37,964 nucleotides of DNA from positions 1-37,964 of the IMG/VR virus record IMGVR_UViG_3300025120_013872. One strand, written 5' to 3'. The DNA comes from a virus. Under the pieces are notes generated by a model. It saw only the letters and a list, made by a program, of their open reading frames with translations, ran no database searches and had not been told where the DNA came from. A program made the translations under genes and the position numbers. Each line of letters starts with the position of its first letter. The stretch's first letter is position 1. Positions 1-37,964 of the stretch are shown piece after piece.

Positions 1-1
1 C

Positions 2-274
2 CCAATTACATTTGATTATTTTCATCATAAATTTAATACAGGAGATTTAACTGAAGAAGAAGCATTAAGAATGGCAGCTACTACTTGGCCTAAAGGAATC
101 GCACAATGTTGTCATTATTCAGAAAGTCGTAGAAAAGAAAAATTAGATGAGTCAATTCGTCCTCAAGCTCATTCTGATTTAATTTATGAAAAAATACAAA
201 CATATGGTCTTGAACCAGATATAGTAATTGAGGCAAAATTAAAAGAACAATCAATATTTAAAAGAGTAATATAA
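2..274 (+). CDS. uvsE: UV DNA damage endonuclease (UvsE/UVDE), C-terminal part
   Basis: This is the 3' end of a gene that begins before the window; the open frame starts at base 2 and ends in TAA at 272-274. UVDE enzymes nick DNA 5' of UV photoproducts and other lesions, starting an alternative excision repair. The visible part opens with PITFDYFHHKF, matching the family's metal-binding Asp-x-x-His-His strand of the TIM barrel. It continues with HYSESR, then a conserved HSD (in AHSDLIYEK) and near the end IVIEAKLKEQ, matching the family's IEAK-K signature. About 90 codons are present, so the N-terminal two thirds are missing only because of the window edge. The stop overlaps the next start (TAATG). 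Repair enzymes of this type suit a sunlit-water phage, but that is inference. Confidence 0.82.
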   Translation, partial: PITFDYFHHKFNTGDLTEEEALRMAATTWPKGIAQCCHYSESRRKEKLDESIRPQAHSDLIYEKIQTYGLEPDIVIEAKLKEQSIFKRVI

Positions 275-471
275 TGGCAAAATTAACAAGAACAGTAAAT
301 TACGCAAACTTCAGATGGGAAGAATATGTGTTAACAGACGAACAATTAAAACAGTGGAAAACCGGTGATGAAGATATCCAACAAGAAATCATAGATGATG
401 CCGATTGGGACTTAGTAAGAGATAAACCAATTGATGATTACGGAGACGTAGAATTTGTAGAAGAAGACTAA
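274..471 (+). CDS. Small acidic hypothetical protein
   Basis: A 65-residue protein of unknown function. It has no signal peptide or membrane segment. The C-terminal half is strongly acidic, with many Asp and Glu residues, including an EFVEED tail. Trp and Tyr residues cluster in the first half (FRWEEYV). The start codon overlaps the stop of the UvsE gene (TAATG). Its own stop is directly followed by, and shares its last base with, the next ATG at 471, so it is translationally coupled on both sides. I do not recognise the family. Small acidic proteins are common in early regions of phages, where some bind host enzymes, but nothing here shows that for this one. Confidence 0.7.
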   Translation: MAKLTRTVNYANFRWEEYVLTDEQLKQWKTGDEDIQQEIIDDADWDLVRDKPIDDYGDVEFVEED

Positions 472-614
472 TGGTAGAATTTTTAAAACACGCACTTGGA
501 CTTTGTGGTGAACATTGGCATCCAAATATTTGGACTATTCTTTTAGGTGGACTTGGTTTACAACAATCTTTTTCATATATTAAATATAAAATAAAAGAAT
601 ATGCCAAAAGTTAG
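471..614 (+). CDS. Small membrane-associated hypothetical protein (47 aa)
   Basis: A 47-codon ORF running from ATG at 471 to TAG at 612-614. The translation begins MVEFLKHALGLCGEHWHPN and continues into a hydrophobic stretch (IWTILLGGLGL, residues 20-30), followed by a basic tail rich in Lys and Tyr. It could be a single-pass or peripheral membrane peptide. The ORF fills what would otherwise be a 130-base gap between two tightly spaced genes. It is coupled to the upstream stop and overlaps the start of the DpdA-like gene by 14 bases. The function is unknown. Without it the region would be unusually empty for this genome, which supports it being real. Confidence 0.6.
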   Translation: MVEFLKHALGLCGEHWHPNIWTILLGGLGLQQSFSYIKYKIKEYAKS

Positions 615-1395
615 TCACGAATTACCTATAAACATGCTTTCTAGAAGTTATGATATTAATGACTATGAGTATTGTTTACCTCATTTATTAGATCAAAATG
701 AAATGTATAAAAAACATTTTATTAAAGCTAAAAAAGATGGTAGATACATTATAATGGATAACTCTCTCCATGAATTAGGTGTAGCATATGATACTGATAG
801 ATTATTACATTGGGTTCATGAATTAGAACCAAATGAGTTTATTGTACCTGATGTTTGGCAGGATAAAACAGCAACATTAGTTAATGCTAAACAATGGATT
901 TCTATAAATTTACCCAAAAATACAACTAAAGTAGCAGTAGTTCAAGCACAAAATTATCCTGAGGCATTAGAATGTTATAGTATATTACAAACCCAGGGTT
1001 ATAAAAAAATAGCATTTAGTTATGGAGCTGATTGGTATGCTAAAGAATTTCCACATCCTAACCCTTTAGTTGGTAAAATGATGGGTCGTATTATGACTAT
1101 ATCAAAAATGTATAAATCAAATATAATAAATAAAAGTGATAGAGTACATTTATTAGGATGTGCTTTACCTCAAGAGTTTAGATATTATGGTGATTTTCCT
1201 TTTATAGAATCAATTGATACTTCAAATCCTATAATTCATGGATTAGAAGGTATAAAATATTCTTCAAATGGGTTGTATACTAAATCATCAACTAAAATTG
1301 ATAAGGTTAGTATAATATCCTTAACTCCTAAAATATTATATAATATACACCACAATATAACACAATTTAAAAAATACCTAAATGATGACAAATAA
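601..1395 (+). CDS. dpdA: DpdA-like DNA 7-deazaguanine transglycosylase (TGT fold)
   Basis: A 264-residue protein read as a phage DpdA, the tRNA-guanine transglycosylase relative that swaps guanine in DNA for a 7-deazaguanine base. Supporting motifs are IIMDNSLHELG (residues 50-60) and FIVPDVWQDK (80-89), which fit the substrate-pocket strands. RVHLLGCA (181-188) fits the TGT 'HLMGVG' strand. ESIDTSNP (203-210) carries Asp206, the likely nucleophile. It lacks the C-terminal tRNA-recognition part of bacterial TGT and is shorter than TGT (about 370 residues), as DpdA proteins are. It lies directly before QueC, overlapping it by 14 bases, with QueD, QueE and FolE downstream. The context therefore agrees with DNA modification. 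The alternative is a TGT-fold enzyme acting on a free nucleotide or on tRNA. The family call is from motifs only. Confidence 0.72.
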   Translation: MPKVSHELPINMLSRSYDINDYEYCLPHLLDQNEMYKKHFIKAKKDGRYIIMDNSLHELGVAYDTDRLLHWVHELEPNEFIVPDVWQDKTATLVNAKQWISINLPKNTTKVAVVQAQNYPEALECYSILQTQGYKKIAFSYGADWYAKEFPHPNPLVGKMMGRIMTISKMYKSNIINKSDRVHLLGCALPQEFRYYGDFPFIESIDTSNPIIHGLEGIKYSSNGLYTKSSTKIDKVSIISLTPKILYNIHHNITQFKKYLNDDK

Positions 1396-2167
1396 AAAAC
1401 AAGCAGTATTATCTTTATCAGGCGGAATGGATAGTAGTACAGTATTACTACATTTATTAGCAAAAGATTATAAAGTAACAGCAGTTGCTTTTGATTATGG
1501 TCAAAAACATGATGTTGAATTAGAAAGAGCAAAAGAATTAGTTAATTATTTGAATGTAAATAATCAAACAGTAAAATTCCAAATAATAAAATTGGATGGT
1601 TTAGTAGATTTATTAGATTCAAATTTAGTTAAAGGTGGAGATGATGTCCCAGAAGGACACTATGAAGAGGATAATATGAAAGATACAGTTGTACCTAATA
1701 GAAATAAGATGTTTTCATCTATTATTCAAGCTGTAGCATTATCTATCGCCCAAGTAAGAGGAGGTGAAGTAAGAATAGCAATGGGTATACATGCAGGTGA
1801 TCATGCAATCTATCCTGACTGTAGACAAGAATTTAGAGATGCAGATTATGAAGCATTTAAACAAGGTAATTGGGGCGCAGATAAAGTAAATTATTACACA
1901 CCTTACTTAGATGGTGATAAATTTACTATTTTAAAAGATGGTGAAAGATGTTGCAAAATGTTAAATTTAGATTTTGATGAGGTTTATAAAAGAACTAATA
2001 CATCATACAAACCAGACGCAGAAGGAAGATCAGATTATAAATCAGCCTCCTCAGTAGAACGTATTGAAGCGTTTATTAAATTAGGTAGAAAAGATCCTGT
2101 TGAGTATATTGATGGGTGGGAAATAGCAAAAAAACACGTTGAACAAATATTAAAAAATTATGAATAA
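1382..2167 (+). CDS. queC: QueC-like 7-cyano-7-deazaguanine (preQ0) synthase lacking zinc cysteines
   Basis: A 261-residue member of the QueC family, which uses ATP and ammonia to convert 7-carboxy-7-deazaguanine (CDG) through the amide (ADG) to preQ0. The PP-loop SGGMDSST (residues 12-19), VPNRNKMF (104-111) and YPDCRQEF (144-151) are all in family order. The usual C-terminal zinc site has one Cys in TWSCY and three in CGxCxxC, just before RxxAF. Here the equivalent positions read Ser208, Asp218, Ser221 and Ser224 before RIEAF, so all four ligands are gone while the surrounding frame is intact. The gene overlaps dpdA upstream and a 57-codon membrane ORF downstream. ATG at 1382 is followed at once by a second ATG at 1385, and either could be used. 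Activity may be full, altered or stalled at an intermediate. Confidence 0.85.
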   Translation: MMTNKKQAVLSLSGGMDSSTVLLHLLAKDYKVTAVAFDYGQKHDVELERAKELVNYLNVNNQTVKFQIIKLDGLVDLLDSNLVKGGDDVPEGHYEEDNMKDTVVPNRNKMFSSIIQAVALSIAQVRGGEVRIAMGIHAGDHAIYPDCRQEFRDADYEAFKQGNWGADKVNYYTPYLDGDKFTILKDGERCCKMLNLDFDEVYKRTNTSYKPDAEGRSDYKSASSVERIEAFIKLGRKDPVEYIDGWEIAKKHVEQILKNYE

Positions 2168-2333
2168 AAAAACAATTAAAAAATTACCTGATGCTGAATG
2201 GCATCAAAAAATCAGTTTTGTTAAATCTGGGATTAGAATATTAGGTTATATTTTTATTCCTTTTAACATTAGTGTAGCAGTTACGTTATTAATAGTATCT
2301 GAAGCTGTAGGTATAATAGAAGAATTAGTATAA
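2160..2333 (+). CDS. Small membrane protein (57 aa), hypothetical
   Basis: An ORF of 57 codons from ATG at 2160, overlapping the last 8 bases of queC, to TAA at 2331-2333. The first 20 residues are Lys-rich (MNKKTIKKLPDAEWHQK). Residues 24-48 form a long hydrophobic run (GIRILGYIFIPFNISVAV and onward), compatible with one transmembrane helix, and the tail GIIEELV is amphipathic. It occupies an otherwise unexplained 180-base interval between queC and the thioredoxin gene. The family and function are unknown. A host-membrane role, such as interference or lysis timing, cannot be judged from the sequence. Confidence 0.55.
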   Translation: MNKKTIKKLPDAEWHQKISFVKSGIRILGYIFIPFNISVAVTLLIVSEAVGIIEELV

Positions 2334-2350
2334 ATTAAATAAATAAAAAA

Positions 2351-2608
2351 ATGGATAAAGGAATATTATTTTTTAGTGCACCTTGGTGTGAACCTTGTAA
2401 GATATTAAAACCCGTAATGGATCAACTTTCAAGAGAAGGTATGCAAATAAAAAACATTGATACACAATATGATGCTCAGTATACTGAAGAATATAGAATT
2501 AAAAGTGTACCAACATTAGTTCAAACAGATATGTCTGGTAATGAATTAAAAAGATCACAAGCTGGAGGCTGGACTAAGGAGCAAGTATTAAATTGGTTTA
2601 ATTCATAA
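2351..2608 (+). CDS. Thioredoxin-like protein
   Basis: An 85-residue thioredoxin-fold protein. The active site reads APWCEPC (residues 10-16), close to the WCGPC of thioredoxin with Gly replaced by Glu, and the cis-proline loop is SVPTLV (53-58). It is shorter than E. coli thioredoxin (108) but covers the catalytic core. Such proteins reduce disulfides, for example in ribonucleotide reductase. It sits between queC and queD and its stop overlaps the queD start (TAATG), so it is expressed with the 7-deazaguanine genes. Whether it serves one of them or general dNTP synthesis is inference; no ribonucleotide reductase is in this window. Confidence 0.85.
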   Translation: MDKGILFFSAPWCEPCKILKPVMDQLSREGMQIKNIDTQYDAQYTEEYRIKSVPTLVQTDMSGNELKRSQAGGWTKEQVLNWFNS

Positions 2609-3090
2609 TGGGTAAATTTCAGTCAAGTAAAGTATTTGATGGGTTTAGTTGTGTATTTCGTCAATGGAAAGCTACAACAACACATTGCCAGTTTTTACAT
2701 GGGTATGGTATCTCTTTTAAAGTTTATTTTGAAGGAGAATTAGACAATAGAAATTGGGTTTGGGATTTTGGAGGTATGAAAAGAGCTAATACTCTTATAG
2801 ATGGAAAACAACCTAAAGCTTGGATGGATTATATGTTTGACCATACAGTTTTAGTAGCAGAAGATGATCCTATGTTAATGAAATTACAAGCATTAGATCA
2901 TGGAGTTGGAAAACAGTTTGAGGGATGTTTACAACTAAGAATAATCCCGGCTACAGGAGCTGAAAAATTTGCAGAATATATCTATAATAAATTAAATAAT
3001 TTTGTAAAAAATGAAACTAACAATAGGGTTAAAGTCGTTAAGGTTAAGTTTATGGAACATGGTAAAAATGCAGCCTATTACATTGAATAA
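2608..3090 (+). CDS. queD: QueD-like 6-carboxytetrahydropterin synthase
   Basis: A 160-residue member of the 6-pyruvoyl-tetrahydropterin synthase / QueD family. QueD converts dihydroneopterin triphosphate, the FolE product, to 6-carboxy-5,6,7,8-tetrahydropterin. The catalytic-Cys and zinc region is THCQFLHGYG (residues 25-34), with Cys27 and His31. In standard QueD an Ala-Ala-His lies well before the Cys and the later motif is HGHN. Here the first His is adjacent to the Cys (His26) and the third position is Tyr33. This shortened form, preceded by FRQWKAT and followed by VWDFGGMK, is one I associate with phage and marine bacterial QueD proteins, from memory. The FDHTVL and FMEHG strands, at the positions of the family's catalytic His and Glu, are present. 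Confidence 0.8.
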   Translation: MGKFQSSKVFDGFSCVFRQWKATTTHCQFLHGYGISFKVYFEGELDNRNWVWDFGGMKRANTLIDGKQPKAWMDYMFDHTVLVAEDDPMLMKLQALDHGVGKQFEGCLQLRIIPATGAEKFAEYIYNKLNNFVKNETNNRVKVVKVKFMEHGKNAAYYIE

Positions 3091-3132
3091 AAGTATAACA
3101 GTGAATAAAAAACCACTTAAAAAAATTAATAA

Positions 3133-3906
3133 ATGTTAAAAAGGATAGAAGATTACAACAAAAGATTACCTATAGTAGAGGTATATCGTTGTGTACAATC
3201 AGAAGGAAGTAGAATTGGTAGACCAACTATTGCAGTTAGAACAACAGGTTGTACTCATAGATGTTATTTTGGGGAAGGTGGTTGGTGTGATAGTTGGTAT
3301 ACTAGTATTCATCCCGAAAAAGGTATATTTTCATTTAATGATATTATAAAAATATATGATGAAAATCCTCATGTTAAAGAAATGATGCTGACTGGGGGAT
3401 CACCTACAATGCATGCAGCATTAATTAATGAAATAACACATTTTGCACATGAAAGAAATATTATTGTTACTATTGAAACTGAGGGATCTGCTTTTGTTGA
3501 AACCGATTATCCTCTTAATCTTATCTCTCTTAGCCCTAAATTTTCTAATAGTGTTCCTGTTATTGGAGCTATTACGCCTGCTGGGAAGGTTGTTAATCAA
3601 AAATTTATAGATATCCATAATAGGAAAAGGTTAAACACAGAAGCAATTAAAAAAATGATAGAATTTCATTCTGATTATCATTATAAACCTGTGTGGGATG
3701 GAACAAAAGGAAATTTAAAAGAAATTGAAGATTATAGAATTGAATTAAATATACCTAAGTATAAAACATTTATTATGCCTGCAGGAGATACAAGAGAACA
3801 ATTAATAAAAATGTATCCTTTAGTATTTAATATGTGTGCTGAACAGGGTTATAATATGACTGGTAGAGATCATATTATTGCTTTTGATACACAAAGGGGT
3901 GTCTAA
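3133..3906 (+). CDS. queE: QueE-like 7-carboxy-7-deazaguanine synthase (radical SAM)
   Basis: A 257-residue protein of the QueE family, which turns 6-carboxytetrahydropterin into 7-carboxy-7-deazaguanine with S-adenosylmethionine and a [4Fe-4S] cluster. The N-terminus IVEVYRCVQSEGSRIGRPT (14-32) matches the family's 'E-F-S-Q-G-E-G-x-x-x-G' entry. The cluster cysteines are Cys40, Cys44 and Cys52, a CX3CX7C pattern with a seven-residue spacer in place of the common CX3CX2C. The following DSWYT is standard. The SAM-binding strand reads TGGSP (87-91), where most members have TGGEP. LSPKF (172-176) fits the family's later SPK strand. The changes look like a subfamily trait rather than decay, because the frame is intact throughout. 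The gene precedes a small ORF that overlaps its stop. Confidence 0.85.
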   Translation: MLKRIEDYNKRLPIVEVYRCVQSEGSRIGRPTIAVRTTGCTHRCYFGEGGWCDSWYTSIHPEKGIFSFNDIIKIYDENPHVKEMMLTGGSPTMHAALINEITHFAHERNIIVTIETEGSAFVETDYPLNLISLSPKFSNSVPVIGAITPAGKVVNQKFIDIHNRKRLNTEAIKKMIEFHSDYHYKPVWDGTKGNLKEIEDYRIELNIPKYKTFIMPAGDTREQLIKMYPLVFNMCAEQGYNMTGRDHIIAFDTQRGV

Positions 3907-4033
3907 AGAAGAGGCGTTAAAAATATTAGAAGAAATAGAAGAAAATGTAGAAATATGTTGTGCTATAACTATGGAACCAGATGAAGTATTAATATTAATT
4001 GATAAATTAAAAGAATATATAAAAAATGTATAA
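3899..4033 (+). CDS. Small acidic/basic helical hypothetical protein (44 aa), GTG start
   Basis: An ORF of 44 codons from GTG at 3899, overlapping the queE stop, to TAA at 4031-4033, overlapping the SNase start. The translation is rich in Glu, Lys, Ile and Leu (KEEALKILEEIEEN near the start, LILIDKLKEYIKNV at the end), with a central Cys-Cys. It looks like two helices that could form a coiled coil or helical hairpin. It accounts for the 119-base gap between queE and the nuclease gene, and codon content is typical of the neighbours. The GTG start is the least certain point. An in-frame ATG at 3971 would leave only 20 codons. No family was recognised. Confidence 0.45.
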   Translation: MSKEEALKILEEIEENVEICCAITMEPDEVLILIDKLKEYIKNV

Positions 4034-4367
4034 ATATAACGCAAAATTAGATAGAGTAGTAGATGGTGATACTGTTGATGCTCTTGTAGACTTAGGGTTT
4101 GATACTTGGAAAAAAGTAAGAATTAGAATGATGGGGATGAATGCTCCAGAATCAAGAACTAGAGATTTAGAAGAAAAAAAATTAGGATTAGCTGCTAAAG
4201 CTAGACTTATAGAAATGTTAGGTAATGGAATATTTACCCTTCAGTCTCATGGTGTAGGAAAATATGGTAGATGTTTAGGAGAAATTTTTAAAGAAGATGA
4301 AGTAAGTCTTAATAGACAACTAATTAGTGAGGGTCATGCTACAGAATATTTTGGAGGAAAAAGATAA
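4026..4367 (+). CDS. Staphylococcal nuclease-like (SNase) protein
   Basis: A 113-residue single SNase (OB-fold) domain. The hallmarks are VVDGDTV (residues 11-17, calcium ligands), VRIRMMGMNAPESR (31-44, with Arg34 and Glu42 as catalytic residues) and GKYGRCLGEIF (78-88, with Arg82 as the second catalytic Arg). The calcium-binding Asp40 of the S. aureus enzyme is Asn39 here. SNases cut DNA and RNA to 3'-phosphates. There is no signal peptide, so it would act inside the infected cell, possibly degrading host nucleic acid. It lies inside the 7-deazaguanine island, between queE and a phosphoribosyltransferase. A GGAGG-like sequence at its 3' end serves the next gene. Confidence 0.85.
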   Translation: MYKYNAKLDRVVDGDTVDALVDLGFDTWKKVRIRMMGMNAPESRTRDLEEKKLGLAAKARLIEMLGNGIFTLQSHGVGKYGRCLGEIFKEDEVSLNRQLISEGHATEYFGGKR

Positions 4368-4368
4368 T

Positions 4369-4770
4369 ATGGAAAATAAAATTTATATAGGATGGCCTGC
4401 AATTGAAGAATTTGTTGATGATTTATGTTATCAAATTAAAACAAACCACCCAGAAATTAAATATGTGCATGGTTTAAAAAGAGGAGGATTAATTCCTGCT
4501 GTTTTAGTTTCACATATTTTGAATTTAGAATATATAGATACTCCTAAACATTATGAACCTATGGAATGTCTAATAATAGATGATATATGTGATAGTGGGG
4601 AAACTCTTAAAAAATATGGGGTAGAATATACTACAGCAGTATTACATTATAAACCACACACATCATGTTTAAAACCTACAATGCATGCTTTTACACATGA
4701 AGGTGATGAGTGGATTATATATCCATGGGAAAGAGATGATAGTGAAACTATACAAGATTATTTAAAATAG
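4369..4770 (+). CDS. Type I phosphoribosyltransferase
   Basis: A 133-residue phosphoribosyltransferase. The PRPP-binding loop is CLIIDDICDSGETL (residues 66-79), and GLKRGGLIPAVLVSHIL (35-51) is the family's early strand-turn. This pattern is closest to hypoxanthine/xanthine-guanine phosphoribosyltransferases (Gpt/Hpt), which salvage purine bases with PRPP. The substrate cannot be fixed, because the specificity hood is divergent. ATG at 4369 is preferred over the longer in-frame ATG at 4327. It follows a GGAGGA sequence at 4353-4358 and starts one base after the SNase stop, whereas the longer version would overlap the nuclease by 41 bases. Purine salvage next to GTP-consuming 7-deazaguanine synthesis is suggestive only. 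Confidence 0.75.
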   Translation: MENKIYIGWPAIEEFVDDLCYQIKTNHPEIKYVHGLKRGGLIPAVLVSHILNLEYIDTPKHYEPMECLIIDDICDSGETLKKYGVEYTTAVLHYKPHTSCLKPTMHAFTHEGDEWIIYPWERDDSETIQDYLK

Positions 4771-4771
4771 T

Positions 4772-4800
4772 TTGGTTTTTTAAATAAATTTTCGTATATT
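4772..4800 (+). promoter_or_regulatory. Bacteroidota-type promoter upstream of folE
   Basis: TTG at 4772-4774, a 20-base spacer and TATATT at 4795-4800, the latter inside TTTTCGTATATT. The same arrangement with identical 29-base length occurs at 9902-9930 and 12513-12541. It lies in a 51-base intergenic gap, 21 bases before the folE ATG. It resembles the Bacteroidota housekeeping promoter (TTG, about 19 bases, TAnnTTTG). Confidence 0.65.
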
Positions 4801-4821
4801 GTATAATATAAATAATTAAAA

Positions 4822-5502
4822 ATGAATAAAAAATTAGACTTAGAATGCACACAAGAAGGATTTGCTAATGGTGTAGCACCAGGCTTTCCTTTAAATGATC
4901 AAGAAAAATCAGATATGATTATTAAAGCAACTAAAGCATATGGAGAATTTTTAGATGCATTAAAATGTGATTGGAGAAATGATCCAAATTCAAATGATAC
5001 ACCAAGAAGAGTTGCAAAAGCATATGTAAATGATTTATGGGCTGGTAGATATACTGCAATGTCACCAATTACATCATTTCCATCTGATGGTTATGATGGG
5101 ATAGTAATTGAAAGAAATATTCCTTTAACTTCTATGTGTTCTCATCACCATCAAACAATTGGAGGTGTAGTCCATATTGGTTATATTACATCAGAAAAAG
5201 GAACAGTTGTAGGTTTAAGTAAATTAAATAGAATTGTAGAGCATTTTGGTAGAAGAGGAGCAATCCAAGAACAATTAACATCTGCTATTCATAATGCAGT
5301 AGATAAAATTTGTGAAGATAATTTAGGTGTTATTATTACAATAGTAGCGACACATAATTGTGTAAGTTGTAGAGGTGTTAAACATAGAGGAGCAGCAATG
5401 GTAACCACTAAAGCATCAGGTGTGTTTAGACATAATGGAAATGATGCAAGACAAGAGTTTTTTAACTCATTAAAAATTAATAATGGAGGACATCAAATAT
5501 AA
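4822..5502 (+). CDS. folE: GTP cyclohydrolase I
   Basis: A 226-residue GTP cyclohydrolase I, converting GTP to dihydroneopterin triphosphate. That is the first step of both folate and 7-deazaguanine synthesis. Zinc ligands are Cys106 and His109 in SMCSHHHQ and Cys180 in ATHNCVSCRG. VVHIGYI (116-122), GLSKLNRIV (131-139) and the C-terminal TTKASGVFR complete the family signature. Family length is usual (about 190-230). It is the first gene after a recognisable promoter, so it may be timed separately from dpdA and queC/D/E. In this setting its product most likely feeds QueD. A folate role is possible, but no other folate genes are in the window. Confidence 0.95.
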   Translation: MNKKLDLECTQEGFANGVAPGFPLNDQEKSDMIIKATKAYGEFLDALKCDWRNDPNSNDTPRRVAKAYVNDLWAGRYTAMSPITSFPSDGYDGIVIERNIPLTSMCSHHHQTIGGVVHIGYITSEKGTVVGLSKLNRIVEHFGRRGAIQEQLTSAIHNAVDKICEDNLGVIITIVATHNCVSCRGVKHRGAAMVTTKASGVFRHNGNDARQEFFNSLKINNGGHQI

Positions 5503-5507
5503 AAATA

Positions 5508-6026
5508 ATGGATAATAAAAAAGAAAAATTAGGTAATAAATACTGGAATGTGCCTTTTGTAAATGAGGTTGAAACGTTTAATGAAACATTTGGTAAACCA
5601 AATAATTATACACCAACTATTGGTAAAAAGAAAGAATGGCAGTTTGTATACGATTTTATTCTTGAAGAATTAGAAGAATATAAAGAAGCATGTGAAAAAG
5701 GAGATATAGTAGGTATATTAGATGCCTTATGTGATATTACATATGTCTCATTAGGTAATGGGACAATGTTGCATGGTTTAAAGGGTCATATTTGGAAAGC
5801 ATATCAAGAAGTTCAAGCATCTAATATGTCTAAATCTTGTGCTACTGTAGAAGAAGCAGAACAAACTGTTAAAGAAGTATCTATAGCAAAAAATCATCCA
5901 TGTCATTGGGAGAAAGTTGGTAATCGTTATGTAGTATATCGTTCAAGTGATAAAAAAGTAATGAAATCAATAAATTATTTCGCCCCAGATTTAAAACAAT
6001 TTTTTACTGAAGAAGAATCAAAATAA
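5508..6026 (+). CDS. MazG-like/PRA-PH-type nucleotide pyrophosphohydrolase
   Basis: A 172-residue protein with an all-alpha NTP pyrophosphohydrolase core. FILEELEEYKEACEKGD (residues 50-66) supplies the EExxE metal site, and IVGILDALCDITYVSLG (67-83) supplies the second acidic pair (Asp72, Asp76). The entry segment VETFNETFGKP (21-31) is typical of this group. These enzymes hydrolyse (d)NTPs to monophosphates and pyrophosphate. Residues 110-172 add a small extra region of unknown role. It sits between folE and DNA polymerase, so pool sanitation or removal of an unwanted canonical nucleotide is plausible. The substrate cannot be deduced. Confidence 0.75.
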   Translation: MDNKKEKLGNKYWNVPFVNEVETFNETFGKPNNYTPTIGKKKEWQFVYDFILEELEEYKEACEKGDIVGILDALCDITYVSLGNGTMLHGLKGHIWKAYQEVQASNMSKSCATVEEAEQTVKEVSIAKNHPCHWEKVGNRYVVYRSSDKKVMKSINYFAPDLKQFFTEEESK

Positions 6027-6029
6027 TAG

Positions 6030-7709
6030 ATGTATAAAAAAGCATTTGCAAGACGTATTAAAGGTAATAAACATTTAATACATTTATGGACAGATGAAGG
6101 TTATGAAAAGGTAGAATGGGATAATCAAGCATATATTGAATGCCCTGATCATGAAGCAACTTTTACTGGATTAAATGGAGAATCTCTTAAAAAAACTAAA
6201 TATTGGAATAATGATGATACTAGGATTCACTTTGGTGATATGCCTGCTCATCAAAAGTTTTTAATTGAAAAATATGGTATTAATGATACTCCATCTACAA
6301 CTCATAGAGAATTATTTTTTGATATTGAGTGTGAAATGGGAGATGCTTTAACTCCTGAGTATATTCAAAGTGCTCCTAAAAGAATTACATCAATTGCTTG
6401 GTATGATAAACAATTAGACCAATGGGGTATTGTTATTTTAGATGAAAAGAACCAATTAAAACATACTAAAACAAAAAATAATAAAGAGATTATTCCTTGT
6501 AAAGATGAAACTGAGTTGTTAAGTAAATTTTTAGAAAGATTTAGAGATATTGATCCTGATATTATTGTAGGGTGGAATAGTGATTATTTTGATATTCCTT
6601 ATTTATATTATAGATTATGTAATGTTTTAGGTCAGGATTTTGCTAGATTCTTATCTCCAATAGGTTATGTAAGAGAAACACCTTGGTATAAAGACCAATT
6701 TATTCAAATATGTGGGGTTGAATCTTTAGATTATATGCGTTTACATAAAAAGTATAGTTGGGCAGATGAACCATCAATGAGATTAGATGCAATTGGGGAA
6801 AAATATGTTGGAATGAATAAAATTGAATATAAAGGTAATTTAGATGATTTATTTAATACTGATATTCAGAAATTTATTAAGTATAATTTTGTGGATGTTG
6901 AAATATTAAAATTATTAGATGAAAAATTAGATTATTTAGCTTTAACTAAAAATCTAGCTCATAAGGGAAAACATAATTATAGTGAAGTATATGCTAATAC
7001 AAAAACACAAGATGGAGCTATATCAGCATATTTATTAAGTCAAAATATTATACCACCTTCTAAAGATCGTAACCCACCAGAAAAAAGAAAATATGCAGGT
7101 GGATATTTATTTTGTCCACAAGCTGGATTATATAATTATATGTTTGATGAGGATTTAACTTCACTATATCCTTCAATTATTATGACTATTAATATTGGTA
7201 AAGAAACAATGGTAGCTAGAATTATAGATTCTGATCTTAGAAATAATAGATTAGGTTTAAATGATTTAAGAACAAAAGATCCTAAAGAAGAAATATTAAT
7301 TGAAAATATTAAACGTAAACGTACTAAAGTTACTATTGGTGATTTAATAGGTTTTATTGAAAAGCATAATTGGGCTATATCAGCTAATGGGGTTATGTTT
7401 AAAACAAATCGTGAATCTGTACTATCAACTATTTTAAAAAAATGGTTTGATGAAAGAGTTTTATATAAGGGCAAAATGCAAAAAGCATTTAAATCAGGAA
7501 ACAAAGAATTAGGTGCAGCTATGCATATGAAACAATATACTATGAAAATTCTATTAAATAGTTTGTATGGTGCAACAGCATTAGGTTCGTTTAGATATGG
7601 TAATATAGTGTTATCTGAAGCTATTACATTAAGTGGTCAGCGTATTATCCAAGAAAGTGCTTTATGCGCTAATAGACACATGAATAAAGTAATTAAAGGA
7701 AAAATATGA
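6030..7709 (+). CDS. DNA polymerase B (gp43-like), first part: exonuclease and polymerase motifs A and B
   Basis: A 559-residue N-terminal portion of a B-family replicative polymerase. Proofreading exonuclease motifs are FFDIE (residues 96-100), GWNSDYFD (181-188) and YNFVD (285-289). Polymerase motif A is DLTSLYPS (375-382, catalytic Asp375) and motif B is KILLNSLYG (506-514). Motif C is absent here and lies in the next ORF (YVDTDS). The two ORFs overlap by the 4 bases ATGA at 7706-7709, and the second is in the -1 frame. The combined 868 residues match T4 gp43 (898), so the protein is split rather than decayed. It must pair with the second ORF product to be a polymerase, or be joined by frameshifting. 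Confidence 0.93.
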   Translation: MYKKAFARRIKGNKHLIHLWTDEGYEKVEWDNQAYIECPDHEATFTGLNGESLKKTKYWNNDDTRIHFGDMPAHQKFLIEKYGINDTPSTTHRELFFDIECEMGDALTPEYIQSAPKRITSIAWYDKQLDQWGIVILDEKNQLKHTKTKNNKEIIPCKDETELLSKFLERFRDIDPDIIVGWNSDYFDIPYLYYRLCNVLGQDFARFLSPIGYVRETPWYKDQFIQICGVESLDYMRLHKKYSWADEPSMRLDAIGEKYVGMNKIEYKGNLDDLFNTDIQKFIKYNFVDVEILKLLDEKLDYLALTKNLAHKGKHNYSEVYANTKTQDGAISAYLLSQNIIPPSKDRNPPEKRKYAGGYLFCPQAGLYNYMFDEDLTSLYPSIIMTINIGKETMVARIIDSDLRNNRLGLNDLRTKDPKEEILIENIKRKRTKVTIGDLIGFIEKHNWAISANGVMFKTNRESVLSTILKKWFDERVLYKGKMQKAFKSGNKELGAAMHMKQYTMKILLNSLYGATALGSFRYGNIVLSEAITLSGQRIIQESALCANRHMNKVIKGKI

Positions 7710-8635
7710 AACATTTAGAAGAAACTCCTTGGTGGATTTGTGACCCCGGTGATATAAATTATTGTGCCTACGTTGATACAGATTCTAATTATTTTAATGC
7801 CGAACCATTATTAAGACATTTATACTCTAATTTTGATGAAATGTCCGAAAAAGAAAGAGATAATGCATTAGAAAAAGAAGCACTTAAGTACCAAGATATT
7901 ATAACTGATGATTATGATAGATTAGCTAAAGATTGTTTTAATGTTAATTCTCATAGATTAGAGATGAAAACTGAATGTGTAATCAGATCAGCTTATTTTA
8001 GAGCTACAAGAAGATATGCACAATGGATTACTAAACAAGAAGGTATTGAAAATGAAACTTTAGATGTAAAAGGGTTAGAATTTAAAAAAGCTAATTTCCC
8101 CCCTGTGTTTGGTAAATTTTTTAAAAGTTGTTTAGAACAAGTACTTAAAGGAGTACCTAAACATGAAATAGATTCTCAATTACTAGAATTTAGGAGACAA
8201 ATATTAAGTGGAGAAATACCCTTAGAAAAAATTGGAAATCCTCAAGCAGTTAAAAAATTAAATAAATTTACAGAGCGTAAAGCTCGTGCTGGAGAAATGT
8301 TTTCTACAATAGGTAAGGGTGCACCTGCTGCTGTTAAAGCTTCTATTATCTATAACGATTTATTAAGATTTTGGAAATTAGACAAAAAGTATAATTATAT
8401 TACTCAAGGAGAAAAAATTAAATGGATTTACCTTAAAAATAATCCTTATAGAATTGATGCTATTGCTTTTTTAGACTATGATATACCAGAGCAAATTCGT
8501 ACATTTATTGAGCAATATGCTGATAAACAAAAAGTATTTGAAAGTATACTATTAAACAAGTTAGAAGGATTTTATAATGATTTAGGTTGGTCATTAAGTT
8601 TAAATCCTCATAGAAATAAATTTTTTAATTTTTAA
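7706..8635 (+). CDS. DNA polymerase B (gp43-like), second part: motif C, palm and thumb
   Basis: A 309-residue C-terminal portion of the same polymerase. It opens with MKHLEETPWWICDP and reaches motif C as YVDTDSNYF (residues 22-30, metal ligands Asp24 and Asp26). It then runs through the thumb (LEMKTECVIRSAYFRATRRYAQ) to a C-terminal tail LNPHRNKFFNF. In T4 gp43 the end of the polymerase carries the peptide that binds the sliding clamp. Here the clamp gene begins three bases downstream. The ATGA overlap favours translational coupling. The sequence before motif C reads as a natural continuation of the first ORF, with no insertion or homing endonuclease between them. Confidence 0.92.
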   Translation: MKHLEETPWWICDPGDINYCAYVDTDSNYFNAEPLLRHLYSNFDEMSEKERDNALEKEALKYQDIITDDYDRLAKDCFNVNSHRLEMKTECVIRSAYFRATRRYAQWITKQEGIENETLDVKGLEFKKANFPPVFGKFFKSCLEQVLKGVPKHEIDSQLLEFRRQILSGEIPLEKIGNPQAVKKLNKFTERKARAGEMFSTIGKGAPAAVKASIIYNDLLRFWKLDKKYNYITQGEKIKWIYLKNNPYRIDAIAFLDYDIPEQIRTFIEQYADKQKVFESILLNKLEGFYNDLGWSLSLNPHRNKFFNF

Positions 8636-8637
8636 TT

Positions 8638-9384
8638 ATGATAAATAAATCAAAGTTACAATCAATAATATCTAAATATTATTTAAATGGATTAGTCCAA
8701 TCAGTAAGATGGTTAACTGAAGAAGGTAAATTAAGTATTAGTTTTGTATCTGAAAATAAAGATATATGTGGAGACTTAATATGTAATTCTTCACCTGTTG
8801 AAGATAGTGAAATAGCAATATTTGACACGGCACAATTAAATAAATTAGTATCAGTTACTAATGGTGAATTATTACTTACCTTAGAAAAGGAACATAAAGT
8901 ATTTTCAAAGTTATATATACAAGATAATTCATTTAATGTAGCATATTCTTTAGCAGACTCATTATTAGTTCCTAAAAGAGGAACAATTAATTTTCCAACA
9001 AAATATGATGTTATAATAGAACTAACTCCTGAAATCGTAAGTAATTTTATCAAAGCTAAAAGTGCATTAAGTGATATAAATGACGTAATGATTAGTACTG
9101 AAGAAGATCCTGATAGAGGAACTATAGTACAATTTGCATTTGGAGATTTAAATAATTTTTCTAATAAAATTAAATATATTGTAGATGAAAATATAACAAT
9201 AAATAAAGAACTAAAATTACCTTTTAATTCAGATTCATTTAAAAATATATTAGCATCAAACAAAGATTTAGAAAGTGGTAAACTTTCATTAACGGAAGAA
9301 GGATTTATGAAATTAGAATTTCAATCAGAAGACATAAAGACTTTATACTATATGGTAAGAAAAGAAGATGCCACATATGTATAA
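8638..9384 (+). CDS. Sliding clamp (gp45-like DNA polymerase processivity factor)
   Basis: A 248-residue protein resembling the T4 gp45 clamp (228 residues). The strongest match is the C-terminal half LPFNSDSFKNILASNKD (residues 194-210), a region well conserved in T4-type clamps. It is followed by LSLTEEGFMKLEF and LYYMVRK. Acidic character and position immediately after DNA polymerase support the call. In T4-like phages this trimeric ring is loaded by gp44/62, both encoded further on here (12548-13471 and 13715-14149), and it also activates late transcription there. A late-transcription role is unproven in this phage. Confidence 0.8.
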   Translation: MINKSKLQSIISKYYLNGLVQSVRWLTEEGKLSISFVSENKDICGDLICNSSPVEDSEIAIFDTAQLNKLVSVTNGELLLTLEKEHKVFSKLYIQDNSFNVAYSLADSLLVPKRGTINFPTKYDVIIELTPEIVSNFIKAKSALSDINDVMISTEEDPDRGTIVQFAFGDLNNFSNKIKYIVDENITINKELKLPFNSDSFKNILASNKDLESGKLSLTEEGFMKLEFQSEDIKTLYYMVRKEDATYV

Positions 9385-9391
9385 TAAATTG

Positions 9392-9403
9392 ACCTAAGGG
9401 CGC
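9392..9403 (+). repeat. Left arm of inverted repeat flanking hsp20
   Basis: ACCTAAGGGCGC, 58 bases before the hsp20 start. It pairs with GCGCCCTTTAGGT at 9890-9902 as a reverse complement with one extra A in the right arm (12 of 13). GC-rich words like this are scarce in this genome. Confidence 0.7.
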
Positions 9404-9460
9404 AAGTTTTAAATTATTTATTAACCGCTGATCTTAATGACAGCATAAAAACAAAATGAT

Positions 9461-9883
9461 ATGAGTACACATTTTTTAGAGAGATCACACCATCCGTTTG
9501 ATCTATTATTTCGAAACCTGTTTGAAACAGGAACCCAATTTACACCGGCTACTGAAGCCAAACAACAATACCCAATTAATATTTTTGAAGATGATATAGG
9601 TTTAACTTTTGAGTTAGCTTGCACGGGCATTCCTAAAGATGCTATTGAAGTTAAATTAGAAGGAGATCTAATCAGTTTTAATTATGATAAGGAGAAAACA
9701 CCAGAATCTCCTACCCGAAGTTATATTCATAGAGGAATAGCAAAACGTTCCTTTAATTTAGGATATAAAGTAGGGACTAAGTTTGACCTTAAAAAGGCAA
9801 CAGCTAATTTCTTTGATGGTTTACTAATTGTGACAATCCCATTTGCTAAAGAAGCTATGCCTAAAGTTTTAAAAATTAACTAA
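9461..9883 (+). CDS. Small heat-shock protein (Hsp20/alpha-crystallin)
   Basis: A 140-residue Hsp20-family chaperone, an ATP-independent holdase for unfolding proteins. The alpha-crystallin domain spans about residues 43-130: IFEDDIGLTFELACTGI, VKLEGDLISF, RSFNLGYKVG and ATANFFDGLLIVTIP. The C-terminal VLKIN supplies the I/V-x-I motif used in oligomer assembly. The N-terminal segment MSTHFLERSHHPFDLLF is typical. The gene has its own 76-base leader with no ORF and is framed by a 12-13 base inverted repeat, unlike the tightly packed neighbours. GroES and GroEL follow after one gene, making a phage chaperone block. Hsp20 genes are known in T4-type cyanophages, where they often lie near structural genes. 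Confidence 0.92.
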   Translation: MSTHFLERSHHPFDLLFRNLFETGTQFTPATEAKQQYPINIFEDDIGLTFELACTGIPKDAIEVKLEGDLISFNYDKEKTPESPTRSYIHRGIAKRSFNLGYKVGTKFDLKKATANFFDGLLIVTIPFAKEAMPKVLKIN

Positions 9884-9889
9884 CTAAAA

Positions 9890-9902
9890 GCGCCCTTTAG
9901 GT
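9890..9902 (+). repeat. Right arm of inverted repeat flanking hsp20
   Basis: GCGCCCTTTAGGT, starting 6 bases after the hsp20 stop, complementary to 9392-9403. It can also form a small local hairpin (CTAAA at 9884-9888 with TTTAG at 9896-9900). Its last base is the first base of the promoter at 9902. Confidence 0.7.
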
Positions 9903-9930
9903 TGGTTTATTAAAAACTTTTTCGTATATT
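9902..9930 (+). promoter_or_regulatory. Bacteroidota-type promoter upstream of the groES-groEL operon
   Basis: TTG at 9902-9904, 20 bases, then TATATT at 9925-9930 within TTTTCGTATATT, followed by ACATCAT. Same geometry as the sites at 4772 and 12513. It lies 27 bases before the 98-codon gene that leads into groES and groEL. Confidence 0.65.
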
Positions 9931-9957
9931 ACATCATAATTAAAAAATTAAAGTTAT

Positions 9958-10254
9958 ATGACTATTATTAGAGATCCTTTGTTAGAGCCTTATTTTATAG
10001 GTAAAGATGCATATTGCTATACAGCATATGAAGTAATAACACCACAAAAAAAATACTTAGAAAAAGGTAGTTTAGGTAAAGACTATGAAAAACCTATAGG
10101 TCATTACGGTGATTTTGGTAATGCTTTAGAAGCTATTATGAAACATCAATTAAACGAAAAAAATGGAGAGTATTCATCCATCCAAGAATATTTGGATAAA
10201 TGGAATAAAATTAAATCAAATTTAAACAACATTAAAGAAAAAATTGGAATATGA
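9958..10254 (+). CDS. Hypothetical protein leading the groES operon
   Basis: A 98-residue protein of unknown function. The N-terminal half, MTIIRDPLLEPYFIGKDAYC, resembles short phage proteins I have seen without an assigned role; that is memory, not a search. The middle is rich in Tyr, Gly and Lys (KGSLGKDYEKPIGHYGDFG), and the last 40 residues look helical and charged. There is no signal peptide or membrane segment. It is the first gene after a strong promoter-like site and its stop overlaps the groES start (ATGA), so it is co-translated with the chaperonins. Confidence 0.75.
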   Translation: MTIIRDPLLEPYFIGKDAYCYTAYEVITPQKKYLEKGSLGKDYEKPIGHYGDFGNALEAIMKHQLNEKNGEYSSIQEYLDKWNKIKSNLNNIKEKIGI

Positions 10255-10592
10255 ATTTAGAAGCATTATTTAACGCAGTTATAGTAAAACCTCTTGAAGC
10301 CGAAGAAACTAAATATGGTTCAATTGTAGTTCCCGATATGGGGAAAGACAAAAATGAACATGGAGAAGTAATTGCAGTAGGCCCAGGACAAAACACAATA
10401 TCAGGAACTTTTATCAAAACCATAAGTAAAGTTGGAGATATTGTAATTTTACCCACTCAAGGGTTTACAAAATTAGAACATAATGGGGAAGATTATTTAG
10501 TTGGCCCTGAAAATCAAATTTTAGCTAGAGTAAAAAAAGAAGTAGTTATAGAAAAATTATTAAAAGAAACTGAACCATTAAAAGAAAATTAA
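10251..10592 (+). CDS. groES: Co-chaperonin GroES
   Basis: A 113-residue GroES-type cap. The N-terminal strand FNAVIVKPLEAEETKYGSIVVPD (residues 7-29) matches the 'D-R-V-x-V-K' start of the family. The mobile loop follows, then GEVIAVGPGQ (38-47) and VGDIVILPTQGFTKLEHNGEDYLVGPENQILARV (61-94) match the beta-barrel. It is somewhat longer than E. coli GroES (97) because of a charged tail (KKEVVIEKLLKETEPLKEN). It would close the chamber of the GroEL encoded two bases downstream. T4 uses its own gp31 cap with host GroEL to fold the capsid protein; here the phage carries both partners. Confidence 0.9.
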   Translation: MNLEALFNAVIVKPLEAEETKYGSIVVPDMGKDKNEHGEVIAVGPGQNTISGTFIKTISKVGDIVILPTQGFTKLEHNGEDYLVGPENQILARVKKEVVIEKLLKETEPLKEN

Positions 10593-10593
10593 A

Positions 10594-12234
10594 ATGAGTA
10601 AAATTATAGAATTTGGCCCTGAGGGTAGGAATAAATTAGTAAAAGGAATTGATATATTAGCTAATGCTGTAGTATCTACATTAGGTCCTAATGGAAGAAA
10701 TGTAGTAATTGAAAGACCTAATCAATCTCCTATATCTACAAAAGATGGAGTTACAGTAGCAAAACATATAAATGTAAGTGATCCTGTAGAAAATTTAGGT
10801 GTAAATTTAGTTAGAGAAGCATCAGTAAAAACAGCAGATAAAGCTGGTGATGGTACTACAACATCAACCTTATTAGCTAGAGAAATGATAAAAGATGGTT
10901 TGCAATATTTAGCCAATGGAGCTAATGCAGTTGAAATTAAAAGGGGAATTGATACGGCTGTAAAAGAAGTTATTAATAATTTAAAAGAAAACATATCAGA
11001 AGATATTTCTGATGAAAATCAATTAGAACAAATTGCAACTATTTCAGCAAATAATGATCCTGAAGTTGGGAAATTAATTGCTACAGCTATGGATAAAGTT
11101 GGTGTTGAAGGAGTAGTACACATTGAAGAATCTAAAACTGGAGATACTTACTTAGAAACAGTTGAAGGAATGCAGTTTGATAGAGGGTACTTATCTCATT
11201 ATTTTGTTACTAATAATAGTACAATGACTTGTACTTTAGAAGATCCTTACATTTTAGTATTAAATCAAAAATTATCATCTGTAAAAGATTTATTACCTAT
11301 GTTAGAAGCAGTTTCTAATACTAACAAATCTCTACTAATTATAGCTGAAGATGTTGATAGTGAAGCTTTAGCAACACTTATTGTAAATAAAGCTAGAGGT
11401 ACTATTAAGGTAGCTGCAGTTAAGGCACCTGATTTTGGTGATAGAAGAAAATTAATTTTAGAAGATATAGCTTCAGTAACAGGAGGTCAAGTATTTGATA
11501 AAGATAAAGGAATGAAACTTGATAAATTTTCTTGGGAATGGTTTGGTGAAGCACGTACTGTAACAATTTCAAAAGAAAAAACAACTATTATTGATGGTAA
11601 AGGAGATGAAAAATCTGTTAAAGAAAGATTAGAAGAACTTACTACTCAAATTGATAAAGCACAATCTAACTTTGAAACTGAAAAATTACAAGAAAGATTA
11701 GCTAAAATGGCAGGAGGAGTTTCTATTATTCATGTTGGAGGTTATACTGAAACTGAAATGAATGAAAAGAAGGATAGAGTAGATGATGCTTTACACGCTA
11801 CTAAAGCAGCTATTGAAGAAGGAATAGTCCCTGGTGGGGGTGCTGCTTTATTATATGCAAGAGAAGCAATTCCTATTTCATCTAAATGTAATAAATGTAT
11901 AGGAGCTGATATTGTATATAAATCTTGTGGTAAACCATTTGAACAAATATTAATTAATGCGGGTAAAGATTCAGTCGAAGCTCAAATGATAGGTCGTTCT
12001 TTAATAGGAAAGAAAAATAATACTTGGAAGGGGTATAATATTAAATCCGGATTAGTTACTAATATGAAGAAAGATGGTATTATTGATCCAACTAAAGTAA
12101 CTAGAGCAGCACTTGAAAATGCAGCTGCAGTAGCAGGAACTGTACTTCTTACAGAGTGTATAGTTGTAGATGAACCTAAAGAAGATAATTCACAACCTCA
12201 AATGGATCCATCAATGATGGGAATGGGAATGTAA
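10594..12234 (+). CDS. groEL: Chaperonin GroEL
   Basis: A 546-residue GroEL, essentially full length. Nucleotide-site motifs are LGPNGRNVVIE (residues 30-40), TKDGVTVAK (49-57) and GDGTTTSTLLARE (87-99). The C-terminal half has GGVSIIHVGGYTETEM, VEEG-type IEEGIVPGGGAAL, and DPTKVTRAALENAA. The tail ends MDPSMMGMGM, like the Gly-Met tails of bacterial GroEL. One deviation is a Cys cluster in the equatorial domain (Cys432, Cys435 and Cys445) where E. coli GroEL has a different loop. Full-length GroEL with GroES is uncommon in phages and suggests a demanding folding client, perhaps the capsid protein. Codon use is as AT-rich as the neighbours, so acquisition is not recent. Confidence 0.96.
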   Translation: MSKIIEFGPEGRNKLVKGIDILANAVVSTLGPNGRNVVIERPNQSPISTKDGVTVAKHINVSDPVENLGVNLVREASVKTADKAGDGTTTSTLLAREMIKDGLQYLANGANAVEIKRGIDTAVKEVINNLKENISEDISDENQLEQIATISANNDPEVGKLIATAMDKVGVEGVVHIEESKTGDTYLETVEGMQFDRGYLSHYFVTNNSTMTCTLEDPYILVLNQKLSSVKDLLPMLEAVSNTNKSLLIIAEDVDSEALATLIVNKARGTIKVAAVKAPDFGDRRKLILEDIASVTGGQVFDKDKGMKLDKFSWEWFGEARTVTISKEKTTIIDGKGDEKSVKERLEELTTQIDKAQSNFETEKLQERLAKMAGGVSIIHVGGYTETEMNEKKDRVDDALHATKAAIEEGIVPGGGAALLYAREAIPISSKCNKCIGADIVYKSCGKPFEQILINAGKDSVEAQMIGRSLIGKKNNTWKGYNIKSGLVTNMKKDGIIDPTKVTRAALENAAAVAGTVLLTECIVVDEPKEDNSQPQMDPSMMGMGM

Positions 12235-12235
12235 T

Positions 12236-12508
12236 ATGGAAATAAAAGAAACTGAACACAATAAGCTTATTGCTACTAGAGTACCACCTGGAGACAAGTG
12301 GACTTTAGTAGATGATAAGAAAAAAATAGTGCATGAATCTTTAACTGATACTTTAGAAGCCCATTTTAAGGCATCAGGTAATCCTTGTGAATTTAGATTA
12401 TCCCCTTTAGATAGTAAATTATATACTATTGAAACACATCAATATGAAATACCTGAAGAAGAACCAAAGGAATTTAGTATGTATGGAGAATTTAAACAAG
12501 GCGCATAA
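12236..12508 (+). CDS. Hypothetical protein after groEL
   Basis: A 90-residue protein of unknown function, starting one base after the groEL stop. It contains a compact, alternating pattern (WTLVDDKKKIVHES, then CEFRLSPLDSKLYTIETHQYE) suggestive of a small beta-rich fold, and an acidic segment EIPEEEPKEF near the C-terminus. There is no signal peptide or membrane segment. It is the last gene before the next promoter, so it belongs with the groES-groEL transcription unit. A link to chaperonin function is guilt by position only. Confidence 0.72.
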   Translation: MEIKETEHNKLIATRVPPGDKWTLVDDKKKIVHESLTDTLEAHFKASGNPCEFRLSPLDSKLYTIETHQYEIPEEEPKEFSMYGEFKQGA

Positions 12509-12512
12509 TAAC

Positions 12513-12541
12513 TTGTTTACCCAAAATAACTTTCGTATATT
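12513..12541 (+). promoter_or_regulatory. Bacteroidota-type promoter upstream of the clamp-loader genes
   Basis: TTG at 12513-12515, 20 bases, TATATT at 12536-12541 within TTTCGTATATT. It is the third site with identical spacing. The gp44-like ATG starts only 6 bases after TATATT, which places the expected transcription start at or next to the start codon. Confidence 0.65.
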
Positions 12542-12547
12542 TACATC

Positions 12548-13471
12548 ATGAAAAATCATAGCCTACTAGTTGAAAAGTATAGACCTACTAATATAGATAA
12601 TTATGTAGGTAATAAAAGTATTAAAGATACTATTAAAAGTTATATATCAAAAAATGATATTCAAAATTTACTGTTTTATGGTCCTGCAGGTACAGGTAAA
12701 ACAACATTAGCTAAATTAATAGCTAAAAATATTGATTGTGATTTACTATATATTAATGCCTCAGATGAAAGGGGTATTGAAACTATTAGAGATAAAGTAT
12801 CGGGTTTTGCTAGTACTATGTCTTTTAGGTCTTTAAAAATAGTCATTTTAGATGAGGCAGATTTTTTAACAATAATGGCTCAAGCATCTTTAAGAAATGT
12901 AATTGAAACCTTTTCACGTTCAACTAGATTTATATTAACTTGTAATTATGTAGAACGTATAATTGATCCTTTACAATCTAGATGTCAAACTTTAAAAATA
13001 ATTCCACCTAGTAAATTAGATATTGTTAAACATTTAAAGGATATTACTGATAGAGAAGATATTAAAGTACACGTAAATGATTTAGCAATTGTAGTTAACA
13101 ACAATTACCCTGATGTCCGTAAAATGCTTAATACTATACAAGTATCTACGGTAGATAACATATTAAAACTTGATAATGATGTATTAGTAGAAAGTAATTA
13201 TCAAAATAAAATATTAGAAGAATTAAAAGTAAAAAAACCTAATTGGAGAACAATTAGACAAATAGTAGCAGATTCTAATGTAAAGGATTTTGAAGGGTTA
13301 TATAGATTTTTATATGATAATTCATCTGAATATGCATCAGGAAAAGAAGGTATGATTGCCTTTTATGTGAATGAATATTCATATCAATCAAACTTTAGAA
13401 TAGACAAAGAAGTAAATTGTATGGCTTTAATGTCTAAAATTATTGAAACAATTAAACCAAATATTATTTAA
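12548..13471 (+). CDS. Clamp loader large subunit (gp44-like AAA+ ATPase)
   Basis: A 307-residue AAA+ ATPase of the replication factor C / T4 gp44 type. It has KYRPTNIDNYVG (residues 10-21), the Walker A motif GPAGTGKTT (45-53), Walker B IVILDEADFL (98-107), sensor 1 FILTCNY (128-134), and the SRC arginine-finger motif QSRCQTLK (143-150). With the gp62-like subunit it would open the gp45 ring and place it on primed DNA using ATP. Length is close to T4 gp44 (319). The gene directly follows a promoter and may be read from a transcript with almost no leader. It is separated from the polymerase and clamp by the chaperone block. Confidence 0.93.
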   Translation: MKNHSLLVEKYRPTNIDNYVGNKSIKDTIKSYISKNDIQNLLFYGPAGTGKTTLAKLIAKNIDCDLLYINASDERGIETIRDKVSGFASTMSFRSLKIVILDEADFLTIMAQASLRNVIETFSRSTRFILTCNYVERIIDPLQSRCQTLKIIPPSKLDIVKHLKDITDREDIKVHVNDLAIVVNNNYPDVRKMLNTIQVSTVDNILKLDNDVLVESNYQNKILEELKVKKPNWRTIRQIVADSNVKDFEGLYRFLYDNSSEYASGKEGMIAFYVNEYSYQSNFRIDKEVNCMALMSKIIETIKPNII

Positions 13472-13482
13472 AATTATTAATT

Positions 13483-13734
13483 ATGCAAAATAACGGAATG
13501 CAACAACCAAACATTGATTTAAAAAATACAACATCTATTGAAACAGAAAGTGGTAAAAAAATATGGCAACAAGGAGCTTTATTACGTAAAGTATCTAAGT
13601 TTGTAACAGGAACAGATTCAGATGCTGTCATGCCTATACCTGTATTTTATGATCCAGAAACAAATAAAATTTTAGAAGATTCAATGCCTAAAGAATTAAG
13701 AGAGGAATATAAAGATGTCCTTGTTAAAGCCTAA
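13483..13734 (+). CDS. Hypothetical protein between clamp-loader genes
   Basis: An 83-residue protein of unknown function. The N-terminus is low-complexity (MQNNGMQQPNIDL). Then comes a more ordered part, GKKIWQQGALLRKVSKFVTG, and VMPIPVFYDPETNKILEDSMPKEL, which has the look of a short beta hairpin plus helix. It ends within the start of the gp62-like gene (20-base overlap), so it is translated with the clamp loader. T4 has no counterpart here that I can name. Confidence 0.7.
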   Translation: MQNNGMQQPNIDLKNTTSIETESGKKIWQQGALLRKVSKFVTGTDSDAVMPIPVFYDPETNKILEDSMPKELREEYKDVLVKA

Positions 13735-14149
13735 AAATATTTTTGAATGGCTAAATGAACTAACTTATAAAAAGTCAAGTTTAGATAGTTTTGAAGAGAA
13801 TGCTTGGGAAAATTTTAATGCCTATATGGTACATAGGTTTGCATCAATGTATCAAGGTTATATAGAAATTGCAAATTTAGCTCAAAAATTCTCTCCTACT
13901 GATAAAAAGGGAATTTACAATTTTTATTGTGAAATGCTTCCTAGAAAAAAAATGTTTTTGAGATATATTAAATCAAAAACAAAACAAAATACATTAGAAA
14001 TATTAGAACCTATGGTAAAGTATTTTGAATGTAGTTTTATAGAAGCAAATGAATATATAAATCTCTTAAATAAGGAGGATATTAAAGAAATACTTATTAA
14101 ATTAGGTACAAATGAAAAAGAAATAAAAAAATTAATTAAAAAATTATAA
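13715..14149 (+). CDS. Clamp loader small subunit (gp62-like)
   Basis: A 144-residue protein that resembles the T4-type gp62 clamp-loader small subunit (T4 187 residues). The opening IFEWLNELTYKKSSLDSFEENAW, the middle FYCEMLPRKKMFLRYIK and FECSFIEANEYINLL fit the recurrent pattern of marine gp62 homologues: an N-terminal FxWLN-ITYxK, a central FYC-LP-(K/R)-(K/R)-xF, and a late YFxCS-xEA. It lies one gene after the gp44-like ATPase, as in T4-type phages where 44 and 62 are neighbours. The function assigned is holding the gp44 tetramer in an active complex. The call depends on motif memory and synteny. Confidence 0.78.
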   Translation: MSLLKPKNIFEWLNELTYKKSSLDSFEENAWENFNAYMVHRFASMYQGYIEIANLAQKFSPTDKKGIYNFYCEMLPRKKMFLRYIKSKTKQNTLEILEPMVKYFECSFIEANEYINLLNKEDIKEILIKLGTNEKEIKKLIKKL

Positions 14150-14150
14150 A

Positions 14151-14369
14151 ATGGCACAGTATAGAGTTATAACAATGCTTGAAAAAACTTTTGAAGCACA
14201 GAGAGAAAGAGCACTATTAACACTTGAATTATTAACAGTAAATCCAGCAGGTATAGGGGATCATTCAACAAATGATTTTTATAACAATGCAGAAGAGGCA
14301 ATAAAAGCACTTGCTGAAGCAGATGACGTTTTAGAAACATTAAATAGACATTACGGTGGAAATGAATAA
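14151..14369 (+). CDS. Hypothetical protein (72 aa)
   Basis: A 72-residue, mostly helical and acidic protein of unknown function (MLEKTFEAQRERALLTLELL, then AEEAIKALAEADDVLETL). There is no signal peptide or membrane segment. It starts one base after the gp62-like stop and its end overlaps the DUF1599 gene, so it is co-expressed with replication functions. The helical, Glu-rich make-up would allow oligomerisation through coiled coils, but no family is recognised. Confidence 0.68.
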   Translation: MAQYRVITMLEKTFEAQRERALLTLELLTVNPAGIGDHSTNDFYNNAEEAIKALAEADDVLETLNRHYGGNE

Positions 14370-14709
14370 AAAGGAAATAATAGAAATATTTGAAACAGAA
14401 TACCCAGAATTATCTGAAGAATTTAAAAAGATAGGAATGGAAATGTATACTATGTTTGCTGCTAAACATATGGATTATGGACTAAATAATATTGCTTTAG
14501 GTGGAGACATTCTAAATAATGATAAGGATAAAAAATTCTCTTTAACAGGATTAGCTATTAGATTAACTGATAAAATTAGTAGATTAAAAAATCTATTAGT
14601 AAATGGTAGAGCATTTGTTAAAGGTGAAGGAATGGAAGATACTTTTATGGATATAGCTAATTATGGTATTATTGGGTTGTTAGTAGGTAGAAATAAATGG
14701 AAAAAATAA
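14362..14709 (+). CDS. DUF1599 / nucleotide modification associated domain 1 protein
   Basis: A 115-residue protein matching the DUF1599 family, also called nucleotide modification associated domain 1 (Nmad1). Signature parts are the early KHMDYGLNNIALGG, the middle GLAIRLTDKISRLKNLL and the late DTFMDIANYGIIGLL, with the family's DK-RL-NLL and DxAxY pattern. Its name comes from a proposed link to modified-nucleotide systems in phages (Iyer and colleagues' genomic analysis, from memory). That fits this phage's 7-deazaguanine genes. ATG at 14362 is chosen over GTG at 14356. It keeps the purine-rich GGTGGA sequence just upstream and gives an 8-base overlap with the previous gene. Confidence 0.72.
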   Translation: MNKKEIIEIFETEYPELSEEFKKIGMEMYTMFAAKHMDYGLNNIALGGDILNNDKDKKFSLTGLAIRLTDKISRLKNLLVNGRAFVKGEGMEDTFMDIANYGIIGLLVGRNKWKK

Positions 14710-14713
14710 TGCC

Positions 14714-15664
14714 TTGGCTAAAAAAATACCCCCAATAGTAAAAATAATTAGAAATCATAAACCTGAACCAATTAATTTTGGATATCAGAAAAATATTTCT
14801 TACTCACAGTTATCTATGTTTAGAAGCTGTCCTAAAAAGTGGGCACTTCAATATAAAGAGGGTCATAAAAAACAATCTCCTAGTATTCATACTGTATTTG
14901 GTACTGCTTTTCATGAAGTTTTACAACATTATCTAGATGTAATGTATGATAAAAGTGGAGCAGAAGCCGATAGAATAAATATTAAAGAATTATTAGAAGA
15001 TAAACTAAGAGAAGAATACCTTATCCAGTATAAAAAAAATAAAAATCAACATTTTAGTTCATCTGAAGAAATAAGAGAATTTTTTGAAGATGGTATAAAA
15101 ATTTTAGATTATTTTAAAAAAAATAAAGGTAAATATTTTAGCAAAAAAGGATGGTTTTTAGTAGGTTGTGAAATACCTATATCTATTACGCCCAATAACG
15201 CGTATAAAAATGTTATATACAATGGTTTCTTAGATGTTGTAATGTACCATGAACCAACAGATACATTTCAAATAATAGATATAAAAACAAGTACTAAAGG
15301 TTGGAATAGTTATGCTAAAAAGGATGAAGAAAAACAATTCCAGTTAATATTATATAAAAAATTCTTTGCAGAACAATTTGGATTAGCAGAAGAAAGTATT
15401 GATATTGAGTTCCTAATTGTTAGAAGAAAAGTATATGAAGGTGGAGAATACCCTCAAAAAAGGATACAAACATTTTCTCCAGCATCTGGAAGAAATAAAT
15501 TAAATAAAGCAACAAAAATATTAAATGAATTTATAAATGAAGCATTTGACTATAACGGATACAAAGAAGCACTTCACATTCCACAACCATCAAAATGGAA
15601 CTGTAATTTCTGTGCGTTTAAGGAAGATGACAAATTATGTAATGTCCTTGGTAAGAACCTATAA
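14714..15664 (+). CDS. PD-(D/E)XK nuclease, RecB/Cas4-like, with Fe-S cysteines
   Basis: A 316-residue nuclease of the RecB/AddB/Cas4 type. SYSQLSMFRSCPKKWALQY (residues 29-47) contains the first cluster Cys39. GTAFHEVLQ (63-71) has the family His. GFLDVVMY (171-178) and QIIDIKTS (186-193) supply the Asp174, Asp189 and Lys191 active site, and FQLILYKKF (209-217) is the following QxxxY motif. The C-terminal CNFCAF and Cys309 add three more Cys (297, 300, 309), as in Fe-S Cas4 and AddB. It probably degrades or processes DNA ends in recombination or replication. The start is TTG at 14714. No ATG precedes the essential QLSMFR motif in frame, and the ATG at 14709 is in another frame. Confidence 0.85.
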   Translation: MAKKIPPIVKIIRNHKPEPINFGYQKNISYSQLSMFRSCPKKWALQYKEGHKKQSPSIHTVFGTAFHEVLQHYLDVMYDKSGAEADRINIKELLEDKLREEYLIQYKKNKNQHFSSSEEIREFFEDGIKILDYFKKNKGKYFSKKGWFLVGCEIPISITPNNAYKNVIYNGFLDVVMYHEPTDTFQIIDIKTSTKGWNSYAKKDEEKQFQLILYKKFFAEQFGLAEESIDIEFLIVRRKVYEGGEYPQKRIQTFSPASGRNKLNKATKILNEFINEAFDYNGYKEALHIPQPSKWNCNFCAFKEDDKLCNVLGKNL

Positions 15665-15707
15665 TCCACATATACGTATAGACAAATATAAATCAAAAAT
15701 TAAAACA

Positions 15708-15899
15708 ATGACTGAAAAAAAGAATATGACACTTACAAGTGTAAAAGTAAAAAGTAATTTATTTGAAAATTTTAAAATTGAGTGTGTAAGGCGTAAATTC
15801 TCTTTTCAAAAATTATCTGATAGAGCAATTCATCTATATCTTACAGATGAAGATTTTAGAAAAAAAATTCATAACCATAGTAATTTAGAAATTAATTAA
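15708..15899 (+). CDS. Ribbon-helix-helix-type DNA-binding protein
   Basis: A 63-residue basic protein. It has one beta strand (LTSVKVKSN, about residues 9-17), followed by two helices (FENFKIECVRRK, then FQKLSDRAIHLYLTDEDF). This is the Arc/MetJ ribbon-helix-helix layout in which paired strands enter the DNA groove. The ATG at 15708 is chosen, not an in-frame ATG at 15537 that would overlap the previous gene by 128 bases and read through a low-quality N-terminus. The gene ends nine bases before the glycosyltransferase block and may mark its regulation. No operator was identified, so the regulatory role is inference. Confidence 0.72.
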   Translation: MTEKKNMTLTSVKVKSNLFENFKIECVRRKFSFQKLSDRAIHLYLTDEDFRKKIHNHSNLEIN

Positions 15900-15908
15900 T
15901 AATAAAAT

Positions 15909-17339
15909 ATGAAAGAAGGTTATATAAAAAAAGAAGATAGAAAAAAAATACTCCTTATAACAGATGACATTAGAGTTCATTCTGGGGTTGCTCAAATAGG
16001 AAGAGAAACAGTTCTTAATACTTTACATAAATACAATTGGGTCCAAATGGCAGGAGCAGTTGATCATCCTGAGTTAGGGAAAATAATTGATTTTAGTGAA
16101 GAAATAAAGAAAAATACAGACGTTAAAGATCCTTACGTAATGTTATATCCACAAAAAAATTATGGAGATGCTGATAATTTAAGAGCAGTAATAGCAAGAG
16201 AAAAACCAGATGCTCTATTTCTTATTACAGATCCAAGATATTTTTCTTGGTTATTTCATATAGAAAATGAAATTAGAAAGGAAATACCAATTGCTTATCT
16301 TAATATTTGGGATAATTATCCTGCTCCTATGTATAATAAAGAATATTATGAATCTTGTGATTTATTAATGGGTATATCTAAACAGACAGTTAACATTAAT
16401 AAATTAGTTTTAGGCGATAAAGGAAAAAATAAAGTATTTAAATATATACCTCATGGTTTAAATAGTAATATTTTTAATATATTAAAAGATGATGCTCCTG
16501 AATTAATAAGATTTAGAAAAAATCTAGGATTAAAAGAAGACAATAATTTCCACTTAATTTTTAACTCCAGAAATATAAAAAGAAAACAAGCATCTAATAT
16601 TATAATGGCTTGGAGATTATTTACTGATCAACTCTCTCCAGAAGAATCAAAAAAATGTCAATTAACATTAAAAACAGAAGCATCATTTGATCATGGAACA
16701 GATCTAAATGCTGTAATTGAGTATATGTGTCCTCCTGATATTTGTAGAGTAGGTATTTTAGATCATAAATTATCTGCTGAAGAAATGAATTTAATGTATA
16801 ATTCAGCAGATGGGGTTATACAAATATCAAATGCTGAGGGTTGGGGATTATCCTTAACTGAATCTATGTTAACAGGGACACCATTTATAGCAACAGTCAC
16901 AGGAGGAATGCAAGATCAAATGCGTTTTGAAGATGAAAATGGGAATTGGGTAGAATTTAATGATGAATTTCCTTCAAATCACCATGGAAAATATAAAAAA
17001 CATGGAGAATGGGCATTACCAGTCTATATATCAGCAAGTACATTAGTAGGTTCTCCTGCAACTCCTTATATATATGATGACCATCATAATATTCATGATG
17101 TTACGGATCAAATTATGAAATTATACAAAATGTCAAAAGAAGAAAGAAAATCTATTGGGAAAAAAGGATATAATTGGGCTCGAAGTAAAGAAGCAGGGTT
17201 TACATCTGAAATAATGTCTAGTAGAGTTGTAGATGCTATGGAAGAGTTATTTTTAACTTGGAAACCAAGAGAAAAATTTGAATTTCTTAAGGACACCGAT
17301 TATGAAAAAAGAATATTACCACATAAATTAAAATATTAA
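15909..17339 (+). CDS. Glycosyltransferase, GT-B fold (GT4-like)
   Basis: A 476-residue glycosyltransferase. The N-terminal Rossmann part starts ILLITDDIRVHSGVAQIGRE (residues 14-33), with the Gly-rich donor-loop opening. The C-terminal donor domain contains NSRNIKRKQ (218-226) and NAEGWGLSLTESMLTGTPFIA (308-328), the Glu-x7-Glu region of GT4 enzymes. It would move a sugar from a nucleotide donor onto a glycan or protein. It starts the long glycan block, eight bases downstream of the ribbon-helix-helix gene, and is separated by one base from the next transferase. Donor and acceptor are unknown. Similar proteins with a HSGVAQ motif occur in marine phages as I remember. Confidence 0.85.
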   Translation: MKEGYIKKEDRKKILLITDDIRVHSGVAQIGRETVLNTLHKYNWVQMAGAVDHPELGKIIDFSEEIKKNTDVKDPYVMLYPQKNYGDADNLRAVIAREKPDALFLITDPRYFSWLFHIENEIRKEIPIAYLNIWDNYPAPMYNKEYYESCDLLMGISKQTVNINKLVLGDKGKNKVFKYIPHGLNSNIFNILKDDAPELIRFRKNLGLKEDNNFHLIFNSRNIKRKQASNIIMAWRLFTDQLSPEESKKCQLTLKTEASFDHGTDLNAVIEYMCPPDICRVGILDHKLSAEEMNLMYNSADGVIQISNAEGWGLSLTESMLTGTPFIATVTGGMQDQMRFEDENGNWVEFNDEFPSNHHGKYKKHGEWALPVYISASTLVGSPATPYIYDDHHNIHDVTDQIMKLYKMSKEERKSIGKKGYNWARSKEAGFTSEIMSSRVVDAMEELFLTWKPREKFEFLKDTDYEKRILPHKLKY

Positions 17340-17340
17340 A

Positions 17341-18639
17341 ATGAAAAATACATTTGTTATAAGTTGCCCAATTGATACTTACAGTGGATACGGAGCAAGA
17401 TCAAGAGATTTAGTTAAATCTATTATTGAATTAGATAGATACGATGTTAAAATTTTAAGTCAAAGATGGGGTAATTGTTCTTTTGGATTTATTGAAGATA
17501 ACCCAGAATGGAAATTTTTAATAAAGCATATAATCCCCCAATTACCTAGTCAACCTGATATTTGGGCACAAGTTACTGTGCCTAGTGAATTTCAACCTGT
17601 TGGAAAATATAATATAGGATTTACAGCTGGAATTGAATCTACAATATGTTCTGCTCCTTGGGTTGAAGGTATGAATAGAATGGATATGAATATAGTTTCA
17701 TCTGAACATTCTAAGCGCGTATTTTTAAATTCAAAATTTGATAAAGTAGACCCAAAAACTAATCAAAAAATAGGCATTACAGAATTAACTAAACCTATAG
17801 AAGTATTATTAGAAGGAGCTAATTTAGATACCTATAAACCCCTTAAAGAAACAGAATTTAAGGAATTAAATTTGCTAAATGATATTAATAATATCCCTGA
17901 AAAATTTTCATTTTTATCTGTAGGACATTGGATGCAAGGAGATTTAGGAGAAGATAGAAAAAATTTAGGAATAACTGTTAGGTCTTTTTATGAAACCTTT
18001 AAAAATACTAAAAACCCACCAGCATTAATTTTAAAAACTTGTGGGGTTAATAATTCTTATATGGATAGAAGGGATATAATGAGAAAACTTAATACAGTTC
18101 GTAATACTTGTAAGGGTAAATTACCTAATATTTATGTCTTACATGGTGATTTTACTAACCAAGAAATGAATGAATTATATAATCATCCAAAAATTAAAGC
18201 AATGGTTTCTCATACTAGGGGAGAAGGGTTTGGTCGACCCTTATTAGAATTTAGTTTAGTTAATAAACCTATAATATGTTCTGGTTGGTCAGGCCAATTA
18301 GATTTTTTAAATAATGATTTTACTTTATTACTTCAAGGATCATTTACTAATATTCACCCTTCAGCTATAGTTAAAGATATATTAATTCCTGAATCTCAAT
18401 GGTTTCAACCTCATGCTACAGAAATATTTAAATCCTATAAAGATGTATATGGGAATTACAAATATTGGGAAGAGCAAGCAAAAAGACAAGGATATTTTAG
18501 TAGAACGAATTTTTCATTTAAAAATATGAAAGATAAAATTTCATCTATATTAGAAAATAATATAAATTTACCAGAACAAGTATCTTTAAATTTACCGAAA
18601 TTAAAAAAAGTTAACCTACCAAAATTAAAAAAAATATAA
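17341..18639 (+). CDS. Glycosyltransferase, GT-B fold (GT4-like), with short C-terminal repeat
   Basis: A 432-residue glycosyltransferase. The start FVISCPIDTYSGYGARSRDLV (residues 4-24) is the acceptor-side Rossmann loop, and TRGEGFGRPLLEFSLVNKPII (292-312) is the donor-binding Glu-rich motif of GT4-like enzymes. WMQGDLGEDRKN contributes the domain hinge. The last 25 residues contain a small duplicated basic motif (NLPKLKK twice), possibly a membrane-facing or phosphoglycan-binding tail. It is adjacent to a related transferase, and the pair may have arisen by duplication, though they are too divergent to judge by eye. Donor sugar unknown. Confidence 0.85.
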   Translation: MKNTFVISCPIDTYSGYGARSRDLVKSIIELDRYDVKILSQRWGNCSFGFIEDNPEWKFLIKHIIPQLPSQPDIWAQVTVPSEFQPVGKYNIGFTAGIESTICSAPWVEGMNRMDMNIVSSEHSKRVFLNSKFDKVDPKTNQKIGITELTKPIEVLLEGANLDTYKPLKETEFKELNLLNDINNIPEKFSFLSVGHWMQGDLGEDRKNLGITVRSFYETFKNTKNPPALILKTCGVNNSYMDRRDIMRKLNTVRNTCKGKLPNIYVLHGDFTNQEMNELYNHPKIKAMVSHTRGEGFGRPLLEFSLVNKPIICSGWSGQLDFLNNDFTLLLQGSFTNIHPSAIVKDILIPESQWFQPHATEIFKSYKDVYGNYKYWEEQAKRQGYFSRTNFSFKNMKDKISSILENNINLPEQVSLNLPKLKKVNLPKLKKI

Positions 18640-18641
18640 AT

Positions 18642-19109
18642 ATGAAATACGATGAAATAATAGATTGTCCTAAAAGTGGGGGTGATTTATGCTATAAAAT
18701 GGAAATTAATGAAGACATAACCAATTATTTTAGTTTATCCTGTGGTTTTTGGACTAATACTTTAATGATTTCTGGATCAAGTTTTTATGAAGAACAGATG
18801 TCATCACTTCCTGAATTGTACAAAGATTTAGCTTGGACAGATTCAAAAACAGAACTTGTTTGGGTACCTAATACTGTAAATGAACCAGAATTAGGAATGG
18901 TGTTTGCAGATGGGAGTGATATAACAAATTGGCGTTGGACTGCTGCAAAAGCTGTTGAAATTAAAGATAAGGAAAAATTAAAATTCCCAATACCTGGAAA
19001 ATCAGGAGAATATTATAAACATAGAATGGACATGAAAAATTTAAAATCCTTTGATAAAGAACGTGGATATATAGATGCTCTTTCGTATATTGGGGTATTA
19101 CCTGAATAA
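18642..19109 (+). CDS. Hypothetical protein in glycan block
   Basis: A 155-residue soluble protein of unknown function. Recognisable features are FSLSCGFWTNTLM and the Trp/Asp-rich centre (DLAWTDSKTELVWVPNTV). A conserved-looking segment, GMVFADGSDITNWRWTAAKAVEIKD, follows, and the C-terminus is helical. It has the feel of a small conserved phage protein that is often found without a name; I cannot assign it. There is no signal peptide. It lies between two transferase genes with 2- and 6-base gaps. A weak promoter-like match is in its last 50 bases (19063-19091). Confidence 0.75.
   Translation: MKYDEIIDCPKSGGDLCYKMEINEDITNYFSLSCGFWTNTLMISGSSFYEEQMSSLPELYKDLAWTDSKTELVWVPNTVNEPELGMVFADGSDITNWRWTAAKAVEIKDKEKLKFPIPGKSGEYYKHRMDMKNLKSFDKERGYIDALSYIGVLPE
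19063..19091 (+). promoter_or_regulatory. Possible internal promoter before the GT2 gene
   Basis: TTTCGTATATT at 19081-19091 matches the three intergenic sites exactly. The upstream hexamer position holds GTGGAT instead of TTGGTT or TTGTTT, again 20 bases from TATATT. It lies inside the end of the 155-codon gene, 24 bases before the next ATG. It may be a chance coding match. Confidence 0.3.
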
Positions 19110-19115
19110 AAAAAT

Positions 19116-19742
19116 ATGAAGATAAGTTACGCAATTACAGTATGTAATGAACATAAAGAAATAGAAAAATTATTAACATTTCTATTTGAACATAAAAGAG
19201 AAGAAGATCAAGTTATAGTCCAAATGGATAACTCAGCAACTAAAGAAGTTATTAATATTTGTGAAATATTTGAATCTAAACAAGCAACTGAATATAAACT
19301 TATATCTCATAGTTTAAATAAGAATTTTGCTGCACATAAAAATAATTTAAATGAAAATTGTGAGGGTGATTGGATATTTGCTATAGATGCAGATGAATTA
19401 CCTAACAAATATTTATTAGAAGCTTTGCCTTTTATTTTAGAAACTAATCCTGATGTAGAAGCATATTGGGTACCAAGAGTAAATACAGTAGCAGGGATTA
19501 CTGATAATCATATTGCTAAGTGGGGGTGGAAAATAAATGATCAAGGATGGATAAACTTCCCAGACTGGCAAATGAGGTTATATAGAAATACAAAAAATAT
19601 TTATTGGATTAAACCTGTACACGAACAATTAAAGGGTTATACTAAATTCGCAAATCTACCAGCAGAAGAAAAATTCTGTTTATATCACCCTAAAAATATA
19701 GGGAGACAAGAATCACAAAACGCTTTTTACGAAACAATATAA
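19116..19742 (+). CDS. Family 2-like glycosyltransferase
   Basis: A 208-residue GT-A fold transferase. The first strand KISYAITVCNEHKEI (residues 2-16) is the typical GT2 nucleotide site. VIVQMDNSATKE and the DxD-like WIFAIDADELP (about 85-96) provide the metal and donor motif, followed by WVPRVNTV and a WQMRLYRNT segment found in short GT2 proteins. It is smaller than the usual 250-330 residues, so acceptor recognition may be minimal. Its stop overlaps the next start (TAATG). Donor and acceptor unknown. Confidence 0.8.
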   Translation: MKISYAITVCNEHKEIEKLLTFLFEHKREEDQVIVQMDNSATKEVINICEIFESKQATEYKLISHSLNKNFAAHKNNLNENCEGDWIFAIDADELPNKYLLEALPFILETNPDVEAYWVPRVNTVAGITDNHIAKWGWKINDQGWINFPDWQMRLYRNTKNIYWIKPVHEQLKGYTKFANLPAEEKFCLYHPKNIGRQESQNAFYETI

Positions 19743-19948
19743 TGGCAGATTTAGAATCATCAATTAAAAAACAAGGTAAATGGGTTACTCAAATTATCCA
19801 TTTTATAGGGGGTGAAAAAAGAACATTTGAAAATATAGATTCTTCTTTAATTAAACAAGGACAATTTACAAAATTATCTACTAAAGATGGTAGGTATATT
19901 TTAATAAATGATAGAAATGTATTATGTATAGAAACATTTAAGCAATGA
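19742..19948 (+). CDS. Small hypothetical protein (68 aa)
   Basis: A 68-residue protein of unknown function. It has a beta-rich pattern, with WVTQIIHFIGGEKRTF followed by FTKLSTKDGRYILINDRNVLCIE, reminiscent of a small barrel or hairpin. No signal peptide or membrane helix is present. Both ends overlap neighbours: the start with the glycosyltransferase stop, and the stop with the next gene's start as ATGA. It is read with the sugar genes, but its role is not apparent. Confidence 0.65.
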   Translation: MADLESSIKKQGKWVTQIIHFIGGEKRTFENIDSSLIKQGQFTKLSTKDGRYILINDRNVLCIETFKQ

Positions 19949-20634
19949 AAGTATTAGTATTAGGTGATGGTTTATTAGGTAGTGAATTAGTTAATAATTA
20001 CAAATGGGATATGGTATCTAGAAAAACTGGAACTTTAGATATAACCTTCTTAGGGCTGAATGAATTAGAATCTACAATAAAACAATATGATGTAATAGTT
20101 AATTGTATATCTAATACTGATAGTTATTCTGAAGATAAACAAAAACACTGGGAAGTTAATTATGAGTTTGTTAAAAATTTAAATAATATTTGTTCTAATA
20201 AAATTAAATTAGTTCAAATCTCAACTGAATTTGTATATGCTCATAATTCTATCCCTCCAACTGAAAAATGTTTACCTTTACCTGATAATACTTGGTATGC
20301 TTATACTAAGTTATTAGCAGATGAATACATTCAAGTTTCAAACTCCAATTATCTTATATGTAGAGTATTACATAAACCTAATTCTGGAATTTATGATTAT
20401 ATTTGGGATCCTATTTTAACTAGTGGAGATAAAGTAAACAAAATAGCAGATCTAATATATAAATTAGTTATAAATAAAGCATGGGGAGTTTATAATGTAG
20501 GAACAGGAGATAAATTATTATCTAGTTTATATCCTAATATACCTACGACTACACCCCCACCTAAAACTCCTAAAGATACTAGGATGGATATAAATAAATT
20601 AAATAAATTTTTAAAACAACATTATGGAAAATAA
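19945..20634 (+). CDS. RmlD-like NAD(P)-dependent sugar reductase
   Basis: A 229-residue short-chain dehydrogenase of the extended kind, closest in layout to dTDP-4-dehydrorhamnose reductase (RmlD). The coenzyme motif is LGDGLLGSEL (residues 6-15), the catalytic Ser/Thr strand is QISTEFVYAH (91-100), and YAYTK (118-122) supplies the Tyr-x3-Lys pair. RmlD reduces a 4-keto sugar as the last step of a deoxysugar. It is shorter than RmlD (about 290) and lacks part of the substrate domain, so the exact substrate is open. It overlaps the DegT-fold gene by 11 bases, which suggests they act on the same nucleotide sugar. Confidence 0.75.
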   Translation: MKVLVLGDGLLGSELVNNYKWDMVSRKTGTLDITFLGLNELESTIKQYDVIVNCISNTDSYSEDKQKHWEVNYEFVKNLNNICSNKIKLVQISTEFVYAHNSIPPTEKCLPLPDNTWYAYTKLLADEYIQVSNSNYLICRVLHKPNSGIYDYIWDPILTSGDKVNKIADLIYKLVINKAWGVYNVGTGDKLLSSLYPNIPTTTPPPKTPKDTRMDINKLNKFLKQHYGK

Positions 20635-21823
20635 AATAAAGAAAAAAGTATGGTACGCTCCTTATAAATTTGAATCTTATGGTGAGGAAGAAATTAAAGC
20701 TGTTGAAGATAGTTTAAGAGCTGGTTGGTTAGCAGGATTTGGTCCTTTATCTATTGAGTTTGAAGAAAAAATAGCTAAATACTTTGGTAAAAAATATGGA
20801 TTATTTGTTAACTCAGGTTCATCAGCTTGTTTATTAGCTTTAGCGTGTTTAGACTTACCAAAGGATTGTAAGGTAATTACTCCTGCTTGTACTTTTTCTA
20901 CTACATTAGCCCCTATAATTCAATTAGGATATAAACCTGTATTTTGTGATGTCAATTTAACATCTTATGTACCTGATGTTAAAGATATTATATCACTTCT
21001 TGAAGATGAAGAAGAAAAAATGTTTAAAGATATAAAGGCAATTATGGTACCAAATTTAATAGGTAATAAACCTAATTGGGCATTACTTAAATCTGAATTA
21101 AAAAGAATAGGAAGAGAAGACATATATGTAATTGAAGACTCAGCTGATACAGTAACTTACACAGAAGAAACTGATATATCAACAACTAGTTTTTATGCTA
21201 GCCATGTTATAACAGCAGGGGGACAAGGAGGAATGGTAATGTTTAATAGTGAAAAACAATTATTAAGAGCTAAATCTTTTAGGGATTGGGGAAGAATGGG
21301 TAATGATTCTGAGATAATAGATGATAGATTTAATCATAAAGTTGATGGAATTCCTTATGACCATAAATTTTTATATAGTGTATTAGGATATAACATGAAA
21401 TGCAGTGAAATGAATGCAGCATTTGGTTTAGTTCAACTTAAAAGATTTGAAAAATTTGAAAGTATAAGAAGAGCTAATATTGAACGTTATTTAGAAAATC
21501 TTAAGGATGTTGAAGAAATAACACTACCAGATGATAGTATTAAACCTAATTGGTTGGCAATTCCACTTCAATATGAACATAGATTAGATTTATTAACATA
21601 TTTAGAAGATCAAAACATTCAGACAAGGGTTACTTTTGCAGGTAATGTAACTCGTCATCCTATTTATAGAGAATATCTTCAAGAATTTAAAAATTCAGAT
21701 TTAATAATGAAAGATGGGTTTTTATTAGGAGCACATCATGGTATGACTATTGAAGATGTAGATTATGTTTGTGAAAAAATAAAAGAATATATTACCTTAA
21801 AAAACCAAGCAAATAGGGTTTAA
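20624..21823 (+). CDS. DegT-fold PLP/PMP enzyme, likely a 3-dehydratase (His replaces catalytic Lys)
   Basis: A 399-residue DegT/DnrJ/EryC1 family protein. Cofactor-binding parts are NSGSSACLLAL (residues 63-73), ITPACTFSTT (85-94) and VIEDSADTV (169-177). The internal aldimine Lys of aminotransferases should lie in SFYxxK. Here SFYASHVIT has His194 (codon 21203-21205). Family members with His at this place, E1/RfbH and ColD, use pyridoxamine phosphate to remove the C-3 hydroxyl of 4-keto-6-deoxy sugars, producing 3,6-dideoxysugars. DHKFLYSVLGYNMK (247-260) also resembles RfbH-type proteins. I read it as a 3-deoxygenating dehydratase, not an aminotransferase. The partner reductase of E1 is not evident here. 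The ColD reaction needs none. Confidence 0.78.
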   Translation: MENKIKKKVWYAPYKFESYGEEEIKAVEDSLRAGWLAGFGPLSIEFEEKIAKYFGKKYGLFVNSGSSACLLALACLDLPKDCKVITPACTFSTTLAPIIQLGYKPVFCDVNLTSYVPDVKDIISLLEDEEEKMFKDIKAIMVPNLIGNKPNWALLKSELKRIGREDIYVIEDSADTVTYTEETDISTTSFYASHVITAGGQGGMVMFNSEKQLLRAKSFRDWGRMGNDSEIIDDRFNHKVDGIPYDHKFLYSVLGYNMKCSEMNAAFGLVQLKRFEKFESIRRANIERYLENLKDVEEITLPDDSIKPNWLAIPLQYEHRLDLLTYLEDQNIQTRVTFAGNVTRHPIYREYLQEFKNSDLIMKDGFLLGAHHGMTIEDVDYVCEKIKEYITLKNQANRV

Positions 21824-21826
21824 AAT

Positions 21827-22807
21827 ATGAATATTACATTTTTAACAGAAATGAATTTTGAAGGTAAAATTCCTTCAACTCACCCAAACATGAGAACTGA
21901 ATTTGCATGGATGAATGCTTTAGGAGCAAATCATTCCTGTATTCATAATTTTAAAAATATTAAAAACCAAGATCATGTTTTTATTATAATTCCTAAGGGA
22001 GAAGTATTTTTAAATGCTGTTGGTGTAAAATTAAGTGATAAAATTAATCCTATAAGTAAACTTTTAGAATTAGATATAATACCAATTTTAAAATCTAACA
22101 ACAATAAAGTACACTATATTCAAGAAGGTCCATCATGGTTATTTAATGATTATGAAATTATTGATCAATTAAATTTTTATAATACATTATCAGAATGTGA
22201 TAGTATTTTTGCTCATAATAAGTATGATACTAAATTTTACCAAGGTTTATTTCCTAATAAACAAATAAATGTAATGCCTACTTTACTTATAGAGGATTTA
22301 ATTAAATTTATAACACCAAAACCTGAAGATAAAGTTATTGTAGGTGGTAATTTTGCACGTTGGTATGGGGGTTTTCAAGGTTATATAGCTGCAAGTGAAT
22401 TTAATGTTCCTATATGGACACAAGAATCTCATGCTAAACGTGAAAATGAAGGTGATATAACGGATTTAAATCATTTACCACGACTAACATGGGTAGATTG
22501 GATGAAAACATTATCGACGTTTAAATACGCGATACATTTAATGCCTACTATAGCAGCTGGGACTTTTAGTTTAAATTGTGCTTATTTTGGGATTCCTTGT
22601 ATAGGAAATGAAAAAGTAGATACACAAAAAATATGCCACCCTGATCTATCAATAGATGTGGAGGATGTAGAAAAAGCTCGTATATTAGCGAAACGCTTAA
22701 AAACGGATAAAGATTTTTATAATATGTGTAGTGAAATGTCTAAAATGATGTATCATGAAATTTATAATATAAATAAGTATAAAGAAAAATTAAATAAAAC
22801 ATTATGA
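21827..22807 (+). CDS. Putative glycosyltransferase, GT-B-like
   Basis: A 326-residue protein most like GT-B glycosyltransferases. The core features are a first strand MNITFLTEMNFEGKIPS and FIIIPKG, then a link VIVGGNFARWYGGFQGYIAA (about residues 171-190). Near the end is AAGTFSLNCAYFGIPCIGNEK (238-258), where other families have their Glu/Pro-rich donor loop. The 'Y-A-I-H-L-M-P-T' and 'F-G-I-P-C-I-G' phrases are as in phage and bacterial transferases that recycle a spent-donor loop. It lies between the DegT-fold gene and the GDP-mannose epimerase gene. The donor might be a GDP-sugar from the latter; this is inference. Confidence 0.6.
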   Translation: MNITFLTEMNFEGKIPSTHPNMRTEFAWMNALGANHSCIHNFKNIKNQDHVFIIIPKGEVFLNAVGVKLSDKINPISKLLELDIIPILKSNNNKVHYIQEGPSWLFNDYEIIDQLNFYNTLSECDSIFAHNKYDTKFYQGLFPNKQINVMPTLLIEDLIKFITPKPEDKVIVGGNFARWYGGFQGYIAASEFNVPIWTQESHAKRENEGDITDLNHLPRLTWVDWMKTLSTFKYAIHLMPTIAAGTFSLNCAYFGIPCIGNEKVDTQKICHPDLSIDVEDVEKARILAKRLKTDKDFYNMCSEMSKMMYHEIYNINKYKEKLNKTL

Positions 22808-23880
22808 AAACAGCATTAGTATTAGGTGGAGGTGGATTTATTGGAGGTCATCTTGCTAAGAGATTAAAAGAAGATGGGTTTTGGGTAAGAGTTGTTGATA
22901 TTAAAAATAAGCATGAATTTTGGAACCACAAAGATATGTGTGATGATTATGTATGTGGTGATTTAAGAGACCCTTCAATAGTATCTGCTAGCTTTAGAGT
23001 AGAAAGAGACCCTAATCACAAAGATGTAATTTATGGTTATAGTTTACATAAACAACCATTTACTGAAATTGATTCATTTGATGAAGTATATCAATTAGCA
23101 GCTGATATGGGTGGAGCTGGTTATATTTTTACAGGTGAAAATGATGCTAATATAATGCATAACTCAGCATTAGTAAATCTTAATGTAATATTAGAAGCAA
23201 GTATTACTAAAGTAGGTAGAATATTTTACTCATCTTCAGCTTGCATATACCCAGAACATAATCAACTTGATCCTAATAATCCTAATTGTGAAGAAAGTTC
23301 TGCTTACCCTGCAAATCCAGATTCAGAATATGGTTGGGAAAAATTATTTAGCGAAAGATTATTTTTATCTTTTATGAGAAATTATAATTTAAATGTTAAA
23401 GTAGCAAGATTCCATAATATATTTGGCCCTCAAGGAACTTGGGATGGAGGTAAAGAAAAAGCCCCAGCTGCTATGTGTAGAAAAGCAGCATTATCTAAGG
23501 GTGAAATGGAAGTTTGGGGTGATGGATTACAAACAAGATCATTTTTATACATTGATGAGTGTATAGAAGCTATTTTAAAATTTATGAGACAAGATAATTT
23601 TTCTGGTCCTATTAATATTGGTTCTGAAGAAATGGTTACTATAAATGAACTTGCAAATATGGCTATCCGTTGTTCTGGTAAAGATATTAAAGTTAATAAT
23701 ATTGATGGGCAAAAATTTCTGGATAAATATGGATTTCCCTGTCCAATGGGTGTTAGAGGAAGAAATTCTGATAATAAATTATTTAAAGAAAAAATTGGAT
23801 GGGAACCAACACAACCACTTTCTATAGGAATAGAAAAAACTTTTAATTGGATAAAAAAACAAATAAAAACAAATGGATAA
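22804..23880 (+). CDS. GDP-mannose 3,5-epimerase-like enzyme
   Basis: A 358-residue extended SDR strongly resembling plant-type GDP-D-mannose 3,5-epimerase (GME), which makes GDP-L-galactose and GDP-L-gulose. Matching parts are LGGGGFIGGHLAKRL (residues 7-21), LAADMGGAGYIF (98-109) and SSSACIYPEHNQL. YGWEK (176-180) carries the Tyr and Lys. RFHNIFGPQGTWDGGKEKAPAA, MEVWGDGLQTRSF and RGRNSDNKL also match. These are long identical-looking blocks that distinguish GME from other epimerases. A short insertion (GFPCPMG) precedes the RGRNSDN motif. The substrate would be GDP-mannose from the host. It overlaps both neighbours and lies beside a methyltransferase-like gene. Confidence 0.88.
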   Translation: MKTALVLGGGGFIGGHLAKRLKEDGFWVRVVDIKNKHEFWNHKDMCDDYVCGDLRDPSIVSASFRVERDPNHKDVIYGYSLHKQPFTEIDSFDEVYQLAADMGGAGYIFTGENDANIMHNSALVNLNVILEASITKVGRIFYSSSACIYPEHNQLDPNNPNCEESSAYPANPDSEYGWEKLFSERLFLSFMRNYNLNVKVARFHNIFGPQGTWDGGKEKAPAAMCRKAALSKGEMEVWGDGLQTRSFLYIDECIEAILKFMRQDNFSGPINIGSEEMVTINELANMAIRCSGKDIKVNNIDGQKFLDKYGFPCPMGVRGRNSDNKLFKEKIGWEPTQPLSIGIEKTFNWIKKQIKTNG

Positions 23881-24400
23881 AGAAAATCATCCTTTAACTC
23901 GAAAAGAATTATTTAATAAATATAAATTAGATAATAAAATATTTTTTGAAACTGGTACTCATAAAGGAGAATCAGTCCAAACAGCATTAGATTTAGGTTT
24001 TGAAAAAGTAGTAACAGTTGAACTTATTCATAATTTTTTTAATGAATGTGCTTTTAAATTTATAGATAAACCTAATGTAAACTTATTTTATGGTCATTCT
24101 AATGATAAAATGGATGAAATGTTAAATTTAGTAGACTCCCCAGCTTTATTTTGGCTTGATGGTCATGTAGATGGAGTTAATGCTGATTGTTTATGGGATG
24201 AATTAGAACATATAAAAAATCATACTATAAAAACTCATACTATTATAGTAGATGATATTCCTCTATATTTTGGGGATGGTGAAAAGGTAAAGGAAAAAAT
24301 ATTAGAAATAAACCCAGATTATAAATTTGTTATTGAAGATGCCCTTAATGAGGGTAATGGGAAAAATATGGAAAATTGGGATTTAATAGCATATATATAG
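23873..24400 (+). CDS. Class I methyltransferase-like protein
   Basis: A 175-residue protein with a Rossmann-like methyltransferase layout. KIFFETGTHKGESVQTALDLG (residues 22-42) is the SAM-binding Glu-x-Gly-x-x-x-Gly motif. KVVTVELI (45-52) is the acidic end of strand 2, and LFWLDGHVDG (92-101) is a later conserved strand. Small proteins of this type sit in glycan loci, where they may O-methylate sugars, although several are uncharacterised. It overlaps the epimerase gene by 8 bases and ends six bases before an RmlD-like gene. Function as a sugar methyltransferase is inference. Confidence 0.65.
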   Translation: MDKENHPLTRKELFNKYKLDNKIFFETGTHKGESVQTALDLGFEKVVTVELIHNFFNECAFKFIDKPNVNLFYGHSNDKMDEMLNLVDSPALFWLDGHVDGVNADCLWDELEHIKNHTIKTHTIIVDDIPLYFGDGEKVKEKILEINPDYKFVIEDALNEGNGKNMENWDLIAYI

Positions 24401-24406
24401 CAAATA

Positions 24407-25096
24407 ATGAAAATATTTATTACAGGGGGAAGTGGAAATTTAGGAAAGGAATTAAAGAAAGTTATACCAAACACATACCAAATAGTATCACCTACTAGGG
24501 TTGAATGTGATATAGAAAATTTTCAAGAAATTCAAAATGAAATAGCAAAATCAAAACCAGATATTGTATTACATTTAGCAGGTTTTGTTGACATTATAGG
24601 GTGTGAAGGTAATATTACTAAAGCTATAGACACTAACGTAATAGGTACTATAAATGTAGTTAAATCTTGTTTAAATTTAAAGTGTAAATTAGTATATGTT
24701 TCTTCTGAGTATGTTTTTAAAGGAGATAAAGGAAACTATTCAATAAATGATAAATTAAATCCTATAAACATATATGGAAAAACAAAATCAGCATCTGAAC
24801 ATATTATTTCCATTTTACCTAATTACCAAATAATAAGAGCTCCTTTTATTAAAACTAAATATCCTAAAGTCTATACTAACCAATATTGTTCTAGATATTT
24901 TATTGAAGATATAGCAGAAAAAATATTTAATAACATAATAAATAATAAAAATAATATAGTACATATTGCTAATGATAGGAAATCATTATACAACCATTAT
25001 TTAGATAAAAACTTAAATCCACTTCCTATTGAAATACCAGATAATATGAAAAATATAACACCTAAAGACACTAGTTTAATTAATAATAGTATTTAA
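24407..25096 (+). CDS. RmlD-like NAD(P)-dependent sugar reductase (second copy type)
   Basis: A 229-residue extended SDR with coenzyme loop TGGSGNLGKEL (residues 6-16), VSSEYVFKGDKGNY (98-111) as the Ser strand, and YGKTK (123-127) as the Tyr-x3-Lys pair. The layout is like RmlD/4-keto reductases, and the length is below the usual 280-300. It is not a close duplicate of the 19945 gene, as only the framework is shared. It would reduce or epimerise a nucleotide-linked 4-keto sugar. The following gene starts one base after the stop. Substrate unknown. Confidence 0.75.
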   Translation: MKIFITGGSGNLGKELKKVIPNTYQIVSPTRVECDIENFQEIQNEIAKSKPDIVLHLAGFVDIIGCEGNITKAIDTNVIGTINVVKSCLNLKCKLVYVSSEYVFKGDKGNYSINDKLNPINIYGKTKSASEHIISILPNYQIIRAPFIKTKYPKVYTNQYCSRYFIEDIAEKIFNNIINNKNNIVHIANDRKSLYNHYLDKNLNPLPIEIPDNMKNITPKDTSLINNSI

Positions 25097-25097
25097 A

Positions 25098-26042
25098 ATG
25101 AAAAAAAATAAAGTAGCATGTGTAGTATATTATACTGACGATAGATATGATGGTTTAGTTTCTAATGTTAAAAATAGTTTTTTAAAGTTTAATAGTGAAG
25201 AATGTGATTACTATCAAGTAGATTATACAAACCAAGAAGAATATAATAATACATTAGAACATTTTGATTATGCTCCTGAAACATTTTTGATGCAATATAT
25301 TTATGCTTATGAAATTATGAAAAAACATAATTATGAAAAGGTAATTATATTAGGGTCAGATACTATAGTTTGTGGGAGACTAGATGAATTTTTAGATGAT
25401 AATACAACTCCAGTTTTAGCATCTTTAAATTATTGGATTCAAGAATCTACTGAACATTGGTTATCCCCTACAATGCAAGTAAAGTTACCTGATGGGTCAG
25501 AAGAATTAGATCATTTAAACATAAACGCTGATGTTGTCTGTTTTAATAGTAGTGATGCTTTATTAAAAGTTATTACTTTAAGTATGGAACATTATACTCA
25601 TTTTTCAATACAAGGAGGGTTAAATGAATTAGCTCATATGGATAAATCCTATAAGGTAAAAATTGTAGATTCTCCATATCCATTAAGTAAAGTATCTTAT
25701 AATTGTAGATCTAAAGGAGTTCCAAGAACGGATATGATAGAAAAAGGTAACATTAAAAATTGCTATCCTCAAAATGTACATGGGTTAAGTTATAATTATT
25801 TAGTAGAAAGAAATCTATTAGATGGTCAACCTAGTCCTATAAAATCTTGGTATGTTAAGGATAGTAAGTTATACACTCATGACCATAAACAAATAAAGGT
25901 ATTTCATTTTGTAGAGGGATTAGGTGGTAGACCAATTGAAAAATTTAATGAATTAATTAATGATTTTAAAACAAATTGGTTTAATGAAGAAACATATAAG
26001 TTCTTTAAAGAACAATGTAATTGTAATCAATTTTTTAATTAA
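25098..26042 (+). CDS. GT-A-like putative glycosyltransferase (GT8-like)
   Basis: A 314-residue protein that starts with a GT-A style strand, KVACVVYYTDDRYDGL (residues 5-20). It continues to YEKVIILGSDTIVCGRLDEFL (79-99), where a metal-binding Asp sits, then LNINADVVCFNS (145-156) and a late FHFVEGLGG near the substrate loop. This order is like GT8 and other retaining GT-A transferases. The C-terminus is Cys-rich (EQCNCNQFF). No membrane segment. Donor and acceptor unknown; a non-enzymatic GT-A-fold protein cannot be excluded. Confidence 0.6.
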   Translation: MKKNKVACVVYYTDDRYDGLVSNVKNSFLKFNSEECDYYQVDYTNQEEYNNTLEHFDYAPETFLMQYIYAYEIMKKHNYEKVIILGSDTIVCGRLDEFLDDNTTPVLASLNYWIQESTEHWLSPTMQVKLPDGSEELDHLNINADVVCFNSSDALLKVITLSMEHYTHFSIQGGLNELAHMDKSYKVKIVDSPYPLSKVSYNCRSKGVPRTDMIEKGNIKNCYPQNVHGLSYNYLVERNLLDGQPSPIKSWYVKDSKLYTHDHKQIKVFHFVEGLGGRPIEKFNELINDFKTNWFNEETYKFFKEQCNCNQFFN

Positions 26043-26057
26043 AAATAAAACTAAGTT

Positions 26058-27974
26058 ATGACAAAAATAATAAACAAACCCTGGGGGAAAGAAGAATGGC
26101 TAGAATTAAATGAAAAATATTGTTATAAAAGAATTTATATCAATAAAGGTTATAAAACAAGTTATCAATATCATAATTATAAAAGAGAAACTAATTATTT
26201 AATTGAAGGCACAGCAGAGATATGGTTAGAAAATGATGATGGGGTTGTTGAAAAAAAAATAATGAAAGCTGGAGAATTTTTTAATGTAACACCTCCTAAA
26301 AAACATAGAGTAATAGCCTTAACTGATATTATTTTACAAGAAGTTTCAACCCCTGAAGTAAATGATGTTATTAGAATTGAAGATGATACTAATAGAAAAG
26401 ATGGGTTTATTGAAGGTGAACATAAACAACCAGCTGTATTGTTATTAGCAGCTGGAAAAGGAGAACGTTTAGGAGATTTAACTACTAACATAAATAAAGC
26501 TTTATTACCTATTAATAATAAAGCTATTATATCTTCAATTATTAATAAATTTCCTGATAATTATGAGATAGTTGTAGCATTAGGTTATAAAGGAGATATT
26601 GTAAAGGAATATTGTGAATTAGCACACCCTAATAGAAAATTTATATTTGTGAATGTAGATGATATAAATTCAACTAATTCAGGACCAGGATATTCAGCTC
26701 TTAAATGTAAAGAATATTTAAACCGTCCTTTTTATTTAGCTGTTGCTGATTGTATTATTGATTCAGAATTACCTCCACAAGATGGTAATTGGTTAGGTGT
26801 TTACCCTACTTCGTATCCTGAAAAATACTCTACAGTAAAATCAGATACAAAAGGAAATATTTTAGATTTTGCTAATAAAAACCATAAGGGATTTAATGAT
26901 GCTTTTATTGGGTTAGCTTCTATTTTAGAATATGATATATTTTGGAGTGAATTAGAAAATAATATGCAAAATGGAGAAATAGTATCAGCATTTTCAAATC
27001 CTTCTAAATATTCTAATTTTTCAATTAAAAGGTCAGAATGGTTAGATACAGGAACTTTAGATGATTTAAATAGAACTAAAAATTATTTTAATGATAATCC
27101 TCTTTCTTTACATAAAGAAACTAGTGAAATAACTTATAAAGAAGATAAATTTATTAAATTCCACCCTAATTTAGATAATATTTTAAATAAATCTAAAAGA
27201 GCAGAAATTTTAAATGGTTTAATCCCATCAGATTTTGCTAGTACTAATAATTTTATTAGTTATAATTGGGAAGAAGGTTTAACTTTATACACTTATAATG
27301 ATATTGATTTATATAGAAAATTCTTATCAGTATTAGATTCTAATATTACAAAATCAAAAACATGGGTGGGTAATAAAGAATTATATAAATCTTTTTACAT
27401 CACAAAAACAGAAAACAGAAAAAATAAATTTATAGATAGGTTTGGGAAAAAATATTATACTAAAAAGTATAATGTAAATGGAAACAATTATGATTCATTA
27501 GAAAATATATTATTAGGTATTAATTTAAAAAATTTATTTAATAATCCAATGTATAATTTATTTCATGGAGATTTACAATTTGATAATATTATCTATAATA
27601 AAAAAAATGACTCATTTAAATATATAGATTGGAGAGAATCCTTTGGAGGTAGTACTGAAGGGGGAGATATTTATTATGATTTAGCAAAATTGTATGGGGG
27701 TTGTATTATACCTTATAATTTAGCAAAAAATGATGATTTTATTAGATATACTGAGGGTGTAGCAATAATTGATTATGGTTTTAATGTTCCTGATGAATTA
27801 TCTCAATTTAAAAATGAGTATGAAAAATGGTTAATTAATAAAGGATATGATTTAAATCGTATTAAATTAATGACAGCTATTATATTTTTAAATATGTCAC
27901 CTTTACATAGTACAAACTTTTCAAAAATGTTATGGTTTAAATCTATAGAAATGTTATCTAATGTTAATAGATAA
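26058..27974 (+). CDS. Three-domain protein: cupin, sugar/polyol-phosphate nucleotidyltransferase, APH/LicA-like kinase
   Basis: A 638-residue fusion. Residues 1-110 are a cupin (SYQYHNYKRETNYLIEG with His39 and Glu44, then PPKKHRV with His83), as in the isomerase end of mannose-phosphate enzymes. Residues 125-345 are a nucleotidyltransferase: LLAAGKGERLG (129-139), KALLPI with Lys147, and AVADC with Asp231. Residues 355-638 are a kinase of the aminoglycoside/choline type: LFHGDLQFDN (501-510, catalytic Asp505) and YIDWRE (522-527), then DIYYDLAKLY. The natural reading is isomerise or bind, phosphorylate, then activate with CTP or another NTP to an NDP-linked compound. LicA/LicC-type choline activation is a possible parallel. 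It overlaps the AroE-like gene by 14 bases. Confidence 0.75.
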   Translation: MTKIINKPWGKEEWLELNEKYCYKRIYINKGYKTSYQYHNYKRETNYLIEGTAEIWLENDDGVVEKKIMKAGEFFNVTPPKKHRVIALTDIILQEVSTPEVNDVIRIEDDTNRKDGFIEGEHKQPAVLLLAAGKGERLGDLTTNINKALLPINNKAIISSIINKFPDNYEIVVALGYKGDIVKEYCELAHPNRKFIFVNVDDINSTNSGPGYSALKCKEYLNRPFYLAVADCIIDSELPPQDGNWLGVYPTSYPEKYSTVKSDTKGNILDFANKNHKGFNDAFIGLASILEYDIFWSELENNMQNGEIVSAFSNPSKYSNFSIKRSEWLDTGTLDDLNRTKNYFNDNPLSLHKETSEITYKEDKFIKFHPNLDNILNKSKRAEILNGLIPSDFASTNNFISYNWEEGLTLYTYNDIDLYRKFLSVLDSNITKSKTWVGNKELYKSFYITKTENRKNKFIDRFGKKYYTKKYNVNGNNYDSLENILLGINLKNLFNNPMYNLFHGDLQFDNIIYNKKNDSFKYIDWRESFGGSTEGGDIYYDLAKLYGGCIIPYNLAKNDDFIRYTEGVAIIDYGFNVPDELSQFKNEYEKWLINKGYDLNRIKLMTAIIFLNMSPLHSTNFSKMLWFKSIEMLSNVNR

Positions 27975-28587
27975 AAACACCCAAATATATTGTTCATTTT
28001 CCTCAAATCCAGGAAATAATGGTTGTAAATTTTTTAATAATTCATTTCAATCTCAAAATATAAACGCTATATACAAATCCTTTTATTCTGATAATATTGA
28101 AAATTCAATTAAAGCTGTTAAATCTTTGGATATTAAAGGATTTGCTGTTAGTATGCCTTTTAAAGTAGAAGTACTTAATTATGTCGATAAATTATCAAAA
28201 GAAGTTAAATATATAGGTGCAGCTAATACTATTCTTAATAATAATGGGAATTTAAAAGCATACAATACTGACTGGGTAGGTGCTTATAAATACCTAAATA
28301 AATATAAAAAAGATAGATTAGACTATATAAATATTTTAGGAAATGGAGGGTTTAGTAAAGCGGTACAATATGCTTGTAATCTATTAGAAATTAGTTTTAA
28401 TATTATAGAAAGAGATCAATGGAGTTTGGTTCCCCAATTAAAAGGCATTATATTTAATTGTACTCCTGTTGAGATTTATACTACTGGAATGTTAATAGAT
28501 GGTAGACCATCTACAACTAGTGGTAAAAAAATAGCTTTACTACAGGCAGAAGAACAATTAAAAATTTATACTAATGCTATACCCTAA
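27961..28587 (+). CDS. Shikimate dehydrogenase-like (AroE fold) protein
   Basis: A 208-residue protein of the shikimate/quinate dehydrogenase fold. The substrate half has SFSSNPGNNGCKFFNN (residues 12-27), GFAVSMPFK (60-68, with catalytic Lys68), IGAANTILNNNG (85-96) and YNTDWVGAYKYL (101-112, with Asp104). The nucleotide half has the shortened loop ILGNGGFS (125-132) and NCTP (166-169). AroE enzymes use the Lys-Asp pair to reduce a 3-keto group on a cyclic polyol. The protein is shorter than AroE (about 270), mainly in the coenzyme domain. Placed in a sugar-activation operon, it more likely acts on a cyclitol or keto-acid intermediate than on aromatic amino-acid synthesis, but the substrate is unknown. 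Confidence 0.75.
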   Translation: MLIDKNTQIYCSFSSNPGNNGCKFFNNSFQSQNINAIYKSFYSDNIENSIKAVKSLDIKGFAVSMPFKVEVLNYVDKLSKEVKYIGAANTILNNNGNLKAYNTDWVGAYKYLNKYKKDRLDYINILGNGGFSKAVQYACNLLEISFNIIERDQWSLVPQLKGIIFNCTPVEIYTTGMLIDGRPSTTSGKKIALLQAEEQLKIYTNAIP

Positions 28588-29518
28588 AATTTATATAGGT
28601 CCTATGTCTAAAAATGTAGTAAATGCTATTACTGAGTTTTGTGATGAAACAGGTAATAAAGTAGGATTAATACCTTCAAGACGACAAGTTGAACATAATG
28701 GGGGTTATGTTAATAAATGGACAACTAAAAACTTCAGTAAATATACTAATAAATTAGTTTTAAAACGAGACCATTCTGGTCCTGGTCAAGGTTATAAAGA
28801 TGATGATGGATATACTTCATTAAAAGAAGATTGCAATTTCTTTAATTTAATTCATATTGATCCCTGGAAAAAATACCCTAAATATAAAGATGGGTTAAAA
28901 TGGACTATAAATATGATAGAATTTTGTTATAATATTAACCAAGACATTGAGTTTGAAATAGGTACTGAAGAATCTATTCGCAAGTTTAGTAGTGATGAAT
29001 TATATAAATTAGTTAAAGATTTAGCATTTAATTTGCACCCCCAAGTATTTAATAAAATTAAATATTTAGTTATACAATCAGGTACTTCATTAAAAGGAAA
29101 TAGTAATACAGGGTCTTATGATAAAGATAGACTTTTATCTATGTTGTCTGTTGCCAAAAAATGGAATCTTTTATCAAAGGAACATAATGGAGATTATATT
29201 CCTTCAAATCTAATTAAAGAAAAAATGAAATTAGGATTAGATTCAATAAATATAGCCCCAGAGTTTGGGTTAATAGAAACTCTTTCTTACATAGACGAAG
29301 GTATTGATATTAATAAATTTTGGGAAATATGTTATAATTCTAAAAGATGGGAAAAATGGGTTGATAAAGATTTTGATCCCATAAAACAAAAATTAGATCT
29401 AATTAAAATATGTGGTCATTATGTTTTTTCATCTAAAAAATTTAAAAAAATAAAACCTAATATTGATAATATTATTAAATTAAATATAAAAAATAAATTA
29501 AATGAGTTATTTAAATAA
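28574..29518 (+). CDS. KbaZ/GatZ-like TIM-barrel protein
   Basis: A 314-residue protein that looks like the non-catalytic tagatose-bisphosphate aldolase subunit family (KbaZ/GatZ). It has IGPMSKNVVNAITEFC at the start, GLIPSRRQVEHNGGYV (residues 31-46) and LVLKRDHSGPGQGY (61-74, with an Arg-Asp-His substrate strand). EFEIGTEESIR (129-139), LVIQSGTSLKG and LDSINIAPEFGLIET follow in barrel order. Known members pair with or resemble aldolases. Variants in surface-polysaccharide loci have unknown substrates. It overlaps the AroE-like gene by 14 bases and the HAD gene by 17 bases, so the three are tightly coupled. The name by family is uncertain. Confidence 0.62.
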   Translation: MLYPKIYIGPMSKNVVNAITEFCDETGNKVGLIPSRRQVEHNGGYVNKWTTKNFSKYTNKLVLKRDHSGPGQGYKDDDGYTSLKEDCNFFNLIHIDPWKKYPKYKDGLKWTINMIEFCYNINQDIEFEIGTEESIRKFSSDELYKLVKDLAFNLHPQVFNKIKYLVIQSGTSLKGNSNTGSYDKDRLLSMLSVAKKWNLLSKEHNGDYIPSNLIKEKMKLGLDSINIAPEFGLIETLSYIDEGIDINKFWEICYNSKRWEKWVDKDFDPIKQKLDLIKICGHYVFSSKKFKKIKPNIDNIIKLNIKNKLNELFK

Positions 29519-29873
29519 TAGACCTAAAACTATTATATGTGATATAGATGGAACTTTAGTAAAACATATATCACCTTTAGAAACTACTAAACCCGGTTTT
29601 AAGATGCAATTATTACCTGGTACTCTTGAAAAATTAGCAGAATGGGATGTAAAGGGGTATAATATAATTTTAATGTCTGGTAGAAGAGAAGGGGCAAGGA
29701 AGGAAACTGAAAAACAATTATCTGAAGTTGGGATAATATATGATAAACTAATTTTAGGAGTAGGAGGAGGAATTCGTGTTTTACTTAATGATAAAAAACC
29801 AGATGGAACTACAGAAACAGCTTTATCTTATAATTTAACAAGAAATAAGGGGATTAGGCATTTAGAACTATGA
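29502..29873 (+). CDS. HAD-superfamily phosphatase
   Basis: A 123-residue HAD hydrolase. Motif I is TIICDIDGTLV (residues 10-20, Asp14 nucleophile and Asp16), motif II is ILMSGRREGA (56-65, Ser59) and the late acidic motif is LLNDKKPDG (94-102, Asp97). The small cap is minimal, as in sugar-phosphate and polynucleotide 3'-phosphatase-like HADs. In this operon, removing a phosphate from a sugar or polyol before activation is a sensible role, but the substrate cannot be read. Its stop overlaps the next start (ATGA). Confidence 0.8.
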   Translation: MSYLNNRPKTIICDIDGTLVKHISPLETTKPGFKMQLLPGTLEKLAEWDVKGYNIILMSGRREGARKETEKQLSEVGIIYDKLILGVGGGIRVLLNDKKPDGTTETALSYNLTRNKGIRHLEL

Positions 29874-31564
29874 AAAATAAATTTAAAATAATAATTCCAT
29901 CATTTAATAATGAAGATTGGGTAGAATATAATATAGCTAGTATACTTAATCAAAATTATAGTAACTATGAAGTATTGTATATCAATGATAAATCTACTGA
30001 TAATACATTTAATAAAGTAAAAGATATAATAGATGGGTTAGATAATTGGACTGTTATTAATAATAAAGAAAATAAAGGAGCACAATATAATTATTTTGAA
30101 CATTTAAATACTTTTCTTACAGATGATAAAGACATATTAATACATTTAGATGGTGATGATTGGTTATATGATGATAATGTATTAGATAATTTAAATAAAT
30201 TTTATTGTGAAAAGGATTGTTGGATGACTTATGGGGGGTTTGTATGTTGGGATGGTAGTAAAGATGTAAAACTCCCAAACCCACAATCAACCCCATACCC
30301 AGAATTTATTCATAAGTACAAAATGTATAGAAAAGATGTTTGGAGAGCATCTCATTTACGTACTTTTAGAAGTTTTTTAATTAAATCTGTAAAAAATAGT
30401 GATTTAAAATCTAACATAGATGGAAAATATTATTGGCATGCTGCTGATTTAGCCCACCAATTCCCCTGTTTAGAAATGTGCCCTAAAGATAAAATAGGAG
30501 TTGTTGATTTTTATACACACTGTTATAATGCTTCACAACAAAATAGCATAAGAACTCGAGAAAGGGAAGACAGCAATAATCAAAAATATGAAGAGGAAAT
30601 AAGGAATAAAAAAATATATAAGGAAGGACTTAAAGGAGAAAAATTACCTCAAGTTAATATATTTGGTTCTCCCTCAGGTGGAGAATTATGTTCAATACCT
30701 ACAGAATTTAGTTATTGTTATAATGTGTATAAAGGAGAATATGATTTAGTATTATTAAATGATATGGATATAGAAAAATATTTAGATGGAGAATATCAAA
30801 TAGGTAATAATGTACCTGTTGTAGCCAGATTATTAGAACAAAGAGACTATTTTCAGGGTAAATTAATGAATAAAGTAAAGGAAAATTATCATAAATTTCA
30901 TACTATTTTAACTTTTGATAAAATTTTATTAGATACACTACCTAATGCACGATTTTGTAACGCTGAAGGAATAACAGCATTTTCAGTTTTCCCTAATGCT
31001 ATGAATATTCCTTCTTACTATCCTAAAATAGCAGGTGAATTTAATGTTAGTAAAACCATACAAATGTTTCCTAAAAATAATTTTAATAGAGCTATATGCA
31101 TTACATCAGCAAAAGCATTTTTACCAGGACATAATGTTAGGTTAAATTTTGTTAAAAATTCTAAAGATAAAATTGATTTATTTGGAAAAGGAATTAAAGA
31201 AGTAGAAAGTAAATTAGATGTATTACATAATTATGCTTTTAGTTTAGCTATTGAAAATAACATATCTAAAGATGATTATTATTTTACTGAAAAACTTATA
31301 GAATGTATAATTACAGGAACTATACCTATTTACTATGGTTGTCCCAATATTGATAAATTTTTTGATATAAAGGGAATTCTTACTTTTAATACACAAAAAG
31401 AATTAGATAATATATTAGATAACTTAAATGAAGAAAAATATAATTCGATGTTAAAATATGCTAAAGCTAATTATGATAAAGCAATAAAAGAATTTGTATT
31501 GGACAATGATTCTTTATACAAATTACACTTAAAAAATATAATTAAAGATGGTACTACTATTTAA
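29870..31564 (+). CDS. Two-domain glycosyltransferase: GT2 plus GT10 (fucosyltransferase)-like
   Basis: A 564-residue protein. Residues 1-210 are a GT2 domain: FKIIIPSFNNEDWVEYNIAS (4-23), EVLYINDKSTDNT (34-46) and LIHLDGDDWLYDD (86-98, DxD motif). About residues 400-564 resemble GT10 alpha-1,3-fucosyltransferases: YAFSLAIENNISKDDYYFTEK (457-477) and LIECIITGTIPIYYGCPN (478-495), the family's acceptor and donor core. One enzyme would add two sugars in sequence. GT10 uses GDP-fucose-type donors, in line with the GDP-sugar enzymes nearby. The middle (210-400) is not recognised. Confidence 0.78.
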   Translation: MKNKFKIIIPSFNNEDWVEYNIASILNQNYSNYEVLYINDKSTDNTFNKVKDIIDGLDNWTVINNKENKGAQYNYFEHLNTFLTDDKDILIHLDGDDWLYDDNVLDNLNKFYCEKDCWMTYGGFVCWDGSKDVKLPNPQSTPYPEFIHKYKMYRKDVWRASHLRTFRSFLIKSVKNSDLKSNIDGKYYWHAADLAHQFPCLEMCPKDKIGVVDFYTHCYNASQQNSIRTREREDSNNQKYEEEIRNKKIYKEGLKGEKLPQVNIFGSPSGGELCSIPTEFSYCYNVYKGEYDLVLLNDMDIEKYLDGEYQIGNNVPVVARLLEQRDYFQGKLMNKVKENYHKFHTILTFDKILLDTLPNARFCNAEGITAFSVFPNAMNIPSYYPKIAGEFNVSKTIQMFPKNNFNRAICITSAKAFLPGHNVRLNFVKNSKDKIDLFGKGIKEVESKLDVLHNYAFSLAIENNISKDDYYFTEKLIECIITGTIPIYYGCPNIDKFFDIKGILTFNTQKELDNILDNLNEEKYNSMLKYAKANYDKAIKEFVLDNDSLYKLHLKNIIKDGTTI

Positions 31565-32696
31565 TGTTTTCCTTACAGTTTCTAAGGCAAACCAAAATGT
31601 AATTTATGATAGAGGTAATTTACCTAATAATAGTAAATTAGATATTACTAAATATAGTTTAGCTAGTTTAGCGAAAGCTTACCCCTGGTCAAAAGCTATA
31701 ATAAATATAGAATTAGATTCTAACTGTTATAGCGAAGAAGATAATAAAAATGTTTATGATTTTATTACTAAGGAATTTAAAGATATTGAATTTGTATACT
31801 CATCTAAAAGATGTGAACTACAAAAAGAATGGCAAGCTTTATATAATGTAATAAATAGTGATTTAATATTTTATTTAGGAAATCATGATCATATATTTAT
31901 AGATTCTGATAATTCCTATTTAAAAGATTTAGTAAAAATAGCTAAAAAATATAAAAATTCAACTATAGTAACATCCCACTTCCCAGAAAATATAAGATGG
32001 GCTAAAAGTGGATATATAGAATTAAATGAAACAACTCCAAGAAAACTTAATAATGGTTATAAAATTAATGATAATTATTTATCTTATGAAGGAATTTGTA
32101 TAGATAGTTTAAATATAATTACAAAATCCTTATATTATGATTGGTTTTTTACAGGTAATTGGGGAGATGAAGTAAAATTACCTAGAACTGATGGTATAGG
32201 AGGCATAGATTTACTTAAAATAAGAAATTATTTGGGTGTTAATTTACCCCCACAAAAAATAATTATACCTTATAAAGAACAATTAAGACATTTTGATGGG
32301 TATATGCATCAAAGAATAACAAATGATACTTGTCCTTCTTTAACTGTACCTGATGGATTCTTTGAAAATAAAATAAAGGTAAGATATGGTTATAACGATT
32401 ATAAAAAAGGATGGGTAAATATAAATCCTCAAAATCAAAATTATTATGCCTCAGATAAAAATGGGGTAGATGATAAGATAACCTTAGATGATTTACCTTT
32501 GTTTTGGAAAGAAAAAATAATTGATATTGATATAAATTCAAATATAAATGAAGAAGAAATGATACAATATAAATTACAGTCTAGACTACAAATGGTATAT
32601 TCTGATGAACGTTATAACCCTTATGTAGATGACGAAATACAACAAAAAGTACTTGATACTTATTTATTAACCCACAAACAATACAAATTAGCATGA
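31548..32696 (+). CDS. Putative glycosyltransferase, GT-A-like
   Basis: A 382-residue protein of uncertain family. LIFYLGNHDHIFIDSDNSYL (residues 105-124) looks like a GT-A metal/donor strand with an Asp-His-Asp pattern in place of DxD. Trp-rich acceptor-like elements follow (YDWFFTGNWGDEVKLPRTDG, 198-217). The early strands NVFLTVSKANQNVIYDRG fit a Rossmann start. There is no signal peptide or membrane helix. It lies between the GT2-GT10 fusion and the RmlB-like gene, overlapping both. I give it as glycosyltransferase because of fold hints and context; a hypothetical label is the safe alternative. Confidence 0.5.
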   Translation: MVLLFNVFLTVSKANQNVIYDRGNLPNNSKLDITKYSLASLAKAYPWSKAIINIELDSNCYSEEDNKNVYDFITKEFKDIEFVYSSKRCELQKEWQALYNVINSDLIFYLGNHDHIFIDSDNSYLKDLVKIAKKYKNSTIVTSHFPENIRWAKSGYIELNETTPRKLNNGYKINDNYLSYEGICIDSLNIITKSLYYDWFFTGNWGDEVKLPRTDGIGGIDLLKIRNYLGVNLPPQKIIIPYKEQLRHFDGYMHQRITNDTCPSLTVPDGFFENKIKVRYGYNDYKKGWVNINPQNQNYYASDKNGVDDKITLDDLPLFWKEKIIDIDINSNINEEEMIQYKLQSRLQMVYSDERYNPYVDDEIQQKVLDTYLLTHKQYKLA

Positions 32697-33652
32697 TAAA
32701 AACAGTATATATAACCGGATGTTTAGGATTTATAGGATCCTATGTTACTCGTACTTGCCTAGAAAAAGGTTGGTATGTTAAAGGAGTAGACAAAATGACC
32801 TATGCTTCTAATATTGACTTATTAGAAGAATTTAAATTATATCCAAATTTTTCATTTATAAAATGTGATATAAATGATTTAGAATTTTTGTATGAATGTG
32901 ATTATATTATTAACACAGCAGCTGAAACACACGTTGGTAATAGTATAGTTAAAAGTGATGACTTTGTTCATTCTAATATCAATGGTGTACATCATTTACT
33001 TGAATTATTAAGAAATTATAGAGGAGAAGGTAAAAATATTCCAACATTATTACATTTTAGTACTGATGAAGTATATGGAGATGTAACTGAAGGTGAACAT
33101 TTAGAAACTGATATCTTAAAACCTAGTAATCCTTACTCAGCTACAAAAGCAGCAGCAGACCAATTAATTTTAGCATGGGCTAGAACTTATGATTTACCTT
33201 TTATTATAGTAAGACCTACTAATAATTATGGGGTAGGACAATATACTGAAAAACTAATACCAAAAGCAATAAAATATTTAGGTTTAGGTAAAAAAATTCC
33301 ATTACATAATGATGGTACTCCTATTAGAAATTGGTTACATGCACAAGATACAGCTGATGCTGTTGTTACCCTTGTAGAATCAAAAGTTAAAAATGAAATA
33401 TATAATATAGCTGGGGGGTTTGAACAAACTAATTTGGATACTACAAATAAGGTTATTACATTATGTCATCCTAAAGAAGAATTATCTAATTATAATTCTT
33501 ATTATGATTTTTCATATTCACGACGAGGTCAAGATGTTAGATATGCCTTAAATGATAATAAATTAAGAAATTTAGGATGGAGTTCTAGAAAGGTATTTGA
33601 TAATGAGTTACCTGAAATAGTAGAATATTATAAAGAAAATTTTATATGGTAG
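32693..33652 (+). CDS. rmlB: dTDP-glucose 4,6-dehydratase-like (RmlB)
   Basis: A 319-residue extended SDR of the RmlB type. The coenzyme loop is ITGCLGFIGSY (residues 7-17) and NTAAETHVGNSI (74-85) is the family's substrate strand. HFSTDEVYG (121-129) contains the dehydratase Thr-Asp-Glu triad (124-126), YSATK (148-152) the Tyr-x3-Lys pair, and PTNNYGVGQYTEKLIP the terminal signature. RmlB removes water from dTDP-glucose (or a related NDP-sugar), producing the 4-keto-6-deoxy intermediate used by downstream epimerases, dehydratases and reductases. The other RmlA/C genes are not in the window; the His-variant DegT enzyme and RmlD-like enzymes could use this product. Specificity for dTDP versus GDP or CDP is open. 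Confidence 0.85.
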   Translation: MIKTVYITGCLGFIGSYVTRTCLEKGWYVKGVDKMTYASNIDLLEEFKLYPNFSFIKCDINDLEFLYECDYIINTAAETHVGNSIVKSDDFVHSNINGVHHLLELLRNYRGEGKNIPTLLHFSTDEVYGDVTEGEHLETDILKPSNPYSATKAAADQLILAWARTYDLPFIIVRPTNNYGVGQYTEKLIPKAIKYLGLGKKIPLHNDGTPIRNWLHAQDTADAVVTLVESKVKNEIYNIAGGFEQTNLDTTNKVITLCHPKEELSNYNSYYDFSYSRRGQDVRYALNDNKLRNLGWSSRKVFDNELPEIVEYYKENFIW

Positions 33653-34257
33653 ATTTAAAAAAAAGAATATTAGAAATAGCTTACAAACACAAATTAGGCC
33701 ACTTAGGATCTTATCTATCAGCAGCTGGGATTATAGATGAAATATATAAAAATAAGGACCCAAATGATATATTTATACTATCCTCAGGACATGCTGCTTT
33801 AGCGTTGTATGCAGCTTTAGAAAAATATGAAGGTAAAAATGCAGAAGAATTATTTATAAAACATGGAGGTCATCCCCATAGAGATGAAGAAAATGGAATA
33901 TATTGTTCTACTGGTAGTTTAGGATTAGGAATAACAGTAGCTGTGGGTAGAGCTTTAGCAAATAAAAACAGAAAAGTCCATGTTTTAATTAGTGATGGTG
34001 AATCAGCTGAAGGATCAGTTTGGGAGGCTTTAAGATTTATTAAAGAAAGTAATTTATCAAACATAGAAGTTTATGTTAATGTAAATGGTTATGCTGCTTA
34101 TGATAAAGTAGATATAAAATATTTAGTTGATAGACTTAAAATATTTTTACCTACAATTAATATTAAATATACTAGTGTAAACCAATATCCATTTTTAAGA
34201 GGATTAAATGCACACTATCATATAATGTCAGAAAAAGATTATAAATCAACACTATGA
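33646..34257 (+). CDS. Transketolase, TPP-binding (N-terminal) subunit
   Basis: A 203-residue subunit covering the pyrophosphate-binding half of transketolase. HKLGHLGSYLSAAGII (residues 15-30), FILSSGHAALALYA (44-57), HGGHPHRDEENG (73-84) and the TPP motif ISDGESAEGSVWEAL (114-128) are in family order. Asp116 supplies the magnesium ligand, and NVNGYAAY is the TPP loop continuation. With the next gene it would form a split enzyme like those in antibiotic and glycan loci. Standard transketolase moves a two-carbon unit between sugars. The third, C-terminal domain is missing from both. It starts within the rmlB end and stops within the next start (ATGA). Confidence 0.85.
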   Translation: MVDLKKRILEIAYKHKLGHLGSYLSAAGIIDEIYKNKDPNDIFILSSGHAALALYAALEKYEGKNAEELFIKHGGHPHRDEENGIYCSTGSLGLGITVAVGRALANKNRKVHVLISDGESAEGSVWEALRFIKESNLSNIEVYVNVNGYAAYDKVDIKYLVDRLKIFLPTINIKYTSVNQYPFLRGLNAHYHIMSEKDYKSTL

Positions 34258-34724
34258 GAAAAGAATTTGCAGAATTTTTACACGGCGAAATGTCGTATAA
34301 TGAAAAAATAATTTTAATAACAGGTGATCTAGGATATGGTTTATGGGATAGAATAAAAATAGACTATTCAGATAGATTTTATAATGTAATGTCTTCAGAA
34401 CAACTTATGGTTGGTACAGCAGTAGGCTTAGCTATGGAAGGATTTATACCATTAGTATATTCAATTACACCTTTTGTACTTTATAGACCATTTGAATTAC
34501 TTAGAAATTATTTAGACCATGAACATATTCCTGTTAAATTAATAGGTGGAGGTAGAGATAAAGACTATGGTTATTTAGGATTCTCCCATTGGGCTGAAGA
34601 AGATATAAAAGTGTTATCTACATTAAATAATATCCAATTATATAAACCAAAAAACCCAACAAATAAATTATATAAAGAATTTCTATATAATAAGAAACCA
34701 AGTTATTTAAATTTAAAACGATAA
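34254..34724 (+). CDS. Transketolase, pyrimidine-binding (C-terminal) subunit
   Basis: A 156-residue partner for the preceding gene. ILITGDLGYGLWDRI (residues 20-34), FYNVMSSEQLMVGTAVGLAMEG (42-63, with the catalytic Glu of the 'E-Q' motif) and LVYSITPFVLYRPFELLRN (67-85) match the pyrimidine domain. VKLIGGGRDKDYGYLGFSHWAEEDI (94-118) also matches. It ends there, without the third domain. The two chains overlap at ATGA, so a 1:1 complex is expected. Two-chain transketolases or related DXPS-type enzymes are known; which ketose it serves is unknown. Confidence 0.83.
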   Translation: MRKEFAEFLHGEMSYNEKIILITGDLGYGLWDRIKIDYSDRFYNVMSSEQLMVGTAVGLAMEGFIPLVYSITPFVLYRPFELLRNYLDHEHIPVKLIGGGRDKDYGYLGFSHWAEEDIKVLSTLNNIQLYKPKNPTNKLYKEFLYNKKPSYLNLKR

Positions 34725-35506
34725 TGAATATATTAATAACAGGGGGTAATGGTTATATTGCTAAGTCATTAAGTAAAGGATTATGGAAGGGATCAAATAG
34801 ATATAATATTACTTCTATAACAAGAAATGATTTTGATTTATCTAATAGAGAAGCTACTAACAAATGGTTTGAAGGAAAACATTTTGATGTAATAATACAC
34901 ACAGCAGTAGTAGGAGGTAGTAGATTTAAAAAAGATGATGCTGATACTTTATATCAAAACCTTCAAATGTTTTTTAACTTATATAATAACAAATACTGTT
35001 TTAGTAAGTTAATTCATTTTGGTTCAGGAGCTGAATTAGGTGTACCTAGTGATCCTTATGGTTTAAGTAAAAAAGTTATTAGTAGAATAATAGATGCTGA
35101 ACCTTATTTTTATAATATAAGAATATATGGAGTTTTTGATGAAAATGAGTTAGATACAAGATTTATTAAGGGTAACATTAAACGTTATATTAATAAAGAA
35201 CCTATAAAAATACATCAATCTAAATTAATGGATTTATTTTATATGGGTGATTTAATTAAATTAGTAAAACATTATATAAATGAAAAACATCTATCTAAAA
35301 ATATAGATTGTAGTTATAAAAAAAGTTATTCTTTGTTAGATATAGCTAACATAATTAATAATTTATCTACTCATAAAGTAGAAATAGATTTTAAAGATAA
35401 TAAAGCTAAAAATTATATAGGTACTACTACAGCAGATTTAAAATGGATTGGTTTAGAACAAGGTATAAAAAATACATATGAAAAATTATTAGATGAAGCA
35501 AATTAG
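34724..35506 (+). CDS. NAD(P)-dependent sugar epimerase/reductase, extended SDR (WcaG-like)
   Basis: A 260-residue extended SDR. It has coenzyme loop ITGGNGYIAKSL (residues 5-16), VIIHTAVVGG (56-65), IHFGSGAELG (97-106) and YGLSK (112-116) as the catalytic Tyr-x3-Lys. The layout is near GDP-L-fucose synthase / epimerase-reductases of the WcaG sort, though short at the C-terminus. It would act on a keto-sugar nucleotide from the same cluster. It is the last sugar-nucleotide enzyme before the final transferase. Substrate unknown. Confidence 0.72.
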   Translation: MNILITGGNGYIAKSLSKGLWKGSNRYNITSITRNDFDLSNREATNKWFEGKHFDVIIHTAVVGGSRFKKDDADTLYQNLQMFFNLYNNKYCFSKLIHFGSGAELGVPSDPYGLSKKVISRIIDAEPYFYNIRIYGVFDENELDTRFIKGNIKRYINKEPIKIHQSKLMDLFYMGDLIKLVKHYINEKHLSKNIDCSYKKSYSLLDIANIINNLSTHKVEIDFKDNKAKNYIGTTTADLKWIGLEQGIKNTYEKLLDEAN

Positions 35507-36776
35507 TTTTATAATTAATACTGCGGTAAATGAACTAAATCATATTAGTTTATTATTAAAATCTTTAAAATTAAATCTTGATGGGGATAAACATGAAATA
35601 TTAGTCTTTATAGATAATGATAATCAAGGTACATATGAATATCTTAAATCAATTAAAGATCAATATTATGATTTAAAAATAATAACTCATAAATTACCTC
35701 CTTGTATAGGTTATTCTAGAAATAATAATTTACTTGTTGAATTAGCTAAACATGATATAGTAAGTTACTTACAAAGTGATATGATTATATCCCCACATTA
35801 TGATACTGATGTTTTAAAAGAGTTAAAATCTAATATGATATTAAGTGCTACTAGAGTTGAACCCCCTTTACACGGTGACTCAGTAGAAAAAATAACTAAA
35901 GATTTTGGCACTGACCCCTTAGAATTTGATTTAGATAAATGGAACAAATATTCAGTTACTGTAAAAGAAGATAAAATGATAGATTACTTTTTTGCTCCTA
36001 TAACATTTTATAAAAATCTTTGGTTAGGAATAGGAGGATATGATACTTTATTTAGAAGATCAAGAGAAGACTCAGATTTAGTTCAAAGATGTTTACATAA
36101 GGGAATAAAATTAAAACAAACATTTGGAGCTATTGTTTATCATTTTACTTGTACATCATCTAGAGGTAAGGATTGGTTTAAGAAAGATAATATTGAAGCC
36201 CAAAATAGAGTAAAACTTCAAGAACAGGCAGATCAAATTGAATTAAAACGTTTTATAAGAAAATGGGGTGGGTTTAATCACGGTACAGAGAAACTAAATA
36301 AATATAATGTTGATTTAAAAATACAAAATAGTTCTAAAATATCACCTTATATAATTCAAAATATAGAACCTTTATTTTCTAAAGTTTGGATTGATGATTT
36401 TAATTTATATAAAACTTTATTAGATAATGTTTCAAAAGAACATGAACTAGCAAATAAATTACTTAATTTTACAGATAAACAATGGGAAAAAACATCTAAA
36501 TATCATAATTTAATTGATTATAAAAGTATACTTGTATTACAGAATGATCATATATTAGAGTATGATAAAATAAATGTGCAATTAATAATTAATGGTGAAA
36601 CATTAATCCAATCAGATTTTGAAGTAATAAATAATATACATAAAATAATAGAAAATTATGAAGAAGGAACTTATGAGTATGGTAATATTACTTTACATAT
36701 TATCAATAAAATTAAAATAAATAATACAATATGTACTAATCCCGATTTTGATATGAATTTACTTAATATTTCTTAA
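35493..36776 (+). CDS. Glycosyltransferase family 2-like protein
   Basis: A 427-residue GT2 protein. The nucleotide half starts ISFIINTAVNELNHISLLL (residues 4-22), then EILVFIDNDNQGTYEYL, IGYSRNNNLLVELAKHDIVSYLQSDMIISP (the donor-metal motif at QSDM) and YFFAPITFYKNLWLGIGG (162-179) with FRRSREDSDLVQR (185-197), as in GT2 enzymes with a long acceptor loop. The C-terminal 160 residues are unrecognised and may bind the acceptor. It closes the glycan block. Its stop is 35 bases before the next gene. Confidence 0.8.
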   Translation: MKQISFIINTAVNELNHISLLLKSLKLNLDGDKHEILVFIDNDNQGTYEYLKSIKDQYYDLKIITHKLPPCIGYSRNNNLLVELAKHDIVSYLQSDMIISPHYDTDVLKELKSNMILSATRVEPPLHGDSVEKITKDFGTDPLEFDLDKWNKYSVTVKEDKMIDYFFAPITFYKNLWLGIGGYDTLFRRSREDSDLVQRCLHKGIKLKQTFGAIVYHFTCTSSRGKDWFKKDNIEAQNRVKLQEQADQIELKRFIRKWGGFNHGTEKLNKYNVDLKIQNSSKISPYIIQNIEPLFSKVWIDDFNLYKTLLDNVSKEHELANKLLNFTDKQWEKTSKYHNLIDYKSILVLQNDHILEYDKINVQLIINGETLIQSDFEVINNIHKIIENYEEGTYEYGNITLHIINKIKINNTICTNPDFDMNLLNIS

Positions 36777-36811
36777 TATTTATAACTGTCAATTCCAAAA
36801 AACTTAATACA

Positions 36812-37132
36812 ATGAAAGAAGAAACTGCAAAGAGAAAGATAACAAGTATTGAAATAAGTTATAGTAATAAAAGGGAGCTAAAAGAATTATCTAATAAAGA
36901 AGAATTTCGTGGTATTATAATGAGAGATTCTTTTAGGGCTATTAAAGATGCTATTAAAAATAATTATACTACAATAGAGTTATTTAATATAATAAATCTA
37001 TCTATAATAATTAAATTATCATCTTTATATTTCCCAACAGCATTAAAAAGGATAAGTAATTATTTTGAAGAAAATGAAGAATATGAGAAATGTGCTGAAA
37101 TTAAACAACTAATTAATAAAATAAAACAATGA
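36812..37132 (+). CDS. Hypothetical protein, UVR-like C-terminus
   Basis: A 106-residue basic, helical protein with unknown role. The C-terminal FPTALKRISNYFEENEEYEK and following CAEIKQLINKIK resemble the short helical UVR motif of UvrB/UvrC-type proteins, used there for protein pairing. The first half is Lys/Arg/Glu-rich (SNKRELKELSNKEEFRGII). The gap before it (36777-36811) is only 35 bases and shows no clear promoter. It overlaps the next gene through ATGA. Function unassigned. Confidence 0.6.
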   Translation: MKEETAKRKITSIEISYSNKRELKELSNKEEFRGIIMRDSFRAIKDAIKNNYTTIELFNIINLSIIIKLSSLYFPTALKRISNYFEENEEYEKCAEIKQLINKIKQ

Positions 37133-37964
37133 AAAATATAAATAAATCAACAGGTTACTTTATAGTAACTATATTTTGGTTAGCAATATTCACTTTTTGC
37201 TCTCTAAAAACACAATCCCAAACTTTTGTAAGTACAACCCCAGAAAATAAAAATGTAATACTTGAAGAATTTACAGGTATTTATTGTACTTATTGTCCCG
37301 ATGGACATCTAATAGCACAAAATTTACATGATGCAAACCCAAATGATGTATTTTTAATTAATATACATACAGGTGGGTATTCAACTCCAAATAGTCCTAA
37401 TGACCCTGATTTTAATTGTTCATATGGAAGTGCTATTGCTAACAATGCAAATATAGCTGGCTATCCAGCAGGTTCAGTTAATAGAGCAATATTTTCAGGA
37501 ATTACCCCACAAAATCCAGGGGGAACAGCAATGAGTAGAAGTGATTGGGCTACAGCCGCAAGTGATATTATATCACAACCTTCTTATGTTAATGTTGGGG
37601 TTCAAGCAAGTTATGATATGGCAACTGGTCTTTTAACAGTTAATACAGAAACATATTATACTTCAACTACTACTAATATAAATGTATTACACGTAGCAGT
37701 AGTGCAAAATAATGTACCAGGCCCACAAACAGGTGCTTCATCATTTAACCCTGGTGCAATAATAACAGGACCGTGGAATCCAACGTATAATCACCAACAT
37801 ATGTTTAGACACTTAATGGATGGTGCTAGTGGTTTAGAATTTACAACAACAACTGCGGGTACATTTATTCCTAATACACATACATGGCAAATGCCTGCTA
37901 ATTTATCTAATGGTCAACAAACTAATGGATTCTTTCCTAATTTAGATCCTACAAATTTAGATGT
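37129..37964 (+). CDS. Omp28-like exported protein (partial, runs off window)
   Basis: An open frame from ATG at 37129, overlapping the previous stop as ATGA, to the window end: at least 278 codons. The first 30 residues look like a signal peptide: a basic start MKNINKSTGY, hydrophobic FIVTIFWLAIFTF, then SLKTQSQ. The mature part starts NVILEEFTGIYCTYCPDGH (residues 42-60) with a CxxC pair (Cys53, Cys56), matching the Bacteroidota Omp28-related family. DVFLINIHTGGYSTPN and AGYPAGSVNRAIFSG also fit that family's thioredoxin-like beginning. The later half is Ser/Thr/Asn-rich. Such proteins are exported or outer-membrane-associated in Bacteroidota, and finding one in a phage is unusual. The C-terminus is not visible. 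Confidence 0.78.
   Translation, partial: MKNINKSTGYFIVTIFWLAIFTFCSLKTQSQTFVSTTPENKNVILEEFTGIYCTYCPDGHLIAQNLHDANPNDVFLINIHTGGYSTPNSPNDPDFNCSYGSAIANNANIAGYPAGSVNRAIFSGITPQNPGGTAMSRSDWATAASDIISQPSYVNVGVQASYDMATGLLTVNTETYYTSTTTNINVLHVAVVQNNVPGPQTGASSFNPGAIITGPWNPTYNHQHMFRHLMDGASGLEFTTTTAGTFIPNTHTWQMPANLSNGQQTNGFFPNLDPTNLD

Follow-up and report, generated by a model that had tools for sequence, protein, structure and literature searches.

Two putative nucleotide-sugar modules in a phage glycan cluster: a miniature split transketolase in a yersiniose-like setting and a cassette with AroE-like and KbaZ-like proteins

Results and discussion

Gene content of the locus

The stretch of DNA analysed here, referred to as the window, comprises 37,964 nucleotides of the IMG/VR phage record IMGVR_UViG_3300025120_013872 and is part of a bacteria-infecting virus. 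A preliminary description had combined a kinase/nucleotidyltransferase fusion, an AroE-like enzyme, a KbaZ-like barrel, a HAD phosphatase and a two-chain transketolase into one candidate pathway. All of these genes, the fusion including a cupin domain, were found where that description had placed them, and they are real, co-directional and overlapping in their reading frames (Table 1). It had passed over two probable glycosyltransferases, an RmlB-like dehydratase, a His-type DegT protein and a reductase, and it is these omitted genes that led us to assign the transketolase pair to a different module. Gene content, conservation, residue and fold matches, and the linkage and exchange of modules were computed directly, and it is from sequence, fold and linkage that we infer all reactions, substrates and products of both modules. 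Almost no relatives of the window genes were found in identified phage records and plasmids.

Table 1. Genes of the two proposed modules and the intervening glycosyltransferases.
Module	Feature	Position	Strand	Basis or remark
1	Fused cupin, nucleotidyltransferase and kinase	26058..27974	+	domain and profile matches, fold
1	Compact AroE/SdhL-like NADP-dependent oxidoreductase, 208 aa	27961..28587	+	profiles, conserved residues
1	GatZ/KbaZ-like metal-dependent TIM barrel, 314 aa	28574..29518	+	fold, family profile, metal-site residues
1	HAD phosphatase, small, cap-less	29502..29873	+	DxDGT motif
	Probable glycosyltransferase	29870-31564		between HAD and transketolase genes
	Probable glycosyltransferase, no family match	31548..32696	+	candidate user of module 1 product
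2	DegT/E1-type sugar 3-dehydratase	20624..21823	+	PLP lysine replaced by His194
2	RmlB-like NDP-hexose 4,6-dehydratase	32693..33652	+	TDExYG and YxxxK retained
2	TktN, ThDP-binding chain of miniature split transketolase, 203 aa	33646..34257	+	D117, N147 invariant
2	TktC, pyrimidine-binding chain, 156 aa	34254..34724	+	catalytic-type Glu49 invariant
2	SDR reductase	34724..35506	+	Y112/K116 retained

A conserved cassette links AroE-like and KbaZ-like proteins to a kinase and a nucleotidyltransferase

Positions 26058-29873, encoding the cupin-nucleotidyltransferase-kinase, AroE-like, KbaZ-like and HAD proteins, are a conserved cassette, whose four members co-occur far beyond chance. In all 91 distinct phage contigs with a KbaZ-like gene, a nucleotidyltransferase-kinase was encoded nearby, and the AroE-like gene was present in all 43 phage contigs carrying the fused cupin-nucleotidyltransferase-kinase. 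Where AroE-like and kinase genes occurred together, either a KbaZ-like gene or a GmhA-like isomerase with a different transketolase pair was found as well (57/57 contigs). Type B cassettes contain no AroE-like gene. Type C cassettes, found in nine other phages, have a different, full-length transketolase pair and a GmhA-like isomerase (TIGR00441, E=1e-27; 5i01, E=3e-18) directly before the AroE-like gene, without a KbaZ-like gene. A chassis of kinase, phosphatase and nucleotidyltransferase is common to all three cassette types, and one cellular relative (L037) has a GmhB-like HAD. The cassette looks like a pathway to a nucleotide-activated sugar or polyol, in line with what the preliminary description had suggested, and our literature search found no published KbaZ/AroE nucleotide-sugar pathway.

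The fused protein consists of a cupin domain (residues 1-118), a sugar-1-phosphate-type nucleotidyltransferase (about 125-345) and an APH-type small-molecule kinase (about 350-638). The APH match was recovered in 14 of 20 relatives, and searching solved structures with the kinase domain sequence returned nothing useful. The nucleotidyltransferase has the RmlA/GalU/MurU-like fold of hexose-1-phosphate nucleotidyltransferases and matches HddC (E=2e-6) and an inositol-phosphate cytidylyltransferase model (E=1e-3) only weakly. A possible role of the cupin is that of a sugar isomerase; inspection by eye suggests that one His of the type II phosphomannose isomerase metal motif is lost, which makes this activity uncertain. 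L021 is a Flavobacteriaceae MAG; across 397 genomes from its family, the fused protein was encoded only in the genome of L021 itself. In the HAD protein, D14 and D16 are invariant among relatives.

The KbaZ-like protein gives no match itself to the Pfam model PF08013, but its distant homologs (about 30% identity) do pass it, its family profile aligns to E. coli GatZ, and its AlphaFold model (pLDDT 96.9) finds the GatZ-type structures 3txv and 2fiq as best PDB matches, which together confirm the family named earlier. Residues D66, H67, E132 and H204 correspond to the base Asp87 and the metal ligands His88, Glu171 and His257 of GatZ; the Asp and both His are kept in 162 of 162 relatives and the Glu in 160. 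In the profile alignment, N226 and I33 stand in place of GatZ K279 and E44, so that the substrate may differ. Since GatZ and KbaZ have been reported to be ketose-6-phosphate C4 epimerases (PMC11907403), the KbaZ-like protein is predicted from its sequence to be a ketose-phosphate C4 epimerase. A role as non-catalytic aldolase subunit is disfavoured by this published activity and by the lack of a KbaY-like gene among the scanned window proteins. Firmicute PTS operons, inspected by eye, also contain KbaZ-like genes, an arrangement compatible with a one-step ketose-phosphate conversion.

The AroE-like protein matches PF08501 (E=4e-16), and its best solved structure in profile searches is HI0607 (E=2e-41); with 137.8 bits it misses the PRK12550 equivalog cut-off of 306 bits. 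Its list of profile matches includes 5-ketofructose reductase, an acyclic-sugar reductase belonging to the AroE family (PMC7954740). The catalytic pair Lys68/Asp104, which had been pointed out before, is kept and is invariant in 56 of 56 relatives, as are the substrate-binding residues N89 and Q199. We disfavour a housekeeping shikimate dehydrogenase, because L021, the single cellular genome checked, has a separate AroE besides the AroE-like protein and because the nearest group is SdhL. The role of the AroE-like protein is the weakest step of our proposal for module 1, given that type B cassettes do without it and that type C cassettes have it without a KbaZ-like protein.

The short transketolase pair is linked to putative deoxysugar genes

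To sample the transketolase pair independently of the cassette, TktC was used to collect 65 phage contigs with the short pair. TktN was present in all 65, a reductase in 63 (in 61 contigs no more than two genes 3' of TktC), the RmlB-like gene in 58 and a 3-dehydratase-like DegT gene in 57. AroE-like and KbaZ-like genes were found in only 3 and 4 of these contigs, respectively, and YerE in none. Co-occurrence of the short pair with module 1 genes is thus without support (Fisher p=0.18), and the short pair also lies beside cassettes that lack AroE (L164, L172). The co-occurrence of five families that had been proposed therefore holds for the kinase/nucleotidyltransferase fusion, AroE-like, KbaZ-like and HAD proteins, but does not extend to the transketolase.

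The ThDP/metal and catalytic-type residues D117, N147, E49 and H112 are invariant in 80 of 80 TktN/TktC pairs. TktC consists of PF02779 only and is 155-176 aa long in 79 of 80 relatives; the transketolase C-terminal domain PF02780 is absent, and TktC might for this reason catalyse a different ThDP reaction. The best match of the DegT protein is E1, the CDP-4-keto-6-deoxyglucose 3-dehydrase (3bcx, 4e-55). His occupies the position of the PLP lysine in 17 of 17 loci with TktN/TktC or YerE-type modules and in 68 of 68 scorable proteins of the TktC sample. The window DegT is without the Fe-S cysteines of E1, and an E3 reductase was not identified.

Six relatives have DegT and dehydratase genes that match those of the window but, 3' of the dehydratase gene, encode a YerE-like enzyme in place of the short pair. 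Comparison of RmlB-[TktN-TktC] with RmlB-[YerE] arrangements between homologous flanks gave 10 contigs for the short pair and 8 for YerE, with no contig containing both (P=0.022, taken alone a modest statistic). YerE acts on CDP-3,6-dideoxy-4-keto-glucose (PMC12247030), and module 2 is probably yersiniose-like, with the transketolase occupying YerE's slot. Transketolases have been proposed to branch ketosugars in miharamycin and amipurimycin, as summarised in a 2025 review (PMC12247030), beyond which our literature search found no transketolase C-branching in LPS.

Proposed routes and alternatives

With a probability of roughly 60%, we read the listed genes as two separate nucleotide-sugar modules within a phage glycan cluster rather than as a single pathway. 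In module 1, the KbaZ-like protein would epimerise a ketose phosphate at C4 (e.g. fructose-6-phosphate to tagatose-6-phosphate) by metal-dependent retro-aldol/aldol chemistry, and the AroE-like protein would carry out an NADP-linked reduction (or oxidation) of a carbonyl in the epimerised sugar. The HAD protein would take off the original phosphate, the kinase would add a phosphate at a position usable by the nucleotidyltransferase, and the latter would supply a glycosyltransferase of the cluster with an NDP-activated rare sugar or polyol. The favoured candidate is the glycosyltransferase without a family match; in 21 phage contigs its gene is immediately 3' of that for the HAD protein. In module 2, 4,6-dehydration of an NDP-hexose by the RmlB-like protein and 3-deoxygenation by DegT would give an NDP-4-keto-3,6-dideoxyhexose. 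TktN/TktC would then use a ketose phosphate as donor of a two-carbon ketol unit for C4 of this intermediate. This step would be the counterpart of the pyruvate reaction of YerE, an enzyme unrelated to transketolase, in yersiniose formation. The miniature transketolase probably builds a branched sugar, the branch ketone of which the SDR enzyme is predicted to reduce.

The original view, in which transketolase, KbaZ-like, AroE-like and HAD proteins together yield a new product (a branched sugar, a cyclitol or a polyol) for activation by the fusion protein, could draw on the adjacency and common direction of the genes, on the presence of the short pair in 8 of 58 contigs with AroE and kinase, and on the nine type C contigs. 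The independent TktC sample largely refutes a single pathway that includes the transketolase: the pair has its own near-universal neighbours, adjoins cassettes without AroE and is exchanged for YerE, and we consider this view very improbable. The association of transketolase with AroE-like proteins does hold for the nine type C phages and their full-length pair, not for the short pair. Module 2 could also be non-branching, the short pair supplying a small ketose or aldehyde or acting as another kind of ThDP enzyme on a separate substrate. The missing C-terminal domain would suit such a role, as would the fact that transketolase-type branching has been proposed for two antibiotics only (PMC12247030); the gene slot and flanking genes identical to those of YerE, the closely following reductase and the full conservation of ThDP residues make it unlikely.

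For module 1, a carbocyclic product is conceivable, with intramolecular aldol closure by the KbaZ-like protein and reduction of the ring ketone by the AroE-like protein in the manner of shikimate dehydrogenase. A fold and metal site of the kind seen in class II aldolases, the retained catalytic Lys, Asp, Asn and Gln of the AroE-like protein and the faint inositol-phosphate cytidylyltransferase match are consistent with a cyclitol. It is nevertheless improbable, as GatZ/KbaZ relatives with data are ketose-phosphate epimerases (PMC11907403), an acyclic-sugar reductase is among the members of the AroE family (PMC7954740), the nucleotidyltransferase fold is that of hexose-1-phosphate enzymes and type B cassettes do not need AroE. 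The shared chassis, the GmhA-like isomerase of type C and the GmhB-like HAD of L037 would fit an ordinary NDP-hexose or NDP-heptose made by GmhA/HddA/GmhB/HddC-like logic, in which the AroE-like protein would set only one stereocentre by oxidation-reduction. We regard this as unlikely, though not negligible: no GmhA-like gene was found among the window proteins scanned, the kinase is of APH type rather than the GHMP type of HddA, and the HddC match is weak.

Taken together, we tentatively propose a new phage pathway for C-branched deoxysugars that relies on a miniature two-chain transketolase to add a ketol to an NDP-4-keto-3,6-dideoxyhexose, alongside a new AroE-family cassette leading from a C4-epimerised ketose phosphate to an NDP-linked rare sugar or polyol. 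If true, module 2 would contain a natural transketolase that converts a nucleotide sugar into a tertiary alcohol; such a reaction is sought in biocatalysis and has so far only been proposed, for two antibiotics (PMC12247030). Module 1 would give AroE-like and KbaZ-like proteins a role beyond the shikimate pathway and tagatose catabolism. Environmental phages swap entire sugar-nucleotide modules, presumably decorating virions, DNA or the host surface.

Comparison with known systems

Aminoshikimate (rifamycin AHBA) clusters have in common with the window the families of split transketolases, AroE-like proteins, HAD proteins and kinases, a likeness that the preliminary description had raised while noting that DAHP and dehydroquinate synthases were not visible. 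Indeed, neither these nor an AHBA synthase occurs among the 20 proteins scanned (15909-35506), and DegT carries His for the PLP lysine, as in 3-dehydratases, so that we reject an aminoshikimate reading.

The KbaZ-like protein has the TIM-barrel fold of the GatZ/KbaZ epimerases (E. coli GatZ, Sinorhizobium 3txv) and keeps their catalytic Asp and metal ligands, but is shorter, has about 13% identity by structure alignment, lacks counterparts of GatZ K279 and E44, and is part of a nucleotide-sugar cassette whereas those enzymes are catabolic. With the SdhL/HI0607 branch, the AroE-like protein shares the catalytic Lys, Asp, Asn and Gln, the NADP-type Arg and a close alignment over the first 140 residues; it differs in its length (208 versus about 271 aa, with a shortened nucleotide domain), its sugar-nucleotide context and its score below the PRK12550 cut-off. 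The AmgK-MurU and GmhA-HddA-GmhB-HddC routes have the same logic of kinase and nucleotidyltransferase (and phosphatase), with an APH kinase and a MurU-like nucleotidyltransferase, whereas here a single fused protein with a cupin is used and the sugar phosphate comes from another source.

The best solved match for both transketolase chains is the split-chain transketolase of Carboxydothermus (6yak/6yaj), which likewise has two chains and the ThDP residues; its chains have 309 and 341 aa compared with 203 and 156 aa for TktN and TktC, which lack the C-terminal domain and are linked to sugar-nucleotide genes. The yersiniose pathway (4,6-dehydratase, E1, YerE, reductase) shares with module 2 a 4,6-dehydratase, a His-type 3-dehydratase, a ThDP-dependent C-C ligase and a reductase, and phage relatives hold an equal gene set with a YerE-like enzyme. 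The window has a two-chain miniature transketolase instead of YerE, which predicts a ketol donor rather than pyruvate.

The sugar-gene region comprises two modules

The window is a virus record of IMG/VR, 37,964 bases long. Its left part carries a split T4-type DNA polymerase, a clamp loader, GroEL and queuosine-type genes, and a series of glycosyltransferases and sugar-nucleotide enzymes extends over approximately 15,909-36,776. The preliminary description assigned AroE-like, KbaZ-like, HAD, two-chain transketolase and kinase/nucleotidyltransferase genes to a single candidate pathway. All of these genes were found, in the same direction, with most neighbours overlapping by a few to 17 bases; two probable glycosyltransferase genes and an RmlB-like 4,6-dehydratase gene between HAD and transketolase were missing from that list. 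The sugar-gene set is real and its AroE/KbaZ cassette recurs, but the transketolase pair belongs to a separate module. The region is best described as an AroE/KbaZ cassette plus a yersiniose-like module, both with predicted functions. Elsewhere, the QueC-like, QueE-like and GTP cyclohydrolase genes suggest 7-deazaguanine DNA modification in this phage, and the frame running past the window end is a possible hint of a Bacteroidota host.

Features of the window and of one relative
Feature	Position	Remark
QueC-like gene	1382-2167	
QueE-like gene	3133-3906	
GTP cyclohydrolase gene	4822-5502	
DNA polymerase, two overlapping frames	6030-7709, 7706-8635	phrog_262; split near residue 566 of family profile
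Phage GroEL-like chaperonin	10594-12234	phrog_5725, E=7e-151
GT2 glycosyltransferase, probable	29870-31564	fused to C-terminal GT10 (fucosyltransferase-type) domain
Probable glycosyltransferase	31548	
RmlB-like 4,6-dehydratase	32693	
SDR reductase	34724	
Open reading frame continuing past window end	37129-37962	by eye resembles Bacteroidota Omp28/thioredoxin-like secreted protein
YerE-like, then PanB-like gene (locus L007)	16717-19449	PanB, ketopantoate hydroxymethyltransferase

A conserved cassette for a predicted activated sugar or polyol

Four viral-contig scans and one genome scan yielded about 230 loci, which were annotated with profiles from window proteins and a few neighbours, loci on one contig being merged. 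The first viral sample comprised 110 distinct contigs chosen via AroE and KbaZ. KbaZ-like genes were present in 91/110, the nucleotidyltransferase-kinase accompanying them in 91/91, and AroE-like and nucleotidyltransferase-kinase genes occurred together in 57. Of these, 49 carried KbaZ-like and nine another transketolase pair together with a GmhA-like isomerase, one contig being counted in both groups. AroE-like accompanied the fused cupin-nucleotidyltransferase-kinase in 43/43 contigs. Three cassette types emerged: type A, that of the window (fused protein, AroE-like, KbaZ-like, HAD); type B, where cupin and kinase are split and accompanied by KbaZ-like, in many cases a C-methyltransferase, and HAD, with AroE-like mostly absent; and type C (HAD, cupin, kinase, GmhA-like isomerase, full-length transketolase chains TktN/TktC, AroE-like), mostly lacking KbaZ-like. 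Type A also occurs in a Flavobacteriaceae MAG (L021), within an apparent polysaccharide cluster; the genome of this MAG carries another, separate AroE. Close KbaZ-like genes (53-67% identical) stand solitary, without cassette neighbours, in marine Bacteroidota chromosomes (L010-L020, L022, L024, L026).

The KbaZ-like model (pLDDT 96.9) best matches GatZ-type structures. GatZ and KbaZ, formerly regarded as aldolase chaperones, convert fructose-6-P to tagatose-6-P, with predicted metal ligands and base (PMC11907403); H67, E132, H204 and D66 align with these and are conserved in at least 160/162 relatives. Two Firmicute relatives lie directly 3' of apparent fructose-type PTS genes (by eye), which fits a one-step ketose-phosphate conversion. 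The AroE-like protein is nearest to HI0607, in a family that includes 5-ketofructose reductase; in some E. coli, the L-sorbose operon is closely preceded by an sdhL gene (PMC12817954). The fold of the nucleotidyltransferase domain resembles those of RmlA, GalU and MurU, and the kinase domain is APH-like. Since type C swaps GmhA-like and transketolase in for KbaZ-like, kinase, HAD and nucleotidyltransferase appear to form a common activation unit supplied by different ketose phosphates. Module 1 is best described as a conserved phage cassette predicted to make an NDP-activated sugar or polyol; the product may be an aldose, a polyol or a cyclitol. A sugar C-methyltransferase-like gene, often in the KbaZ-like/HAD interval, belongs to many cassettes (L002, L004, L023, L028, L029, L037 and others), which implies a keto intermediate.

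A mini-transketolase in a probable yersiniose-like module

Because the first sample had been selected by AroE and KbaZ, a second was drawn by TktC alone. Among its 65 distinct contigs, TktN was found in 65/65, SDR reductase in 63/65, RmlB-like in 58/65 and DegT in 57/65, whereas AroE-like and KbaZ-like occurred in 3/65 and 4/65; as the sample is limited to the 80 nearest relatives and its contigs are fragments, absolute frequencies are rough. These counts remove the two-chain transketolase from the AroE/KbaZ set: the short pair is a distinct module. In the first map it followed the RmlB-like gene in 10 contigs, and a full-length YerE-like ThDP enzyme occurred in eight others, in 6/8 directly behind that RmlB-like gene. 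The two were never found together on a first-map contig (chance of no overlap 0.022), and YerE was found in 0/65 TktC-sampled contigs.

The window DegT is nearest to E1, CDP-4-keto-6-deoxyglucose 3-dehydrase, and has His at the position of the aminotransferase PLP lysine, as do 17/17 DegT proteins of loci with such modules and 68/68 scorable in the TktC sample. E1 Fe-S cysteines are kept in several relatives and are absent from the window protein; one relative scores above the RfbH cut-off. The RmlB-like protein retains the 4,6-dehydratase residues. From what is known of the yersiniose pathway, RmlB-like and DegT together are expected to give an NDP-4-keto-3,6-dideoxyhexose. YerE adds its branch to a substrate of this type (PMC12247030).

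All ThDP residues of the short pair are kept in 80/80 relatives, with TktN at 201-248 aa and TktC at 155-176 aa (79/80 each). The C-terminal domain is absent, and the best solved relatives are chains of the split Carboxydothermus transketolase. The pair would transfer a hydroxyacetyl branch from a donor ketose phosphate to the sugar, and the SDR enzyme would then reduce it. In L007, the PanB-like enzyme might provide a hydroxylated 2-keto acid donor, a donor class favoured by certain YerE-like enzymes (ErwE; PMC12247030). Module 2 is best described as a yersiniose-like module of predicted activity: the yersiniose pathway employs YerE, whereas here a mini-transketolase occupies its place.
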